Below are positions 1-64,000 of a stretch of DNA of 64,000 nucleotides, piece after piece. Positions within the stretch are counted from its first letter, which is position 1. Each line of letters opens with the position of its first letter. The notes under the pieces are model-generated. The model searched no databases. It saw only the letters and a program-made list of their open reading frames with translations, and was not told the origin of the DNA. Location: the NCBI RefSeq assembly GCF_903915725.1, contig NZ_CAIWTY010000073.1, positions 62,001 to 126,000 on the forward strand. The letters are read 5' to 3'. Source of the DNA: an uncultured Rhodopila sp. Its GTDB lineage: Bacteria; Pseudomonadota; Alphaproteobacteria; Acetobacterales; Acetobacteraceae. A program made the position numbers and the translations under genes.

Positions 1-10
1 GCGAGTACGC

Positions 11-331
11 TCATGCCGCCCGCCGGACAGGAAGGGGCATCACGATAACCTTGCCGGGGCGGGCGTTCGGCGGCAGGAGGCGCCGGTATTGGCAGGCGCC
101 CACGTCGAAGGTGACGACAGGCAGGCGGGCACGGTCCAGCGGGAACGCAGTCACGCGCGAGCCACCGACTGCCGTAGCCCAAGCAATCAGCCGGCCGGCT
201 TTAACAACGCCAGATGAATACTCAATATCTGGTAGTTTCCAGCCACGCAAACGAGGCGGAACGCCAAGTATTTGTTCAATCCGCCGTTGCTCGGCACGCG
301 AACGTTGCAGATACACCCTTGCATTTCTCAT
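11..331 (-). CDS. hypothetical protein, 106 aa
   Basis: Function not recognised. The protein is small and basic, with a WKLPDIEYSSGVV segment near residue 31 and no signal peptide or membrane segment. Its ATG overlaps the stop of the upstream 389-residue HTH protein as ATGA, so the two are probably translationally coupled. Together with the AlpA-like gene further upstream they form a three-gene minus-strand unit on the 3' side of tRNA-Lys, which suggests an integrated-element gene. It ends 10 bases from the window edge. Confidence 0.55.
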   Translation of the reverse strand: MRNARVYLQRSRAEQRRIEQILGVPPRLRGWKLPDIEYSSGVVKAGRLIAWATAVGGSRVTAFPLDRARLPVVTFDVGACQYRRLLPPNARPGKVIVMPLPVRRAA

Positions 332-1497
332 GCTGCTACCCTCCGCTCAGGTTTGTCGTGTTTGGCAAGTGCCGCACGGCCGTCCGCCGTGATCTGATAG
401 GCTCGCTGGTGGGTGCCGCTGCCTGGGGCCGGGAGGCTCACGACGGTGATCCATCGCCGCGCGAGCAGGGAGGTCCCGACTTCGAAGGCGATGGGGCATG
501 GCGCCCCGGTGTCGCGGATCACCGGGCCTGCGGATACAAGACGCAGCGCCGCGGCGAGGTCCGGGTTGCCCTGGAATGGGTTCGTGGGTGCGCACAAACG
601 GGGGGTATTGGGTTTGTGGCTGCGCACAACGCCACCGGGGACCGCTGAAACGCCCGATTTCGGGGGCAATTTGGCCGGTTTGTGCGCCGTTTCACTACCC
701 CCTTGTAGGACTCCATGCATATCACGCGAAGCCGTGCCCGCTCTCTGCCTGCCCCGCCTGATGGTGGACGCTGCCAAGCCTGCCGGTTCGAAGCTTGCGG
801 GCCGGCGTCCGGCGGCGGGCGACACTTCCGTAAGCAGACCTTTCGCTGTCAGGCCACGTATCGCGGCATCGGCGGTGCGCGCCGGCAGGTCCGGCAACTG
901 CTTGGTGACGCTGCGGCCGCTCAGGCTGACAACGCGCGGGCGCTGCGGCTCGCCATGTTTGCTGCGACTGCAAGGCAGCACGATGCAGAACAGCACCTGG
1001 GCTTCGCTCGCGGACAGCATCGCCGCCAGCCGCCGCAGGTCATCGCATGGGATGCGGAATGAGCCGTCATATCTCGGGTCGCCGGGTTCGAAAACACGAT
1101 GCGCGGTGTTTGGTCTGCGACCGGCCACTTCGAAAACTGCGGCAGACCCATGTGCATCGGGGCCAAGGCACTTCCCCGGTCGGACTGCGGGCGTACGGAG
1201 TATGAGCAAATCGGGCTGCAATGCGCGGATCGCTGCCGAAACGTTCGGCTTCGCCATGCGGAGCAGTTTGGCAATCGTCGAGATCGGCATGGGTGCCGAT
1301 TTTTTCGGCGTCCAAACCGCGTGCGCGACAAGCAAGACCCTGATGTGGTCGCCGGGCAGGCGGCGAAGGCGCTGCGTGCCAAGCTGGCTTGCGGGGATGC
1401 TGGCATAGGCGGCCTTCGCCGGCTTGGCCTCGGCGCCCTTGTTCTTCGTCGTGGATACCTCGCCGCGCTGTCGCCGCTCCATCGAGTCGCGGGCCAC
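328..1497 (-). CDS. multi-helix-turn-helix protein of an integrated element, 389 aa
   Basis: A DNA-binding or replication-type role is inferred only from secondary-structure-like patterns. Around residues 72-100 a winged-helix-like stretch reads ISTIAKLLRMAKPNVSAAI. A second, LSGRSVTKQLPDLPARTADA, lies near residue 195. The C-terminal part (YQITADGRAALAKH) resembles the wing of PadR/MarR-like domains. The frame opens with GTG at 1497, one base after the stop of the AlpA-like gene; an ATG at 1482 is an alternative start. It overlaps the next gene by ATGA. It could be a replication initiator or regulator of the element. No family is assigned with certainty. Confidence 0.55.
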   Translation of the reverse strand: MARDSMERRQRGEVSTTKNKGAEAKPAKAAYASIPASQLGTQRLRRLPGDHIRVLLVAHAVWTPKKSAPMPISTIAKLLRMAKPNVSAAIRALQPDLLILRTPAVRPGKCLGPDAHGSAAVFEVAGRRPNTAHRVFEPGDPRYDGSFRIPCDDLRRLAAMLSASEAQVLFCIVLPCSRSKHGEPQRPRVVSLSGRSVTKQLPDLPARTADAAIRGLTAKGLLTEVSPAAGRRPASFEPAGLAASTIRRGRQRAGTASRDMHGVLQGGSETAHKPAKLPPKSGVSAVPGGVVRSHKPNTPRLCAPTNPFQGNPDLAAALRLVSAGPVIRDTGAPCPIAFEVGTSLLARRWITVVSLPAPGSGTHQRAYQITADGRAALAKHDKPERRVAA

Positions 1498-1498
1498 T

Positions 1499-1717
1499 TC
1501 AGGCCGCCTTCGTCACGCGGACGGGTGCGGCCGGCAAGTTTGCCATGAAGGCGCGAAGCTGATCCCCGTCAACGACGGTCGTGCCGCCGATCTTCTGTGG
1601 GGTGAGAGTGCCAGCGGCAAACAACCGATACAGGGCCGAGCGCGACGGAATGCCGTACGCGATAGCCTGGGCGATCGTAAATTTTGCCTGCTGGGGATGA
1701 AATGTCACCGGGCGCAC
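1499..1717 (-). CDS. AlpA/excisionase-like HTH DNA-binding protein, 72 aa
   Basis: The short protein has the pattern of the HTH_17/AlpA/excisionase group: FTIAQAIAYGIPSRSALYRL as the helix-turn-helix, then LFAAGTLTPQKIGGTTVVDGDQL resembling the wing and the specificity phrase of such proteins. Members act as excisionases or regulators of prophages and integrative elements. It is the first gene of a three-gene minus-strand unit and lies about 570 bp from the 3' end of tRNA-Lys, a common integration point. No integrase is visible between the tRNA and this gene; it could lie beyond the left edge. Confidence 0.65.
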   Translation of the reverse strand: MRPVTFHPQQAKFTIAQAIAYGIPSRSALYRLFAAGTLTPQKIGGTTVVDGDQLRAFMANLPAAPVRVTKAA

Positions 1718-2226
1718 GAGTGGCTCCTATCGAAGGAAACCGCCCCATGGCCGTCATGACCCGATGAGCAGAAAGGAAATGCTCAGGAGCCATCTGGACT
1801 CGGTGAGCAACTGTCACGACCCGTAGCAAGGCGGATCGTGCAATGTCAAGCTATGCGTAATCCGATTCGGGCGGGACGCTCCGCCGTCGCGTAGTCGCAG
1901 ATAATTTTTGCGGAAAATTTTCGGTGGCGAGTTCGGACGCCACGCGGATTATCGCGCGCTGCCTGCCGTATCATGCACAGGCTGTGAAACAGGCCCTACC
2001 GCCCCCCCTTGCTCTGCCGACGGGGCATCGGCCCGCGCCACGTTCCAGGGTCAGACGAATCGGATCACCGGGCATGATCTTGGTGGGTACCGTTGCCCGC
2101 TACCTAGCCCCGATGCCGCCATGTTGGGTCACGAAAAGGCGAATGCCCGCCGAGCCGGGCTAGATCAGCCGAGCGTCAGGACCGCGGAAAACCGGCCTGT
2201 CACGGCCTCTCTGATGCCCCGGTGAT
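1718..2226. other. gene-free stretch between element genes and tRNA-Lys
   Basis: No convincing coding region is seen. A 105-codon plus-strand frame at 1908-2225 has no recognisable family, a composition unlike a folded protein and no good ribosome binding site. The stretch probably holds the promoter of the minus-strand element genes and possibly one element boundary, but I see no second copy of the tRNA 3' end inside the window. Confidence 0.5.
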
Positions 2227-2245
2227 GCCCCGCCGAAACCGGGGC
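2227..2245 (-). terminator. hairpin downstream of tRNA-Lys
   Basis: GCCCCG (2227-2232) pairs with CGGGGC (2240-2245) around a 7-base loop, about 45 bases beyond the 3' end of tRNA-Lys in its direction of transcription. It has no long T tract on the minus strand, so termination activity is inferred from position and stem strength only. Confidence 0.35.
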
Positions 2246-2290
2246 GGCTTTGATGGCGGGAGGATACTACGCTAAGTCATTGAAAAGACT

Positions 2291-2366
2291 TGGTGAGCCC
2301 GGTGGGACTCGAACCCACGGCCCCAAGATTAAAAGTCTCGTGCTCTACCATCTGAGCTACGGGCTC
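2291..2366 (-). tRNA. tRNA-Lys (anticodon TTT)
   Basis: A complete 76-base cloverleaf reads on the minus strand. The acceptor stem is GAGCCCG paired with CGGGCTC, followed by an encoded CCA. The D arm contains AGCTCAGATGGTAGAGC, the anticodon loop is CTTTTAA with TTT at positions 34-36, and the T loop is GTTCGAGTC. The gene lies between the cyclophilin operon and the integrated-element genes, with its 3' end facing those genes. Confidence 0.97.
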
Positions 2367-2392
2367 GCCGGGGCGCTTTGAACGCTATGCAA

Positions 2393-2420
2393 GGCCGCGG
2401 GTCAAGTCTCACCCGCGGCC
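2393..2420 (-). terminator. hairpin after cyclophilin operon
   Basis: A perfect 10-bp stem, GGCCGCGGGT (2393-2402) with ACCCGCGGCC (2411-2420) and an 8-base loop, sits 9 bases past the ppiB stop codon and before tRNA-Lys. Position and stability suggest an intrinsic-type terminator, although no clear T run follows. Confidence 0.55.
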
Positions 2421-2429
2421 GTCCACAGT

Positions 2430-2930
2430 TTATGCCGCGTCGGCGGCGACCGAGAATTTGACGATCTTGTCCGGGTTGGACACCGTGCCGCCGCCGCCGC
2501 TGCCGCGCTTGATCGAATCGACGTGCTCCATCCCCTCCACAACCTGGCCCCAGATCGTGTACTGGCCGTTCAGGTGCGAGGCCGGCTCGAACATGATGAA
2601 GAACTGGCTGTTGGCGCTGTTCGGGCTTTGTGAGCGCGCCATGCCGCAGGTCCCGCGCAGGAACTTCGCCTTGTCGGTGAACTCGGCGCGGATGTTGTCC
2701 AGCTTGCTGCCGCCCGTCCCGGTGCCGGTCGGGTCGCCGCCCTGCGCCATAAAGCCTTCGATGACGCGGTGGAACACCGTGCCGTCGTAGAAGCCCTCGC
2801 GCACCAGCGTCTTGATCTGCGTCACATGCTGCGGCGCGAGGTCGGGGAAAAGCTGGATCACCACCCGGCCATCCTTCAGGTCGAGATGCAACGTGTTCTC
2901 GGGGTCGAGTGCCGGCTTCTGGTCGCTCAT
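2430..2930 (-). CDS. ppiB: peptidyl-prolyl cis-trans isomerase, cytoplasmic cyclophilin
   Basis: Cyclophilin-type prolyl isomerase assisting protein folding in the cytoplasm. The single domain covers almost all 166 residues. It carries the hallmarks FHRVIEGFMAQGGDPTGTG, with the catalytic Arg in FHRVI, then MARSQSPNSANSQFFIMF and the late YTIWGQVVEGMEHVD motif. There is no signal peptide. It follows, 22 bp downstream, a paralogue that does carry a signal peptide, so the pair probably provides cytoplasmic and exported versions from one transcript. A strong hairpin follows the stop. Confidence 0.93.
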   Translation of the reverse strand: MSDQKPALDPENTLHLDLKDGRVVIQLFPDLAPQHVTQIKTLVREGFYDGTVFHRVIEGFMAQGGDPTGTGTGGSKLDNIRAEFTDKAKFLRGTCGMARSQSPNSANSQFFIMFEPASHLNGQYTIWGQVVEGMEHVDSIKRGSGGGGTVSNPDKIVKFSVAADAA

Positions 2931-2952
2931 GATGATCTTCTCCTTCCGTTGA

Positions 2953-3510
2953 TTACTTCACGTCCGCGGCGACGCGCATATGCACGATGCGGTCCGGTTC
3001 GCCCAGCACCTTGCCGTTCGGGCCGTCGCCGCGCTTGATGCGGTCGACATACTCCATGCCGCGCACGACCTGTCCCCAGATCGTGTATTGCCCGTCCAGC
3101 GACGGCGCCGGAGCGAACATGATGAAGAACTGGCTGTTGGCGCTGCCGGGGTCCTGGGCGCGTGCCATGCCGCAGACGCCGCGCACGAAGTGCCGCTGGC
3201 TGAACTCGGGCGGAATGTCAGGCAAACTGCTGTGGCCGATGCCGGTGCCGGTCGGGTCGCCACCCTGCACCATGAAGCCGTCGATGACCCGGTGGAACGG
3301 GGTGCCGTCGTAGAAGCCCTGGCGCGCCAGGGTCTTGATCTGCGCCACATGCTTCGGCGCGACGTCGGGCAGAAGCTGGATCACCACCCGGCCGTAGGTG
3401 ATGTCCAGGTAGATGGTGTTCTCCGGGTCGCTGGTCTGCGCGAAACCGGGCGACGCGGCAGCGGCAACGCCAAGCGCAGCGCCGGAAGCAAGCAGGGTGC
3501 GGCGGTTCAT
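2953..3510 (-). CDS. peptidyl-prolyl cis-trans isomerase, exported cyclophilin
   Basis: A second cyclophilin of 185 residues, with FHRVIDGFMVQGGDPTGTG and ANSQFFIMF as in its neighbour. The N-terminus (MNRRTLLASGAALGVAAAA, then SPGFAQ) is a signal peptide with an Arg pair, Ala-rich h-region and probable cleavage after FAQ. The twin Arg suggests Tat export, though Sec is possible. The protein would act on periplasmic clients. It lies downstream of coaD and immediately upstream of ppiB on the same strand, probably co-transcribed. Confidence 0.92.
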   Translation of the reverse strand: MNRRTLLASGAALGVAAAASPGFAQTSDPENTIYLDITYGRVVIQLLPDVAPKHVAQIKTLARQGFYDGTPFHRVIDGFMVQGGDPTGTGIGHSSLPDIPPEFSQRHFVRGVCGMARAQDPGSANSQFFIMFAPAPSLDGQYTIWGQVVRGMEYVDRIKRGDGPNGKVLGEPDRIVHMRVAADVK

Positions 3511-3551
3511 GGACGCCCTCCTTCAGTCGGAATTGGGAAAAACCCGCGAGA

Positions 3552-4073
3552 TCAGCCGCGGAGACGTTTCAGGACGCGCTCATGCGTCAGCGCCGGGACG
3601 AACGACGTGATGTCGCCGCCCAGCATGGCAACCTCCTTGACCAGCCGCGACGCGATGAACTGGTGCGTCTCGCTGGCCATCAGGAACACCGTCTCGATGT
3701 CCGGCGCCATCCGGTAGTTCATTCCAGCCATCTGGAACTCGTAATCGAAATCCGACACTGCCCGCAACCCGCGAACGATCATCGATGCGCCGACGGAGCG
3801 GGCGAAGTTGATCAGCAGCGTGTCGAACGGCACCACCTCGATGACCATCCCATTCCGCGTAGCGATGGGCACGATCTCGGCGGTGACCAGCTCGACCCGC
3901 TCCTCGAGCGAGAACAGCGGACCCTTGCCGGTATTGATCGCTACACCGACGACCAGCTTGTCGAGCAACCGGGCGGCGCGCGCGATCACGTCGATATGGC
4001 CGTTGGTGACCGGATCGAATGTCCCCGGGTACAAGCCGATGCGCTGCGGACGCTGCGCGGTCTTATTCGCCAT
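3552..4073 (-). CDS. coaD: phosphopantetheine adenylyltransferase
   Basis: Catalyses the penultimate step of coenzyme A synthesis, ATP plus 4'-phosphopantetheine to dephospho-CoA, in the cytoplasm. [16 protein letters not shown] near the N-terminus carries the nucleotidyltransferase (T/H)xGH signature. [17 protein letters not shown] is the conserved pantetheine-site segment, and [18 protein letters not shown] matches the family's C-terminal region. I chose the ATG at 4073 (173 aa, typical length), which overlaps the gyrA stop by 11 bases. A longer frame from 4118 adds 15 unlikely residues. It is coupled to gyrA and followed by the cyclophilin pair. Confidence 0.95.
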
Positions 4074-6918
4074 CGTTGCCTTCCTCAGGAGCCGCGTCGC
4101 CGGCCGGTTCGCCGTCAACGTTACCCGAAGGATCTGCTTTCGGCGAGCCGTCTTCCGCCTCGCCGTTTTCGTCGGTCTCGTCCTCCAGCACGGTAAACAC
4201 GCTGGTGACGTGCTCGCCCTTATCGACGCGGAACAGCGTGACGCCCATGGCCTGGCGGCCGGTGATGCGCACCTGGTCGACCGGGACGCGGATCAGGCGG
4301 CCCGCATCGGTGACCATCATGATGTCGTCGCCCTGGCGCACCGGGAAGGTCGCAACCACCGCCTTGCCGTTGCGCGGCGCCAGCGTGACGTTGGCAATCC
4401 CCTGGCCGCCGCGGCCGGTGACGCGGTATTCGTAGGCTGATGTGCGCTTGCCGAAGCCCATGTCGGTGACCGTCAGCAGCATTTCCTCGCACTCTTCGAG
4501 TTCCAGGAAGCGGTCCGCATCCAGCGTCACTTCCGGCACGAAATCATCGCCCTCGGCCACCGCGGCGGCATCGGCCGGAGCCTCCGCTTCGGGGTCGCCG
4601 TTGCCATTGCCGTTGGCGCGGCGCTTGGCGTTCGCCTGCTTCAGGTAGGCCAGACGCTCCTCGGGCGAGGCATCGACATGGCGCAGCACCGACAGGCTGT
4701 TCACCTCGTCCGGCTTCAGCAGCTTGATGCCGCGCACGCCGGAGCTGTCGCGGCCCGCGAACACCCGCACCTGCTCGTCGGTCAACTGGAAGCGGATGCA
4801 GCGGCCCTTGCGGGTCGCCAGCAGCACGTCGTCGCCCTCACGGCAGGTGGCGACGCCAATCAGGCGATCACCCTCGTCCAGCTTCATGGCAATCAGGCCG
4901 GAGGCGCGGACATTGCGGAAATCCGACAGCCGGTTGCGGCGGACGTTGCCGGACGCGGTTGCGAACACCAAATGCAGGCTCTCCCACAGCGTCTCGTCCT
5001 GCGGCAGCGGCAGCACCGTGGTGATGGTGTCGGAACCGAGTTCGGGCAGCAGGTTCACCAGCGCGCGGCCCTTCGCCGTCGGGCTGGCTTCCGGCAGTTT
5101 CCAGACTTTCTCGCGGAACGCCTTGCCGCCGGAGGAGAAGAACAGCACCCACTGATGGGTGTGGCCATTGAAGCTGCGGGTTACGATGTCATCGCCGCGT
5201 GTGCCGGCGCCGCTGCGGCCACGGCCGCCACGGTTCTGCGCGCGATAGGTTTCCAGGGTCGTGCGCTTGATGAAGCCGTCGCGGGTGATGGTGACCACCA
5301 TTTGGCCCGGCTCGATGAGGCTTTCGTCGTCCTGGTCCGCCAGCGAGTCCGCGATGTCGGTCATCCGCGGGGATGCGATCTCCTTGCGGGCCGACGTCAG
5401 CTCCTCGGTCATCACTTCCATGCGGCGGATGCGGGAGCCGAGGATGTCCAGCAGTTCGCGGATCTTTTCCGCGACCTCGGTCATCTCCGCCTGGATCTTC
5501 TCGCGTTCCAGGCCGGTCAGGCGCTGCAGCCGCAGGTCGAGTATGCCGCGCGCCTGCTCTTCGGTCAGGCGGACGGTGCCGTCCTCGGCGATGACGTTGC
5601 CGGGTTCGTCGATCAGCGCCAGCAACGCGCCGATGTCCGCCGCGGGCCAGTCGCGGCCCATCAGGGCGACGCGGGCGGCGGCAGCATCGGGGCTGGCGCG
5701 GATCAGGCGGATGACCTCGTCGATGTTGGCGACGGCAATCGCCAGGCCGACCAGGTTGTGGGCGCGGTCGCGCGCCTTGTTCAGGTCGAAGCGCGAGCGC
5801 CGGAGAATGACCTCCTCACGGAAGCGGATGAAGCAAGACAAAGCCTCGCGCAGGCCCATCTGCTTGGGTTGGCCATCGTCCAGCGCCAGCACGTTGATGC
5901 CGAAGCTGGTCTGCAACTGGGTGAAGCGGAACAACTGGTTCAGCACCACTTCCGGCGTGGCGTCGCGCTTCAGCTCCATGACGATGCGCATGCCGGAGCG
6001 GTCGCTTTCGTCGCGCATCTCGCCGATGCCCTCGATGACCTTGCCGCGCACCAGTTCGGCGATCTTCTCGATCAGGGTCTTCTTGTTCACCTGATACGGG
6101 ATTTCGGTGACGATGATCGCGGTGCGGTCCTTGCGGATCTCCTCGAACTCGGTCTTCGCCCGGATGATGATGCTGTCGCGGCCGGTCTCGAACGCCTGGC
6201 GGATGCCGGAGCGGCCGATAATGATGCCGCCGGTGGGGAAGTCCGGCCCGGGGACGATTTTCATCAGCTCGTCCAGCGAGATGTCCGGTTCGGCTATCAG
6301 CGCCAGGGTGGCGTCGATGATCTCGCCGGGATTGTGCGGCGGGATGTTGGTGGCCATGCCGACGGCGATGCCGTTGGCGCCGTTGATCAGCAGGTTGGGG
6401 AACTTGGCCGGCAGCACAACCGGCTCGCGCTCCGATTCGTCGTAGTTCGGCTGGAAATCGACGGTGTCCTTGTCGATATCTTCCAGCAGCAGGGCGGCGG
6501 CCTTGGCCAGCCGGACCTCTGTATACCGCATCGCCGCCGGGTTGTCGCCGTCCACCGAGCCGAAATTGCCCTGCCCGTCGATCAGCGGCAGGCGCATCGA
6601 GAAGCTCTGCGCCATGCGGACCATGGCGTCGTAGATCGAGCTATCGCCGTGCGGGTGGTATTTACCCATCACGTCGCCGACGACGCGGGCCGATTTGCGG
6701 TAGGCCTTGTCGGGCGTGTAGCCGGCCTCGAACATCCCATACAGGATGCGCCGATGCACCGGCTTCAGCCCGTCGCGGGCGTCCGGCAGCGCGCGCGCCA
6801 CGATCACGCTCATGGCGTAATCGAGGTAGGAGCGGCGCATCTCGTCTTCCAGGGTGACCGGCTGCATGTCGCCGTGCGGGCCGATTGGCACCAGAGGGTC
6901 GTCGGGTGTGTCGCTCAA
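4063..6918 (-). CDS. gyrA: DNA gyrase subunit A
   Basis: The 951-residue protein is the cleavage and rejoining subunit of DNA gyrase (A2B2), which introduces negative supercoils. The breakage domain has the catalytic Tyr at residue 132 ([10 protein letters not shown]). The quinolone-determining region [15 protein letters not shown] has Ser93 and Asp97 at the positions of E. coli Ser83 and Asp87, so it looks drug-sensitive by sequence. The C-terminal beta-pinwheel contains a GyrA-box-like NRGGRGRSG. An acidic, low-complexity insert ([21 protein letters not shown]) near residue 770 and an acidic tail lengthen the protein beyond the E. coli size. Its stop overlaps coaD. Confidence 0.97.
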
Positions 6919-7179
6919 ATCTCACTCTGCCGGTTGGGCGCGTTGACTCGGCCCGGGGCCGAGTCATCAGCGCATTCGCTGCGGCTTAATAGGCCGATTC
7001 CGTACGTAAGGCGAGGGCGGAGTTGGTGAGCAAGGGACCGCCGCGTTCAGCTCCCGGCGGACTGCCCCGGGAGGCCAGGCTCGTGCCATCCCGAGACCGT
7101 CGATCGCCTGCGCCCTTTCGGGCGGGGCTGATCCGGACCGTCTCAAGAACCATAGACCGACATCTGATGTCCCATCCCG

Positions 7180-10100
7180 TCACGCACGGCCCGTATGACG
7201 GCGTCCGGCGGCGCAAGGATCGTATTGGCGGCAGAAGGCCTCCGCTCCCAGGCGGTGAACCTCTTCAAAAGCATCGAGGCAAAGCGCCGGTGCGTCCGTC
7301 CGGGAGCGGTGGCTGAAGCTGGCCAGCACATGCTTGTAGGCCGCGCGGTCAAGCCCGTATGCGTCGGCGATCACGGCATCGATTTGCGCCCGCAACAGCA
7401 GCGGCGGCCTGGAATCGGTACGCTCGCCGCCAATCTGCTCGCGCCACAGCTGGTCGTAGCCGGCATGCGTGCAGGACAGGCGCAACGCCGCGCGCGCCAG
7501 GAACCGGCGCTGCGCCGCCTGCAACAGCGGCATCGGCAGCGCCTCCAGTATATACAAACTGAGATGCGTCGCCGCCTTCTGCCGCACCAGCCAGTCGAAC
7601 GCAAACGCATTGAACACCGCGCACAGCACCAGGGCATCGGCGGCGCCCCGCGCGCCGGGAGCTTTCTCCACCGTCGCGGTGTGGCCGAACACGCTGCCGG
7701 GCGGCGCGATGCAGGCGATCATCGTGCGTTCATTGGTCGCCTGCGCGATGTCGCGGAACACCAGGCGGTAATGCTGTGCCGCCTCGGCGATGGCGGCCCG
7801 GATCGATCCGCTCGCCACGCTGGAACGCGGCGCGGTGTCCCAAACATCGGTATACTGATGAAATGTTTTCCCTTCATGCAAAACCAGCTCGCCAATGCCC
7901 GGCGGCAGGAAGCAGCCGGCATCGCCGGTCATGTGCAGATCCCGGCCGAGGCGGATGCGATGCCGCGCACACCACGCACCGAAACGTTCCGGCTGCCCGA
8001 ACATTCGTTCCGCAATGGTCTGATCGGCTTTGCCGCGCAGTTCCAGCGGCGTCAGCGCGTCCCCGCCCGTCCCGGTCAGAAATTCCACATCATAGGTCAT
8101 GATCTTTTCCGCATCGGCCGCGTCGTCCATCCGCTCCAGATAGAAGCCGCAGCGGAACGATGCCGTCGGACCCGGCCGGTGCGCCACGATCAGATCGAAC
8201 TTGAACCGGCTGTCGATATCGAACACCCGGCGGCGGTTTTCGAACGACAGGCACCACGCCAGCGCCGCCTCCCGTAGATACAGACGCCTGACACCTGTTG
8301 TGCCCTCATTGGCGTGGAACGCGGATGGCATCAGCACGCCGATGGACCCGCCGCGGGCCGCCAGCTCAAGGTTGCGCTCCGCAAACAGACGGAACAGATC
8401 CAGGTTCCCGGCTGTCGAATCGGTGCCGGCGCTGACCCGCTGATGCCGGTACAGCCGATGCGCGATGGCCTTCAGACGATCGAAGCCGAGCCGGTAGGCT
8501 TCGAACGCGGCGGCGGCATCCGGCCGCGCCAGCACCGCCTGTTCGATCCGCGCACGTTCCGTCCGGCTGCGCGCCTCCAGCACCGATGGATCGTAGTTGG
8601 CGACGAAATCCTTGGTGTTGTGCTGCACCACGTCCCAGGGCGGGTTGCCCAGCACGGCGGCAAACCCCTCCGGGAACACTTCCGGAAACGCCAGCTCCCA
8701 GGTGATCGCGTCGCGTCCGGCCTCCAGCAAAGCCGCCTGCCGGGCGGTCGGACGCGATGGCCAGGCGCCGGTATCCGCGACATGCGCCGCCAGTGCCAGC
8801 CATTCGTCGTCGGCATCCCGGGCACGCAGCATGGCCGCGCCGGACCAGCCGCGGGCGAGCTGCCGCAGCGGATGCAGCACCGCGTCCAGCCGCGCCTTGG
8901 TGGCGGTTTTTGCCGTCAGATCTGCGATGTCCCGGCCGATGGTGGCGTCCATCTCCGCCACCAGAACCCGCACAACCGTCAGGCTGGCTTCCAGCCGCGC
9001 CGAAACGCCGCGGGCCAGCAATGGATCGAGCGGCCCGCCGGTCACCGGCAACGTCGATAAGGACCCGAAGAACGGCCCCGTCAGCGCATCGCCATGCACC
9101 AGCCGGTGATCGAGGAATGTCAGCGGCAGGCCCTCGGCATAGGACTCCAGCCAAAGCGACACCCTGGCCAGCTCCACCGCCAGTTCGTTCCGGTCGACGC
9201 CATACAGGCAATGCACCGCCACCAGCCTGCGGCAGATCGCCCGGGCGCGGGCTTCGGCATAGCCCCGGCTCGGCAGGTACGCGGCCACGCTGGCGTCCGG
9301 ATCGGGCAACGCGGCGATGCGGTCATGCAGCCCGCGCTCGTCGCACGATCGGCAGGCGGCCAGCAGCGCCTCGCCGAGATGGCGGCAGGCCTCGACCAGG
9401 AAATGCCCGCTGCCCATCGCCGGATCGACGATCTTCAGGCGCAGAAGTGCGGCGGGGTGCGGATTCTCCGGCGGCGACAGCGCGGCGATCTTCGCATCCA
9501 GCGTCTCGCGCACCAGGAAGCGCACGAATTCATGCGGCGTGTAGAACGAACCGCTCGCCTTGCGCCCCGGCCCGACGCGTAGGAAGAACCGCCCGGCCCG
9601 GATGCCGCCGTCCCCCGCCGCCACCACCGTCTCGCGCTTGCCGCGGCGCAGCCGGACCATCGGCTCGGTTGCGATCGACGGCTCCTGCTCCAGCAGCGCC
9701 TCATAGACCCGGCCGAGGTCTTCGACGTCCAGCGATCCGTAATGCACGCGCACCCGTTCGCCATCCGGCGACCGGGTCCAGATCAGGCGGTCGAGCATGA
9801 TCGCCACGGCTTGGTCACCCCAGGACAGGCGGTCGAGTAGCGGCGTCGCCGCCGCCCCGAACAGCGCGCCGCCCAGCGGGGCGATCTGCAACTCGGAACA
9901 GGACAGCCCGTCCCGGAAAGCGGCGAACAGCAGCCGCAAGCCGCTTTCCAGCATCGTCCCGGTGTCGTGCCCGTGGTCGAGATGGCGGCGCACCAGGGGC
10001 GCGAGCGCGTGGTTCGGCGACAGCGCCAGCCGCCACAGCCTTGTGGAGGCGAAGCTGAAGCCGGTTTCGCCGGGGCTTTCCAGCTTCAGAATGAACAGCA

Positions 10101-10815
10101 GCCGGTAGACCAGCACCAGCCCTTCGCGCCACAGCTCCGCCGCGCTGAAAACGCTGTTGTCGCCGACGCGATCGAGCACCGCGTTGATGAAGCCGACAAT
10201 GGCGTCGCGCGCCTGGCCGCGCAGCGCCGCGGTGACTTTCGTCTGGTGCAGCCGCGCCGACTCCAGCGCCGCCGGCAGGCGCGGCAGGGCGTTGGCGCCG
10301 GCCAGCGCCAGCAGCACTCGCCAGGAGTCCGGCGGCAGCGGACGGTCCCGCCACGACCCCAGGGGAATGGACAGGAAACTGTCCGCCCGCGCCGGATCGC
10401 ACAATAGCAGGCGCAGCATGTCGCCGTTGGCCAGCAGGCCCGCCCGCTCGCCGCGCGCCAGCAGCACCCGTTGCGCCACCCGGGTCGGGCTACCCCGATA
10501 GGATTTTCCCACCGCATCCAGATCGGTTGCTACCGCCCACGCGCGCAGCGCAGAACCGTTGGCGGCCTTCAGCAGCCAGCCGCCATCCTCCTGGCCATCC
10601 CGCGTGGTGACGCTGACCTGTCGCACCGGGCGCCCGTAGCCAAGGGCCGCCGCCAGCTTCCCCATCATCCGCTGCACGCCGCCGCCGAGCGCGTCCCGCA
10701 CGGACTCCCATCCGGAGTCGTTTGGAAGCGCCACCACCTCGGCCAGCCCGTCCCGCAGGAACGGCGCGGTGACCGCGGACCCCGACAGGATGCAGTCGTC
10801 GAGCTCGAGCATCAC
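7180..10815 (-). CDS. large class I N6-adenine DNA methyltransferase (DISARM DrmMI / Eco57I-like)
   Basis: Probable adenine DNA methyltransferase of 1211 residues. FYTPHEFVRFLV lies near residue 420, the SAM-binding motif I DPAMGSGHFLVEA near 465 and the catalytic NPPW motif IV (LGNPPWD) near 722, in the gamma-class order seen in Eco57I-type and BREX/DISARM enzymes. Long N- and C-terminal regions probably serve target recognition or partner binding. I see no clear PD-(D/E)xK nuclease motif. The start is GTG at 10815 or ATG at 10812, overlapping the upstream SNF2 helicase stop, so the two are coupled. The pair resembles DrmMI plus DrmD of class 1 DISARM without the other DISARM genes. Target sequence and restriction activity are unknown. 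Confidence 0.85.
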   Translation of the reverse strand: MMLELDDCILSGSAVTAPFLRDGLAEVVALPNDSGWESVRDALGGGVQRMMGKLAAALGYGRPVRQVSVTTRDGQEDGGWLLKAANGSALRAWAVATDLDAVGKSYRGSPTRVAQRVLLARGERAGLLANGDMLRLLLCDPARADSFLSIPLGSWRDRPLPPDSWRVLLALAGANALPRLPAALESARLHQTKVTAALRGQARDAIVGFINAVLDRVGDNSVFSAAELWREGLVLVYRLLFILKLESPGETGFSFASTRLWRLALSPNHALAPLVRRHLDHGHDTGTMLESGLRLLFAAFRDGLSCSELQIAPLGGALFGAAATPLLDRLSWGDQAVAIMLDRLIWTRSPDGERVRVHYGSLDVEDLGRVYEALLEQEPSIATEPMVRLRRGKRETVVAAGDGGIRAGRFFLRVGPGRKASGSFYTPHEFVRFLVRETLDAKIAALSPPENPHPAALLRLKIVDPAMGSGHFLVEACRHLGEALLAACRSCDERGLHDRIAALPDPDASVAAYLPSRGYAEARARAICRRLVAVHCLYGVDRNELAVELARVSLWLESYAEGLPLTFLDHRLVHGDALTGPFFGSLSTLPVTGGPLDPLLARGVSARLEASLTVVRVLVAEMDATIGRDIADLTAKTATKARLDAVLHPLRQLARGWSGAAMLRARDADDEWLALAAHVADTGAWPSRPTARQAALLEAGRDAITWELAFPEVFPEGFAAVLGNPPWDVVQHNTKDFVANYDPSVLEARSRTERARIEQAVLARPDAAAAFEAYRLGFDRLKAIAHRLYRHQRVSAGTDSTAGNLDLFRLFAERNLELAARGGSIGVLMPSAFHANEGTTGVRRLYLREAALAWCLSFENRRRVFDIDSRFKFDLIVAHRPGPTASFRCGFYLERMDDAADAEKIMTYDVEFLTGTGGDALTPLELRGKADQTIAERMFGQPERFGAWCARHRIRLGRDLHMTGDAGCFLPPGIGELVLHEGKTFHQYTDVWDTAPRSSVASGSIRAAIAEAAQHYRLVFRDIAQATNERTMIACIAPPGSVFGHTATVEKAPGARGAADALVLCAVFNAFAFDWLVRQKAATHLSLYILEALPMPLLQAAQRRFLARAALRLSCTHAGYDQLWREQIGGERTDSRPPLLLRAQIDAVIADAYGLDRAAYKHVLASFSHRSRTDAPALCLDAFEEVHRLGAEAFCRQYDPCAAGRRHTGRA

Positions 10816-13754
10816 GCCGGAGGCACCAGCATCAACAGGCCGAGCGTCCGGACCGCTGGTTTCGCCAGTGGCGGCGGTTCCGGGGCGATCGAACGCAGGG
10901 TTTCAGCCGCCTGGCGCCGTTGCGCGACCGGCACGGAAGCATCGGCTGCGAACGCCGCGAGGCGCTCCGCGGCCGGCGCCGGGGACCGCCAGTCTTTCGC
11001 CCCCGGTCCATCGTCAAACAGGTCGCGCGGCCTGGCGACGGGTGCCCCGCACAGTTCGTTGACCCGCTGTACCAGCCAGGCGTCCAAGGTGGCGCGTTGG
11101 CGCTTCAGCCTGGCTTCGTGCCGGGTGGAGAAGCCGATCGCGATCTCGTCCGCGACCGCCGCTGCGCGAGAGGCGGCGGCTTCGATCGCCGGTGGTGCCC
11201 AGGACGCAAACCGCGCCTGCCACGCTCCATCCGGCGATACCGCATTCCCCGCCAGCGCCAGGAAATCCGGCTGCTGCTGCACTGTCCCATCCGGAAATAC
11301 CTGAAGCGCGAATACCTGGCGCAGCAGCGTGCCCGAACGGCCGCCAATCTCCGCGGCATAGGTGATCAGCAGCGACAGCGCATCGCCGCGCGCCACACCC
11401 ACCCGGCCCGTTTGCCCGCCGCGCGCCAGGGCAATGGCGCGCCGTGTCAGCGGATGGGCGCGGCCCGGATAGAGCAGGGTCCGCCCGCGCTCGTCCCGGC
11501 TGCGCGCCGGATCGTCCGTCAGGTGCACAACGCCACGCTCGGGATCGTAACCTGGCAGCCCGTCGAGATCGGCCGTCCATGCCGCGGGAATGCGATAGCC
11601 GTCCGGGACAGCGGTCAGGACGGACGCGACGAAAGCCGCCAGGTCGATCCCTGCCGCCTGGTCCGCCGCCGGCGGATCGACTGGTGGTCCGCTCCCCATC
11701 CAGCCATGCCGGACCGCCATATGATCAAAACTTTGAAACGCCCGGTCGATCTCCCGCAGCAGGTCGCGAAAGGCCTCGCTGTCGCCGTCCTCGGCGGCAA
11801 GGTCGAGCGAGTGGACCAGGCGCGGCATGGCGCTGAACAGATCCTCCGCAAAGCCCGCCATCAGCGGTTCGGAGAGGCGCGCCGGTTCGGCCGTCACCGC
11901 CAGGGTGTTGGGCATGAACGACAGGCAGGACCGCGCCTTCTCGTATTTCGCGATCAGCCGCAGCAGCAGGCGTTCCTCGAACGTGCCGGCGAGATAGAGA
12001 TAGCGGATTTCCGGGTCGTGGCGCTGGCCGTAGCGGTCGATGCGGCCGTTGCGCTGCTCCAGACGGTTCGGGTTGTACGGCAGGTCGAGATGGATCAGGT
12101 GGTGACAGCGCTGATGCAGGTTCAGCCCTTCCGCCAGCGAGTCCGTGCTGACCAGCACGATCCCGTCCTCCTCCGCGCAGCGTTCCGCCGCCCGTTGCCG
12201 ATGGGCTTCGGAGTCGGCGCCGCTGATGGTGAGGACGGAGCTGCCGAGGACGCGCAAGGCGTTCACCGCGGCGCGCTGGCTGTCGGCGTATTCCGTATAG
12301 ACGAGGATATTGGCGTCCTTGTGCTGCAGCCGGATCAGCTTCACCTCCAGCACCAGCGCCGCCAGTTTGGGATCGTCCGGTTCCGCCGCTTCGCCGAGGC
12401 GGATCAGCGCGTGCAAGGCGGAGATCGTTTCCGCGCCGGACAGGCCGGCGGCCATCTCCTCCGCCTCCAGCGCGGCGATATCGGCTTCCTCGGCCGGGTC
12501 GAGCACGCCGAATTTCTGTGCGCGGCGGCGGTAGGCACGCAGGGCGCGCTGCCGCTCGCGGCGGGACGCAGCCGTATCGGCATCGGCATAGCGGTCGGCG
12601 ACCACGCGCAACGTGGCGACACAGGCGGCGATGCTCGACATGGAGCGCTTCAGCAGACTGACGAAGGCCAGCGCATCCGCCAGCCCGTTGCGGTCGCGCG
12701 AGCGGCGCAGCCGCGGCGCCACCAGCGCGGACAGGGCCTTGTGGAACGCCTGCACGGCGGGCGCATCGGTTACGTCCACCCGCACCGGCACCACCACCCG
12801 CTCCCGAAACAGCGGCGCCCCGGTGCTCGGGTCGCGGATATGCGACTTCAGGCGGCGCACGACATGGCTGCGATACGTGGTCGCGAGCAACCGCCCGGAC
12901 CCGTCCACCAGGCTCGGGTCGAGCAGCGCGATCAACGAGGCGAAATGCGGATCGTGCCCGTCATGCGGGGTAGCGGTCAGCAGCAGCAGCCCGTCGCCGC
13001 GGCGGGCAAGCACTTCGGCCAACAGCCGGCGCTGGCTGTCCTCGCCCGGCCCGGCGCCGCTGACGCAGTGGTGCGCCTCGTCGATAATGACCAAATCCCA
13101 CGACGCGCGCTCGAGCTCCGCCAGCACACGGTCCGATTTCGCAAAGTCCATCGAGGTCAGGCACAGCGCCGTCGCGTCGAACGGGTTGCCGCCGAGTTCC
13201 AGCCCGCGCCGCGCCTCGCGCAGGCTGGCGCTGTCGGTGATCGGGGTGAACCGCAGGCCGAAGCGGAGCCGCATCTCCTGCTCCCACTGGCGCAGCAGCG
13301 GGCCGGGCGGGCAAACCACGAGGATGCGGTGGGCGCGGCGGCGGACGATGAGCTCGGCAGCGATCAGCCCGGCCTGGATGGTCTTGCCCAGGCCGACGCC
13401 GTCGGCCAGCAGCAGCCGCGGGCGCACCATCTCCAGCGCACGCAGCAGCGGCACGCGCTGATACGCCTCGATCGCGACCCGGCCGGGAGGTGCGGGCGCG
13501 CCGGGGATCTGGTCCAGCAGCCAGGCGGTGTGATAGCGGCGCCAGTCGTCCAGCGGTCCGGCATCTTCCGGGCGGGGATCGGTTTGCAGGACGGTCACCG
13601 TTTCGGCCGGCACCAGCACGTCCCATTCCAGGCCCTGCATGTCGCCGGCCGCACAGGCCAGCCGAACGCGCTGTAGCGGCCCGAGCGGCTCGACCTCCGT
13701 CACATCCCATTCCAGGCCGCGTGCGGCGACCTTGATCCCAACCGAGATTTCCAT
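10812..13754 (-). CDS. SNF2-family helicase (DISARM DrmD-like)
   Basis: Superfamily 2 SNF2/RapA-type ATPase of 980 residues. The Walker A is in LADGVGLGKTIQAGLIAAEL (about residues 112-131), the DEAH box is VIIDEAHHCVSG (near 220) and motif III is LLTATPHDGHD (near 257). The second RecA domain holds VSTDSLAEGLNLHQ (near 537) and motif VI QRNGRIDRYGQRHD (near 568). It probably translocates on DNA. I chose the ATG at 13754 (MEISVGIKV); the frame extends 9 residues further upstream. Its stop overlaps the methyltransferase start, making a two-gene operon. DrmD-like assignment rests on architecture and partner; a stand-alone helicase-methylase defence system is the alternative. Confidence 0.87.
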   Translation of the reverse strand: MEISVGIKVAARGLEWDVTEVEPLGPLQRVRLACAAGDMQGLEWDVLVPAETVTVLQTDPRPEDAGPLDDWRRYHTAWLLDQIPGAPAPPGRVAIEAYQRVPLLRALEMVRPRLLLADGVGLGKTIQAGLIAAELIVRRRAHRILVVCPPGPLLRQWEQEMRLRFGLRFTPITDSASLREARRGLELGGNPFDATALCLTSMDFAKSDRVLAELERASWDLVIIDEAHHCVSGAGPGEDSQRRLLAEVLARRGDGLLLLTATPHDGHDPHFASLIALLDPSLVDGSGRLLATTYRSHVVRRLKSHIRDPSTGAPLFRERVVVPVRVDVTDAPAVQAFHKALSALVAPRLRRSRDRNGLADALAFVSLLKRSMSSIAACVATLRVVADRYADADTAASRRERQRALRAYRRRAQKFGVLDPAEEADIAALEAEEMAAGLSGAETISALHALIRLGEAAEPDDPKLAALVLEVKLIRLQHKDANILVYTEYADSQRAAVNALRVLGSSVLTISGADSEAHRQRAAERCAEEDGIVLVSTDSLAEGLNLHQRCHHLIHLDLPYNPNRLEQRNGRIDRYGQRHDPEIRYLYLAGTFEERLLLRLIAKYEKARSCLSFMPNTLAVTAEPARLSEPLMAGFAEDLFSAMPRLVHSLDLAAEDGDSEAFRDLLREIDRAFQSFDHMAVRHGWMGSGPPVDPPAADQAAGIDLAAFVASVLTAVPDGYRIPAAWTADLDGLPGYDPERGVVHLTDDPARSRDERGRTLLYPGRAHPLTRRAIALARGGQTGRVGVARGDALSLLITYAAEIGGRSGTLLRQVFALQVFPDGTVQQQPDFLALAGNAVSPDGAWQARFASWAPPAIEAAASRAAAVADEIAIGFSTRHEARLKRQRATLDAWLVQRVNELCGAPVARPRDLFDDGPGAKDWRSPAPAAERLAAFAADASVPVAQRRQAAETLRSIAPEPPPLAKPAVRTLGLLMLVPPA

Positions 13755-13886
13755 GCACGGTCCGTGTCTGAACGCGGACACGAAACCAGAAATTGGTTGC
13801 TAAACCGTTAACGCGACGCGGAGGAAACAGATGATCGCGTGGAAAAATCGCTTTGCGGCGGTCAGCGACTACCGGGGTATGCGGCG

Positions 13887-14672
13887 ATGACCGACGCACC
13901 CGTACGCGTGCGCCGCGATGGTGGCGTGGCGACCGTGTCGGTCAGCAATGCCGCCCGGCTGAACTGCCTCGGCACCGGGCAGATTTTGGCCTTCATCGAG
14001 GCCGTGACGGCGCTGGCGGATGATCCGGGGTTGCGCGTGCTGATCGTCACCGGCGAGGGCGACCGCGCCTTCATGGGCGGGGCGGATTTGCTGGAACTGG
14101 GCGAACTCGATCCGCAGCGGGCGCGCGAGTTCCTGACTTTGATCCACCGCATGTGCAAGGTGCTGCGCGACCTGCCGGTGCCGGTGATCGCGCGGGTGAA
14201 CGGCTTCTGCCTCGGCGCGGGGCTGGAGGTGATGGCGGCGTGCGACCTGCACATCGCCGCCGATACCGCGGTGTTCGGCATGCCGGAGGTCCGTATCGGC
14301 TTGCCCTCGGTCGTGGAGGCGGCGCTGCTGCCGGGGTTGATTGGCTGGGGGCGGACGAAGCTGCTGCTGTATACCGGCGACACCATCGATGCGCGCACGG
14401 CGCTGGACTGGGGTCTGGTGGAGGAGGTGGTGCCCGCGGCGGAACTCGATGCGGCGGTAGACGCCCGGGTCGCGTCGATTGTCGCGTCCGGGCCGAAGGC
14501 GATCCGGTTGCAGAAGGAACTGATCCGCGAATGGGAGGCGATGCCGGTTGGCGATGCGATCGAAGCGGGTATTCGCTGCATGGTGCGCGCATATCAGAGC
14601 GACGAGCCGCGCCGGATGGTGGGGGAGGCGATCCGGCGGTTGAAAGCGCGTAAGACGGGTGGTTCGGGGTAG
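13887..14672 (+). CDS. enoyl-CoA hydratase/isomerase family protein
   Basis: Crotonase-fold protein of 261 residues, probably acting on an acyl-CoA in the cytoplasm. The oxyanion-hole segments are GDRAFMGGADLLEL (about residues 55-68) and NGFCLGAGLEVMAACDL (about 108-124). MPEVRIGLPSVVEAALLPGL follows, with Glu at one of the usual catalytic positions. Start chosen at ATG 13887, since the preceding 16 codons lack family similarity. It is divergent from the helicase and not in an obvious pathway operon, so substrate and exact reaction are unknown. Confidence 0.85.
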   Translation: MTDAPVRVRRDGGVATVSVSNAARLNCLGTGQILAFIEAVTALADDPGLRVLIVTGEGDRAFMGGADLLELGELDPQRAREFLTLIHRMCKVLRDLPVPVIARVNGFCLGAGLEVMAACDLHIAADTAVFGMPEVRIGLPSVVEAALLPGLIGWGRTKLLLYTGDTIDARTALDWGLVEEVVPAAELDAAVDARVASIVASGPKAIRLQKELIREWEAMPVGDAIEAGIRCMVRAYQSDEPRRMVGEAIRRLKARKTGGSG

Positions 14673-14714
14673 CACTTCCCGCACATGCGCGGCGCTGCGG
14701 TCAGAGGTTCACCT

Positions 14715-15137
14715 TCAGGGAACCACGATCTCGATCACGCTGCTGAAGCGCCGGAAATCCGCGTCGTTGAAGGTCAGCAGGCGCGTCTCGGCGTGCGCCA
14801 ACATGGCGGCAACGATGTTGGCGTCGTGCACCTGACGGCCACCAAACGAGAATCCTCGGCCGAGTGATGCCAGACGATCCCACACCGGTGGTTCGTCCTC
14901 GAGGATGGTAAAGCGCCGGCTGAAACTGTCGGCATCGGCAAGCGCCTCGGCCAGCGTGAGCGGCTTCGCCCATACTTGCGGGCGCGTTGTGACCGCCAGC
15001 TACTCGCGCAGGACTTGCCGGCTGACGGCGAGTGGACCACCGGAGGCGAGCCTGGCCAGAGCGTCCCTGGCACGTGCATGGTTCGGCGATGCAGCGGCAG
15101 TCGCATAGACCAGTACGTTGGTGTCGATGAAGCTCAC
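14715..15137 (-). pseudogene. VapC-like PIN-domain toxin with in-frame amber stop
   Basis: From GTG 15137 the frame reads SFIDTNVLVYATAAASPNHA, a PIN-domain start with the first catalytic Asp. At 15002-15000 a TAG interrupts codon 46, within VLRE-stop-LAVTTRP, where PIN toxins usually carry Tyr. The same frame then continues to the TGA at 14717-14715 with VHDANIVAAMLAHAETRLLT and TFNDADFRRF, the C-terminal catalytic Asp region. A single TAC/TAT to TAG change would explain it. The GTG overlaps the antitoxin stop. The toxin is probably inactive; a sequencing error or suppression is the alternative. Confidence 0.8.
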
Positions 15138-15370
15138 CGCCCGTCGTCGCCGTAAAGGTCTTCCCGGCGCAGAGTCATATCGGCGGGCCACGGACCGAGG
15201 TCCCTGGTCGGGAGAGCGTTCACGTCGAACGGTTCATTCGGCTCCTGCCGCGCCGGTTCATCGGCTACGGTAATGCTGGCCTCGTGCTCGCCAGCCGGCA
15301 CCCGTCCGGGTGCGTGGCCGGAAATCGTCCCGTCGGCGGCGACGGTGATGCGGGCGGTGATGACCGTCAT
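15134..15370 (-). CDS. probable antitoxin of broken VapBC pair, 78 aa
   Basis: Small acidic protein beginning MTVITARITVAADGTISGHA, followed by a DPAR-rich linker and a DLGPWPADMTLRREDLYGDD tail. This matches the style of antitoxins paired with PIN toxins: a short beta-rich N-terminus and a toxin-wrapping C-terminus. Its stop overlaps the GTG of the interrupted PIN-domain gene as GTGA. The antitoxin looks intact while the toxin is interrupted, the expected order of decay. Assignment rests mainly on size and position. Confidence 0.65.
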   Translation of the reverse strand: MTVITARITVAADGTISGHAPGRVPAGEHEASITVADEPARQEPNEPFDVNALPTRDLGPWPADMTLRREDLYGDDGR

Positions 15371-15555
15371 GATGCTCTCCGCATGTGTTGGAGCGACCCT
15401 TGTCGGGCGCTTGTTTCATGTTTCCCGCTCAGCCGTCCACCGTGACTTTCCGGCAAGGCGGGTCATGCGCCGGCTATTCAAGAGAAACCGATCGGAGACC
15501 AAGCAGTGGGCGGCCCGGCCGCCGGTGTCGGCCGGGCTTGTGCAGTAACGACTGT

Positions 15556-16318
15556 TTATACGCTCAACCCGGCCAGCGACAGCAGCCCGTGGCCCACCGG
15601 CCCGAGCCAGGACACCAGGGCGGCGACGCGGGGCGCCAGCGTCTCGATCTGTCCGGCGAAGTCGTTGGCGCCTTTGGCGGTTTTGATTATTCGTTGCAGA
15701 GCAAAGCCGATCTCGGCTTTGTCGGGGTCGGGCTTGGGGGCTTCTTCCTGGGCGTCGGCGAATGCGCGATCCAGCTTGCCGCGGTCGGGGGTTTGCAGGC
15801 GCCAGCGCATCAAGCCAGCGCGCGAGGGCACGGTGCGCCGCGTAGTCCAGCACTAGCAGTGTGGGCCGATCCCAAACGAAGGCGCGGGTCGCCAGGGTCT
15901 CGACGATGGGCAGCAGATTGGAGGGCCGGACGAACGCCGCCCGCCACCCGGCCGTATTGTCCGGCGGATCGACCAGCCGGCAGAGTTCGAGCGCGAGCCT
16001 TGGCTTGCCGCTGCCGGCCTCGCCGATAGGCGCATGCACCGACATATCGGCCGGGTCGTCCAGCCAGGCGCGCAACGCGGCCAGGTCCGCCTCGCGGCCG
16101 AGCAGCGGCAAGGCGCCGGCCGCCGGGGCAAAAATGTCGAGTTCGCGCGGCGGCTCGCCCGGGCGCGGCTGGCGGCGGCGATCGGGCGCGGGCACCTGAC
16201 GGCGTTCCAGCGGCAGGCGCAGGCCGGTGTCGCCGAACACGGCGGTGACGGTGTTGCGGTCGCCGGTGACCGCGACGGTGTTGTGCATGGATTGGGAATG
16301 GATCGACCGGTCGGTCAC
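15556..16318 (-). pseudogene. remnant of a STAND-type NTPase gene
   Basis: From GTG 16318 the frame encodes SMHNTVAVTGDRNTVTAVFGD, then LLGREADLAALRAWL and a Walker A, GEAGSGKPRLALEL, then LLVLDYAAHRAL, the Walker B region of STAND/AAA-like NTPases. Near 15830 this frame turns into a low-complexity Arg/Pro stretch. A different frame then encodes a plausible conserved C-terminus (AEIGFALQRIIKTAKGANDF, ending in GLLSLAGLSV) to 15556. The NTPase core is too short, so a frameshift plus internal deletion is likely. The Walker A also has Pro where Thr/Ser is expected. Such proteins often act in antiviral or signalling systems. Confidence 0.65.
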
Positions 16319-16433
16319 GCGCGCGCCTCCGGGTTGGGAGTATAGCGGGCGCATTTGTTCTGCAAACAGAGCAGTTTCGTGGGGGTGATGACAGGTGCGT
16401 CGGGGCAGGCGCCCGCGCGGGTTTGCTCAAGTT

Positions 16434-16550
16434 ATGGAAACACAAATGAACACGAATGAACACAAATAGGCTCTTGGCAAATCGCAGCCCACGTTACTCT
16501 GTTATCGCTCTGCCTTATTTGTGTTCATTCGTGTTCATTTGTGTTTCCAT
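16434..16550. repeat. perfect 35-bp inverted repeat built from tandem decamers
   Basis: Bases 16434-16468 are the exact reverse complement of 16516-16550, separated by 47 bases. Each arm is ATGGAA followed by three near-identical 10-mers (ACACAAATGA, ACACGAATGA, ACACAAATAG minus its last bases). Pairing continues imperfectly outward (TCAAGTTATGG against TCAAATAATGG). The element is much more AT-rich than its surroundings and lies between the STAND remnant and an enoyl-CoA hydratase gene. It may be a miniature inverted-repeat element, a strong bidirectional hairpin or a protein-binding array. Confidence 0.9.
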
Positions 16551-16593
16551 TATTTGATACGCAAGCGCAGCCGATCAAACCGGCCCCCGGAAG

Positions 16594-17376
16594 TCAACGC
16601 CCCCTGAACACCGGCCGGCGCTTTTCCTTGAACGCCGCCACCGCCTCCCGGTGATCCTCGGTCTGTGAACACCGCGCCTGATGCACCGCCTCCAGCTCCA
16701 GCGACGCTGCGAAATCGCCCGTTTCGGCAGCGGCGAGATTCCGCTTCGTATACCCCAACGCCACCAGCGGCATCGCCGCGATCCGCCGCGCCATCGCCAT
16801 CGTAACGTCCGCCAGTTCGGCGTCCTCAACCACCCGGTTCACCAGCCCGATCTTCAACGCCTCCTCCGCACCAATAATGTCACCGGTAAAGAACAATTCC
16901 CGCGCCTTCGCCGTGCCGACAAGCCGCGTCAGCGTCCAGGTTCCGCCCCAATCGCCGGACAAGCCGATCTTGATAAACCCCGCCCCGAACCGGGCCGATG
17001 CGCTGGCGATCCGAAGATCGCAGGCGGCGGCCATGCTGAGGCCGGCGCCAACCGCGACGCCGTTGATCATGCCGATGATCACCTTGGGCGAGGCATGCAT
17101 CAGCGCCGGAATCCGGTTCGACTGCCGGATCCCCTCCGCCCGCTCCTCGAACACCCTCCCGGAACGATCGGCCATCGTTTTGACGTCGCCGCCGGCACAG
17201 AAGCCACGCCCGGCACCGGTCAACACGATGCACCCCACGCGATCGTCGGCACCGAGCCGCTGGATCGCTTCCAGGAGGCCGAGACGGATGTCCTCGGACA
17301 GCGCATTCAGGCTCTCCGGCCGGTTGAGGGTCAGGGTGGCGACGCCGTCTTCGACGGTCTCGATAAGATCGGGCAT
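16594..17376 (-). CDS. enoyl-CoA hydratase family protein
   Basis: Crotonase-superfamily protein of 260 residues. LNRPESLNALSEDI lies near the N-terminus. The oxyanion-hole motifs are GAGRGFCAGGDVKTM and NGVAVGAGLSMAAACDL, and KIGLSGDWGGTWTLTRLVG matches the active-site region, with Asp where many hydratases have Glu, as in isomerase-like members. TGDIIGAEEALKIGLVNRVV completes the family pattern. ATG 17376 was chosen because the upstream 28 codons are not family-like. It could be a PaaG/FadB-type hydratase or isomerase; substrate unknown. Confidence 0.87.
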   Translation of the reverse strand: MPDLIETVEDGVATLTLNRPESLNALSEDIRLGLLEAIQRLGADDRVGCIVLTGAGRGFCAGGDVKTMADRSGRVFEERAEGIRQSNRIPALMHASPKVIIGMINGVAVGAGLSMAAACDLRIASASARFGAGFIKIGLSGDWGGTWTLTRLVGTAKARELFFTGDIIGAEEALKIGLVNRVVEDAELADVTMAMARRIAAMPLVALGYTKRNLAAAETGDFAASLELEAVHQARCSQTEDHREAVAAFKEKRRPVFRGR

Positions 17377-17566
17377 GGACGTTCTCCGCACTGGCAAACA
17401 CCCCAAGCCTGACGGCGAGCGGCGCGGGCTGCAACCTCGGCCCTGCTTGGCGGAACGCAATAGTATTAGTAAAATAATACCCCTGTATTATCAAATCCTA
17501 TTGCAATTTCCCGTGTAGCGTGCTCTAAATGTTCTTGCCAACCACTTGGGGCTTCCGGTGATCGCC

Positions 17567-18007
17567 ATGTATCGCTGTTACCTTATCCGCAACGGACGCA
17601 TCGCCCTCGGCGACGACGTTGATGTCGACACGCTTGCCAACGCCCTCGCCCACGGCCGCCACCTGATGGCCAGCCGATCGGCCGGGGGAACGTTCAGCGG
17701 GATGGAGATCTGGAGCGGCGGGACGCTTCTCTACAGCGACACCGGTTACGCCGGCGAATCCGCTGCACCGGCGGCCATCGTGAGTCCGTTCCAGACCGCC
17801 GAAACCACGATGCTGCCGAACTGGCGCCCGTCGCTGGCACGGCCCATCCTGGCAATGCGAAAAGGCATCGGCGCACTGGCGGATGCCCTATCGGTCATCG
17901 ACGGCGATGCGCAGCAGCCCGACCCGGAACCCGCCACGACATCCTTCGCCCGCAGGCTCCGCAAAGCCGTTCGCCGCCGATCGGCCCGGGGACCGATGGC
18001 GGCTTAG
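17567..18007 (+). CDS. hypothetical protein, 146 aa
   Basis: Not recognised as a family of known function. It begins MYRCYLIRNGRIALGDDVDV, continues with LANALAHGRHLMASRSAGGT and FSGMEIWSGGTLLYSD, and ends with a basic FARRLRKAVRRRSARG tail. Short proteins with this YRCYLIR-type start are common small hypotheticals in alphaproteobacteria. The ATG at 17567 is preferred to a TTG at 17546. Its stop overlaps by four bases the stop of the convergent FAD-linked dehydrogenase. No signal peptide or membrane segment is visible. Confidence 0.6.
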   Translation: MYRCYLIRNGRIALGDDVDVDTLANALAHGRHLMASRSAGGTFSGMEIWSGGTLLYSDTGYAGESAAPAAIVSPFQTAETTMLPNWRPSLARPILAMRKGIGALADALSVIDGDAQQPDPEPATTSFARRLRKAVRRRSARGPMAA

Positions 18008-19380
18008 TTCAGAAAGATTTTGCCAGGGTTCATGATGCCGCGCGGGTCGAGCGCCTGCTTCACCGACCGCATCACCGTCAGCGCATCGGCGCCATGCTCC
18101 TGCTCCAGAAATTCGCGCTTGCCGATGCCGACGCCGTGCTCGCCGCTGCAGGATCCGCCCAAAGCCAGCGCCCTGGCGACGATCTTCTTGTCCAGCTCCC
18201 AGGCCCGCGCCAGCCCGTTCGGCTCCGGCGGCACCATGATCACCGTGTGAAAATTGCCGTCCCCGACATGCCCGACGATCGGCGCCGACAGCCCGGACGC
18301 CGCGATATCCTCCTTCGCCCCCAGAATCGCCTCGTTCAACCGGCTGATCGGGACGATCGCATCGGTCGCCAGGCCCTTGTGACCCGGTTTCCAGGCCAGC
18401 GCCGCCCAGTAGGCATCATGCCGCGCCTGCCACAGCTTCGACCGCACCGCCGGATCGGTTGCCCAGGCGAAGCCGAGGCCCTCGAACCCGAGCGCGATCT
18501 CCTCCGCCTGCCCCGCCTGTTCGGCGACACCGTTCGGCGTGCCGTGGAACTCGAAGAACAACGTCGGCAGCACCTGCAAGCCGTCCAGCTTGGAATAGGC
18601 GATGCAGGCGGCCATCTGCGCGTCGTCGAGCAACTCCATCCGCGCCACCGGGATGCCGTGCTGCAGGATCGCGATCACGGTTTCCACCGCGTCGCGCAAT
18701 GTATGGAACTGGCAGGTGGCGGACGACACCGCTTCAGGAATGCCGTGCAGCCGCAACTGGATTTCGGTGATGACGCCGAGCGTGCCCTCCGAGCCGACGA
18801 ACAGCCGGGTCAGGTCGTAGCCGGACGCGGATTTCCTCACCCGCCCGCCGGTGCGGATCAGCCGCCCGTCCGGCATCGCCACCGTCAGGCCCATGACATT
18901 GTCGCGCATGGTGCCGTAGCGCACCGCATTGGTGCCGGAGGCGCGGGTCGCCGACATGCCGCCGATGGTGCAGGCCGAGGTCCCCGGATCGACCGGGAAG
19001 AACAGCCCGAGGTCGCGCAAATGGCCGTTCAACTGCTCCCGCGTCACCCCCGCTTCGACCCGGCAATCCATGTCGGGCTGGCTCACGTCGATGATCCGGT
19101 TCATGCGCGACAGATCGAGCGAAATGCCGCCGCGCACCGGGGTCACGTGACCCTCCAGCGAGGTCCCCGCGCCATACGGCACCACCGGGACATGCCCGGC
19201 ATGGCACAGGGCCAGCAGACGGGAGGCTTCGTCCGACGTTTCGATGAACGCGACGGCGTCGGGCTGGACGGGCGGCTGGGTGTCCTCGCCATGGGCGTGG
19301 TGATCGCGCAGGTTGGCATTGGTGGTGATGCGATCGCCCAGGAAGTCGCGGGCGGCGGCGATGACGGCTTCGACGGGCAT
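18004..19380 (-). CDS. FAD-linked 2-hydroxyacid dehydrogenase (GlcD / D-lactate dehydrogenase type)
   Basis: Flavoprotein of the vanillyl-alcohol oxidase superfamily, probably oxidising a D-2-hydroxyacid such as D-lactate or glycolate. [15 protein letters not shown] is the FAD-binding PP-loop. DPGTSACTIGGMSATRASG and GSEGTLGVITEIQLRLH are typical of the FAD domain. The substrate-cap domain ends with GHVGDGNFH and SGEHGVGIGKREFLEQEHG, the conserved C-terminal metal/active-site motifs. Start placed at ATG 19380 (MPVEAVIAAARDFL), preceded by GGGGAG; the open frame reaches 19446. It is monocistronic in appearance, with no GlcE/GlcF partner here. Confidence 0.88.
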   Translation of the reverse strand: MPVEAVIAAARDFLGDRITTNANLRDHHAHGEDTQPPVQPDAVAFIETSDEASRLLALCHAGHVPVVPYGAGTSLEGHVTPVRGGISLDLSRMNRIIDVSQPDMDCRVEAGVTREQLNGHLRDLGLFFPVDPGTSACTIGGMSATRASGTNAVRYGTMRDNVMGLTVAMPDGRLIRTGGRVRKSASGYDLTRLFVGSEGTLGVITEIQLRLHGIPEAVSSATCQFHTLRDAVETVIAILQHGIPVARMELLDDAQMAACIAYSKLDGLQVLPTLFFEFHGTPNGVAEQAGQAEEIALGFEGLGFAWATDPAVRSKLWQARHDAYWAALAWKPGHKGLATDAIVPISRLNEAILGAKEDIAASGLSAPIVGHVGDGNFHTVIMVPPEPNGLARAWELDKKIVARALALGGSCSGEHGVGIGKREFLEQEHGADALTVMRSVKQALDPRGIMNPGKIFLN

Positions 19381-19549
19381 GGGCGGCTCCCCGATTTGCA
19401 TGGCCCGAAGCATTGGACCGAGGCTGGCGGGCTGGCAAGGTTTCATCGCTGTGCCCTAGCTACCGGCTTGTCCGCGCCATTCCGAACCGCCAGTGCGGCC
19501 GGGCCGCCTGTCGCTGCTCAGCGAGGCAACAGCCAACGGTTCGGGACCC

Positions 19550-19972
19550 TCACCCGTGGTGCGGCACGTCTGCCGGCAGGAACCGCGCGACGATATCGCG
19601 GGCGAGGCGAACCGGCTTGCGGGTGGCCGAATCCAGGCAGCACCAGCAGCTTTCGACCTCCACCAGCACATCGTCGCCGTGATTGATGATCGTCTTGTAG
19701 AACGCCCGCGCGCCCTGGAGTTTCTGCAACACCACCTTGACCACGATATGATCGCCCGGGAAGGCCGGGCGCAGGTAGCTGATCTCGTGCTTCAGGGCGA
19801 CCCAGAGATGCGCCGCGGCGACCTCCTTCGGCGCCAGGCGGCGCCAGTGCTTCAGCACCGCCGCCTGCACCCAGTTCAGGTAGACGGCATTGTTGACATG
19901 GCCCATCTCGTCGATTTCGTTCGGCGCGACATCGACCTCGTATTCGTAGATGTTTGCGGGCTGCAGCGGCAT
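19550..19972 (-). CDS. acyl-CoA thioesterase, hotdog fold
   Basis: 4HBT-type thioesterase of 140 residues, expected to hydrolyse acyl-CoA thioesters. The N-terminal VAPNEIDEMGHVNNAVYLNW carries the catalytic acidic residue and the helix start of the YbgC/FadM-like group. The rest, HEISYLRPAFPGDHIVVKVV and YKTIINHGDDVLVEVESCWC, fits the hotdog beta-sheet. It is followed on the minus strand by the FAD-linked dehydrogenase, with no shared operon evident, and is divergent from the EmrA-type gene. Substrate not predictable. Confidence 0.85.
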   Translation of the reverse strand: MPLQPANIYEYEVDVAPNEIDEMGHVNNAVYLNWVQAAVLKHWRRLAPKEVAAAHLWVALKHEISYLRPAFPGDHIVVKVVLQKLQGARAFYKTIINHGDDVLVEVESCWCCLDSATRKPVRLARDIVARFLPADVPHHG

Positions 19973-20367
19973 GGCCTGATCCTCGATGGGAAGCGCACGG
20001 CGTACTGTCCGCTATGGCGGCAGCCGCTATCGCACGATGTGTTGATGCTATCGCTGCCATTCGGACGCGCGGCACCGAACCGTAACAGTCATTCATCTGG
20101 GCAGGTGCGCGGCTTAATACAATCTCGAATCAGCGGCGACCTCCGTGCCCGGTAAGTTTCGTATCCGTCTCCGATGGCTGCCGCCGGCACGTCCGTCTCC
20201 GCGTGGCGATTTGGTTCGATATGCGCCGGTTTTCCGCAAGCTGCGAAGCGAGCGGTCACAATCACGATGTTTGCCTCTGGCCGCCTTGATTGCCGGCGCA
20301 AAATTCCGCTGAGCTAACCGGCTGGATCGACTCTTCCTATCGCCGTTGACCGGACCGGGGAACCTCG
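19973..20367. other. divergent intergenic region, 395 bp
   Basis: Lies between the thioesterase (minus) and the EmrA-like gene (plus). No family-like coding frame or RNA structure is recognised. It presumably holds both promoters; I cannot pick confident -35/-10 boxes. A regulator gene, often found beside EmrAB systems, is not present here. Confidence 0.4.
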
Positions 20368-21537
20368 ATGCCCGACGCAAACGACACGCTGCAACGCCTG
20401 CCCGCCACGCGGCGCGCGGTGCCGGGCTGGATCTTCCCAACGCTGCGCGTGTTGCTGGTCGTCGCCGCCGGGTTCCTCGTCTGGTATGTAGCGGGCCATT
20501 GGAACCGCTGGACCGGCGGCGCGCGTTTCGAGTCCACCAACGACGCCTACACCGCAGGCGACGTCACACCGTTGGCAGCGAAAGTGTCCGGCTATGTCGC
20601 CGCTGTCGGTGTCACCGACTACCAGGCCGTCCATAAGGGCGACCTGATCGTCGAGATAGAACCCTCGGACTATCGCGCTCAGCTTATGCAGGCGGAGGCC
20701 AGCCTGGCGGGCGCGCAGGCCGCGTTAGCCAATCTGGCCAACCAGAAGGACGTCCAGCGCGCCCTTATCCGCCAGGCCGAGGCAACCATCGAAGCCACCA
20801 GGGCCGATCAGTTGCGCTACGACCTGGAGGCCAGGCGCCAGCATACCCTGCTCCAGACCAAAATCGCCGGCACCGAGCAGCTTGTGGAGCAGGCCGATGC
20901 GAACCAGCGGCGCACCGACGCGCAGTTGCAGTTGAACCTGGCCCAGCTCGACCAGCAAAAGGCACTGCTGGCCAGCCTGGACGTGCAGGAGAACCAACTG
21001 AAAGCGCAAGTCGGCGGAGCGCAGGCGCAGCTCGATCTGGCGCGCAACAACCTTGGCTATACAAATATCGTCTCGCCGGCCGACGGGATTGTCGGACAGC
21101 GGCAGGTCCGGCCCGGCCAGTTCGTCAACGTCGGTACCCAGGTGATCGCGGTCGTGCCGCTGCCGCGGATCTGGGTGATCGCCAACTACAAGGAAACGCA
21201 GATGACCAATGTGCGCCTGCGCCAACCGGCGCGCGTGGCCGTCGATGCGTTTCCGGCGCTGCGGCTCACCGGCCATGTCGATAGCTGGTCGCCCGGCTCC
21301 GGCAGCACCTTCGCGCTGCTCCCGCCGGACAACGCCACCGGCAATTTCACCAAGGTGGTGCAGCGGGTGCCGGTCAAGATCGTCCTGGATGACAACCCGG
21401 CGCTGGGGACCTTGGTGCGGCCGGGCATGTCGGTTGAGGCCACCATTGACACCGGCGCGTCCGGCGAAGAACCGGCAACGGTTGATGCCACCGAGAAGAT
21501 CCGCGCATCCCGGCCGACCCCGCCGCCGGCGCAATGA
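20368..21537 (+). CDS. EmrA/HlyD-type membrane fusion protein
   Basis: Periplasmic adaptor subunit of a tripartite efflux pump, 389 residues. One N-terminal membrane segment (WIFPTLRVLLVVAAGFLVWY, about residues 21-40) anchors it. It is followed by a biotinyl-lipoyl half (VTPLAAKVSGYVAAVGVTDY), a long Gln/Ala-rich coiled coil (about 100-220) and the second lipoyl half (IVSPADGIVGQRQVRPGQFV), then the beta-barrel. The Ala/Pro-rich tail is low complexity. Its stop overlaps the start of the DHA2 transporter, so the two are co-translated. An outer-membrane channel must be supplied from elsewhere. Confidence 0.93.
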   Translation: MPDANDTLQRLPATRRAVPGWIFPTLRVLLVVAAGFLVWYVAGHWNRWTGGARFESTNDAYTAGDVTPLAAKVSGYVAAVGVTDYQAVHKGDLIVEIEPSDYRAQLMQAEASLAGAQAALANLANQKDVQRALIRQAEATIEATRADQLRYDLEARRQHTLLQTKIAGTEQLVEQADANQRRTDAQLQLNLAQLDQQKALLASLDVQENQLKAQVGGAQAQLDLARNNLGYTNIVSPADGIVGQRQVRPGQFVNVGTQVIAVVPLPRIWVIANYKETQMTNVRLRQPARVAVDAFPALRLTGHVDSWSPGSGSTFALLPPDNATGNFTKVVQRVPVKIVLDDNPALGTLVRPGMSVEATIDTGASGEEPATVDATEKIRASRPTPPPAQ

Positions 21538-23153
21538 GCCAGCATCTTGCGCCGCTCAGCGCGGCCGGGCGGGCGCTGCACGGATTCGCCGACACCCATC
21601 CCCGCCTGACCGCCGACTCGCTGCGTCCCTACGTCGGCATCCTCGGCGTCCTGCTCGGTTCGATCATGGGCACGCTGTCGAGCCGTGTCACCACCTTTGG
21701 CCTGTTGGACCTGCGCGGCGGCCTGCATGCCGGCTTCGACGAGGGTGCCTGGATCACGACCAGCTTCGGCATCGGCCAGATGATCGCGGGCGTCGCCTCG
21801 CCCTATCTCGGCGCCATCCTCGGTGTGCGCCGCGTGCTGCTGCTTGGCATGGCGCTGATGTTTACCTCCAGCCTGCTCGCACCGCTGTCACCCAGCCTGA
21901 ATGCGTTCCTGGCCATGCAGGTTATGGGCGGCCTGGGATCGGGCACCTTCATCCCGCTGACCATCAGTTTCGTTGTGCGTAGCCTGCCGGCGCGACTGGT
22001 CATCTATGGCATCGCCCTGTACGCGATGAACTCCGAACTGTCGCAGAACATCGCCGCCTCGCTGGAGGGCTGGTACACCGAGACCGGCTCGTGGCACTGG
22101 ATCGACTGGCAATACTGCGTCGCGCTGCCGGTGATGTTCGCCTGCATCTCGTTCGGCGTGCCGCGGGAAACCATCAACTTCGGGCTGGCGCGCGATCTCG
22201 ACTGGCCCGGCCTCGCCTACGCCACGATCGGGTTCGCGCTGCTGTATGCTGGCCTGGACCAGGGCAACCGCCTCGATTGGAGCAGCAACGGCCTGATCGT
22301 CGGCCTGCTGCTGTCCGGCGGCCTGATCACCCTGGCGTTCATCGGCCGCGAAATCGGCGCCCCGCATCCGTTCCTGAACCTGAAGAAGCTGCTGCACGGC
22401 AACCTTCTGCTGCTGGTCCTGCTGCTGGCCGGCTTCCGTTTCATCATCCTCTCCACCGCCTACATCATCCCCACCTACCTCCAGACCGTGCAAAATTTCC
22501 GCGAACTGCAGGTCGGCACCGTTCTGCTCTGGATTGCCCTGCCCCAACTCGCGATCGCCTTGCCGCTGGCGGCGCTGCTGCGCCGGATCGATGGGCGCTG
22601 GATTCTCGCACTCGGTAGCGCGTTGATCGGAATCGCCTGCTGGATGGCGACCGGGCTGACCAGCGAATGGACGACCGGCGACTTCCTGCCCTCGCAGATT
22701 TTGCAGGCGATTGGCCAGTCTTTCGCGCTGACCGCGCTGCTGGCACTGATCATCCGCTGCTTCAACCCGGCCGATGCGCTCGCCATCGGCAGCCTGCTGC
22801 AGGTCAGCCGCCTGTTCGGCGGCGAGCTTGGTACAGCCTTCATGCAGACCTTCGTGCGTGTGCGCGAGCAGGTTCACTCCAACCTCGTCGGTCTGCACGT
22901 TGACAGCCTCGCCACGCAAACAGCCGATCGGCTGGCCGCGTATCAGGGGGCGGTTGCGGCGCACACGGCGGATGTCGCCGAGGCCGCGGGGCGTGCCGCG
23001 AAACTGCTCGCGACGGCGGTGGCGCAGCAGGCCGCGGTGCTGTCCTATATAGACGGGTTCCTGGCGGCGGCGGGCGGGGCTTTCCTGTGTCTGCTGCTTG
23101 TTGCGCTGATGCGACCGTCGCCGCCGTCGCCGTTTTTCATTAACAAGGGCTGA
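21534..23153 (+). CDS. DHA2-family MFS efflux transporter (EmrB-like)
   Basis: Inner-membrane drug:H+ antiporter of 539 residues with about 14 predicted membrane segments, partner of the preceding EmrA-like adaptor. RGGLHAGFDEGAWITTSFGI and the following GQMIAGVASPYLGAILGVRR match the DHA2 first-loop and motif A region. IDWQYCVALPVMFACISFGV follows the central loop. The C-terminal part has a long Ala-rich amphipathic stretch before the last helix. The substrate is unknown. It lies 1.2 kb upstream of the radical SAM/prenyltransferase operon on the same strand, so export of that product is possible but not shown. Confidence 0.92.
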   Translation: MSQHLAPLSAAGRALHGFADTHPRLTADSLRPYVGILGVLLGSIMGTLSSRVTTFGLLDLRGGLHAGFDEGAWITTSFGIGQMIAGVASPYLGAILGVRRVLLLGMALMFTSSLLAPLSPSLNAFLAMQVMGGLGSGTFIPLTISFVVRSLPARLVIYGIALYAMNSELSQNIAASLEGWYTETGSWHWIDWQYCVALPVMFACISFGVPRETINFGLARDLDWPGLAYATIGFALLYAGLDQGNRLDWSSNGLIVGLLLSGGLITLAFIGREIGAPHPFLNLKKLLHGNLLLLVLLLAGFRFIILSTAYIIPTYLQTVQNFRELQVGTVLLWIALPQLAIALPLAALLRRIDGRWILALGSALIGIACWMATGLTSEWTTGDFLPSQILQAIGQSFALTALLALIIRCFNPADALAIGSLLQVSRLFGGELGTAFMQTFVRVREQVHSNLVGLHVDSLATQTADRLAAYQGAVAAHTADVAEAAGRAAKLLATAVAQQAAVLSYIDGFLAAAGGAFLCLLLVALMRPSPPSPFFINKG

Positions 23154-23194
23154 CGCCGCCGCCGCAACCCCGTATAGGTAGATGCGGGGGATGA

Positions 23195-24079
23195 ATGCGG
23201 CCAACCAGGAAAACGGCGGACCTGCGCCGTGTGACCGGGGCAGGCGGGGCAACAAAAGCAACAATCGCGATGCTGGTCAGCAAAATTCTATTTTCCGAAC
23301 CACTGGAGGCCGATCGGCTGCCGCTGATGGCGGCGAAAGCGTCGCGCTGGCCGGCCGCTGGGCTCCGGACGCGTCCGCCCTTGCTGGCGATCGGGGCGGC
23401 GATACTGCTGCATGTGGCGTCATGCTTGCTGACGCTGGCGTTCGTCCGGGAGCCTCCGGCGCCGTCGCCACCGGACGATCAGACCGTCACACTGGTGTTT
23501 GAGCCGCCCGAAGCACCTCCGCCCCCCGCGCCCGAACCGGCCGCGATGCCTGAGGCGCCTCGCGAGGCGGTCGTCCCACCGCCGCCACCCCCGGACGCGA
23601 GTGCCGAGGTGCCTGAACCGCCGCCGCCACCGCGGGCCGAGGCAAAACCCCTGGAACCGCCGAAGCCATCGCCTGTTCGCAGGCCAGCGGCAAAGGCCAG
23701 AACGACCGAACCCGCCCGGGTCGCTGAGCCGTCGAAAACCGCGGAACCCCTGGCCGCGCCGCGCCCGGCGCCACCGGCCGCGGAGGCGCCCATCGCCGCC
23801 GATTGGCAGCGTTCGCTGGCAGCGTGGCTGGCGGCTCATAAAGTCTATCCCGAGCTTGCGCGGCGGCGCGGGGTGGAGGGCAGCGTGGGGCTGCGGTTCA
23901 CCGCCGACAGGTCCGGGCGCGTGCTGAGTGTTTCGCTTGTCAGCAGCGCCGGGTCCCCGCTGCTCGATGCCGCGGCGGAAAAAATGGTGGGCGATGCCAC
24001 ACTGCCGCCGTTCCCGGCCGGGATGCCGCAGCAAATCGCCACGCTGACCGTCACCATCCGCTACGCGCTATCCAACTGA
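23195..24079 (+). CDS. TonB-family energy transducer
   Basis: Couples the inner-membrane proton gradient to outer-membrane receptors. A single membrane segment (LLAIGAAILLHVASCLLTLA, about residues 62-81) is followed by a long Pro-rich periplasmic spacer (about 90-190). The C-terminal TonB domain has AAHKVYPELARRRGVEGSVG and the usual ADRSGRVLSVSLVSSAGSPL, with a YP motif. The stretch before the membrane segment is unusually long, so a later start such as ATG 23270 is possible. It stands 237 bp upstream of the PqqD-like gene, suggesting but not proving a link to that operon. No receptor is adjacent. Confidence 0.85.
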   Translation: MRPTRKTADLRRVTGAGGATKATIAMLVSKILFSEPLEADRLPLMAAKASRWPAAGLRTRPPLLAIGAAILLHVASCLLTLAFVREPPAPSPPDDQTVTLVFEPPEAPPPPAPEPAAMPEAPREAVVPPPPPPDASAEVPEPPPPPRAEAKPLEPPKPSPVRRPAAKARTTEPARVAEPSKTAEPLAAPRPAPPAAEAPIAADWQRSLAAWLAAHKVYPELARRRGVEGSVGLRFTADRSGRVLSVSLVSSAGSPLLDAAAEKMVGDATLPPFPAGMPQQIATLTVTIRYALSN

Positions 24080-24135
24080 GTTGGGCACAACCGGCACCCG
24101 CCGACGCAGGCCGTCCAGCGATGAAACTCAACGGG

Positions 24136-24164
24136 TTGACCCCCGGAACCGCGACTATCATAGT
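24136..24164 (+). promoter_or_regulatory. candidate sigma-70 promoter for the RiPP operon
   Basis: TTGACC at 24136-24141, a 17-base spacer and CATAGT at 24159-24164 lie about 150 bp upstream of the PqqD-like start, in the only sizeable gap before the operon. The -10 match is weak and the choice is by eye. Confidence 0.25.
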
Positions 24165-24316
24165 GCGCCGCGATAAATTTGCGGTGTTGATGGCAGCGGC
24201 AAACGGGGGCGCGCTGCCCGGACGGAGGCTCATGAGCGGGTTGGCTGGCGCTGGCCGCACACACGAAACGGGGCTTCAAACGCGCGGGTTTATTTCATCG
24301 GTCAACAGGTGCTGCC

Positions 24317-24577
24317 ATGCAACTTGGTAAATACGTCAAGTTCCGCGAGGAACGGTTCGGCGGGGTTCTGTTCGAAACCCGGACGGAGAAGGTCTACACC
24401 CTGAACCCCACGGCTGCGGCCGTGATCAAGGAGCTCGGCGCGGGCTGCGATGTCGCGCAGCTCACGCAGCGCCTGGCGGATCGCTTCCAGGCCCCGGCCG
24501 GCTCGATCGAGCAGGACATCGCCGCGCTGATTGGCGATTTGCGCGAAAAGGGCCTGGTGGAAGACACCGCCGCATGA
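24317..24577 (+). CDS. PqqD-like RiPP recognition element protein
   Basis: 86-residue winged-helix RRE protein of the PqqD family, which binds the leader of a ribosomal peptide and presents it to radical SAM enzymes. The family pattern is clear: a beta hairpin start (KYVKFREERFGGVLFETRTE), KVYTLNPTAAAVIKELGAGC, where PqqD proteins have xLNxTAxxVLxLxxG, then LADRFQAPAGSIEQDIAALI and an acidic C-terminal helix. It opens the operon. Its stop overlaps the first radical SAM start by ATGA. No other PQQ genes are present, so it is not the PQQ pathway itself. Confidence 0.9.
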   Translation: MQLGKYVKFREERFGGVLFETRTEKVYTLNPTAAAVIKELGAGCDVAQLTQRLADRFQAPAGSIEQDIAALIGDLREKGLVEDTAA

Positions 24578-25578
24578 CCCAGATCACCGGCCTGACGCCG
24601 CTGCCCGACAGCCTGATCCCGAAGACAACCCCGGCCATGACCACCTCCGGCACCTTGCGGGCGCCGCTGTACGTGGCGTGGCAGGTGACCAACGAATGCA
24701 ACCTGGCCTGCCTGCATTGCATCGAGGAAAGCGGCCCCGGCAAGGCGTTCAAGGACGAATTATCTAAGGAGCAGACCTTCGAGGTGCTGCGCCAGATCGT
24801 CGACAACGACGTGCCGTACCTGTCGCTGTCCGGCGGCGAGCCGATGCTGCATCCGCATTTCTTTGAAATGCTCGAATACGCCTGCAACCGCGGCACCCAG
24901 GTCAAGGTCGAGACCAACGGGCACTATCTGTCGCCGGAAAACTGCGCCCGGCTGAAGGATCTGGCGGTCAAGGCTGTGCAGGTCAGCCTGGACGGCGCGA
25001 CCGCCGCGACGTTTGGCAAGATGCGGGTGCGCGGCAGTTTCGATCAGGTCATGGAAGGGCTGCGCAACCTGCATGCGGCCGGCGTGCCGATAGAGATCAA
25101 TCATTCGCCGACGGGCTTCAACGTGCACGAGATCGCCGCGATGGTCGATCTTTGCGCGGATGCGGGCGCCGAAAGCTTCTACACCGGGCGCACGATGTAC
25201 ACCGGGAATGCGGTCAAGACCTGGGCGAAGCTGAACGCGACCGACGACCAGTACGAGGCGTTTTTCGATACGCTGCGCGAAAAGGCCGTGCAGTACGACG
25301 GCCGCATGCGGGTGCATTTCCACGAGATGGGCCTGCTGGATGAGCTGCGCTATCGCCTGCACCACCCCGCCGCGCTGCTGATCGTCCTGCCGAACGGGCT
25401 GGTCAAGCTGATCAACGCGCTGCCGTTCGTCTGCGGCGACCTGCGCACGCAGACTCTGGCCGAGGTGTGGGGCAACTTCCAGCACGCCTGGCAAGATCCG
25501 CGGGTGGCGGCTTTCGTCGATGCGCTGGAACAGGATCCGGAGAAAACCTCGTTGTTGCATCAATGGATCAACGTCTAG
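24574..25578 (+). CDS. radical SAM peptide-modifying enzyme 1, degenerate SPASM region
   Basis: 334 residues. The 4Fe-4S cluster ligands are Cys42, Cys46 and Cys49 in CNLACLHC. The SAM-binding GGEP is at 87-90 and SLDGA near residue 141. The C-terminal region keeps the SPASM-like framework (LIVLPNGLVKLINALPFVCG, then LAEVWGNFQHAW) but only one Cys, so auxiliary iron-sulphur clusters are probably absent. Coupled to the PqqD-like protein (ATGA) and overlapping the prenyltransferase by 16 bases. Two paralogues sit in the same operon beside a 48-residue peptide gene, so the substrate is most likely that peptide. An internal ATG at residue 22 is an alternative start. Confidence 0.9.
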   Translation: MTQITGLTPLPDSLIPKTTPAMTTSGTLRAPLYVAWQVTNECNLACLHCIEESGPGKAFKDELSKEQTFEVLRQIVDNDVPYLSLSGGEPMLHPHFFEMLEYACNRGTQVKVETNGHYLSPENCARLKDLAVKAVQVSLDGATAATFGKMRVRGSFDQVMEGLRNLHAAGVPIEINHSPTGFNVHEIAAMVDLCADAGAESFYTGRTMYTGNAVKTWAKLNATDDQYEAFFDTLREKAVQYDGRMRVHFHEMGLLDELRYRLHHPAALLIVLPNGLVKLINALPFVCGDLRTQTLAEVWGNFQHAWQDPRVAAFVDALEQDPEKTSLLHQWINV

Positions 25579-26483
25579 CCCCGCCGCACGCGCGGCCGCT
25601 GCATCGGCTGCTGCGTGTGCTGAGCCTGGTCCGCTACCGGTTCTTCCTCTATGCGGGCCTGTTGCCCTATCTGCTCGGTGCCGCCTGGGCCTACCGGATC
25701 AACGGCACGATCGATGCCTCGGTGTTCTGGGGCGGACTGTTCGGCGTGGTGTTGGCGGTGGTCGGCGTCGAAGCGTTCAACGAGTATTTCGATTCGCGGA
25801 TGGGCACCGACCGGGTGTTCAACCCGGATGACCTGCCGCCGATGTCGGACGCGATCCTGTGGCTCGGCATCGCCGGGTTTGCGGGCGCGCTGGCGATCGG
25901 CATTTACCTGACCCTGCTGGCCGGGTGGCCGATACTGCTGTTCGCCGTGCTCGGCGGCCTGGCGGCAGTGTTCTATGTCGCCCCGCCGATACGCTGGGCC
26001 TATCGCGGCCTGGGCGAAACGGTCATCGCTTTGTCGTACGGACCGTGGATGGTGCTCGGCAGCCTGTATCTGCATGCACATGTGGTGGCATGGGGCGCGT
26101 TCTGGGCGTCGCTGGTGCCGGGCTGCCTCATCATGGCGCTGGCTGTCGTCAACGCCATCCCGGACTTCCATCAGGATCGGCTTGTCGGCAAGCGCAACCT
26201 TGTCGTACGGCTGGGCCGCAGGCGGGCGGTCTGGCTGTATCTCGGGCTCGCTTCCGCGGCGTTGCTGATTACGCTGGTCGGGGTCGCGGAGCGGGTGTTT
26301 CCGCCGCTATGCCTCGCCACGCTGCTGGCGCTGCCGCTGCTGATTTCGAGCGCGCGCCGGGCCATCGGCACTTACGAAACGCCCCGCCTGTTCGTGCCGG
26401 CGATCCGCAGCATCGTCTCCTGCTATGCGGTTGCGGTGGCTCTTTTCACCGCGGGCGTCGCGATCGACGCCTGGCTGCGATGA
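25563..26483 (+). CDS. MenA/UbiA-type membrane prenyltransferase
   Basis: 306 residues and about eight to nine membrane segments. It transfers an isoprenoid chain from a polyprenyl diphosphate to an aromatic acceptor. The first Asp-rich motif is NEYFDSRMGTD (residues 73-83), very like the MenA-type NxYxDxxxGTD, and the second is NAIPDFHQDRLVGKRNLVVR, with the family's GKR(T/N)L. ATG 25563 lies inside the end of radical SAM 1, and the stop overlaps radical SAM 2 by ATGA, so it belongs to the RiPP operon. No other ubiquinone or menaquinone gene is nearby. An integral UbiA-family enzyme in a PqqD/radical SAM operon is unusual and suggests a prenylated product. Confidence 0.9.
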   Translation: MDQRLAPPHARPLHRLLRVLSLVRYRFFLYAGLLPYLLGAAWAYRINGTIDASVFWGGLFGVVLAVVGVEAFNEYFDSRMGTDRVFNPDDLPPMSDAILWLGIAGFAGALAIGIYLTLLAGWPILLFAVLGGLAAVFYVAPPIRWAYRGLGETVIALSYGPWMVLGSLYLHAHVVAWGAFWASLVPGCLIMALAVVNAIPDFHQDRLVGKRNLVVRLGRRRAVWLYLGLASAALLITLVGVAERVFPPLCLATLLALPLLISSARRAIGTYETPRLFVPAIRSIVSCYAVAVALFTAGVAIDAWLR

Positions 26484-27442
26484 ACTGGATCGACTCGCTC
26501 GGGGCGCCGCTGTTCGTCTCCTGGCAGTTGACCCGCGATTGCGACCTGGCCTGCCTGCATTGCTGCACCGATTCCGCCCCCGGCAAGCGGGTGGCGGATG
26601 AACTGGATGCGGACGAGGCGATGGCGCTGGCCGCTGACATCGTCCGAACCGGGGTGCCCTATGTCATGCTGTGCGGCGGCGAACCGCTGATCGTCCCGCA
26701 TTTCTTCGACGTCGCGGAATACCTCGGGCGATCCGGCGTGATGCTGAAGATCGAGACCAACGGCCAGCGCTTCGGCGCGGCCGAGGCGGAACGTCTGGCC
26801 CGGCTGCCGATACGCTCGATCCAGATCAGCCTGGATGGCGACTCGCAAGATATCTACGGGCGGCAGCGTCCCGGCGCCTCGCTGGCGAAGACGCATGCCG
26901 CCTGCCGCTCCGTGCGCGACGCCGGCCTGCCGCTGGAGGTCACCTTCGCCCCGACGCGGATGAACATCCATGAGGCCGAGGCGGTGATCGAACGCGCCCG
27001 CGGCTTCGGCGCGTTCCGCTTCAACACCGGCCAGTTGATGCGCATCGGCCGCGCCGCCCGGCTTTGGCACCGGATCGCGCCGTCCGCCGAGGACTACCAA
27101 AGGTTTCGCGAGACCCTGGCGCGGCAGCAGCGTGTCATTGACGATACAATGCAGTTTTGCCATGATCCCTTTGCAATCGAAGGAGGATTGCAAAATAGCC
27201 TGGACGCTCCGCCGGCAACGATGCTGGTGCTGCCGAACGGTTGGGTTAAAGTCGCCGCGGCGATTGGTCATGTCTGCGCCGACATGCGCCGCATGACGCT
27301 GACGGAGGCGTGGGACAGTTATCGTGCCGCATGGCGCAACGAAACGGTCATCGCCGCGATCCATCGCGGCATCGAACGGGACGTGCATCACGCGGACGCC
27401 AATATCTGGCGATCAATCTCGGATGGAGTACCAGTTCTATGA
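26480..27442 (+). CDS. radical SAM peptide-modifying enzyme 2
   Basis: 320 residues, paralogous to the flanking radical SAM enzymes. Cluster ligands Cys21, Cys25, Cys28 (CDLACLHC), GGEP at 66-69, SLDGD near residue 117. The C-terminal SPASM-like framework (MLVLPNGWVKVAAAIGHVCA, then LTEAWDSYRAAW) again has a single Cys. ATG 26480 is chosen because it overlaps the prenyltransferase stop and aligns with the paralogues; the open frame extends far upstream as a shadow. Its own stop overlaps the peptide gene by ATGA, so enzyme and presumed substrate are co-translated. It lacks features of the futalosine enzymes MqnC/MqnE. Confidence 0.9.
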   Translation: MNWIDSLGAPLFVSWQLTRDCDLACLHCCTDSAPGKRVADELDADEAMALAADIVRTGVPYVMLCGGEPLIVPHFFDVAEYLGRSGVMLKIETNGQRFGAAEAERLARLPIRSIQISLDGDSQDIYGRQRPGASLAKTHAACRSVRDAGLPLEVTFAPTRMNIHEAEAVIERARGFGAFRFNTGQLMRIGRAARLWHRIAPSAEDYQRFRETLARQQRVIDDTMQFCHDPFAIEGGLQNSLDAPPATMLVLPNGWVKVAAAIGHVCADMRRMTLTEAWDSYRAAWRNETVIAAIHRGIERDVHHADANIWRSISDGVPVL

Positions 27443-27585
27443 GTGACTCGGTCATCGAAACAACCAAGGCTGCCGAAACCGCGCACGCCAAGAAGCAAAA
27501 GAGCGACCTGCCGTTTTGGGAGACCCCGAAGCTTGAGGACGTCTCCGAGCAGGTGATGGCGCAGCCCTACATCCGCTTCACCTGA
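27439..27585 (+). CDS. putative PqqA-like RiPP precursor peptide, 48 aa
   Basis: The peptide has a polar leader (SDSVIETTKAAETAHAKKQK) and a C-terminal part reading FWETPKLEDVSEQ then VMAQPYIRFT. The W-x-x-P-x-L spacing resembles leader motifs read by PqqD-type RREs in PqqA and lasso precursors. Aligned on Trp27/Pro30, Tyr44 falls where PqqA has its cofactor-forming Tyr, but the partner Glu is Met40. There is no Cys, and one Tyr, two Phe and one Trp are the aromatic candidates. ATG 27439 overlaps radical SAM 2, and the stop is 17 bases before radical SAM 3. Precursor status is inferred from context and pattern; modification sites are unknown. Confidence 0.8.
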   Translation: MSDSVIETTKAAETAHAKKQKSDLPFWETPKLEDVSEQVMAQPYIRFT

Positions 27586-27602
27586 GCGGGTCGGCTACCG
27601 CG

Positions 27603-28562
27603 ATGAGCGGGCGATCGCTTGACGAATACGGGTCCCCGCTCTTTCTCGCCTGGCAGTTGACCAACCGGTGTGAAGCCAACTGCCTCGCGTGCTGCGAGGA
27701 GTCGGGGCCGGACAAGGGCTGGGCGAACGAACTGGGGCGCGACGAGGCGTTGCGGGTCACCGATGAGGCTATCGCCCTCGGTATTCCCTACGTGGCGTTC
27801 GGCGGCGGGGAGCCGTTGGGCGTGTCGTTCTGCTGGGATATTTTTGAGCGTTTGGCTGCGGCCGGCGTTTCCATCAAGCTCGAAACCAACGGCCGCCATA
27901 TCGACGATGCCGCGGCGGATCGTCTGGTCGCGCTGAACGTGCAGTGCATCCAGATCTCGGTGGACGGCGCGACCGCCGACACCCACGAACGGGCCCGCCC
28001 CGGCAGCAGCTTCTCCGCCGCCATGGCCGCCATCGATCGTCTGGTGGCGCGCGGGTCCGCGCCGCAAATGGTGTTTTCCCCGACGCGCGCCAACATCCGC
28101 GATATCGTTCCGGCTTATGAGTTGGCGAAGCAGCACGGCTGCAGCGCGTTCGTGACGGGACCACTGATGCGGCTCGGGCGGGCGGCGTTGGCCTGGGACT
28201 CCCTGGCTTGCAACGAGGCGGTGTGGGACGACGCGGCGATGGCGCTGCGGGCGCGTGCCGTGGCGCTGGGTGGCGGCCTGATGCTGTCGATCTACCCGTG
28301 GGACATCGTGACAGAGCTGGAGCGGCGGATCGAGAGCCCTCAGGCGATGCTGCTGGTAGTGCCCAACGGACGGGTGAAGTTGTTGAATGCTCTGCCGTTT
28401 TCGCCGGCGGATCTGCGGCTTGTGTCGCTGGCGGAGGCGTGGGAGGCTTACCGGCGTGCGTGGCGCACCGCGGAGGTGCGGGATTTCATCGCCCGCTGCC
28501 GAAGCGAACCGGACTTGCTTCGGCACGCGAACGAGACCTGGTATCTGCGGGAAGCGGCCTAG
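27603..28562 (+). CDS. radical SAM peptide-modifying enzyme 3
   Basis: 319 residues, third paralogue of the operon. Cluster ligands Cys23, Cys27 and Cys30 (CEANCLAC), with GGEP at 68-71 and SVDGA near residue 120. The phrase CCEESGPDKG after the cluster motif matches ESGPGK and DSAPGK in the other two. The C-terminal SPASM-like framework (LLVVPNGRVKLLNALPF, then LAEAWEAYRRAW) has lost even the single Cys kept by its paralogues, so no auxiliary cluster is expected there. It follows the peptide gene by 17 bp and precedes the Coq10-like gene by 30 bp, completing the cluster. Confidence 0.9.
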   Translation: MSGRSLDEYGSPLFLAWQLTNRCEANCLACCEESGPDKGWANELGRDEALRVTDEAIALGIPYVAFGGGEPLGVSFCWDIFERLAAAGVSIKLETNGRHIDDAAADRLVALNVQCIQISVDGATADTHERARPGSSFSAAMAAIDRLVARGSAPQMVFSPTRANIRDIVPAYELAKQHGCSAFVTGPLMRLGRAALAWDSLACNEAVWDDAAMALRARAVALGGGLMLSIYPWDIVTELERRIESPQAMLLVVPNGRVKLLNALPFSPADLRLVSLAEAWEAYRRAWRTAEVRDFIARCRSEPDLLRHANETWYLREAA

Positions 28563-28592
28563 CGCGCACGGCCCGCGCGATGCGGAGACGCC

Positions 28593-29084
28593 ATGCCGAC
28601 GTATTTCGCGCATGCAGATCTGCCCTATGCACCGCAACAGGTGTTCGATCTTGTCGCGGATATAGAAAGCTACCCGAAATTTCTGCACCATGTCGCCGCC
28701 GCCCGGATCCGCCGCCGGAACGGCAATATGCTGTGGGTCGATCAGGTCGTGCGCTTCGCGATGCTGCGGCTGCATTTCAGCACGCGCGCGGTGCTGGAGC
28801 CTCCGTCCCGCATTCATGTCGTTTGCAATGACAGTCTGTTCGGGACGTTCGACGAGACCTGGAGTTTTGCCGACGCCCCATCGGGTGGCACGCGGCTGGA
28901 ATGTCATGCGACCTACGAGTTGCGTTCGGGCCTGATCCGGATGGTGCTGGGTCCTGCCCTGTCGGATCTGCTGGGCACATCCGTGAAAGCGTTCCAGGCC
29001 AGGGCCCGGCAGATCTACGGCAGCGCTGCGTCCGTAAGCAGTGAGCCGGGGCAGGTCGGGGTCACATCATCGCAATCACCTTGA
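28593..29084 (+). CDS. Coq10/RatA-like START-domain lipid-binding protein
   Basis: 163 residues. The pattern (ADLPYAPQQVFDLVADIESY, PKFLHHVAAARIRRR, LHFSTRAVLEPPSRIHV, GTFDETWSFAD) is that of the polyketide-cyclase/START proteins of the Coq10 group, which bind ubiquinone-like isoprenoid quinones in a hydrophobic cavity. Annotation pipelines often name such proteins RatA toxin; I see no support for toxicity. It is 30 bp after radical SAM 3 with a good GGAG site, so probably the last gene of the operon. A quinone-binding helper beside a MenA-like prenyltransferase supports a lipophilic quinone-like product. It could instead be the cell's ordinary Coq10. Confidence 0.8.
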   Translation: MPTYFAHADLPYAPQQVFDLVADIESYPKFLHHVAAARIRRRNGNMLWVDQVVRFAMLRLHFSTRAVLEPPSRIHVVCNDSLFGTFDETWSFADAPSGGTRLECHATYELRSGLIRMVLGPALSDLLGTSVKAFQARARQIYGSAASVSSEPGQVGVTSSQSP

Positions 29085-29115
29085 CGCACATCTTACCAGA
29101 TCTTACATAGCGATC

Positions 29116-29379
29116 ATGGACACAACCCGGCTCTCATCGAAAGGCCAGATCATCCTGCCCAAGACGGTGCGGGATATGCATGGCTGGACGCCCGGCACCG
29201 ATTTTACCGTCGAAGACACCGGGGACGGCGTGCTGCTGCGGCCGATAAAGGCCCGGCCCGCGCGGCTGGAGGATATTGTTGGCTGCCTGCCGGTCGAGGG
29301 TAGCGCGCGCAGCATTGAGGAAATGGACTCCGTCATCGCGGCCGAACTGCGGGATCGGCGTGATCGCGGCCGATACTAA
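29116..29379 (+). CDS. AbrB/SpoVT-family antitoxin
   Basis: 87-residue swapped-hairpin DNA-binding protein, antitoxin and autorepressor of the adjacent PIN toxin. MDTTRLSSKGQIILPKTVRD is the classical AbrB-type start (SKGQxxLPxxxR), followed by TDFTVEDTGDGVLLRPI. The C-terminal tail (SIEEMDSVIAAELRDRRDRG) is the likely toxin-wrapping segment. Start ATG 29116 follows the promoter-like AT-richer gap after the Coq10-like gene. The stop lies inside the toxin start region with a 20-base overlap. Confidence 0.9.
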   Translation: MDTTRLSSKGQIILPKTVRDMHGWTPGTDFTVEDTGDGVLLRPIKARPARLEDIVGCLPVEGSARSIEEMDSVIAAELRDRRDRGRY

Positions 29380-29746
29380 TGTCATTGTCCGGTTGCTGAC
29401 GGCCGATGAACCGCGGCAGACCGCGCGCGCCCGCAGCTTGTTCGAAACCGAGACGGTGTTCTTGCCGAAGACCGTCATCCTCGAAGCCGAGTGGGTGCTG
29501 CGCCGCCTCTATCGCCTGGAGCGCCTGCCGGTAAACCGCGCTCTGGAAGCGCTGCTGTCGCTGCCGAATGTGCGGTGCGAGGATGAACCGCTCGTCCGCC
29601 AGGCCCTGGTGTGGAATCGCGAGAACCTCGACTTCGCGGATGCGCTGCATCTGGCATCCAGCCCCTCGGTCGAGCGCTTCGTGACGTTCGATCTCGCTCT
29701 GATCAAGGGCGCCACCTCGGCGGGACTGGCTGTCACCGAACCCTGA
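29360..29746 (+). CDS. VapC-type PIN-domain toxin ribonuclease
   Basis: 128-residue PIN-domain endoribonuclease, expected to cleave RNA when free of its antitoxin. The first catalytic Asp is in VIAADTNVIVRLLTADEPRQ. The second acidic position is in ILEAEWVLRRLYRL, and the C-terminal pair in NLDFADALHLASSPSVERFVTFD. GTG 29360 is chosen because it overlaps the antitoxin frame by 20 bases and starts directly before the beta strand. Unlike the interrupted PIN gene at 14.7-15.1 kb, this copy is complete. The pair separates the RiPP operon from the Rieske gene and may be a recent insertion. Confidence 0.88.
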   Translation: MIAADTNVIVRLLTADEPRQTARARSLFETETVFLPKTVILEAEWVLRRLYRLERLPVNRALEALLSLPNVRCEDEPLVRQALVWNRENLDFADALHLASSPSVERFVTFDLALIKGATSAGLAVTEP

Positions 29747-29802
29747 TTGGCCGTGGCGAAAACCACTGCCATGCTGCCTTCAACAACGTGACGGAGAATG
29801 CG

Positions 29803-30120
29803 ATGGGCGACTGGGTACGCGTGGCGTCAACGGATGACGTGGCGGAAGGAGCCTGTCTGGGTGTGCGTATTGGCGACACGGACGTGGCGCTGTATCACCT
29901 GCCGGGCGGCGAATATCATGCGACGAGCAATGTGTGCTCACACGAATTCGCTCTGCTGTCGGACGGCTGGCTGGAGAATGGCTGCATCGAATGCCCGTTG
30001 CACGCGGCTCAGTTCGACGTGCGCACCGGCAAGACCCTGGGTCCTCCGGCCGACACGGACATTGCCGTTTACCCCATCAAGGTCGAGGGCGACGATCTGC
30101 TGGTGCAACTTCCGGGATGA
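29803..30120 (+). CDS. Rieske-type [2Fe-2S] ferredoxin
   Basis: 105-residue electron carrier. The cluster ligands are Cys45 and His47 (NVCSHEF) and Cys64 and His67 (CPLH), spaced as in dioxygenase ferredoxins such as BphF, with LYHLPGGEYHATSNVCSHEF as the usual lead-in. ATG 29803 has a GGAG site seven bases upstream. No oxygenase or reductase gene is next to it, so its partner is unknown. It lies about 720 bp downstream of the RiPP operon, on the same strand, separated by the VapBC pair. Confidence 0.93.
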   Translation: MGDWVRVASTDDVAEGACLGVRIGDTDVALYHLPGGEYHATSNVCSHEFALLSDGWLENGCIECPLHAAQFDVRTGKTLGPPADTDIAVYPIKVEGDDLLVQLPG

Positions 30121-30232
30121 CGGGCAGTCGCCCCGATTGACCGCGACGGTTTTCATCAGCCGCGGGAAATTGCTGGTATCAAGCGCCGCCTTATGCTGAA
30201 TCACCCTCGCAACGGTCAGGGATCCTAATCAC

Positions 30233-31540
30233 GTGCGCATCACCATGATCGGCGGCGGCTATGTCGGCCTCGTGTCCGGCGCCTGCTTTGCCGAATTCGG
30301 CACCGAAGTGACCGTGGTTGAGGCCGATGCCGGCAAGCTCGCAGCGCTGAATGACGGACGTATGCCGATCTACGAACCCGGCCTGGAAAAGCTGGTGCAG
30401 GAAAACGTTGCCGCCGGGCGCCTGACCTTTACGGCGGATCTGGCCGCCGCGGTGGCGGGGGCCGAGGCCGTGTTCATCGCTGTCGGTACCCCGACCAGGC
30501 GGGGCGACGGCCATGCCGACCTGTCATATGTGTTTGCGGCGGCGGAGCAGGTGGCGCGCGCGCTGACGGGTTACGCGGTGATCGTGACCAAATCGACCGT
30601 TCCCGTCGGCACCGGCCGGCGCATCCAGGAGATCGTTCGCTCCACCCGTCCGGATCTGGAATTCGATGTCGCCTCCAACCCCGAATTCCTGCGCGAAGGC
30701 AATGCTATCGGCGACTTCATGCGGCCGGACCGGGTGGTTATCGGCACCGAGTCGGACCGCGCCAGGGCGGCGATGCGGACGCTGTATCGCCCGCTGTATC
30801 TGATCGAGGCCCCGATCGTGTTCACGTCGATCGAGACGGCGGAGCTGACGAAATACGCGGCGAACGCGTTCCTGGCGATGAAGGTGACCTTCATCAACGA
30901 GATGGCCGATCTATGCGAAAAAGTCGGGGCAGACGTGCACGACGTGGCCCGGGGCATCGGCCTGGACGGGCGCATCGGACGCAAGTTCCTGCATCCCGGG
31001 CCGGGTTACGGCGGTTCATGCTTCCCGAAGGATACGCTCGCGCTGGTGCGTACGGCGCAGGATTTCGGCGCTCCGTCAAGGCTGGTGGAAGCGACGGTCG
31101 CGGTCAACGATGCCCGGAAATCGAGCATGGCGATGCGGGTGATCGCCGCCTGCGGCGGATCGGTGCGTGGCAAGACGATCGCCGTGCTCGGGCTGACCTT
31201 CAAGCCGGAGACCGACGACATGCGGGATTCGCCGTCCCTGGCCATCGTCTCGCGCCTGGCCGGCGACGGGGCGCGCATCCGGGCATTCGATCCCGAGGGG
31301 ATGGCGCAGGCGAAGCCGTTGCTGCCGGACTCGGTGGTGTATTGCACCGATGCCCTGGATGCGGCGACCGGCGCGGACGCGCTGGTGCTGATTACGGAGT
31401 GGAATGAGTTCAGGGCGTTGTCGCCGGTCCGGCTGGGCGATGCGATGCGTGGCCGGGTGCTGGTGGATTTGCGCAACGTCTACGATCCGGTGGCGATGCG
31501 GGAATTCGGGTTCGAGTATTTCGGCATTGGCCGGGCATGA
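30233..31540 (+). CDS. ugd: UDP-glucose 6-dehydrogenase
   Basis: 435-residue enzyme oxidising UDP-glucose to UDP-glucuronate with two NAD+. The N-terminal Rossmann segment is [28 protein letters not shown] and [19 protein letters not shown] match the central region, and the catalytic Cys is in [15 protein letters not shown]. Start is GTG 30233, preceded by AGGGAT. The next gene, 13 bp downstream, is a UDP-glucuronate decarboxylase, so together they supply UDP-xylose, presumably for the following glycosyltransferases. Confidence 0.96.
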
Positions 31541-31553
31541 TGGGGTGGATGAG

Positions 31554-32522
31554 ATGTCTTTGACTCGCAAGCGTGTTCTGGTTACCGGCGGGGCCGGCTT
31601 CCTCGGTTCCCACCTGTGCGATCGGCTGGCCGCGGCGGGTGACGACATCCTGTGCGTGGATAATTACTTTACCGGCCGGAAGGACAATATCGCGCACCTT
31701 CTGGGCAACCCCAATTTCGAGGCGCTGCGCCACGACGTGACCTTTCCGCTGTATGTGGAGGTTGACGAGATCTACAATCTGGCCTGCCCTGCCTCGCCGA
31801 TCCATTACCAGTTCGATCCGGTGCAGACGACCAAGACCAGCGTCATCGGCGCCATCAACATGTTGGGCCTTGCCAAGCGTGTCGGCAGCAAGATCCTGCA
31901 ATCCTCGACCAGTGAGGTGTATGGCGACCCGACGGTGCATCCGCAGACCGAGGATTACCGGGGGAACGTCAATCCGTTGGGTCCCAGGGCGTGCTATGAT
32001 GAGGGCAAGCGCTGCGCCGAGACGTTGTTTTTCGATTATCATCGCCAGCACAAGGTGCGCATCAAGGTGGCGCGGATTTTCAACACCTATGGCCCCAGGA
32101 TGCACCCGAATGACGGCCGGGTGGTCTCCAACTTCATCGTCCAGGCGCTGAAGGGGGAGGACATTACGCTGTATGGCGACGGGATGCAGACCCGGGCTTT
32201 TTGTTACGTCGAGGATCTGGTGGACGGGCTGATGCGGCTGATGGCGACGGGGCCGGAGGTGACGGGGCCGATCAATATCGGCAACCCGCATGAGATTCCG
32301 GTGCGGGAACTGGCGGAGCGGGTGATCGATCTGGTGAACGCGAAGTCCAGGATCGTGCACAAGCCGCTGCCTCAGGATGATCCGCTGCAGCGTTGCCCGG
32401 ATATTGCGATGGCTCGGCGGGAGCTGGGGTGGGAGCCGAAGGTGCCGCTGGAGGAGGGGTTGCGGCGGACGATCGGGTATTTTGAGGGGATGTTGCGGCG
32501 GGGGGTGGCTGGATCGGTGTAG
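31554..32522 (+). CDS. UDP-glucuronate decarboxylase (UDP-xylose synthase)
   Basis: 322-residue extended short-chain dehydrogenase converting UDP-glucuronate to UDP-xylose. NAD-binding motif [16 protein letters not shown] at the N-terminus, the UXS-typical [20 protein letters not shown], active-site [15 protein letters not shown] and YDEGKR (YxxxK), and [22 protein letters not shown] 31554 is preferred; the frame extends 50 codons into ugd. Partner of ugd in one transcript. Its product UDP-xylose is a plausible donor for the GT90 domain encoded on the opposite strand nearby. Confidence 0.95.
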
Positions 32523-32575
32523 CGAGTTGCGCAAACCCTGAACGTTGCTTTGTTCACCGGTTCGCGCCTAACTGC

Positions 32576-33505
32576 TCAGCTTTCCGCTAAGGATTTCTCG
32601 ACCGCCTCCCGCAGGATTGTCTCGGCACCGGATAAGTCGTTCATCGATATGAGCCCATCTGCGGCATGAATGCTGGCCTGCAGATCGTGCGGTGCGGCGA
32701 TCGCCAACTGCTTCCATCGGCGAATCGCCAGTTCGGTGTCACCCTTCTCATGAGCTATCCGCGCCAACTCGAGGCGACAGGAAAGATCGGAGCCCAAACG
32801 GGCCAGCCATGGCGTCAGTATCGCCTCAGCTTCAGCGAAACGACCCAGTTTGGCCAGCACCCGCGCCGCCTGGACATAGGGCGATTGATTCTGCGATTCG
32901 AAACGATCCAGGATTACCTGCCACCGCTTTAACGCCTCCTCCCAATCCTCCTGCTTCATGGCGATAGCCGCGAACGGTTCATAGACCATGATTTCGTCCG
33001 GGCAGAACTTCATGGCCTTCTTGGCGATTACTTCGGCCTCATCCAATCGTCCGCCGGTTATCAGCGTCCACAACGCTCTGACGTAGCCAATCGCGAGATA
33101 CGGAAAACGCGCCCGAGCCTCCGCGCACAGTCTCAGCAAAGCCTCCTGATCACCGCGCGCGCCGGCAATTTCGATGAGTCCGGCCAGGAATCTGGAATTC
33201 CCCGGGCGCGCTTTCCTCCCCGCAAGCATCAAGGCCTCCGCCTCATCGAACCGGCGCAGACCGTACAATATCCTGAATTTCATGGGTGAGGCGTTGACCT
33301 CTCGGGGGTGCAACTTAAGCGCTTTATCCCAGATCTCCGTCGCGAGGCGCTCGTCGCCGCGTTCGATTGCCTCCAACGCGAAGATCAATTGATCCTTGAC
33401 AACGAACCCCGCGCGAATGCTCGCATCGGCCTGTTCATCGCTCAGCCCCCGCAAAATTTCCCGACGCTCCCGCCACTCACGCCAGGCTGACAATAGACCT
33501 ACCAT
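32576..33505 (-). CDS. tetratricopeptide-repeat protein
   Basis: 309 residues made mostly of TPR-like helical pairs, for example LATEIWDKALKLHPREVNAS, RRFDEAEALMLAGRKARPGN, GRLDEAEVIAKKAMKFCPDE, DWEEALKRWQVILDRFESQN and LSGAETILREAVEKSLAES. No signal peptide or catalytic domain. It lies 45 bp downstream of the GT90-GT9 fusion on the same strand, so it is probably a scaffold or regulator of that polysaccharide step. Similar TPR proteins are frequent near polysaccharide glycosyltransferases, but a specific function cannot be stated. Confidence 0.8.
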   Translation of the reverse strand: MVGLLSAWREWRERREILRGLSDEQADASIRAGFVVKDQLIFALEAIERGDERLATEIWDKALKLHPREVNASPMKFRILYGLRRFDEAEALMLAGRKARPGNSRFLAGLIEIAGARGDQEALLRLCAEARARFPYLAIGYVRALWTLITGGRLDEAEVIAKKAMKFCPDEIMVYEPFAAIAMKQEDWEEALKRWQVILDRFESQNQSPYVQAARVLAKLGRFAEAEAILTPWLARLGSDLSCRLELARIAHEKGDTELAIRRWKQLAIAAPHDLQASIHAADGLISMNDLSGAETILREAVEKSLAES

Positions 33506-33550
33506 GGCTGCCGGCCGCCGATCGGCCCGGCGTTGAAAGTGAGACCCATC

Positions 33551-35782
33551 CTAGCCGGCCGGAACGTCAACCCGGGCCGTTTCCGCAACGCGCTGCCGGT
33601 TCAGATCATTCCACATCTGCCATATTGCAACTGTCACCTGGTCAACTGAAATGTCCCGCAGGCACTTGCGGTCATAGGGGCACGGTTCGCGCTTCCAGCA
33701 AGGCGAGCACTCCGGCGCTGATGCGAATACCGTGTTTCCCGGATAGCGGGTCGCGCTCGGCGGTTCATAGCCGCCCAAAATCACCACGGCGGGGGTGCGC
33801 ACCGCCGCCGCGATATGGATCGTGCCGGTTACGGGCGCGACCAGAATATCCGCCAGCGATATAACCGCGGTGAGTTCATCGAGGGGCGTCTTGTCCCTGA
33901 GGTCGAAGCCTACCAACTCGGCACCAAGACCGTATCCGGGACCGTATTCCGGTTTAACCGTACCGACTTCGATGATAGTCGCCCCGAGAAGATGCAATCG
34001 TTGCAGCAATTCCAGCCACATTTCCGCGGGCCAGTCCTTGTTTCTGGTCCAGATGCTGGCATTGCGGTTCACCACGATCCAAGGGCGCTTGGCATCGCCG
34101 AGAAGGCCGCGCATGCGCTCCACCGCCGCCGGATCGAGGTGACATTCCGGACGAACATCGTCAACCTCCACGCCGGCCGCCCGCCCGAGGACTTGCGACA
34201 GATGCAGGTTGTCGGGAATGTTCGCGCCATAGCCGATTTCCAGCGTGTTCGGCGGACGTTTGGCGTGGTCGTCGATTCGGTCGATAAACGGCAGGCCGCG
34301 AAGCGGGGCAAGGTAATTGCCGAAGAAGTTGACCTTGGTGTTTGGATTACGCCGCTTCAGTTCACGCAGCACCGGTGTTCGGAGCAGGATGTCGCCCAGG
34401 CCGCCAAGGCTGCTGATGTTGATTTCGGCATCACCGGCCGCGGCTGGACCCGCCGTATCCACGCTGGCTGATTGGGGTGAAACGGTGGTTTGTTGAGGAG
34501 GCTCGATCGGCCGGAAATACCGAAACGCGGTATCGATGACGGTGACTGATTTGCGCATTTCGTTGTCGTATGTCAGCGATTCCGCCAGTTCGTAGCCTCG
34601 CGCGCCTATCCGCTGCGCCTCGGCGTCATTGCGGCGCAACCAGTTCAACTTGTCCGTCAGGTCCCAGGCGTCCGACGCGATCGGAACATAGTTGTACCAA
34701 GGCTTCAGCTCATCGTAGAACCATTGCCGGTATCCGCGCCGGGACTCGAGCTTCATCACCGGGCTGCCGGTCAGCAGCTTCTGAACCAGGTTGGACCACG
34801 GGCTGGAATTGCCGTCGATGTCAATCTGGTAGCGGTATCGTCCCCAATCCACCCAGGGCACCGGCCCAAGCAGCATGCCGCGCCCTTTCACCCACTCCGC
34901 GAACGCCGGGTCGGTGATTTGCGCGATGTTGCTGAAACCCACGTCGAACAGGTCCTTGTTCGGGGACCTCATCGCCGTTTCGACCAGACGAACCCGGTCC
35001 AGCGTGCGCCAATCGTTGTTGAAGGCTGGCGATCCGGTGGTTCCGCCCCGCCAGAACGCGACCGGATGCCTATCCTGCCAAGGGAGCTGCCGTTCCCGCA
35101 GAATCTGACGGGCATAGGCATATCCGTCGCTCGGGACGAAGATATAGTCCGGAACAAGGAAACGATCGGGGCGGGAATCGCTGAACGCCAGACCGGGGCG
35201 TGCCCCGATATCCCCCATATTGAGAAATACCGACCCGAACTCCGCACCGCCCGAGCCGGCATAATTTGCCGCGAGAGGAAACGACCATCGGAATAACTGG
35301 AAATTATGACGGAGTTTGTCGGTCTTCAGAACTTCGCTGCTGAACAGGAAAGTATGGGTCATCCGGTCCGGGGATATGTCCCAACGGACGCATCCGTCGC
35401 CGAACGGCTCATCGGCAAACTGAATTCGGAGCGTATCGGCGAACTCGTATTTCATGGCGAACAGACCGGCGACTATATCCATTCGCTGTATGACAAAGAA
35501 AAGAAGAGAAATCTGATAGAACGACTCTCTGTCCTGCCAGAGCGACGGTCCCATCCGCGCAAGGAAATCCAGAGCTTCCTGCTCTGCCGCCACGAAATCG
35601 CCTTCCGGGCAGCGCAGCAGGATGCGGGCCACGTCGCCGTCGATCGGAGAGTATTTGCCTTCTTTGCCTCCCGCGGCGAGCTGACGCAGCCAATCGCAAT
35701 GCGCGGGGCTCCATACGACCTCACGTCGTGGGGTGTGCTGGACAGACATATCGAGGCGTCCGAGGTCCAGGGTCTCCGTCAT
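33551..35782 (-). CDS. bifunctional glycosyltransferase: GT90 (CAP10-like) plus GT9
   Basis: 743 residues with two glycosyltransferase domains. Residues about 80-430 match the CAP10/GT90 group: HPVAFWRGGTTGSPAFNNDW, YRYQIDIDGNSSPWSNLVQK, SPVMKLESRRGYRQWFYDEL and WDLTDKLNWLRRNDAEAQRI. GT90 enzymes transfer xylose or glucose. After a Pro/Thr-rich linker, residues about 460-743 resemble ADP-heptose-type GT9 enzymes: ISSLGGLGDILLRTPVLREL, IVVNRNASIWTRNKDWPAEM and PVTGTIHIAAAVRTPAVVIL. A CxxC-rich tail (ECSPCWKREPCPYDRKC) precedes the end. ATG 35782 has an AGGA site; a GTG lies 33 bases upstream. The domain fusion suggests two successive sugar additions. Confidence 0.85.
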   Translation of the reverse strand: MTETLDLGRLDMSVQHTPRREVVWSPAHCDWLRQLAAGGKEGKYSPIDGDVARILLRCPEGDFVAAEQEALDFLARMGPSLWQDRESFYQISLLFFVIQRMDIVAGLFAMKYEFADTLRIQFADEPFGDGCVRWDISPDRMTHTFLFSSEVLKTDKLRHNFQLFRWSFPLAANYAGSGGAEFGSVFLNMGDIGARPGLAFSDSRPDRFLVPDYIFVPSDGYAYARQILRERQLPWQDRHPVAFWRGGTTGSPAFNNDWRTLDRVRLVETAMRSPNKDLFDVGFSNIAQITDPAFAEWVKGRGMLLGPVPWVDWGRYRYQIDIDGNSSPWSNLVQKLLTGSPVMKLESRRGYRQWFYDELKPWYNYVPIASDAWDLTDKLNWLRRNDAEAQRIGARGYELAESLTYDNEMRKSVTVIDTAFRYFRPIEPPQQTTVSPQSASVDTAGPAAAGDAEINISSLGGLGDILLRTPVLRELKRRNPNTKVNFFGNYLAPLRGLPFIDRIDDHAKRPPNTLEIGYGANIPDNLHLSQVLGRAAGVEVDDVRPECHLDPAAVERMRGLLGDAKRPWIVVNRNASIWTRNKDWPAEMWLELLQRLHLLGATIIEVGTVKPEYGPGYGLGAELVGFDLRDKTPLDELTAVISLADILVAPVTGTIHIAAAVRTPAVVILGGYEPPSATRYPGNTVFASAPECSPCWKREPCPYDRKCLRDISVDQVTVAIWQMWNDLNRQRVAETARVDVPAG

Positions 35783-36032
35783 GTAGTGATTTTCCTTTTG
35801 GTCCTGCCTACGCACCGACTGGCTGCCGCCTGGTCCGGAAGCGCCCCCCCGGCAACCTGACGCCCTCGCGCCGACCTCCGGGTAGCATCAATCAGCAGTC
35901 GGTTCAAGCGACGTAACGAAGGGCAAAAGTGGCCGGCCTCAAGCACCGCGGCTCGCATGCTGAGCCAGCCGAACCCTATTGACCAGTCCGACAACTATGT
36001 TACTATGCAGCGATATTTGACTGGAGATTACG

Positions 36033-37289
36033 ATGCCGCCTCCGACCCAGTCGCAAAGTCGCTTGTCTGGCTTACAAAGGTTGGTAAGCCAAGGCGTGTG
36101 CGCGCATTGGGATCCGACGCCGAAAACATACGCCTGCATCCACGAGGTCCCGCTAGGCTCCACCGCCGTCGGTTTCGAGCTGATCAACTGCAGCGCGACC
36201 GAGGCTGTCACCTACAACGCGGCATTCTCGTTGTCGGCCGGTATCAACGATTGGTTTACCCCGCTCGATGCTGCCGGGCACCCGAACAACGCGATGTGGC
36301 AGAGGGCGTCCCTAAAGGGAGACTATTCCATTCGACTCCCGCCGGCAACCCGAGCCGGCCTGCCGACACGTGTCTTGACGGATATCATACCCTTTGATCA
36401 ACGCCCCCCAAAACGAATCGGTAGCGGTTCGGGTATACTAATTTTCTTCAGACTCTATCCTGTCTCAGGTCCAATTAGCTTTGGCTTTATGGACGGAACG
36501 GTTGGAAACTGGCGCGACTTTCCCAACGGGCGGAATCCGCTACAATTCAGCCGAAATCTTGGTGGCAGTTGGTCCAACCAGGGCAACTGGGCTGCGGGCG
36601 AATTTGCTCAATCGTACTATGCGCCAAATATAAGTAGCGTCATCCTGCCGGCGGGCATCATTGCGGCGGGTGCCCGGCCTATGATCACGATCATGAGTTC
36701 GGGCGACAGTATGCTGTCCGGGGTAGCCTCCCGGCCGCTGGAGCTCGATCAAGGAGCAAATGGCGTCGGTTTGCATCTCGCCAAGATTCTTGATCGGCCC
36801 GAGCGCCCAGCATTGCACCGGAATGAAGCGCTGTCTGGCCTAAACAGCGATTGTTTCTTGTCAAACTGCGTCGATGCGATGGCTATTTATGCCCCGGATG
36901 TCCTGCTCCTGCAAACCTACACGGCTAACGATCCGGACCGTGAAACTCGAGAGGGCGTTTGGAAAAGCTTCGCTGCTGCCATCGAGGTGGCGCGGAAAGC
37001 GCGGGAAAGCGGTGTTGCCGTTATCCTGTTGACATCACCACCTTTCGCCGGCGTTGGCGGCTACAGGTATAGCGAGGAATGGGAAGAAATACGGCTATTC
37101 GCAAACGAACTCGTTTTGAGTTCGGGAATTCCGCACGTCGATTGCGACGCCGTTGTTGGCGCGGGCGCACGACCGGAGGTGTATCGGCCGGGGCGGAGTC
37201 AAGATCAGGTGCACCCCAACGATGTCGCGTCGGCTGAGCTCGCCGCCGCGGCGGCGGCGGCTCTAGCCGAGGAGTACGGGGTCATTTGA
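36033..37289 (+). CDS. SGNH-hydrolase-like protein with N-terminal beta domain
   Basis: 418 residues. The C-terminal half carries the SGNH signature: block I Gly-Asp-Ser in ITIMSSGDSMLSG (about residues 225-235) and the catalytic Asp-x-x-His in SQDQVHPNDVAS (about 390), with LLLQTYTANDPD as a probable block III. The N-terminal about 200 residues look beta-rich and are not assigned. Such proteins are often carbohydrate esterases or acetyltransferases in polysaccharide loci, which suits the neighbours. Start ATG 36033 has GGAG seven bases upstream. No clear signal peptide. GC content falls in this gene relative to the flanks. Confidence 0.72.
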   Translation: MPPPTQSQSRLSGLQRLVSQGVCAHWDPTPKTYACIHEVPLGSTAVGFELINCSATEAVTYNAAFSLSAGINDWFTPLDAAGHPNNAMWQRASLKGDYSIRLPPATRAGLPTRVLTDIIPFDQRPPKRIGSGSGILIFFRLYPVSGPISFGFMDGTVGNWRDFPNGRNPLQFSRNLGGSWSNQGNWAAGEFAQSYYAPNISSVILPAGIIAAGARPMITIMSSGDSMLSGVASRPLELDQGANGVGLHLAKILDRPERPALHRNEALSGLNSDCFLSNCVDAMAIYAPDVLLLQTYTANDPDRETREGVWKSFAAAIEVARKARESGVAVILLTSPPFAGVGGYRYSEEWEEIRLFANELVLSSGIPHVDCDAVVGAGARPEVYRPGRSQDQVHPNDVASAELAAAAAAALAEEYGVI

Positions 37290-37511
37290 CCGTCATTGGC
37301 CTCACGGACGCCGACGCCTTTCCAAAAGGCCGTCCGAGGACCACTGGCTTGGTGGCTAACAGCCTCGGTAATGATGTCGTAACGGACCATATCGCCGCAA
37401 CATTCCTGTTGCTAAATTGATAGGATTCGTTCTAAAAGCGCTCGCTTGGCGACCCGATGTGTGAGTTATGGGCGGTTAACTTAGTTAAAGAAACGTCTGC
37501 TAGGAGCGGCT

Positions 37512-38567
37512 GTGTCGGAGCGGGTTACCTTCGTTGGTTCATGTCAGGCGTCGGCGTTGGCGGCCGCCTACAACACGTTCGTTGCGAGACACTCATCCGC
37601 TCGTGCGAGCTTTATCGACGCACGCGGGCTTTCGGAGGCCCATCGGCCTGAACTTCAGGACGTCGATGTCGTCTGCGTTCAACTCGGAGATATATCCTCG
37701 CTACCAGACCCGTCAATTACTCCAGCTCGGATCATTCTGTTTCCATACGTTAATGGTCTGTTCCTCTGGCCGAACGCGACTTCCGAGCACATCCACTATT
37801 TTCGAACGCCTATGCACCGTTATTCCGCCTTTGGACCCGAGTACGGTGACGCGTTCCTTAACGACATGATCCGGGCGGGCACCGCCCCGACTGAAGCTAG
37901 CGAAGCATATGTCAATTTAAACATAGCGCAACAGAAGAATGTCCCCCGTCTGATGGAGTTGTGCCTCTCTTTGCAGGAATTGCGAGACGAAAAGTCGAAT
38001 ATTGAGATAGCACCATATATAAGAGAGAAACTCGGGGAACAACAGCTCTTTACGACGAGAGGTCATTTGTGTGGGCCGCTGTTTGCACGACTCGCGCTTC
38101 AAGTATTTGATCGTATCGGGATTAGCCCTTCGGTGCTTGATAGCATCGCCGATTCGCTTTCAAAGAGCATGTTTTTTGGACCCCATGATCTACCGGTTCA
38201 TCCATCCGTGGCTGCGGTGCTGGGACTTCCGTATGGAGCAAGCGATTATCTTTACCATATTAACTATGGGCGCTACAATTTTTCAAGATTTGCGGAGCAA
38301 TATGTAGCAGGGCAATACAATCTAGGACTATACGAGGGTTTGGAACTGATCAAATCAGACCCATCTCGCGCGATTGGGCGGCTCCGAGAAGGATTGACAG
38401 GCTGCCCCGGCTCGGTCGAAGGTGAGGCAGCGTTAGCTGTACTCTTAGCCGCCAGCGGCGCGCCCGAGGAGGTTCATAGTCTGCTAAAATCGATAGGTGA
38501 CGCCGAACCTTATCATCCGGATTTGAGGCATGGATTGCGCCAGTTGCGGCATTCGTTCGGAGTCTAA
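37512..38567 (+). CDS. WcbI-like polysaccharide biosynthesis protein
   Basis: 351 residues. The N-terminus MSERVTFVGSCQASALAAAY has the G-x-C-Q motif (Cys11, Gln12) and following helix typical of the capsule protein WcbI family, which has an SGNH-like fold and is linked to acetylation of capsular sugars. PARIILFPYVNGLFLWPNAT and YRYS-like HRYSAFGPEYGDAF fit the family's mid-region. The C-terminal approximately 80 residues (AIGRLREGLTGCPGSVEGEA) look TPR-like. Start is GTG 37512 after TAGGAG. It sits in the lower-GC stretch with other polysaccharide genes. Confidence 0.7.
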   Translation: MSERVTFVGSCQASALAAAYNTFVARHSSARASFIDARGLSEAHRPELQDVDVVCVQLGDISSLPDPSITPARIILFPYVNGLFLWPNATSEHIHYFRTPMHRYSAFGPEYGDAFLNDMIRAGTAPTEASEAYVNLNIAQQKNVPRLMELCLSLQELRDEKSNIEIAPYIREKLGEQQLFTTRGHLCGPLFARLALQVFDRIGISPSVLDSIADSLSKSMFFGPHDLPVHPSVAAVLGLPYGASDYLYHINYGRYNFSRFAEQYVAGQYNLGLYEGLELIKSDPSRAIGRLREGLTGCPGSVEGEAALAVLLAASGAPEEVHSLLKSIGDAEPYHPDLRHGLRQLRHSFGV

Positions 38568-38589
38568 GCAGCGGTTGAGGAAACGGGTA

Positions 38590-39579
38590 GTGGCTCAGGT
38601 TTTATTCAATGCCGAACGACCAAAAATCGGCCGCAGACTTTCGCTCGCCGCCCTGCTCGCTCTAGTTGCCCAGCGATTCTCTTTGGCAGAATCGAAAAAA
38701 CAAAGCGAGTTAAGCGAGCTATGTATCGGCCCTCCGAACGCAGACGAGCTGCGGGATCTGTTCGAAAACGAATCCGCCTGGGCCGACACGAGGCGCTTCG
38801 TGAAGAGCTTGGTTTACGCCGATCATGATTTCAAAAAACTTGAGGATGGGGAGCTTCGTTTCATTTTCAGCCGCATGCGTGAATGGGGTTTGTCGCTTGA
38901 GCTGGAGGTGGGTGCGGTCAAGGAATGGGGTGTAACCGCGCGTGATACCTTTAAGTGGGAGGTAGAACATTGGGACCGGGTTGTTCGGCTAGGTGGCGTC
39001 ATATCCGCGATCTCTATGGACGAACCGCTGGTAGCAGCAACATTATTGCTGCATCGGTCCTATGAATACGGACTCGAACAAACCTTGGATTTCATTTCCC
39101 TGGCTCGATCTCGCCTGCCCGGTGTCGTCCTCGGCGAAGTTGAACCCTATCCGCATTTTACGCAAAAGGTGCATCAAAGGTGGATTGACGATTTGCAGCG
39201 AGGCCTGAAGGCGCTCGGCCAAACTGGCCTGGATTTTTACAGGATTGACCCCGACTGGTCGGCTTACGTTGGAAATGCAGGTTTCTGGCCAGGGGTTAGG
39301 ACTGTAGAAGACTATTGTCGATCCCAGAACCTACCTTTCAGTCTGATTTACTGGGCCGCAGATTATCCGAGAACCGCAAGGGACCACTTGGCGACCGACC
39401 AGACCTGGTATTCGGGCGTAATGTACGAAGGGCGAGCATATGCTGAGGCCGGGGGCCGGCCCGACCAGTATGTGATTTCTAGCTGGGTTAGCGCGCCATC
39501 CACCGCCGTGCCGGACGGAGGCGACTTTACATTCACCCGTTCAGTCCGCGATTTTGCTCGACAATTCGTTAAACCTTGA
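38590..39579 (+). CDS. unknown protein with possible TIM-barrel fold, 329 aa
   Basis: Family not recognised. The start was set at GTG 38590 because GAGGAA lies six bases upstream; an upstream ATG at 38530 overlaps the previous gene and has no suitable site. The N-terminus RRLSLAALLALVAQRFSLA resembles a signal peptide or anchor. The body has alternating beta/alpha phrases ending in acidic residues (ISAISMDEPL, GVVLGEVEPYPHF, DFYRIDPDWSAYVG, FSLIYWAADYP), as in glycoside-hydrolase-like barrels, and GGRPDQYVISSW near the end. A sugar-polymer hydrolase is a guess from position between WcbI-like and TylF-like genes. A hairpin follows the stop. Confidence 0.6.
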   Translation: MAQVLFNAERPKIGRRLSLAALLALVAQRFSLAESKKQSELSELCIGPPNADELRDLFENESAWADTRRFVKSLVYADHDFKKLEDGELRFIFSRMREWGLSLELEVGAVKEWGVTARDTFKWEVEHWDRVVRLGGVISAISMDEPLVAATLLLHRSYEYGLEQTLDFISLARSRLPGVVLGEVEPYPHFTQKVHQRWIDDLQRGLKALGQTGLDFYRIDPDWSAYVGNAGFWPGVRTVEDYCRSQNLPFSLIYWAADYPRTARDHLATDQTWYSGVMYEGRAYAEAGGRPDQYVISSWVSAPSTAVPDGGDFTFTRSVRDFARQFVKP

Positions 39580-39587
39580 GGACGCAA

Positions 39588-39614
39588 AGGCGACCGGATC
39601 TGAGCCGGTCGCCT
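39588..39614 (+). terminator. hairpin between convergent genes
   Basis: A perfect 10-bp stem, AGGCGACCGG (39588-39597) with CCGGTCGCCT (39605-39614) and a 7-base loop, lies 9 bases after one stop codon and 21 bases before the stop of the convergent TylF-like gene. It probably terminates both transcripts. Confidence 0.6.
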
Positions 39615-39634
39615 GAGAACCGCACATATCAATT

Positions 39635-40402
39635 CTACGTCCGATTGATGTTCTTCCTTAGTATGGCGGTCCCGGACTTGTCCGGCATCAGAACAAACTG
39701 CTCCGGCACCCTGGCGGCAAACTCGTCAACAGCTTGCTTAACTCCACCCCAGTATTCATTTATATAGTCGTGCACGATCAGCATTCCCCCGGGCGATAGG
39801 CGCTCGTAAAAGAAATCCAAACCCGCCTTGGTCGGTTGATATAGATCCGCATCTATGTGAACGATGGCAAAAGATCTCGCCGATATCTCCTGCGTGAGCG
39901 TGCCCGGAAACCTACCTTTGATGCACTCCACGGCCTCGGTTCCAGTGTTCTCAAGCACAAATTCAACCGATGTGTCTCTGAAACCCATTTCTCTATTCGG
40001 ATCTTGCGCTGAAAAATCCTCCGGAACAAATCCATCAAACGTGTCGAACAAGTATAGAGTTCGCCCATTGGTACGCGCGTAATGAGCTAGCAACGCTGCA
40101 GAGTTGCCTTTATAAACCCCAAGCTCAGCAATATCGCCGACCACCCCGTCAGCAAGAACATGCTTGACATTCATCGCAAGTAAGTAGAGGCGAGGAAGAT
40201 CACCGCCATTGTTATTTACGTTTCCGTGCACCCATTTCTGTGATAGGTCCTTCAGTTCCGGGAACCGGTTATATAAGATATCCGAGTCCGGGCGGTAGGC
40301 GATATAAACTCGATGCGGTAGGGCTAGAACCGCTGGTGGTGCAAGCGCGCCCGAAACCAAATCTCGCACGTTTGCTTTCTCGAATATGTCACTATCAGAC
40401 AT
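39635..40402 (-). CDS. TylF/MycF-type SAM-dependent methyltransferase
   Basis: 255 residues. VVGDIAELGVYKGNSAALLA is the SAM-binding motif I of the macrocin O-methyltransferase (TylF) group. LYLFDTFDGFVPEDFSAQDP is the family's second signature, and FAIVHIDADLYQPTKAGLDF with MLIVHDYINEYWGGVKQAVD supplies the metal-binding Asp pairs. It probably O-methylates a sugar, consistent with the polysaccharide neighbours. Monocistronic and convergent with the preceding unknown gene. GC content is lower than in the flanking core genes. Confidence 0.9.
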   Translation of the reverse strand: MSDSDIFEKANVRDLVSGALAPPAVLALPHRVYIAYRPDSDILYNRFPELKDLSQKWVHGNVNNNGGDLPRLYLLAMNVKHVLADGVVGDIAELGVYKGNSAALLAHYARTNGRTLYLFDTFDGFVPEDFSAQDPNREMGFRDTSVEFVLENTGTEAVECIKGRFPGTLTQEISARSFAIVHIDADLYQPTKAGLDFFYERLSPGGMLIVHDYINEYWGGVKQAVDEFAARVPEQFVLMPDKSGTAILRKNINRT

Positions 40403-40886
40403 AGCTACACTCCACTTATTTTTGAGCGAATTGCCGGGACGCTAAGGGTCATTCGCTACGTCCCCTCGGCGCGCCCTTGGTGCATATCTTGATTTACAAG
40501 GTCGGAAAACACAATGTCCGAGTTCCGGATGCTCAATTGCGGAGCAAGAGCCAAAATCCGCTACTTTGGTCCGATGTGAATACGACAAGCGAGCAGCCTC
40601 ATGCATTTTTCCAAAGTAGCGTGGCTTGGGCGCTCGCCGCAAGCCTTTTTCATTGTGCACGGGCTCCGTCGCCCGCAACCGCACGATGGAAGCGCTCCTT
40701 TTCCGAGCCGAGGAGTCTGGCTCCCCTTGCTCTTCCGGTGAATACTGATGATTGTATCATCGTTCTGCTACCTCAATACCCACGGCAGCGCCACAAAAAA
40801 TTCGCACGGCTTGGCCTCACAAGTTGCCCCCCACCCCGACCCGTGCCACGGTCGCCCCGAAATATCGTCAACCGCGGACGCCCGAC
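40403..40886. other. intergenic region, 484 bp
   Basis: Divergent spacer between the TylF-like gene and nudC. Short frames on both strands lack family similarity or good ribosome binding sites. It marks the change from the lower-GC polysaccharide segment back to high-GC core-like sequence, so it may be the right boundary of an acquired block. No repeats or RNA genes recognised. Confidence 0.4.
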
Positions 40887-41813
40887 GTGACCCTCATCCT
40901 AGCCTCCCGCCCCAACGTCTACTCCTCCAGCCCGCTCGACCGCATCGCCGCCCGGCGGGAGGACGCCGACTGGATCGCCGCCCAACTGCACGACCCCGAA
41001 ACCCTGTTCGTGCCGGTCTGGCGCTCCCGCAATCTGATCCGCGGCACCGACGAAGGCAACCCCGAAGCCGTGTATATCTCCGGCGACATGGCCTCCGTGC
41101 TGCGCATGCAGGACGGACCCTGGGCCTTCCTCGGCATCCTCGACGACCGCGCCGTCTTCGCCATCGACATCTCCGCCACGGATGATCCGGTGCCGCTGCT
41201 GCCCGACTCCCTCGGCAGCTTCGTCGATCTCCGCTCCGTCGGCTGGGGCGTGCCGCGGCCGGAGGCGTCCGTCCTGGCGCATGCCCGCGGCCTGCTCCAC
41301 TGGCGCCAGCGGCACAAGTTCTGCCCGGTCTGCGGCAACCCCAATCAGGTCAAATCCGCCGGCCACGTCATGCAATGCACCGTCTGCAACACCCAGCACT
41401 TCCCCCGCACCGACCCCGCCGTGATCATGCTGGTGCATCGCGACGACCGCGCCCTGCTCGGCCACTCCACCCGCTTCCCCAAAGCCACCATGTATTCCAC
41501 CCTCGCCGGCTTCGTCGAACCCGGCGAAACGCTGGAGGAAGCCGTCCGCCGCGAAACCCTGGAAGAATCCGGCATCCTCGTCGGCGACGTGCACTACCAT
41601 TCCAGCCAGCCCTGGCCATTCCCCGGCAACATCATGCTCGGCTTCTACGCCGAAGCCCTGACCGAGGCCATCACCATCGACGAAACCGAACTCAAGGACG
41701 CCCGCTGGTTCACCCGCCAGGAGATCCGCGACCGCGCAAGCCTAGGCTTCGAGCTGCCCCGCGTCGACAGCATCGCCCGCCGCCTGATCGAGGACTGGCT
41801 GGCCGCCGCCTGA
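40887..41813 (+). CDS. nudC: NAD(+) / NADH pyrophosphatase, NudC-type
   Basis: 308-residue Nudix hydrolase cleaving NADH or NAD-capped RNA. The zinc site is CPVCG with CTVC (about residues 152-176). The Nudix box GFVEPGETLEEAVRRETLEE, continuing SG, matches GX5EX7REUXEEXGU. SQPWPFPGNIMLGFYAEA is the NudC-specific SQPWPFPxS-like motif. Start set at GTG 40887, in front of VTLILASRPNVYSSSP. The stop overlaps the next gene as TGATG, so the two are co-translated. Confidence 0.94.
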   Translation: MTLILASRPNVYSSSPLDRIAARREDADWIAAQLHDPETLFVPVWRSRNLIRGTDEGNPEAVYISGDMASVLRMQDGPWAFLGILDDRAVFAIDISATDDPVPLLPDSLGSFVDLRSVGWGVPRPEASVLAHARGLLHWRQRHKFCPVCGNPNQVKSAGHVMQCTVCNTQHFPRTDPAVIMLVHRDDRALLGHSTRFPKATMYSTLAGFVEPGETLEEAVRRETLEESGILVGDVHYHSSQPWPFPGNIMLGFYAEALTEAITIDETELKDARWFTRQEIRDRASLGFELPRVDSIARRLIEDWLAAA

Positions 41814-42265
41814 TGCCCGACCTCGCCACCATCGGCTACGAAGGCTGCACCATCGGCGCGGTGGTCGATACGTTGCGCGACTCCGGCACCAAGCTGCTGA
41901 TCGACGTCCGCGCCGTGCCGCAATCGCGCAAACCCGGGTTCTCCAAGCGGCAACTGGCGGCGGCGCTGGACGAGGCGGGGATCGCCTACGTCCATCTGCA
42001 AGGCCTCGGCACGCCCAAGCCCGGCCGCGACGCCGTCCGCGCCGGGCATCCCGAGCGGATGGAACTCATCTACCGCGAACACATGACCTCCGACCGCGCC
42101 CGGGCGGAACTGGCGCAGGCGAAACAACTCGCCCGCGAACGTCCCGCCTGCCTGCTATGCTTCGAGCGCAGCCACACGATGTGCCACCGCCGTTTGGTGG
42201 CGGAGATGATCGTGGCGGAGACGGGTCAGCTTGTGGTGAACCTGGAGGCGCCGCTGCCAGGCTGA
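41813..42265 (+). CDS. DUF488 family protein
   Basis: 150 residues with the DUF488 pattern: LATIGYEGCTIGAVVDTL at the start, LLIDVRAVPQSRKPGFSKRQ, YVHLQGLGTPK and the Cys/His end LLCFERSHTMCHRRLVAEMI. The biochemical role of this widespread family is not established. ATG 41813 overlaps the nudC stop. A two-gene transcript with nudC is likely, but this does not define function. Confidence 0.88.
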   Translation: MPDLATIGYEGCTIGAVVDTLRDSGTKLLIDVRAVPQSRKPGFSKRQLAAALDEAGIAYVHLQGLGTPKPGRDAVRAGHPERMELIYREHMTSDRARAELAQAKQLARERPACLLCFERSHTMCHRRLVAEMIVAETGQLVVNLEAPLPG

Positions 42266-42352
42266 CCCCGCGGGTTTATTGGCACCACGGGCGAACCTGC
42301 CGCGCGCCGGCTCGTTCAGGCGGACATTGCCGATGTCCGAAGGACCAAGCCC

Positions 42353-42850
42353 ATGCCAGATCACGCCCTGCCGGAGGCGCGCTCCGAAATTTTGCCGATA
42401 GACCTGACGATCAACGGAAAGCAGACACGGCTTAACGTCGCGCCCTGGACGACGCTGCTCGATCTGCTGCGCCTGGACCTCGGCCTGACCGGCACGAAAA
42501 AGGGTTGCGACCACGGCCAGTGCGGCGCCTGCACGGTGTTGATCGATGGCGTGCGGGTGAACAGTTGCCTTGTGCTGGCCGTGATGAAGGACGGTGCCAG
42601 CGTCACGACGGTTGAGGGGCTGGCGAAACCGGACGGCACGCTGCATCCGTTACAGGACGCGTTCATCGAACACGACGCCCTCCAGTGCGGCTATTGCACG
42701 CCAGGGCAACTCTGTTCGGCCGTCGGACTGATGCGCGAAGGCCACGCTTATACGGCCCCCGAAATCCGCGAGCACATGAGCGGCAATATCTGCCGCTGCG
42801 GTGCTTACCCCAACATCGTCGCTGCCATCGAGCAGGTGCTCGCCCGATGA
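42353..42850 (+). CDS. aldehyde/xanthine oxidoreductase-type iron-sulphur subunit (PaoA-like)
   Basis: 165-residue small subunit with two [2Fe-2S] clusters: Cys52, Cys57, Cys60 and Cys72 (plant-ferredoxin type), and Cys112, Cys115, Cys147 and Cys149 (ICRCGAY). It carries electrons from the molybdenum site to FAD. E. coli PaoA begins with a Tat signal. This protein starts MPDHALPEARSEILPIDLTI with none, so the complex is probably cytoplasmic. The stop overlaps the FAD subunit start by ATGA. Confidence 0.93.
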   Translation: MPDHALPEARSEILPIDLTINGKQTRLNVAPWTTLLDLLRLDLGLTGTKKGCDHGQCGACTVLIDGVRVNSCLVLAVMKDGASVTTVEGLAKPDGTLHPLQDAFIEHDALQCGYCTPGQLCSAVGLMREGHAYTAPEIREHMSGNICRCGAYPNIVAAIEQVLAR

Positions 42851-43866
42851 ACCGTTTCTCCTACGCCCGGCCGGACGACCTTGCCGAAGCGGTGCAAGCG
42901 AGCGCAGCGCAGGCCGGCAACCGCGTGATCGCCGGCGGCACCAACCTGATCGACCTGATGAAGTACAATGTCGAGCGCCCCGCGCACCTCATCGACATTA
43001 CCCGCCTTCCAGGCCTCGACCGCATCGAACCAACGCCGAACGGTGGCCTGCGTATCGGCGCCCTGGTGACCAACAGCACCGTGGCCTACGACGATCGCAT
43101 CGCGGCACGATACAAGCTGCTGGCCAGCGCGATCCTGGCCGGCGCCTCGCCGCAATTGCGCAACGCCGCCACCACCGGCGGCAACCTGCTGCAACGTACC
43201 CGCTGCTACTACTTTTACGACTCCGCCACCGCCTGCAACAAACGCGAACCCGGCAGCGGCTGCCCCGCCATCGGCGGACTGAACCGCATCCACGCCATCC
43301 TCGGCACCAGCGAGCACTGCATCGCCACTCATCCCTCCGACATGTGCGTCGCACTCGCGGCCCTGGCGGCGACCGTGCATGTCACCGGCCCAACCGGCGA
43401 CCGCGCCATCCCGTTCGCCGATTTCCACCGCCTGCCCGGCGACCGCCCGGACCGCGACACCACCCTGGAGCACGGCGAGATCGTCACCGCCGTCGAACTG
43501 CCGCCGGAAAGTTTCACCACACACCATACCTATCTGAAGCTGCGCGACCGCCTAAGCTACGCCTTCGCGCTGGTCTCCGTCGCCGCCGCGCTCGACCTCG
43601 ACGGCGACACCGTCAGGACCGCCCGGATCGCCCTCGGCGGCGTCGCCCACAAGCCCTGGCGGATACCCGCGGCCGAGGACGCCCTGTCCGGCCAGCCCGC
43701 CACCGCCGAAAGCTTCGCCCGCGCCGCCGAAACACTTCTCTCCGGCGCCCAAGGCCGCGGCCACAACGACTTCAAAATCGGCCTTGCCCGCCAGGCGATC
43801 CTCCGCGCCCTGCAACAGGCCGCCGCCGGTACGCCGCAGTCGCAGACCGACAAGCGCATCCGATAG
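42847..43866 (+). CDS. molybdenum hydroxylase FAD subunit (PaoB-like)
   Basis: 339-residue FAD-binding subunit. RVIAGGTNLIDLMKYNVERP and the TTGGNLLQRTRCYY motif bind FAD. The extra Cys-rich insert (RCYYFYDSATACNKREPGSGC, counted from residue about 119, plus EHCIATHPSDMC) matches the [4Fe-4S]-binding insert of PaoB and related enzymes. It sits between the iron-sulphur and molybdenum subunits and completes an electron path. ATG 42847 overlaps the small subunit stop; the next gene follows after 11 bases with GGAG. Confidence 0.92.
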   Translation: MNRFSYARPDDLAEAVQASAAQAGNRVIAGGTNLIDLMKYNVERPAHLIDITRLPGLDRIEPTPNGGLRIGALVTNSTVAYDDRIAARYKLLASAILAGASPQLRNAATTGGNLLQRTRCYYFYDSATACNKREPGSGCPAIGGLNRIHAILGTSEHCIATHPSDMCVALAALAATVHVTGPTGDRAIPFADFHRLPGDRPDRDTTLEHGEIVTAVELPPESFTTHHTYLKLRDRLSYAFALVSVAAALDLDGDTVRTARIALGGVAHKPWRIPAAEDALSGQPATAESFARAAETLLSGAQGRGHNDFKIGLARQAILRALQQAAAGTPQSQTDKRIR

Positions 43867-43877
43867 GAGCTTCCGCC

Positions 43878-46118
43878 ATGTCCACGACCATCGAGACTCA
43901 CGTCGGAAGCCCGCGCCGCCGCGTCGACGGCCGCCTGAAAGTCACCGGTGCCGCGCGCTATGCCGGGGAAGTCGCCGCTCCCGGCCTGCTGCACGGCTAC
44001 GTTGTCTCCGGCATGATCGCCAAGGGCCGCATCACCGCGATCGATACCGCGGCAGCCGAAGCGGTGCCGGGCGTGGTGAAAATCTTCACCCACGCCAACC
44101 GGCCAAATGTTCCGGGCGGCGATGCCGACTACCAGGACATGGTCGCGCCTCCCGGCCAGCCGTTCCGCCCGCTGTTCAACGACCGAATTCTCTACAGCGG
44201 CCAGCCCGTCGCCCTGGTCGTCGCCGAGGATTTCGGCACCGCCCGCCACGCCGCCTCGCTCGTAAACGTGCGGATCGAGGCTGAGCCGCACGAAACCGAC
44301 CTCGATCGCCTCCGCGAGTCCGCCTACGTGCCGCCCGAGAAACGCGAAGGCATCGCACCCCCGCCGGAACCGCGCGGCAACGCCGATGCAGCCTTCGCCG
44401 CCTCGCCAATGCGCGTGCAGAACGAATACCGCATCGCCAGCGAACATCACAACCCGATGGAACCGCACGCCTCGACGGTGATCTGGGAGGGCGGCGGCAG
44501 GATCACGGTGCATGACAAGATCCAGGGCGTGAAAAACAGCCACGACTACATCACGGCGGTGTTCGGCCTGCCGCCGGATGATGTGCGGGTAATCAGCCCC
44601 TTCGTCGGCGGCGCGTTCGGCATCGGACTGCGGCCGCAATATCAGTTGTTCCTGGCGGTGATGGCGGCGCTGGACCTGGAACGATCCGTACGCGTGGAAC
44701 TCACACGAGAGCAGATGTTCACCTTCGGCTACCGCCCCGGGACGATCAATGCCGTTGCCGTCGGCGCCAATCCGGACGGCAAATTGCAGGCGATCCGGCA
44801 CGCGGCCGTCGCCGGCACCTCCAGCTTCGAGGAGTACCAGGAGGTCGTCGTCAACTGGTCCGGCTTGTTGTACCACTGCGACAACATTGCGCTGAACTAC
44901 AGGATCGCCAGGCTCGACACCTACACCCCGGCCGACATGCGCGCCCCCGGCGCGCCGCTGGGTGTGTTCGCCATCGAATCGGCGATCGACGAACTGTCCT
45001 ATGCACTGAAGATCGATCCGCTCGAGTTACGCCTGAACAACTACGCCGACACCGACGAAAACGCAGGCAAGCCGTTCAGCAGCCGCGAACTGCGCGCCGC
45101 CTGCCGCCAGGGCGCGGAACGTTTCGGCTGGTCAAAGCGGCAGCCGGAGCCGCGGTCGATGCGGGCAGGCCGGGAACTCGTCGGCTGGGGCATGGCCACC
45201 GGGATCTGGGAAGCCATGATGATGCCGCACAGCGCCCGCGCCACCTTGACCGCGGACGGCAAGCTGGAGCTCGCCTGCGCCACCGCCGATATCGGCACCG
45301 GCACCTACACGATCCTGACGCAGATTGCCGCCGACTCGCTCGGGCTGCGGATGGAGGACGTGACCACCCGCCTGGGCGACACCTCGCTGCCGGAAGCGCC
45401 GGTAGAGGGCGGGTCGTGGACCGCTGCCTCGGCTGGCTCCGCTGTCCATCTGGCCTGCGAAAAGCTCCGGCAGACGCTGTTCCAACACGCCCGCGGGATG
45501 AACGCATCCCCGCTGGCGAACGCCAGCTTCGAGCACGTGCAATTCCGTGACGGGCGCATCGACTTGCGGACTGCCCCGTCGGAGGGCGTCTCGATCGTTG
45601 ACGTGCTGCGCGCCGCCGGACTGGACCGCATTGAGGAACAGGAAACCGCCGCGCCAAACGCCGAAACGAAAGCGAAATTTTCCCAATATACGCATTCCGC
45701 GGTGTTCGCCGAGGTGCGCGTGGATGAGCAACTCGGCGTGGTGCGCGTGACACGGATCGTCGATGCCGTCGCGGCCGGCAAGATCATCAACCCGAAAACC
45801 GCCCGCAGCCAGATCATCGGCGGCGTGGTCTTCGGTCTCGGGATGGCTCTGCATGAGGAGTCCATGCTGGACCACAAACTCGGCCGCTTCATGAACCGCA
45901 ATCTCGCGGAGTACCATGTGCCGGCGAACGCCGATGTCCCCGAGATCGACGTTATTTTCGTCGACGAGCACGACGACAAAGCCAACCCCCTCGGTGTCAA
46001 AGGCCTCGGCGAGATCGGCATCGTCGGCACCGCCGCGGCAATCGCCAATGCGATCTTTCATGCCACGGGAAAGCGGGTCCGTTCGCTGCCGATAACGATC
46101 GACAAGCTGATCGAGTGA
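43878..46118 (+). CDS. molybdenum hydroxylase large subunit (PaoC-like)
   Basis: 746-residue molybdopterin-cytosine-dinucleotide subunit oxidising aldehydes or N-heterocycles. SPRRRVDGRLKVTGAARYAG opens the protein, EHHNPMEPHASTVIWEG and PFVGGAFGIGLRPQYQ match the active-site domains, GGSWTAASAGSAVHLACEKL binds the cofactor and GVKGLGEIGIVGTAAAI carries the catalytic Glu. ATG 43878 follows GGAG; the long upstream open frame is a shadow. No PaoD/XdhC-type insertion chaperone is adjacent. Substrate unknown. Confidence 0.93.
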   Translation: MSTTIETHVGSPRRRVDGRLKVTGAARYAGEVAAPGLLHGYVVSGMIAKGRITAIDTAAAEAVPGVVKIFTHANRPNVPGGDADYQDMVAPPGQPFRPLFNDRILYSGQPVALVVAEDFGTARHAASLVNVRIEAEPHETDLDRLRESAYVPPEKREGIAPPPEPRGNADAAFAASPMRVQNEYRIASEHHNPMEPHASTVIWEGGGRITVHDKIQGVKNSHDYITAVFGLPPDDVRVISPFVGGAFGIGLRPQYQLFLAVMAALDLERSVRVELTREQMFTFGYRPGTINAVAVGANPDGKLQAIRHAAVAGTSSFEEYQEVVVNWSGLLYHCDNIALNYRIARLDTYTPADMRAPGAPLGVFAIESAIDELSYALKIDPLELRLNNYADTDENAGKPFSSRELRAACRQGAERFGWSKRQPEPRSMRAGRELVGWGMATGIWEAMMMPHSARATLTADGKLELACATADIGTGTYTILTQIAADSLGLRMEDVTTRLGDTSLPEAPVEGGSWTAASAGSAVHLACEKLRQTLFQHARGMNASPLANASFEHVQFRDGRIDLRTAPSEGVSIVDVLRAAGLDRIEEQETAAPNAETKAKFSQYTHSAVFAEVRVDEQLGVVRVTRIVDAVAAGKIINPKTARSQIIGGVVFGLGMALHEESMLDHKLGRFMNRNLAEYHVPANADVPEIDVIFVDEHDDKANPLGVKGLGEIGIVGTAAAIANAIFHATGKRVRSLPITIDKLIE

Positions 46119-46213
46119 CACGGGCCCGGGCGCGGGTTGGACGGCATCAGGGGCCAGCGCGTCCGGGCAACAATCCGGGGCGGCGGTGTTGTTTCGGGCG
46201 GCCACCTGTAACG

Positions 46214-47716
46214 TCAGGAAAAGTCCGACCCCGGAGGCGCCCCGGCCGAGGCCCGCACCCGCCAGGACGGAGCCTTCACCACCCGCAGCAGCCCCGCCGC
46301 GCTCGACAGGCTGTGCACCGAGCGCCGTGCCTCCAGCAGCAGGTGACGCAGCAGCAGCCGATCGGCCGATCCCGACGTTTCCTCGACCAATGCCAGCCGG
46401 TGCAGCGAATACAATCCAACAACCGCCGCGATCCCGAACAGGAACGTCAGCGCGTGCAGGTTCAGCAGCGGCACGGTCAATGTCGTACCGCCCCCCTTCC
46501 AGGTGAACGCCAAACTCAGATCGTGCCGCGCAAAGAAATCCGCGCACAACCCGCCGATGATCGGCGCGGCCGAGGCGCAGATTGAGCTGACCACGTTGTT
46601 CGACGCGAGATAGGCTGTCGCTTGTCCGGCCGGGGACAGCTTCATGGCGATGTTGGCGGACGCCAGCGCCACCCCCGCCGTGGCAACACCCATCAGTATA
46701 TGAATCCCCAGCAGCAGCCAGAATACCCAGGGTTTGACCCAGGTCAGCCCGGTCAACGTCCATGCCAAGGTGCACACCAGAAACAACGGTGCGGCAAACC
46801 CCAATACCGCCTTGTTGCTGAACCGGTCGATCAGGCTGCCCCAGACGCTGAGGGCCGCGAGGTTGCTGAGCTGGCTCGCCGTCGTCAGCACGATCACCGT
46901 GGTCATCGAGTAGCCGACCGTCTTGAGCATGTACACCGCGAAAAACGGCGACGCGAGATTGGCGGCGAAGTTCCACGACCCCAGGAATGCCATCAGCCGG
47001 CGGAAATTTCTGTCACGGAACGGCTTCGTCAGCAGCGTGTGGGCGCGGATGCGCTCCGTAGGCGGAGGCATCCTCTGGTCCGGCGTAATCGACAGCAGCC
47101 AGACGCCAAAAAACCCGATCGCGGCACTGAACAAGAACAGACAGGTGTAGACCGTGGACGGATGCTGCCCGGGCGCCAGCGTCTTCCAGCGGTCGATCAG
47201 CAGACCGCACCCCAGCGCCAGCGCGGTCGCCAAAGCGGTCGTCGCGGCGGCGCGGCGGCCGAAGAAGCGGCCGAACTCGGCTTCCGGCACCAGGTCGCGC
47301 ATCCAGGAATTCCACGAGCAGCCCGCGATGGCGGCCATCGCCTGGTTGCACGCGACCGAGGCGACCAGCAGGATGATCCCATACTCACGCGGCAGGAACG
47401 GCGCCATCGCGGCGGCGATCAGGAACATCCGGCCAATGGCGGCGGACCATGTGCAGATGGCGCGGCGGGTGCGGAGACGCTCGACCAGGACGACGGCCGG
47501 CAGTTGCAGGAACTGTACGGCGAAGGGCACCGCCGCCAGCACGCCGATAGCGACATTGCTGGCGCCGAGGTTGACCAGGAAGCCGGTCAGGAACACGCCC
47601 GTGGTCAGCGTGCCCATCGCCTCGCTGGCGAGCGCATCATACAGCACCAGGCGGAACGTCCTGTCCGAGGGCGTGGCCGGGGTGAGGGTGTCGGCTTGTT
47701 GCCCGGGAAGGCTCAT
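46214..47716 (-). CDS. MFS transporter
   Basis: 500-residue membrane protein with about 12 hydrophobic segments. VLVERLRTRRAICTWSAAIG is a motif-A-like cytoplasmic loop after TM2-3, and AALSVWGSLIDRFSNKAVLG is the equivalent loop in the second half. The C-terminal approximately 50 residues are hydrophilic. It is convergent with the PaoC-like gene and precedes nothing obviously linked. Substrate not predictable from sequence. Confidence 0.85.
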   Translation of the reverse strand: MSLPGQQADTLTPATPSDRTFRLVLYDALASEAMGTLTTGVFLTGFLVNLGASNVAIGVLAAVPFAVQFLQLPAVVLVERLRTRRAICTWSAAIGRMFLIAAAMAPFLPREYGIILLVASVACNQAMAAIAGCSWNSWMRDLVPEAEFGRFFGRRAAATTALATALALGCGLLIDRWKTLAPGQHPSTVYTCLFLFSAAIGFFGVWLLSITPDQRMPPPTERIRAHTLLTKPFRDRNFRRLMAFLGSWNFAANLASPFFAVYMLKTVGYSMTTVIVLTTASQLSNLAALSVWGSLIDRFSNKAVLGFAAPLFLVCTLAWTLTGLTWVKPWVFWLLLGIHILMGVATAGVALASANIAMKLSPAGQATAYLASNNVVSSICASAAPIIGGLCADFFARHDLSLAFTWKGGGTTLTVPLLNLHALTFLFGIAAVVGLYSLHRLALVEETSGSADRLLLRHLLLEARRSVHSLSSAAGLLRVVKAPSWRVRASAGAPPGSDFS

Positions 47717-47858
47717 GCGTTGGGGTCCGTGCAGCGTTGGGCGTTCGGCTTAGCGCGTTTCGGTGCCGCTACGCATCTCGCAATGCCAGGCGGCGCCGGA
47801 GTCCCCGTGCCGGACATGGAAGCGGCGAGAGAATCGGCGCTCGAAGGCTGACCACCGC

Positions 47859-49472
47859 CTACGCCAGCGCGAGTTCCCGGTATCCTTGCGCCGCCACCTC
47901 ATCGCACCGCGCGCGATAGGCCGGCGCACTGCCGCTGTAGCGCGCGATGATGCGGGTCTGCTTGCCCTCGACGTTGCTGTTGACGCCTGTCATCCAGGAA
48001 TTGACCTCGTTCGACAGCAGTCCCACGCCAAGCGACTTGACGTGACTGGTCCACGACTCCACGCCGGCCGCCGTCGCTTCCAGCCGCGTCAGGCCGTGCT
48101 CGCGCGAGTGGCGCAGCAGGCCGGTCACCCAATCGACGTTGTATTCGATGCTGCGGGGAATATTGCCCAGCGCGGTATGCGGCCCCATCAGCATCATCAT
48201 GTTGGGAAAACCCTGCACCATGACACCAAGATAGGTCTGCGGCCCGTGCGCCCATGTATCCTTCAGGCGTTGGCCGCCCGCGCCACGGAAATCGATACGG
48301 TCGAAGCTGCCGGTGATGGCGTCGAATCCCGTTGCGTAGATGATGATATCGAACCCGTACTCTTTGTCGCTGGTCCTGATCCCCCCGGGCGTGATCCGCT
48401 CGATCGGGGTCTCCTTGATGTCCACCAGTTGGACGTTGGGCTGGTTGTAGACCTCGTAGTATTTCGTTTCCAGCGGCACGCGGCGGGTGCCGAAACCGTG
48501 GTTCTTCGGGATCAGCTTCTCCGCCACCCCCTGGTCCCTGACCCGCTGACGGATTTTCCTGGCGACGAATTCCGTGATGGTATCGTTGGCCTTCCGATCG
48601 GTCAGGATGTCGCGGAAATTGCCCTGCCAGATGCCGAAGCCGGGTTCGGCGTAGAGCTTCTCGAAGAACGCTTCCCGTTCGTCCGGCGTCACCTCGAACG
48701 TGCCGCGCGGATCGGGGGTGTGCAGGAAGCAGGCGAACGTCTCCTGGCAGCGCTGGAACATCTGCGGACAGTTCGCCTTGATCCGCGCCATCGTTTCCGC
48801 ATCGATCTTGCTGTTGTGCAGCGGCGCGCACCAGTTCGGCGTGCGCTGGAACACCGTCAGGTGGCCCACCGTCTTCGCCACCTCCTGGATCGTCTGCACG
48901 CCGGTCGCACCGGTGCCGATGACCGCCACGCGCTTGCCCTGGAAGCTGACCGGATCATGCGGCCAGCGGGCAGTATGGTATGACTGCCCCCGGAACGAGT
49001 CCACGCCCTCGATGCGCGGCATCGTCGGTGCCGACAGCGGGCCGATGGCGGTGATCAGGAAGCGGGACCGGAAACGGTTGCCGTCCTCCAGCGTGGTCTC
49101 CCAGCTCCGCGTTACTTCATCGTAGTGCGCGGCGGCGACCCGGATGCGGAACTGGATGTCACGCCGCAGGTCGAATTTGTCGGCGACGTAATTGATGTAG
49201 CGCAACGTTTCCGGCTGGGAGGCGAAATGTTCCGACCAGTTCCATTCCGCCAGCAACTCCGGCGAAAACGAATAGCTATAGGAATAGCTTTCGGAATCGA
49301 ACCGGGCGCCCGGGTAGCGATTCCAGTACCAGGTGCCGCCGACGCCGGTGCCGGCCTCCAGCACCCGCACCCGCATTCCGAGTTCGCGCAGGCGATACAG
49401 TTGGTAAAGCCCGGACATGCCCGCCCCGATGATGATGGCGTCATAATCCGGATGCTCATGCGAGGCGGCCAT
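47859..49472 (-). CDS. Baeyer-Villiger-type flavin monooxygenase
   Basis: 537-residue NADPH- and FAD-dependent enzyme that inserts oxygen next to a ketone. The first Rossmann motif is AIIIGAGMSGLYQLYRLREL (about residues 12-31). The BVMO fingerprint FRGQSYHTARWP lies near residue 160, fitting FxGxxxHxxxWP, with the second Rossmann GTGATGVQTIQEVAK directly after. TWYWNRYPGARFDSESYSYS is typical of cyclohexanone-type BVMOs. ATG 49472 was chosen with AGGAG upstream; the open frame extends 36 codons more. It is 142 bp from the MFS gene on the same strand. Substrate unknown. Confidence 0.93.
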   Translation of the reverse strand: MAASHEHPDYDAIIIGAGMSGLYQLYRLRELGMRVRVLEAGTGVGGTWYWNRYPGARFDSESYSYSYSFSPELLAEWNWSEHFASQPETLRYINYVADKFDLRRDIQFRIRVAAAHYDEVTRSWETTLEDGNRFRSRFLITAIGPLSAPTMPRIEGVDSFRGQSYHTARWPHDPVSFQGKRVAVIGTGATGVQTIQEVAKTVGHLTVFQRTPNWCAPLHNSKIDAETMARIKANCPQMFQRCQETFACFLHTPDPRGTFEVTPDEREAFFEKLYAEPGFGIWQGNFRDILTDRKANDTITEFVARKIRQRVRDQGVAEKLIPKNHGFGTRRVPLETKYYEVYNQPNVQLVDIKETPIERITPGGIRTSDKEYGFDIIIYATGFDAITGSFDRIDFRGAGGQRLKDTWAHGPQTYLGVMVQGFPNMMMLMGPHTALGNIPRSIEYNVDWVTGLLRHSREHGLTRLEATAAGVESWTSHVKSLGVGLLSNEVNSWMTGVNSNVEGKQTRIIARYSGSAPAYRARCDEVAAQGYRELALA

Positions 49473-49704
49473 TTCCAGTCGCTCCTGCTTGTTGATGCGG
49501 AACGTTGTCCGCCTCCCCTTCGATCGCCGGATTGTCCCGCAGCCAGACCGGATCGGCAAGTGCAGCGCGCCAGCCGACATGCAGCGGACGCGGGATGGTC
49601 ATGCGCGGAGGGTAGACCTGATCGGCGGAGAATGCGATGAATGCCGCACCCGCGGCGCGCGCCCGCGCCGGGGCTGACCGCTGACACAGGATGATCGCGA
49701 CCGG

Positions 49705-50115
49705 ATGATGAACGCTTTGGCGGGACTCGCTGCCCTTGACGGCAAGAAGTATCTCAACCTCGAAACCTACCGCAAAAGCGGCGTGGGTGTCCGCACACCT
49801 GTCTGGTTCGCCGTCGGGCCGCCTGACGCGTCAACCGGCGGCAAGCGGAAGCTTTATGTCTACACCACGGCGGACTCCGGCAAGGCGAAGCGCATCCGCC
49901 GCAGCGGCATCGCCAAGGTCGCGCCGTGCGACGCGCGCGGCAAGGTCACCGGCCAGTGGTTTGATGCACATGCGGAAATTCTCGATGCCGCGGAGTTCAG
50001 GCAGGGCATGAAGCTGATCAACCGCAAATACCGGCCGTTGAAGCAGATTCTCGATCTGTGGACGCGGCTGTTTCCCGCACATGAGCGGGTCATGCTTGGC
50101 ATCCGGCTGATCTGA
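49705..50115 (+). CDS. PPOX/F420-type flavin-pocket fold protein
   Basis: 136-residue small beta-barrel protein of the pyridoxamine-phosphate-oxidase-like superfamily. KKYLNLETYRKSGVGVRTPV, KLYVYTTADSGKAKRIRRSG and VKVAP-like AKVAPCDARGKVTGQWFDAH match the PPOX class F420-dependent group. It would bind FMN or F420 and reduce or bind a small substrate. It starts with two adjacent Met codons (49705 and 49708). It precedes an enoyl-CoA hydratase by 73 bp on the same strand. Confidence 0.8.
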   Translation: MMNALAGLAALDGKKYLNLETYRKSGVGVRTPVWFAVGPPDASTGGKRKLYVYTTADSGKAKRIRRSGIAKVAPCDARGKVTGQWFDAHAEILDAAEFRQGMKLINRKYRPLKQILDLWTRLFPAHERVMLGIRLI

Positions 50116-50188
50116 CACCGGCAAATTGACGCGCGTCCGGCCGCGTGCTGAACTTGGCTTTGTTTGCTCTACGCAAGGATCTGCAATC

Positions 50189-50962
50189 ATGACCGCCGTT
50201 CTGTTCGAGGTCGTGCAGCCGCACATCGCGCTGGTCACCATCAACCGTCCGGAAGCACGCAACGCCATCAATGGTGAGGTCGCCGCCGGCCTCGAAGCCG
50301 CGGTGGAGCGACTGGAAGCCGATCCGGAGCTTTGGGTGGCGGTGTTGACCGGGGCAGGGGCGCAGGCTTTCTGTGCCGGTGCCGATTTGAAAGAGGTTTC
50401 CGCCGGCCGGGTTGCAGGCCTGTCCACGCAGAAAGGCGGTTTCGCCGGATTCGTCCGCGCCAAGCGAAGCAAATTGTGGATCGCCGCGGCACAGGGCCAC
50501 GCGCTGGCCGGCGGGCTGGAGCTTCTGCTGTCCTGCGACCTCGCAGTCGTGGCCGAAACGGCAACGTTCGGCGTGCCGGAGGTCAAGCGCAGCCTGCTCG
50601 CCGGCGCCGGCGGCGTGTTCCGCCTGCCGCGCGCCGTGCCCAAGGCGATAGCACTGGAAATGATCACCACCGGCGATGCGATTTCCGCCGCGCGCGCTGC
50701 GCAGTTCGGGCTGGTCAACGCAGTCGTGCCGGCGGCGGACGTCGTTTCGGCGGCGCTGGCTTTGGCCGCCCGCGTGACCGTCAACGCGCCGCTGGCCGTG
50801 CGGGAAAGCCTGGGTGTTGCCCGGCAGGCCTACGAACTCACCGAAGCCGAACTATGGAACGTCAGCGCCGCGGCCTTTGACCGCCTCGTTGCGACCGAGG
50901 ATTTCCACGAAGGCCCCCGTGCCTTCGTGGAAAAGCGGCCGCCGAGCTGGGTCGGCCGTTAA
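50189..50962 (+). CDS. enoyl-CoA hydratase family protein
   Basis: 257-residue crotonase. LVTINRPEARNAINGEVAAG, GAGAQAFCAGADLKEVSAGR and GHALAGGLELLLSCDLAVVA form the CoA-binding and oxyanion-hole motifs. GVPEVKRSLLAGAGGVFRLP holds the active-site region but with Lys-Arg in place of the usual Ile-x-Leu-Gly, and one catalytic Glu may be missing. ATG 50189 was chosen over an upstream extension of 21 codons. Its stop overlaps the stop of the convergent nitroreductase-like gene. Confidence 0.87.
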   Translation: MTAVLFEVVQPHIALVTINRPEARNAINGEVAAGLEAAVERLEADPELWVAVLTGAGAQAFCAGADLKEVSAGRVAGLSTQKGGFAGFVRAKRSKLWIAAAQGHALAGGLELLLSCDLAVVAETATFGVPEVKRSLLAGAGGVFRLPRAVPKAIALEMITTGDAISAARAAQFGLVNAVVPAADVVSAALALAARVTVNAPLAVRESLGVARQAYELTEAELWNVSAAAFDRLVATEDFHEGPRAFVEKRPPSWVGR

Positions 50963-51513
50963 GCCAGCCAGCGGACGAAGCTGTCCGCATCGTCGGCCGC
51001 CGCCGGCGCCGGGACGGCTTTCGGGGTGCCCAGATAGAGAAATCCGACGATTTGATCCTCATCGCGTAGCCCAAGCTCGCGGTGCAGGCCGCGGTCGTAC
51101 ATGAACCAGCCCGACCGCCAGAGCCCGTTGAAGCCCTGCGCCTGCGCCGCCATCTGCATCGCCATCACGGCGCAGCCGGCCGCGAGTTGCTGTTCGAACA
51201 CCGGAACGAGATCGCTCGGTCGCGGCGTCGAAACAACAACGATAACCATCGGCGCCCGGCCGGGCATCCGGATCGACCGTTGCACGACATCGTCCGGCTT
51301 GCCGGCCGCGATCGCCGCGCGTTGCATGATCCCCCCGAGCTTCTGCAGTCCATCGCCCGTCGCAACGATGAACGCATAGGGGCGGAGCCGCTGATGATCC
51401 GGCACCCGCAAGGCCGCCTGGATGATCAGCTTCAGCGCCTCGCCCTCCGGCGCCGGCAGGCCAAGCGCCCCGCAGGACTGGCGTTGCAACAGGAACTGCA
51501 GATTATCTGACAT
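50959..51513 (-). CDS. nitroreductase-family flavoprotein (YdjA-like)
   Basis: 184-residue FMN-binding nitroreductase fold. It starts SDNLQFLLQRQSCGALGLPA, where most members have RRSxRxF, then ALRVPDHQRLRPYAFIVATG, similar to the YdjA P-x-H-x-x-x-x-P-W/Y-F motif. AAQAQGFNGLWRSGWFMYDR is typical of YdjA, and IVGFLYLGTP closes the fold. Last gene of the eight-gene metal-associated locus; its ATG overlaps the ABC ATPase stop by 11 bases. The role in that locus is unknown; reduction of an imported metal complex is a speculation. Confidence 0.85.
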   Translation of the reverse strand: MSDNLQFLLQRQSCGALGLPAPEGEALKLIIQAALRVPDHQRLRPYAFIVATGDGLQKLGGIMQRAAIAAGKPDDVVQRSIRMPGRAPMVIVVVSTPRPSDLVPVFEQQLAAGCAVMAMQMAAQAQGFNGLWRSGWFMYDRGLHRELGLRDEDQIVGFLYLGTPKAVPAPAAADDADSFVRWLA

Positions 51514-52501
51514 GGAGTCTTTCTCTCGGGGAATGATGCGCCCAGACGATCGTATCCTCGATGCGTTCGCCCCGGCGCAGCCGCTCGCGCACCGCGAGCA
51601 TCGCTGCGTCAAGATCTTCCAACTGGATCAGCACTGCTTTCTCAGCCTCGCTGGTCGTAATGACATCGGCGATGCGGCCGTGGCTGATGATGACCCGGCG
51701 ATTGCCCAGCAGCGCCAGCAACGGATCGTGCGTCGAGACCAGAACGATCTTGTCCTCCGACACCAAAAGGTCCAACGCATCTCGCCGATTGATCCCCGCA
51801 TTCTCGATCTCGTCAATCAAAACAATCGGCGATTCGCTCAACAACGCCGCATCCGCGATCATCAACGCCCGCGCCTGCCCGCCGCTGAGCTGGGTCAGCG
51901 ACACATCGGGACCGAAACGTTCGCCCGCCAGCGAGTTGGCGATCGCTATGATCCGGCCGGTCACGCCGCTGTTCGGGTCGATCTGCCGGCAGGCAGCATG
52001 CATGTCAAGGAAGACGCCGACCGTCAGGTCGACAACGAAATTCATGTTCTGCGACAGTTGCGCCACCAGTTTGCAGTCCGGCGCGAAGCGTTGGTCCGGC
52101 GTCGGCAGCGCGCCGTTCAGCAGGATGCGCCGCCCGCTCGGCGTATCGCCCTGCGCCAGGCATTCCACGTCGGCCAGCAAACGGCTCTTGCCGGATCCGG
52201 TGGGGCCGACAATGCAGACGATCTCCCCCGCGCTGAGCACCAGCGCATCGTGCTCGGCGTGGCCGTCCTTGCCGTGGCCGCCTTCAACCGTCAGCGTGTG
52301 GATCGCCGCCCGCTCCGCCGCCGGTTCGGCGGATTCGGCTTGCAGCAGCAGGTGCAGATGTGCCGCGAGCTGTTCCCGGTCCAGGCCCATATCCTGCAAC
52401 GCGGCCTCCGGCATGGCGGCCGTCCAGCCGTCGATGGAGGCGCCGGCGGGCAGGTCCGGCAACCCGAGGCCGGACAGGAACGCCGCGATGCGCGGGCTCA
52501 T
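51503..52501 (-). CDS. ABC-type ATPase without permease
   Basis: 332 residues. All ABC motifs are present: Walker A GPTGSGKSRLLAD (about residues 99-111), Q-loop AQLSQNMNF, signature LTQLSGGQARALM, Walker B IVLIDEIENAG and H-loop VLVSTHDPLLALL. The N-terminal approximately 70 residues (SPRIAAFLSGLGLPDLPAGA) are a small extra domain not seen in transport ATPases. No membrane permease is encoded in the locus, so a cytoplasmic motor role (as in UvrA-, SufC- or AtwA-like proteins) is plausible. It overlaps the GTPase upstream (ATGA) and nitroreductase downstream. Confidence 0.85.
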   Translation of the reverse strand: MSPRIAAFLSGLGLPDLPAGASIDGWTAAMPEAALQDMGLDREQLAAHLHLLLQAESAEPAAERAAIHTLTVEGGHGKDGHAEHDALVLSAGEIVCIVGPTGSGKSRLLADVECLAQGDTPSGRRILLNGALPTPDQRFAPDCKLVAQLSQNMNFVVDLTVGVFLDMHAACRQIDPNSGVTGRIIAIANSLAGERFGPDVSLTQLSGGQARALMIADAALLSESPIVLIDEIENAGINRRDALDLLVSEDKIVLVSTHDPLLALLGNRRVIISHGRIADVITTSEAEKAVLIQLEDLDAAMLAVRERLRRGERIEDTIVWAHHSPRERLHVR

Positions 52502-53193
52502 TGGCAGTCCTCGAAGCTCATTTTCCGCACGTTGCCGCGCTGATAAGTCTCGCCGATGGCGGTTTCGCCGACGCAATAGGAACACACCGCCGAGGGCATC
52601 GAGAAGCGCAGGTGGTGATGCTCCAGCGTATCGATCCGCGGCGCCGCATCGATACGGAACGCCAGGTCCATCGCGCCCTGCCCGGTAATGCCGTTGCACC
52701 AAACCACCGGCGCGCGCGGGTTGGCGAGGCGGACGTTGTAAGCGAAAACCTCGCGTTCCGCCTGGGATACGATATCACCCTTGGTGATTGCAACGACATC
52801 GGCGAGCCGGAGCATGGGGCCGATCTTCCGCGGCGTGTGGATGCCGGCGAGATTGTCAACGACGCAGATCGCCAGCACGCCCTTGATGTGCGGCGAGCAA
52901 CGATTGCACAGCCCGGCGGTCTCGATGATCAGCACGTCAAGCCCGTTGCCGTGTCCCCAGGCGACGCAGTCGTCGATATTGCTGACGAAGTAATGATCCG
53001 GACAAAGGCCGCCGGACAGGCCGACGCGGACCGGCAGCCCGAGCGCGGCATAGGCGGCATCGTCCGTGGTGGACAATGCGTCGAATTTCACCACCCCAAC
53101 ATGCGCCCCATCGTCGCGCAAGCGGGCCGCAACCTTGATGAAAAGCGACGTCTTGCCGACGGAAGGCGGACCCGCAACGGTTACCAGGCGCAT
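52498..53193 (-). CDS. Cys-rich SIMIBI-class GTPase (HypB/UreG/CobW-like)
   Basis: 231-residue P-loop protein: VAGPPSVGKTSLFIKVAARL at the N-terminus, a switch segment GVVKFDALSTTDDA, and the Walker B region VLIIETAGLCNRCSPHIKG, where the Cys-x-x-Cys sits next to the nucleotide, as in metal-chaperone GTPases. TKGDIV corresponds to the guanine-specificity motif (usually NKxD, here TKGD). The C-terminal part has a further Cys pair (VCSYC) and a final Cys. It probably binds a metal ion in the cytoplasm. Start overlaps the SBP-like gene stop and its stop overlaps the ABC ATPase start, both ATGA. Confidence 0.85.
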   Translation of the reverse strand: MRLVTVAGPPSVGKTSLFIKVAARLRDDGAHVGVVKFDALSTTDDAAYAALGLPVRVGLSGGLCPDHYFVSNIDDCVAWGHGNGLDVLIIETAGLCNRCSPHIKGVLAICVVDNLAGIHTPRKIGPMLRLADVVAITKGDIVSQAEREVFAYNVRLANPRAPVVWCNGITGQGAMDLAFRIDAAPRIDTLEHHHLRFSMPSAVCSYCVGETAIGETYQRGNVRKMSFEDCQ

Positions 53194-54206
53194 CAGGCGC
53201 GGTCCCAGGCGGCAAAGAAAATGCGCATTGCGGTCATGGTTTCTTCCGTCACGTCGTGTGTCCGCGTGTAGTCCCAGCCGAGCCAGTCAAGCCGCGCGCC
53301 GCCCGGCAATCCTTGCGGGCCGTCCGCCCAGACCGCCGGATAGCGATTGCGCGCAAGCTCGGCGGCATAGGCATCGCCGCAGACGAAATCGATCAGCGGC
53401 TGCACCCGTTCGCGTTGCTCCGGCGCCACCGAAAAGCCCATCGGCATGGTCATGGCGCCATCGTCCGGCCAGATTACCGAGGTCCGGTCGCGGCGCGGGC
53501 AGATATCCGCCTGCATCCAGGGCATGACGGAAATCGCGCCCATATCCGGGTGGTTAGTGCCGGCGAAACGTGACGCCACCGTGTTGTGCATGATCGCGCG
53601 GGTGTTTTGGGCAAATGCCTTCACGCCGGCCGCGCCAAAGCGGCTGTAAAGATTGAGCAGCAGGAAGTCGTTGCAATCCGGGTAGGTCCCGTCGCTGGGG
53701 CGCTTCCAGCCGCCGAAGACGATCTGGTCGTGGTAGACGGGATCGAGGAGATCCTCCCACCGCCGCGGCACCGGCCGGGCCTCCAGCTTGCGATGGTCGA
53801 TCAGGAACACCCATGGAATGACCGCGAAGACTGAAAACAATCCTTCCGGGTCGCTTAGACCATCGGCCGCCGGATGCATCGCCCGCGGCGTTGCGGCGGC
53901 ATGGCCGGCCGCCCGCAGGCGATCCTGGAATGAAATCGACAGCACGTCGCGGGTGAACGGGGTCAGCACCATGTTCGGCAAGCGCTGCGTCGGCTCCGAC
54001 CGCGCCAGCGCATCGAACGGCGCATACCATTCGTTGCCTTTAACGAAGCAAATCCGCCGCCCGCCGGCCGCCGCCGCGGCGCGGTCCAGCCCGGAGGTGA
54101 AGCCCTGGCGCAGCGGCACCGGCATCCGCCCGAGAAAGTCGAGCGCCGCCAGATGCGGTTCTGCATCGTCCGGGTCGTCGAGACATATCAGCCGGCGGTG
54201 CAGCAT
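53193..54206 (-). CDS. periplasmic-binding-protein-fold protein without signal peptide
   Basis: 337 residues resembling type II solute-binding proteins of the iron/spermidine-like groups: MVLTPFTRDVLSISFQDRLR, RRWEDLLDPVYHDQIVFGGW, FGAAGVKAFAQNTRAIMHNT and MTMPMGFSVAPEQRERVQPL, with YAAELARNRYPAVWADGP near the end. The N-terminus (MLHRRLICLDDPDDAEPHLA) has no signal peptide, so it looks cytoplasmic. It overlaps the GTPase by ATGA and is encoded beside an ABC ATPase but no permease. A ligand-binding or metal-complex carrier role is inferred. A later in-frame Met gives no signal either. Confidence 0.75.
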   Translation of the reverse strand: MLHRRLICLDDPDDAEPHLAALDFLGRMPVPLRQGFTSGLDRAAAAAGGRRICFVKGNEWYAPFDALARSEPTQRLPNMVLTPFTRDVLSISFQDRLRAAGHAAATPRAMHPAADGLSDPEGLFSVFAVIPWVFLIDHRKLEARPVPRRWEDLLDPVYHDQIVFGGWKRPSDGTYPDCNDFLLLNLYSRFGAAGVKAFAQNTRAIMHNTVASRFAGTNHPDMGAISVMPWMQADICPRRDRTSVIWPDDGAMTMPMGFSVAPEQRERVQPLIDFVCGDAYAAELARNRYPAVWADGPQGLPGGARLDWLGWDYTRTHDVTEETMTAMRIFFAAWDRA

Positions 54207-54365
54207 GGCTTTGTTCCCGAGGTTCTACTGAAACGGTGTTCAAGATTTGTGCCATTGGCGCAGGCCCGCCAGCGCTTGCTGAATGGAGAGTACGGAACGC
54301 ACGAAATCGAACGAATTACTCCCGAATGTCCCGACTCGTGCGATCCGGGGACGGCCGCACGCATG

Positions 54366-55130
54366 TCATCGGCCACGCAGGGAAAATGCGATCGGTACGA
54401 GCAGCGCGCCCTTGAACCCGTCGGGCAACGGCGGAAACGGCGCGGCCCGCGCGACCATCGACAGTCCCTCGGCATCCAGCGACGGGACACCCGAGCTCTG
54501 CCCGATATGCGTCGAAATGACCGTGCCGTCCGCCGCGAGCGTCAGGCTGATCAGGATCGTCCCCTCGTCCCCGAGCGCCCGGGCTTGCGGCGGATATCGT
54601 TTCACCGCGAGTAACCGTGCCGTTATCTGCCCGGTATATTCCGGCGGCAGGCGGGATGCCGCAACCGGCGCGACCGCCGGGGCAGGCACCGCCGCCGTGG
54701 CCTCCGTTGCAATCGCCCGAACCGGCGCCCGAGGCACGGAACGGCGCACTCGCGGCGGTGGCGGCCTCGGGATGCTGATCGGGGCTTCCGGCGGGGCGGT
54801 CTCCGCCGGAAGCGGCGGCGTTTCATCAGGCTGCGCCGGTATCGTTTCGAGTTCAGCCGTCCGGGGCGCCGGCCCGGCCGCCAGCGTCACAAGCTCGACC
54901 GCAGTTTCGGCCGGTAGCACCGGCGGTTCGGACCGAGGCGCCGACACCGCCAGGCACGCGCCAAGCAGCGCCACATGCAGCGCGCCCGACCATATCAGTG
55001 CCACTCCCCTGCGGGCGCCGTCCCTGCTCGCCGATGCCTCAAAAACTGCTTGAAACCCCGCCGTAGACACCGAGTCTGGGAAGATACTGCGGTGCGAACA
55101 CCCCAATTCCGTCGCCGTTACGAATTTCAT
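54366..55130 (-). CDS. TonB-family energy transducer
   Basis: 254 residues: one membrane segment (GVALIWSGALHVALLGACLA, about residues 42-61), a Pro/Ala-rich periplasmic spacer, and a C-terminal TonB domain with LLAVKRYPPQARALGDEGTI and LAADGTVISTHIGQSSGVPS. It powers an outer-membrane receptor, surely the one encoded just upstream. The ATG at 55130 overlaps the receptor end by 92 bases. A GTG at 55070 would shorten the overlap but has no better ribosome site. It is the second TonB in the window, unlike the first in spacer composition. Confidence 0.87.
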   Translation of the reverse strand: MKFVTATELGCSHRSIFPDSVSTAGFQAVFEASASRDGARRGVALIWSGALHVALLGACLAVSAPRSEPPVLPAETAVELVTLAAGPAPRTAELETIPAQPDETPPLPAETAPPEAPISIPRPPPPRVRRSVPRAPVRAIATEATAAVPAPAVAPVAASRLPPEYTGQITARLLAVKRYPPQARALGDEGTILISLTLAADGTVISTHIGQSSGVPSLDAEGLSMVARAAPFPPLPDGFKGALLVPIAFSLRGR

Positions 55131-57195
55131 ACCGTGTATCCGTCAGGTTCGTGATATCGAAACGCAGCTTGATCCGCTGCCCGTTGCCGAGCTTGAATTC
55201 CCGGGTCGCTCCGACGTTCAACGTCGCGTAGACCGGCAGCTCGTACTGATTGCAGAACCCGCCATAAAGGCCACTGCCGTAAAGCGCATCGGCGTAGACC
55301 TTGTCACGGCCCCACTGGTAAGCCACGCCAGCCGAAGCCGTCCAGTTCTGATCGTGATCGAGATGATACCAGTGGGTCTGCATGTAGGCGACTTCAGCCG
55401 GTGAAAATTGCCATTGCCCGGAGGTCAGCCCCTCCGCCATCGCCTGGCTGCGCGCCACGTTACCGTAGGCGGAAAAGCCGCCTTTTTCATACGAGACGGT
55501 CAGCTCGACACCACGGACAAGACCTTTTGCCGCATTGTTAGGCGAAAAGATCATTGCCGGCCCAAATTGCCCCTCATCCAGCACATTGGTCTTGATCTTG
55601 TAGTAAGCATCCAGCCCCACGTGCAGGTGGGGCGTGACATCCTGCAGGATGCCGACGTCAAACGCGTGATAGCGCTCGCTTCTGACCGGCGAACTCCCCT
55701 GCAGCGAGGGATCGACTCCATTGGTCGTGTTGTTGAATTTCACAAGATCGACCGCCTCGATGAATTCCAAAGGCGGCGGCGTAAAATACCGCCCGTAGCC
55801 GGCGTGCAACGTCGTGGTCTCGATCGGCTTATAGACGGCATTCACCCGCGGACTGATCTGCGACTCCGTAACATAAGCGGACCAAAGATCGGCTCGGATA
55901 CCGTAATTAAGTGTCAGCTTCGGAGTCACGCGCCATTCATCCTGCAGATACACGCCGTAGAGTTGTCCAGTCTTGGCGTAGTTATCAACAACGTTGAACG
56001 GCAGTCCGTTCGGCGTCGCAGCCCACTGGCCGCCGCCCGCGTCCCATGTCGCCGGCAGAACCGTATCAGTCGTGTCGACATTGGCTCGCTGCAGGCTGAC
56101 CGACACTCCGCTTCGAACGGTGTGCTGGTCATTAACGCGGTCACTAAGGTCGATCTGGAAGTCGTTCGAAACAAGTTGGTGCTCGGTCCTGGAAGCGATG
56201 CCATTGAACAGCACATCAGCAACGGTATCCGGCTGGAACGCGACGCTACTGTAGCGCGTCGATTGCGTCACCTGCAGGTCGATGGTCCCGAAGTTCTTTT
56301 GATAGCCGAGGATCTCGTAATAGGCCTGCTCGCTCTGGTTTTCATTCACCGTGGCGGAGTTGAACGCGGTGATCGTGCCATACTGGTACTGCGGTGTCTG
56401 ACCGGGCGTCGTCGGCAGTTGAAACGCATCGTGCGCGGCGCTCACAATCAGCGTCAGCCGGCTGCTGCCGTCGATCAGATAGGAAAGATTTAGAAACCCC
56501 TTGAATTGATCGGTGTTATCATGTGTCGGCCGGTAACTCGAATTCGGATTCGCCATCCCAAGGCCATCGTGCAGATAGCTGAACATCCCATAGCCGGACC
56601 ATTGGCCGCTGGTGCCGGCATACTCGATCGTCGGCTGTGCCCTCTGATAGCTGCCGCCATAGACCGATACCGTGCCTTCGCTGAGATCCTGACCACTTTT
56701 TGTCTGCATGTCGACAACCCCGGCTGTCCGATTGCCGTATTGGGCCGGCAACGTGCCGGTGATCAGGGAAACTGAATCGAGATAAGTCGTCGAAAGTTCC
56801 TGACCAAATCCCGAAAGACCGTTCGGAATCAGCAAACCGTTGATCCGGTATTGCAGATCGGCCTCCTCGCCGCGCACATGCAGACGCTTGTCGAGTTCGT
56901 CCTGCGCCACCCCGGGAAAGCGATAAAACGTCTGGTCGAAGGGCGCGAACTCCCCTTGCGACTGAGTATCGATTTTCTCGCTGTCGAGGGTATAGGTCGT
57001 TGCGCCGAGACTGGGGGAGATGCGGGCGCGGGCCTGGTCGAGCGCCTTTTCCTCAACCATAACCGGGGGAATCACGGTGGCCTGCGAATCTTCAACGTCC
57101 TGAGCGACCGCCGTCCCGCCGGCGATAAATGCTCCCACAGCCAACGCCAGCAAACCCGCTGGTTCCGTCCAGCGAGAAGAAAAAACTTCAGTCAT
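55039..57195 (-). CDS. TonB-dependent outer-membrane receptor
   Basis: 718 residues. A signal peptide (LLALAVGAFIAGGTAVAQ) is followed by a plug domain: FYRFPGVAQDELDKRLHVRG, YRINGLLIPNGLSGFGQELS, LPAQYGNRTAGVVDMQTKSG. A 22-stranded barrel follows, with LYGVYLQDEWRVTPKLTLNY and ending in PRLGVYGGVSSSF with a terminal Phe. It imports a large or scarce ligand, probably a metal complex given the neighbours (ZIP transporter, DUF364, metal-type GTPase). ATG 57195 was chosen for the signal peptide. It overlaps the downstream TonB gene. Ligand not predictable from sequence. Confidence 0.92.
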   Translation of the reverse strand: MTEVFSSRWTEPAGLLALAVGAFIAGGTAVAQDVEDSQATVIPPVMVEEKALDQARARISPSLGATTYTLDSEKIDTQSQGEFAPFDQTFYRFPGVAQDELDKRLHVRGEEADLQYRINGLLIPNGLSGFGQELSTTYLDSVSLITGTLPAQYGNRTAGVVDMQTKSGQDLSEGTVSVYGGSYQRAQPTIEYAGTSGQWSGYGMFSYLHDGLGMANPNSSYRPTHDNTDQFKGFLNLSYLIDGSSRLTLIVSAAHDAFQLPTTPGQTPQYQYGTITAFNSATVNENQSEQAYYEILGYQKNFGTIDLQVTQSTRYSSVAFQPDTVADVLFNGIASRTEHQLVSNDFQIDLSDRVNDQHTVRSGVSVSLQRANVDTTDTVLPATWDAGGGQWAATPNGLPFNVVDNYAKTGQLYGVYLQDEWRVTPKLTLNYGIRADLWSAYVTESQISPRVNAVYKPIETTTLHAGYGRYFTPPPLEFIEAVDLVKFNNTTNGVDPSLQGSSPVRSERYHAFDVGILQDVTPHLHVGLDAYYKIKTNVLDEGQFGPAMIFSPNNAAKGLVRGVELTVSYEKGGFSAYGNVARSQAMAEGLTSGQWQFSPAEVAYMQTHWYHLDHDQNWTASAGVAYQWGRDKVYADALYGSGLYGGFCNQYELPVYATLNVGATREFKLGNGQRIKLRFDITNLTDTRYEIRNGDGIGVFAPQYLPRLGVYGGVSSSF

Positions 57196-57266
57196 ATTGA
57201 ACCGCCATAAGCGCTGCGGCCGATCGGCGGCAGCCAAGTCAATTCAGCCGGTTCAAACCGACATCC

Positions 57267-57301
57267 GTCGCCGGCCTCCCGCAAATAGGCAGGCCGGCGA
57301 C
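57267..57301 (-). terminator. hairpin between ZIP and receptor genes
   Basis: GTCGCCGGCCT (57267-57277) pairs perfectly with AGGCCGGCGAC (57291-57301) around a 13-base loop, directly after the ZIP stop codon. No T tract follows on the minus strand, so partial termination, mRNA stabilisation or attenuation upstream of the receptor are all possible. Confidence 0.4.
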
Positions 57302-57318
57302 ACGCCGCAGCAATGAAA

Positions 57319-57996
57319 TCAGACGACCAGGCAGGTCAAACCGGCCAGCACCGCACCGCTCGCCGTCGTCGCTGCCAAAGTGCGCCCGGTCAGCAGCACT
57401 GCTTCCCGCCGGCCGATCGGCGCAAACAGCATCAGCGATTTTGTCAAAACGACGAGCAGGATGCCCGCGGCGAACGCCAGCACCGGTTGCTGAATGCCTG
57501 CCGGCACCGCGACAAGCGTGCCGATAGGGATCAGCAACGATAACACCACGGCCACCACCCACCGCCGCGCGACGGACAGCCGATCGGCCAGGGAAAATAC
57601 AACCATGCCTTCGGGAAGCTTGTGGGCGACAGCGCCAGCCAGCACAAAGGCCGAAGCCGCCGGCCCGGCCGCTGCCATGACGATGCCCTCGCAAATGTTG
57701 TGCAACCCCATGCCGGCGATCGCCGCGGCGCGCCCGACACCCGATCGACGCTCGCCTGCGCCGAACATAAGGGCTACGCCGGCGACAAAGCCGGCGGCCA
57801 GGAACAGCCAACCGGTGGAATAATCCTCGATAGCATCGGGAACGATGTCGGCGAGGACGATGCATGTAGCAAATCCAAGGCCGAAGCAGGACAGCACCGC
57901 TCGCCGGACATTGTCCTTGGTTGCAACAAAAATGCCGGCGCCGGCGAGCTCCGCGGCCGCCATCACGGCCGGAAACAAAAGGGAACTGTTGGTCAT
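57319..57996 (-). CDS. ZIP-family metal transporter
   Basis: 225-residue inner-membrane protein with about eight hydrophobic segments. The signature helices are present: AAAIAGMGLHNICEGIVMAA (HNxxEG, TM4-like) and AGAVAHKLPEGMVVFSLADR (HKxPEG, TM5-like), whose His and Glu form the binuclear metal site. It would import Zn2+ or another divalent metal into the cytoplasm. ATG 57996 has GGAG upstream; the GTG at 58017 is less likely. Located between the DUF2478-DUF364 gene and the TonB-dependent receptor on the same strand. Confidence 0.92.
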   Translation of the reverse strand: MTNSSLLFPAVMAAAELAGAGIFVATKDNVRRAVLSCFGLGFATCIVLADIVPDAIEDYSTGWLFLAAGFVAGVALMFGAGERRSGVGRAAAIAGMGLHNICEGIVMAAAGPAASAFVLAGAVAHKLPEGMVVFSLADRLSVARRWVVAVVLSLLIPIGTLVAVPAGIQQPVLAFAAGILLVVLTKSLMLFAPIGRREAVLLTGRTLAATTASGAVLAGLTCLVV

Positions 57997-58157
57997 TCGG
58001 GGTCTCCGCGGGTTCACAGTTGACGCGCGGCGTCACGGCCGCACGGTCATGCGTTGGGGAATGCAAGCGGCACAGGCCGCTATCCGCCGCTCCGCTGTGT
58101 CCGCAGACACATAACGAGACAGCCCGGGAAGGGTCGCGCGTCGTCAGATGCGCATCA

Positions 58158-59426
58158 CTATCGCTGAACGGAACATGACGGGCGTGGCACGTCCGTGTCA
58201 ACCGCGCATCTGCCCTCACGTGAAATATGGACAAAACGGCCGAATTTTCCGAACTCGCGCGCCGCGGCGCCTGCCCGGATCGCGGCGGCCAGCTCGCTTG
58301 GATTGGAAACGATCAGCCCGCCAAGAACCTCAAGCCCATAATCATGCAACCGCGCTGTCATCGGCGTCGCCGGGCCGATCAGCGCGGCCGGACGGTTGCG
58401 CGCGAGCCGCAAGACCCGCGGCAGGCTGCGATTGACCAGGGCCGAGGCATTGACCACCGCGGCACTGCAACCGGCCAGCAGCGTATCCATCGCGGTCATC
58501 GGAAATTCTCCCTGTCGCGGATCCGCTTCGACAACCGCCGAGTTGGGCAGGATGCCGCCAATGCCAGGGAAAGCACCGATGGCAACGACCGGGCCGGTGA
58601 GCCGGCGAAACGAGCTGATCCCGTTGCCGGAACGCGCGGCCAGATCGAAACGGTTATAGTGGGCGTTCATCGCGGCAACGCCAAGCGCCATCTCCAGCGG
58701 ATTCCACGACTGCGTCAAAGCGGCGAGCTCGGACAGACTCTGCCGCGCAAAGCCGGGCAGGCGGGGCAGCAGATCGCGCGGATTGCCCTGTATTGGGGCC
58801 AGGCCAACGCCCAATGTACCTTCGACCATGATCCATCGCGGCCCGCAAACAATGGCGCGGACTTCATCCTGCGCGACACCCAGCGCGAGATCGCGGTATA
58901 AATGTTCCGGCCCCCACCAGGACCAGAGCGCGGCAAGATCCGGTGCGATCATCGATCCGTCGCGGCGCGCGTAGCTGTGCCACTTGTGGATGCATTGTCC
59001 GGCGATCGAGGTCAGCAGCGGAATGCCATTGGTGCCATCGGGATCGAATCTGGCGCCGGCGCCTTCGGTCGCGCCCGTGCAGGCGGAAAAGTGGCTGATG
59101 ACCAACAGGTCGACATCGCCGCGCATCGCCTCACGCAGATACCGCGCGGCGTCCTCCCGATCGACGGAGCGGGAGGCGTCGGTACTCAGATCCAGGTAGT
59201 CGATTTGCCGGGCGCATCCCTTGCCTTTGATGCTGCTGCCCCGGTTGTTGTGCTGCACATAGCCGACAACATTGAAGCCGCGGGCACGGATGCCGAGTGC
59301 GAAATCAGCCAGCAGCGTATCGACCACCTCGGCAGGATCATGCACCACGACGCCCGGCCGAATCCAACCCGCAGGTCCGGGCCGTACGGCGTCCCGCTCG
59401 CGCCGGCCGCTTGCATTGGCGGACAT
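58158..59426 (-). CDS. DUF2478-DUF4213/DUF364 fusion, putative metal-binding protein
   Basis: 422 residues. Residues about 20-170 match the DUF2478 NTPase-like group often linked with molybdate loci (VVVHDPAEVVDTLLADFALG, GFNVVGYVQHNNRG, VDLLVISHFSACTGATEGAG). Residues about 185-405 match DUF4213/DUF364, described as a putative heavy-metal-chelation domain (LTQSWNPLEMALGVAAMNAH, VVAIGAFPGIGGILPNSAVV, LIGPATPMTARLHDYGLEVL). First gene of the minus-strand metal-associated locus. Function of the fusion is unknown; a cytoplasmic metal sensor or chelator is inferred. A later Met is not nearby, so ATG 59426 is used. Confidence 0.8.
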   Translation of the reverse strand: MSANASGRRERDAVRPGPAGWIRPGVVVHDPAEVVDTLLADFALGIRARGFNVVGYVQHNNRGSSIKGKGCARQIDYLDLSTDASRSVDREDAARYLREAMRGDVDLLVISHFSACTGATEGAGARFDPDGTNGIPLLTSIAGQCIHKWHSYARRDGSMIAPDLAALWSWWGPEHLYRDLALGVAQDEVRAIVCGPRWIMVEGTLGVGLAPIQGNPRDLLPRLPGFARQSLSELAALTQSWNPLEMALGVAAMNAHYNRFDLAARSGNGISSFRRLTGPVVAIGAFPGIGGILPNSAVVEADPRQGEFPMTAMDTLLAGCSAAVVNASALVNRSLPRVLRLARNRPAALIGPATPMTARLHDYGLEVLGGLIVSNPSELAAAIRAGAAAREFGKFGRFVHISREGRCAVDTDVPRPSCSVQR

Positions 59427-59570
59427 GGATCAGAAACCCCGAAATCGATCGGCGCGAGACCAGTCCGATAATTGACTCATTGATAAGTGGCTCCGGGGCG
59501 CTGAATGGTTCATCCGGTGGTCAATGCAACGTCCGGGCCATCGCCCGCGGGCCAGCCTCGGCCGTTGTAT

Positions 59571-59582
59571 TGACAATTGTCA
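59571..59582. promoter_or_regulatory. 12-bp palindrome TGACAATTGTCA, candidate operator
   Basis: The perfect palindrome lies in the divergent spacer, 145 bp upstream of the DUF2478-DUF364 start and 117 bp upstream of the aldehyde dehydrogenase start. It overlaps TTGACA, a good -35 box on the plus strand, which would suit a repressor site. The regulator is unknown. Confidence 0.4.
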
Positions 59583-59698
59583 TGCAGTCCTGAACGCACG
59601 AAAGCGAACAACCATTCCAGGCTGCGCACCTTTGCCCTTCGACATGCTCAGGCGTATATAGCGGATGGCGTGACGGCAACCGTTCGAAGGAAATCGCG

Positions 59699-61129
59699 AT
59701 GGCCCATGAGCACCATCATTATGTCAACGGAGCCTGGGTGGCTCCGCTGCAATCCACCTTGCTGGATGTGATCAATCCATCGACGGAGGAAGCCTTCACC
59801 CAAATCGCCGTCGGCGGTCCGGCCGACGTAGACCGCGCCGTCAAGGCGGCCAGGGCGGCGTTTCCGGCGTTTGCCCGCACTACGCGCGCGCAACGGCTGG
59901 ATCTGCTGCGTGCCATTCTGTCCGAATACCAAAAGCGCCGGCAGGACATCGCCGATGTGCTGTCGAAGGAAATGGGCGCGCCGCTGAAATTCGCGCTGAA
60001 CAGCCAGGCGGGCACCGGCACCGCGCACTTGCAACGCATGATCGAGGTGCTGGAAACCTACAGGTTCGAGGACCTCGAAGGCACCACCTTGATCGCGCGC
60101 GAGCCCATCGGCGTCGTCGGACTCATTACGCCATGGAACTGGCCGATCAACCAGATCGTTTGCAAGGTGGCTCCGGCGATTGCAGCTGGCTGCACGATGG
60201 TTCTGAAGCCGTCCGAGGTGGCGCCGCTGAACGCCATCATCTGGTCGGAGGTGATGCACGCCGCCGGCGTTCCGGCGGGTGTCTACAACATGGTGCAGGG
60301 TGAGGGCGGGGTCGTCGGCGCCGCGATGTCATCTCACTCGGATATCGACATGATGTCGTTCACCGGTTCCACCCGCGCCGGCATCCTCGTTGCGCAGGCG
60401 TCGGCGACGACGGTAAAGCGCGTGGCGCAGGAACTCGGCGGCAAGTCGGCGAACATACTGTTGCCGGACGTGGACTTTCAGAAGGCAGTGACCAAGGGTG
60501 TGCTCGGGATGATGGGCAACAGCGGCCAGTCCTGCAACGCGCCGACACGCATGTTCGTCCCGATCGACAAGCATGAGGAAGTGAAGGCGATCGCCAGGGC
60601 GGCGGCGGAGCGGGTGGTGGTCGGTGATGTCAACGATCCCGGCACCACCATCGGCCCGGTAGTCAGCGAAATCCAGTTCAACAAGATCCAGCGCCTGATC
60701 CAGTCCGGGATCGATGAAGGGGCGGAGCTCGTCACCGGCGGTCCCGGCCGGCCGGAAAACCTCAATCGCGGCTACTACGTTCGCCCGACCGTCTTCGCTA
60801 ACGTACGCAACGACATGTCGATTGCGCGGGAGGAGATCTTCGGGCCGGTGTTGTCGATCCTGCCCTACCGGGACGAATCGGAAGCGATCCGGCTGGCCAA
60901 TGATACGGTTTACGGCCTCGCCGCTTATGTCCAGTCGGCGGACCGCGCGCATGCTAACCGCGTGGCGGCGGAGATGCGGGCTGGCAACGTTTTCGTCAAT
61001 TACCCGGATTGGGATACGGCCGCACCGTTCGGCGGCTACAAGCAGTCCGGCAACGGCCGCGAATATGGCAAGTGGGCGATCGACGACTTCACCGAGATCA
61101 AGGCGGTCATCGGCTATCACGCCGCATGA
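59699..61129 (+). CDS. aldehyde dehydrogenase, NAD(P)-dependent
   Basis: 476-residue cytoplasmic enzyme oxidising an aldehyde to the acid. PWNWPINQIVCKVAPAIAAG binds the cofactor. The general base Glu is in AQELGGKSANILL (near residue 248) and the catalytic Cys in GNSGQSCNAPTRM (near residue 280). EEIFGPVLSILPYRDESEAI and APFGGYKQSGNGREYGKWAI are conserved C-terminal motifs. ATG 59699 has AGGA upstream. It is divergent from the metal-associated locus and ends at a hairpin before rplS. Substrate unknown. Confidence 0.94.
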   Translation: MAHEHHHYVNGAWVAPLQSTLLDVINPSTEEAFTQIAVGGPADVDRAVKAARAAFPAFARTTRAQRLDLLRAILSEYQKRRQDIADVLSKEMGAPLKFALNSQAGTGTAHLQRMIEVLETYRFEDLEGTTLIAREPIGVVGLITPWNWPINQIVCKVAPAIAAGCTMVLKPSEVAPLNAIIWSEVMHAAGVPAGVYNMVQGEGGVVGAAMSSHSDIDMMSFTGSTRAGILVAQASATTVKRVAQELGGKSANILLPDVDFQKAVTKGVLGMMGNSGQSCNAPTRMFVPIDKHEEVKAIARAAAERVVVGDVNDPGTTIGPVVSEIQFNKIQRLIQSGIDEGAELVTGGPGRPENLNRGYYVRPTVFANVRNDMSIAREEIFGPVLSILPYRDESEAIRLANDTVYGLAAYVQSADRAHANRVAAEMRAGNVFVNYPDWDTAAPFGGYKQSGNGREYGKWAIDDFTEIKAVIGYHAA

Positions 61130-61139
61130 AGCCGTCCGT

Positions 61140-61163
61140 GGCGAGGCCGCTGACGGCCTCGCC
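61140..61163. terminator. bidirectional hairpin between aldehyde dehydrogenase and rplS
   Basis: GGCGAGGCCG (61140-61149) and CGGCCTCGCC (61154-61163) form a perfect 10-bp stem with a CTGA tetraloop, placed between two convergent stop codons. It most likely ends both transcripts; T tracts are weak on both sides. Confidence 0.65.
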
Positions 61164-61172
61164 ATCCCAACC

Positions 61173-61586
61173 TTATTCGGCCGCGTCGGCCTCGGGCGCT
61201 TCGGCGGCAGCTGCCGCCGGAGCAATCGACCGGGCGCGCTCCGCGATGCGGGCGGACTTGCCGCTGCGCCCGCGCAGGTAATACAGCTTGGCGCGGCGCA
61301 CATCGCCACGGCGAACCACCGCGATTTCGGCGATCGTCGGCGCATATAGCGGGAACACGCGCTCGACGCCCTCGCCATAGCTGATCTTGCGCACCGTGAA
61401 GTTGCTGTTCAGGCCCTTGTTCGAGCGCGCGATGCAGACGCCCTCAAACGCCTGGGTGCGGGTGCGCTCGCCTTCGACGACCTTGACCGAGACGCGCACC
61501 GTGTCGCCGGGAATAAACTCCGGCACGGCGCGGACGGCGGTCAGCTTCGCGATCTGCTCTGCCTCATACTGCTGGATGATGTTCAT
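61173..61586 (-). CDS. rplS: 50S ribosomal protein L19
   Basis: 137-residue large-subunit protein located at the 30S-50S interface. [60 protein letters not shown] and [20 protein letters not shown] are family-typical, and [17 protein letters not shown] closes the conserved part. An Ala/Glu-rich tail of about 20 residues is extra. ATG 61586 was chosen from homology; the frame opens 60 codons earlier. It is the last gene of the ffh-rpsP-rimM-trmD-rplS block. Confidence 0.97.
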
Positions 61587-61618
61587 CGTCTTACCCTCTT
61601 GCTTTCTGGTGAGGCGGC

Positions 61619-62317
61619 TCAGGCCGCGTGTTCCTGCGACGCGAGCGCGGCCCACAGATCGGGGCGGCGTTCGCGCGTAATCTTTTCCGATTCGGCCTGG
61701 CGCCAGGCCGCGACGGCGCCGTGATGGCCGGACAGCAGCACGTCCGGCACGCGGCGGCCCTGCCACTCGGCGGGCTTGGTGTAGTGCGGATATTCCAGCA
61801 GCCCGGCCGAGAAGCTTTCCTCCCCGGCGCTGTCGGCGGACCCCATGACGCCCGGCAGCAGCCGCACGATGCTATCCAGCAGCACCAGCGCCGCAAGCTC
61901 CCCGCCCGATAGCACGAAGTCGCCGATGCTGACCTCATCCATGCCGCGTGCATCGATGACCCGCTGGTCGATGCCTTCGTAGCGGCCGCATACCAGGATC
62001 ACGCCCGGTCCGGCCGCGAAGCGCTGCGCATCCGTCTGGGAGAACCGCCGCCCCCGAGGCGTCAGGCAGACCACCGGCCGCCCGTCATCGACTGACGCCA
62101 CCGCGGCATCGACGATATCCGCCCGCAGCACCATCCCCGCTCCGCCGCCGAACGGCGTATCGTCCACCGTCCGATGCCGGTCGGTGGCGAAGTCGCGGAT
62201 GTTGGTGACATCCAGCGACCATACACCGGTATCCATCGCCCGGCCGGCCAGGGATTGCCCGAGCGGACCGGGAAACATCCCCGGGAATAGAGTCAGGACG
62301 GAGGCGCGCCAGGTCAT
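61619..62317 (-). CDS. trmD: tRNA (guanine37-N1)-methyltransferase
   Basis: 232-residue SPOUT enzyme that methylates G37 of tRNAs with G36, preventing frameshifts. [20 protein letters not shown] opens the protein, [18 protein letters not shown] binds the cofactor region, [20 protein letters not shown] and [20 protein letters not shown] form the trefoil knot. ATG 62317 overlaps the rimM stop. Followed 32 bp later by rplS, in the order typical of proteobacteria. Confidence 0.97.
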
Positions 62318-62898
62318 GCCGCTTCCTCCTCATCAGCCGCTTGCGGCACGATGATCTCGTCCGGCAGGACCGCGACCAACCGGCGGCCGGCGATATCTAC
62401 CGTCGGTACGCAGGCAGCGGTGAACGGCAGCAACACGGGCGAAGCGCCCGGGCGAACGATCTCCAGGCTGGTACCGGCGCCGTAGTCGTGCACGACCGAA
62501 ATCGAACCCAGCGGCGCACCCTGCGGGTCCACCACCGCCAACCCGATCAGATCGGCGAGATAGAACTCGTCCTCATCAGCCGGCGGCAGGGCCGAGCGGT
62601 CAACGAACAGCCTGGTGTTGGTCAGCTTTTCAGCCATGGCGCGGTCAGTTACCTTGACCGGAACGCCGTCGACGATTCGGGAGATCTCGGCGACGCCTTC
62701 GGACTTCCAGCGCAGGGCGTAGACCTGTCCCGCAGCGTCGGACAGCGGTCCATAGGCGGTCAGATCGGCCGGATCAGCGGTGTGACTCGTCACACGCACG
62801 TATCCACGCACGCCATGCGCGCGGCCGATAACCCCAACCTGGATGCGGCTGTCCGGCACGGTCTGCTTAGGCGGCTGCCGCGGCGGCGGCCTTGGCAC
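62314..62898 (-). CDS. rimM: 16S rRNA processing protein RimM
   Basis: 194-residue maturation factor for the 30S head. [20 protein letters not shown] is the N-terminal signature. [20 protein letters not shown] and [20 protein letters not shown], with [13 protein letters not shown], belong to the PRC-barrel half. Its ATG lies inside the end of rpsP (32-base overlap), an unusual but plausible coupling; the first 15 Pro-rich residues may be an extension. Its stop overlaps trmD. Confidence 0.94.
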
Positions 62899-63208
62899 GT
62901 TCCTGCGCCTTCTTCTTCGGCGCCGACTGCTGCGGCTGCTCGTTCCACGCGGGCATCGGGACCAGCCCGGCCTTGCCGAGGAATTTCGCGACCCGTTCGG
63001 TCGCCACGGCGCCGTTGCCGATCCAATGAGTCAGGCGCTCGGTCTGCAGGCGGACGCGGTCGGCGTGCTCGGCCGGCAGCATCGGGTTGTAGCTGCCGAC
63101 ACGCTCGATGAAGCGGCCGTCGCGCGGGCTGCGGCTGTCGGCGATGACGATGTGGTAATAGGGGCGCTTCTTGGCGCCGGCGCGGGCGAGGCGAATCTTC
63201 AGGCCCAT
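62867..63208 (-). CDS. rpsP: 30S ribosomal protein S16
   Basis: 113-residue small-subunit protein. [20 protein letters not shown] is the signature start, followed by [20 protein letters not shown] and a conserved [20 protein letters not shown]. The Lys/Ala-rich tail is common in alphaproteobacteria. Located 24 bp after the ffh stop and overlapping rimM. Confidence 0.97.
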
Positions 63209-63232
63209 GTAACGAGAACTCCTGGTTATCTC

Positions 63233-64000
<768 letters not shown>

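What the first reader, a model, noticed from the sequence alone, without database searches (positions are those of the whole stretch)
24317..29084. Seven-gene RiPP-like operon with three radical SAM enzymes and a MenA/UbiA-type prenyltransferase
Seen: PqqD-like RRE protein, radical SAM, integral prenyltransferase, radical SAM, 48-aa peptide, radical SAM and Coq10/START-like protein, all on one strand with four start/stop overlaps and gaps of 17 and 30 bp. Known: PqqD-type RREs deliver leaders to radical SAM enzymes (PQQ, mycofactocin); UbiA enzymes prenylate aromatic rings; Coq10 proteins bind isoprenoid quinones. Inferred: a ribosomal peptide is converted to a prenylated, membrane-soluble aromatic or quinone-like cofactor. 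I know of no characterised pathway with this gene set.
Basis: partly seen in the sequence, partly recalled or inferred. Interest (0 to 1): 0.95.

Follow-up and report, generated by a model that had tools for sequence, protein, structure and literature searches.

The report
Ribosomal peptide route to membrane quinone
A small gene set that always travels together seems to turn a tiny gene-encoded peptide into an oily electron carrier like vitamin K, and some respiring bacteria appear to have no other known way to make one.

Summary
The operon is real and as described. Its core is six genes, not seven: PqqD-type RRE, rSAM1, MenA-like UbiA, rSAM2, peptide, rSAM3. All 38 loci with all six genes (of 44 found, in Proteobacteria and Elusimicrobiota) keep this order. 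The Coq10-like gene was seen only in Rhodopila. The peptide ends in AQPYIRFT in 39 of 39 copies; those codons differ only at third positions. A polyprenyl diphosphate synthase-like gene precedes the cassette in 31 of 31 non-proteobacterial loci. Of 193 Elusimicrobiota genomes 17 hold the cassette: all 17 have NuoH, none futalosine genes or menD over cut-off. In 22 of 25 cassette genomes the cassette enzyme is the only MenA-type prenyltransferase found. Proteobacterial copies adjoin pufLMC, MtrB, NapC, hydrogenase or fumarate reductase genes. Best reading: a RiPP pathway to a prenylated quinone-type carrier, the respiratory quinone of some Elusimicrobiota. R. globiformis reportedly has menaquinone but no canonical MenA was found, so the product may be menaquinone or a mimic. 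No chemistry was tested; menD was not searched in Rhodopila.

The parts
24317..24577 (+). PqqD-type RiPP recognition element (86 aa)
   Evidence: Pfam PF05402 56 bits, cut-off 23.4; best NCBIfam hit the lasso PqqD chaperone model, below its cut-off; present in 44 of 44 loci
24574..25578 (+). radical SAM enzyme 1 (334 aa); CxxxCxxC at C42/C46/C49; SPASM-like C-terminal region without the SPASM cysteines
   Evidence: PF04055 2e-25; best NCBIfam AhbD and MftC models, far below cut-off; AlphaFold model mean pLDDT 81, nearest solved folds SkfB and PqqE; triad invariant in 35 of 35 aligned
25563..26483 (+). integral membrane UbiA-family prenyltransferase, MenA-like (306 aa), with both Asp-rich motifs
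   Evidence: PF01040 9e-23; MenA-type models down to 1e-31 but below cut-off; tree: cassette clade 99/96, sister to canonical MenA 98/95, with a long-branch warning
26480..27442 (+). radical SAM enzyme 2 (320 aa), CxxxCxxCC
   Evidence: PF04055 6e-20; best NCBIfam MftC 109.7 bits, cut-off 265; triad invariant in 35 of 35
27439..27585 (+). 48-aa precursor peptide
   Evidence: no known family; 39 of 39 homologues end AQPYIRFT; last 8 codons vary only at third positions
27517..27543 (+). likely RRE-binding motif W-x-x-P-x-L-E-D-V in the peptide
   Evidence: W-x2-P-x13-Y in 38 of 39; W/Y/LxxP is the recognition motif of groups of RREs that include PqqD (passage of PMC12710340)
27559..27582 (+). 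invariant C-terminal core AQPYIRFT; Tyr44 at 27568-27570
   Evidence: Tyr at W+17 as in a fetched PqqA, same register relative to the E/D-I/V pair as in a fetched MftA
27603..28562 (+). radical SAM enzyme 3 (319 aa), CxxxCxxCC
   Evidence: PF04055 2e-18; MftC model 110.2 bits, cut-off 265; triad invariant in 34 of 34
28593..29084 (+). Coq10/START-like protein, accessory seen only in some Rhodopila, perhaps a quinone-binding protein (inference)
   Evidence: PF03364 3e-25; found only beside the window cassette and in L035, L036/L032

Best explanation
The six-gene cassette is a RiPP pathway that makes an isoprenoid, quinone-type electron carrier of the membrane. Shown by sequence: the six genes form one mobile unit; the peptide is a true gene with an invariant core; the prenyltransferase is a divergent sister of MenA; cassette-bearing Elusimicrobiota have NuoH (and, in the one genome inspected, an aa3-type oxidase) but no known quinone pathway was found in them. 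Inferred: the RRE binds W-x-x-P-x-L-E-D-V and presents the core to three radical SAM enzymes; these rebuild the aromatic side chain of the invariant Tyr44 (less likely Phe47) into a phenolic or hydroquinone head group; it is cut free by a housekeeping protease or by radical C-C cleavage (no protease gene is in the unit); the MenA-like enzyme attaches a polyprenyl chain; the lipid is used as a pool or bound quinone. In cassette-bearing Elusimicrobiota it would be the respiratory quinone; in Proteobacteria, which also make ubiquinone, an additional and probably low-potential quinone.
For: Fixed gene order in 38 of 38 loci that hold all six genes. Peptide invariance with purely synonymous codon change. 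Polyprenyl diphosphate synthase-like gene just upstream in 31 of 31 non-proteobacterial loci, in none of 13 proteobacterial flanks held (9 of the 31 scanned, all match such models below cut-off). Elusimicrobiota, 193 genomes: cassette 17; NuoH at the preset E<=1e-60 in 80, including 17 of 17; PF02621 (futalosine) in 12, none with the cassette; menD over cut-off in 2, none with the cassette. Besides the cassette enzyme, no UbiA-family protein of MenA type was found in 12 of 13 cassette-bearing Elusimicrobiota and 10 of 12 cassette-bearing Proteobacteria examined. The complete genome G845 has COX1-3, CyoE and two complex I gene clusters. Neighbours: pufLMC 55 bp upstream and puhE downstream (L047), MtrB 46 bp upstream (L050), NapC/NirT with MtrB (L045), MtrB (L073), NiFe hydrogenase (L042), fumarate reductase (L040). 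R. globiformis: reported MK-9 (PMC12542754 passage) and menaquinone at QA of its reaction centre (PMC9640540 passage), while its UbiA-family proteins are CyoE, UbiA, BchG, a DPPR-synthase-like protein and the cassette enzyme.
Against: No chemistry; no protease or C-methyltransferase in the unit. The genome of L047 also has a canonical MenA over cut-off (L128). G839 (Elusimicrobiota) has a second MenA-like protein below cut-off, 33% identical to the window enzyme over part of its length; G829 (L040) has two MenA-like proteins below cut-off. Ten of the 17 cassette-bearing Elusimicrobiota have a weak hit to the menD model (best 78.7 bits, cut-off 244.2), which I read as other thiamine enzymes. 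Seventeen Elusimicrobiota genomes with NuoH at E<=1e-85 have neither cassette nor futalosine genes, so lack of a known quinone pathway does not by itself point to the cassette. The genomes are related to each other, so the tests (p 4e-13 and 0.0055) overstate independence, and 1e-85 was set after seeing the list. G057, a phototrophic same-genus relative, lacks the cassette. Quinone-site residues of complex I were only read by eye. ubiE/menG and the other ubi and men genes were not searched.
Confidence: 0.62

Rival explanations
1. The cassette makes a PQQ- or mycofactocin-like redox cofactor for particular enzymes; the prenyl tail only anchors it in the membrane, and the respiratory quinone of these Elusimicrobiota comes from some other unrecognised route.
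For: RRE, peptide and radical SAM logic is that of PQQ and mycofactocin; the Tyr sits in the same register as in PqqA and MftA. NuoH genomes with neither pathway exist, so another unknown quinone source is possible.
Against: The one recurrent same-strand neighbour that I identified in the flank clustering is the polyprenyl diphosphate synthase-like gene, not a dehydrogenase (most other clusters were not identified). Neighbours found in proteobacteria are quinone-linked modules. The prenyltransferase is MenA-like.
Confidence: 0.17
2. The UbiA enzyme is an ordinary MenA acting on DHNA from a Men pathway elsewhere, and the peptide with its radical SAM enzymes does something unrelated.
For: Sister of MenA in the tree; R. 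globiformis is reported to have menaquinone, and menD was not searched in Rhodopila.
Against: menD over cut-off in 0 of 17 and futalosine genes in 0 of 17 cassette-bearing Elusimicrobiota; the UbiA gene lies inside the RiPP unit in 38 of 38 loci; below every MenA cut-off.
Confidence: 0.09
3. The product is a prenylated signal peptide or antibiotic.
For: RiPP gene logic; peptide prenylation is known in other RiPPs (recalled).
Against: Core identical across two phyla, unlike diversifying antibiotics; no exporter or immunity gene in the six-gene unit (flanks were not searched for them); prenyltransferase of the quinone type.
Confidence: 0.07

Closest known systems
Pyrroloquinoline quinone (PQQ) pathway, PqqA/PqqD/PqqE
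   Same: PqqD-type RRE, short peptide with W-x-x-P and a Tyr 17 residues after the Trp (PqqA fetched), radical SAM enzyme with related fold
   Different: No Glu at W+13 (Met in 38, Thr in 1 of 39); three radical SAM enzymes without SPASM cysteines; no PqqB/PqqC in the unit; membrane prenyltransferase added
Mycofactocin pathway, MftA/MftB/MftC
   Same: Radical SAM enzymes score best or second best against the MftC model; MftA has the same spacing of E-I, Met and Tyr
   Different: All three reach only about half of the MftC cut-off or less; the core does not end in Val-Tyr; no MftD, MftE or MftF in the unit; a UbiA enzyme in place of a glycosyltransferase
Menaquinone pathways (Men and futalosine), MenA
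   Same: Cassette prenyltransferase is sister to MenA; menaquinone is reported in R. globiformis
   Different: Cassette-bearing Elusimicrobiota lack menD over cut-off and PF02621 genes; precursor is apparently a ribosomal peptide
Coq10/START lipid-binding proteins
   Same: Accessory gene of the window matches this family
   Different: Not conserved with the cassette

Membership tests
RiPP pathway with RRE | RRE domain (PF05402) next to a short precursor peptide | tested here: met
   56 bits against cut-off 23.4; peptide in 38 of 38 loci that reach it
RiPP pathway with RRE | recognition motif of PqqD-like RREs (W/Y/LxxP) in the leader | tested here: met
   W-x-x-P in 38 of 39; the exception is L-x-x-P (motif from a passage)
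RiPP pathway with RRE | the peptide is physically modified by the enzymes | not testable with these tools
   needs mass spectrometry
PQQ biosynthesis | Glu and Tyr pair in PqqA that is cross-linked (recalled) | tested here: not met
   Tyr present, Glu position is Met or Thr in 39 of 39
PQQ biosynthesis | PqqE-type radical SAM over the model cut-off | tested here: not met
   best 81.4 bits against 381.35
Mycofactocin biosynthesis | MftA C-terminal Val-Tyr core | tested here: not met
   39 of 39 end PYIRFT; the fetched MftA ends GVY
Mycofactocin biosynthesis | MftC over the model cut-off (265 bits) | tested here: not met
   136.0, 109.7 and 110.2 bits
SPASM/twitch radical SAM maturases | several C-terminal cysteines for auxiliary Fe-S clusters (recalled: seven in SPASM) | tested here: not met
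   last 110 residues: rSAM1 1-2 Cys in 41 of 41, rSAM2 mostly 2-3 (range 1-5), rSAM3 0-3; beyond the triad region, C-terminal Cys kept in at least 80% of rows: C287 in rSAM1, C227 and C266 in rSAM2, none in rSAM3
Radical SAM superfamily | CxxxCxxC cluster motif | tested here: met
   35 of 35, 35 of 35 and 34 of 34 aligned (L039, L055 and the frame-broken L069 left out, rSAM3 also without one short row)
MenA (DHNA prenyltransferase) | curated cut-off TIGR00751 102.15 bits | tested here: not met
   68.9 bits
UbiA superfamily | PF01040 over cut-off and two Asp-rich motifs | tested here: met
   81.4 bits; motifs in 38 of 38
Known menaquinone pathways in cassette-bearing Elusimicrobiota | menD or futalosine genes | tested here: not met
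   0 of 17 each, menD by its curated cut-off
Known menaquinone pathways in Rhodopila | menD and the other men genes | not tested
Isoprenoid quinone | redox-active prenylated quinone in the membrane | not testable with these tools
   needs lipid analysis

The most novel reading that the evidence does not exclude
The cassette is a third, ribosomal route to menaquinone itself: the naphthoquinone head group is carved out of a gene-encoded peptide by three radical SAM enzymes and prenylated by a MenA sister. This would explain why Rhodopila globiformis has menaquinone (also at QA of its reaction centre) without a canonical MenA or futalosine genes, why one copy lies between pufC and puhE, and how cassette-bearing Elusimicrobiota respire without a known quinone pathway.
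Probability: 0.22. Interest if true: 0.98.

Novelty: categorically new. Interest (0 to 1): 0.92.

Why it matters
Known isoprenoid quinones are made from small metabolites, and known ribosomal redox cofactors (PQQ, mycofactocin) are not lipoquinones (both recalled). A ribosomally encoded membrane quinone would join two fields and give a respiratory chain whose central carrier is written in a gene. It bears on an open question in print: a 2026 survey of 26,264 genomes reports many lineages without quinone pathways, says other quinones may await discovery, and infers an alternative menaquinone pathway from cyanobacteria such as Gloeobacter (PMC13386864; abstract, first part of Results, Discussion and passages seen). 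It is directly testable, because Rhodopila globiformis DSM 161, a named strain, carries the cassette (L034).

Tried and rejected
Rejected: chance assembly of genes; PQQ or mycofactocin membership; Coq10 gene as a core part; the idea that the cassette belongs to photosynthesis as such (PF00124 in only 7 of 26 genomes, one of them the cassette-less G057). Led nowhere: viral-contig scan (no match); plasmid search with rSAM3 (only a mycofactocin locus, used for MftA). Raw ORF clustering of flanks gave many antisense shadows, so a codon-usage caller of my own was used. In one search my script counted 36 of 38 in order, because the best hit for the incomplete rSAM3 of L039 and L055 was its paralogue, which takes the best hit per place, shows the order in all 38. 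For the same reason the rSAM2 and rSAM3 motif counts include paralogue hits in truncated loci, and I use. The genome scan used two exact peptide patterns, so 44 is a lower bound. Papers: searches are search listings; no listed title or abstract start describes this gene set. UbiA-family hits not scanned: a weak broken hit of G839 and a 62-position fragment of G825. The proteobacterial neighbours were not compared with random genomic positions.
Full report
1. The observation. Seven ORFs lie at the stated places on the + strand, with overlaps of 4, 16, 4 and 4 bp and gaps of 17 and 30 bp. Pfam confirms PqqD, three Radical_SAM proteins, UbiA and Polyketide_cyc over their cut-offs; the 48-aa peptide matches nothing. 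The window lies in a 6.7 Mb genome. G819 is a same-genus relative, and its cassette contig has the same length (47,579 bases) as the R. globiformis contig NZ_NHRY01000224.1, so the window is most likely a Rhodopila species (inference).

2. Distribution. Searches for single cassette genes found it in 2 of 299 genomes of the order, 1 of 385 of the class and 5 of 397 of the family, each count including the window's own genome. A pattern scan of the genome collection with the rSAM1 alignment gave 50 loci; 44 (L034-L077) are close relatives and six (L078-L083) are weak radical SAM matches that I dropped. In 38 of the 44 all six core genes are present, a few only in part, in the same order on one strand; the other six are cut by contig ends. 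The 38 are 6 from Rhodopila, Acidocella and Acidiphilium, 7 from other Pseudomonadota and 25 Elusimicrobia or unnamed bacterial MAGs. Loci L031, L032, L015 and L033 are the same genomes as L034, L036, L038 and L041. The flanks, read by eye, differ between the window, R. globiformis, Acidocella and Acidiphilium, so the six genes seem to move as a unit. The Coq10-like gene accompanies the cassette only in the window, L035 and L036.

3. The peptide. All 39 copies (38 loci and the window) end in AQPYIRFT; 38 of 39 fit W-x2-P-x13-Y-x4-end, the exception having L for W. Over the last eight codons no first or second codon position varies and all eight third positions do. The Elusimicrobiota enzymes are about 47-70% identical to those of the window, so such a core points to one fixed product, as for a cofactor. 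W/Y/LxxP is the recognition sequence of RRE groups that include PqqD (passage in PMC12710340). In a fetched PqqA the Tyr also lies at W+17, and in a fetched MftA the E-I, Met and Tyr have the spacing of D-V, M40 and Y44 here. So the Tyr stands where PQQ and mycofactocin take theirs; the PQQ Glu position is Met or Thr.

4. The enzymes. The three radical SAM proteins keep CxxxCxxC (35 of 35, 35 of 35, 34 of 34 aligned) but few C-terminal cysteines: one conserved in rSAM1, two in rSAM2, none in rSAM3, too few for the auxiliary clusters of PqqE or MftC (inference). The rSAM1 model (mean pLDDT 81, the first 28 residues and the cluster loop poor) is nearest to SkfB and PqqE. The UbiA protein has both Asp-rich motifs (38 of 38). 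In a 29-row tree the cassette proteins form one clade (99/96), sister to a canonical MenA (98/95), away from CyoE, UbiA and BchG; the tree warns of long branches, MenA's among them.

5. Prenyl donor. In all 31 non-proteobacterial loci a trans-polyprenyl diphosphate synthase-like gene lies just upstream (117-252 bp before the conserved part of pqqD; within a few bases of a longer pqqD ORF in L069, L064 and L055); none of the 13 proteobacterial loci has it in the flanks held, some of them short. Nine of the 31 were scanned; all match polyprenyl diphosphate synthase-type models, below curated cut-offs.

6. Elusimicrobiota. Of 193 genomes drawn from the phylum, 17 have the cassette. NuoH (PF00146, E<=1e-60) is in 80, including all 17; at 1e-85, a line drawn after seeing the list to set apart hydrogenase-type homologues, 43 including all 17. 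Futalosine genes (PF02621) are in 12, strongly and twice in 9, none with the cassette. menD over cut-off is in 2, none with the cassette; 139 others have weaker hits, ten cassette genomes among them (best 78.7 bits against 244.2), which look like other thiamine enzymes. Fisher tests give 4e-13 (cassette with NuoH at 1e-85) and 0.0055 (cassette against futalosine among those), but the genomes are kin. In 13 cassette-bearing genomes I listed all UbiA-family proteins. Those scanned besides the cassette enzyme are haem O synthase (11 over cut-off; one whole protein and two contig-end pieces below it), GGGP-type, phosphoribosyltransferase-type or unassigned; only G839 has a second MenA-like protein, below cut-off. 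Every known menaquinone or ubiquinone route needs a UbiA-family enzyme (recalled). G845, a complete chromosome, has COX1 (in two pieces), COX2, COX3, CyoE and two complex I gene clusters (Pfam for four subunits, NuoH, the rest by eye); NuoD keeps GPQHP and a following HG. Against: 17 genomes with NuoH at 1e-85 have neither cassette nor futalosine genes.

7. Proteobacterial neighbours. Of seven loci outside the Rhodopila, Acidocella and Acidiphilium group, six have a quinone-linked redox module within about 3.3 kb. L047: pufL, pufM, pufC ending 55 bp before pqqD, and puhE behind. L050: MtrB ending 46 bp before. L045: NapC/NirT, MtrB and a multihaem cytochrome. L073: MtrB. L042: NiFe hydrogenase. 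L040: fumarate reductase A and B. L039 is short. No comparison with random positions was made.

8. Link to menaquinone. R. globiformis is said to make MK-9, UQ-9 and rhodoquinones (passage in PMC12542754), and its reaction centre holds menaquinone at QA and ubiquinone at QB (passage in PMC9640540). Its five UbiA-family proteins are CyoE, UbiA, BchG, a DPPR-synthase-like protein and the cassette enzyme, and it has no PF02621 match. So the cassette enzyme is the only evident candidate for prenylating its menaquinone. menD was not searched there. Of 12 cassette-bearing proteobacterial genomes examined, 10 show no MenA-type protein besides the cassette enzyme; the genome of L047 has a canonical MenA over cut-off and that of L040 two MenA-like proteins below cut-off, which speaks against a simple rule.

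9. Verdict. Best supported: a mobile RiPP pathway to a prenylated quinone-type carrier, probably the respiratory quinone of some Elusimicrobiota and an extra low-potential quinone in Proteobacteria. Steps shown: genes, order, peptide conservation, co-occurrence. Steps inferred: RRE binding, radical chemistry on Tyr44, release, prenylation, redox use. The boldest open reading is a third route to menaquinone itself. My paper searches listed no paper that describes this system, in a library without most subscription journals and without bioRxiv as a library.

Noticed in passing
window 29116-29746: AbrB-type antitoxin and PIN-domain toxin-like pair directly behind the operon (recognised by eye, not scanned).
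   Followed up: no
window 50959-57153: Group of uncharacterised genes including a P-loop GTPase-like protein (52498-53193) beside a TonB-like protein and a TonB-dependent receptor-like protein; looks like a metal-uptake set (by eye).
   Followed up: no
window 7180-13754: Two very large overlapping ORFs of unknown kind (1211 and 980 aa) beside a gyrA-like gene (by eye).
   Followed up: no
Elusimicrobiota genomes: Seventeen genomes with NuoH at E<=1e-85 but neither the cassette nor futalosine genes: quinone source, if any, unknown.
   Followed up: no
L047 genome (G832): Cassette inside a photosynthesis cluster and a canonical MenA elsewhere in the same genome bin; two quinones or a mixed bin.
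   Followed up: partly
L076:11978-13621: About 1.6 kb of extra DNA between the peptide gene and rSAM3, unlike the other complete loci.
   Followed up: no
L040: Record is titled Bordetella parapertussis MAG; with ubiquinone-type and fumarate reductase genes around a rare cassette the label looks doubtful (impression, not tested).
   Followed up: no
L069:7057-7548 and L064:7068-7559: A conserved 164-aa protein, regulator-like by eye, precedes the polyprenyl diphosphate synthase in these two Elusimicrobiota loci; no Pfam match at E<=1e-5 for the L069 copy.
   Followed up: partly
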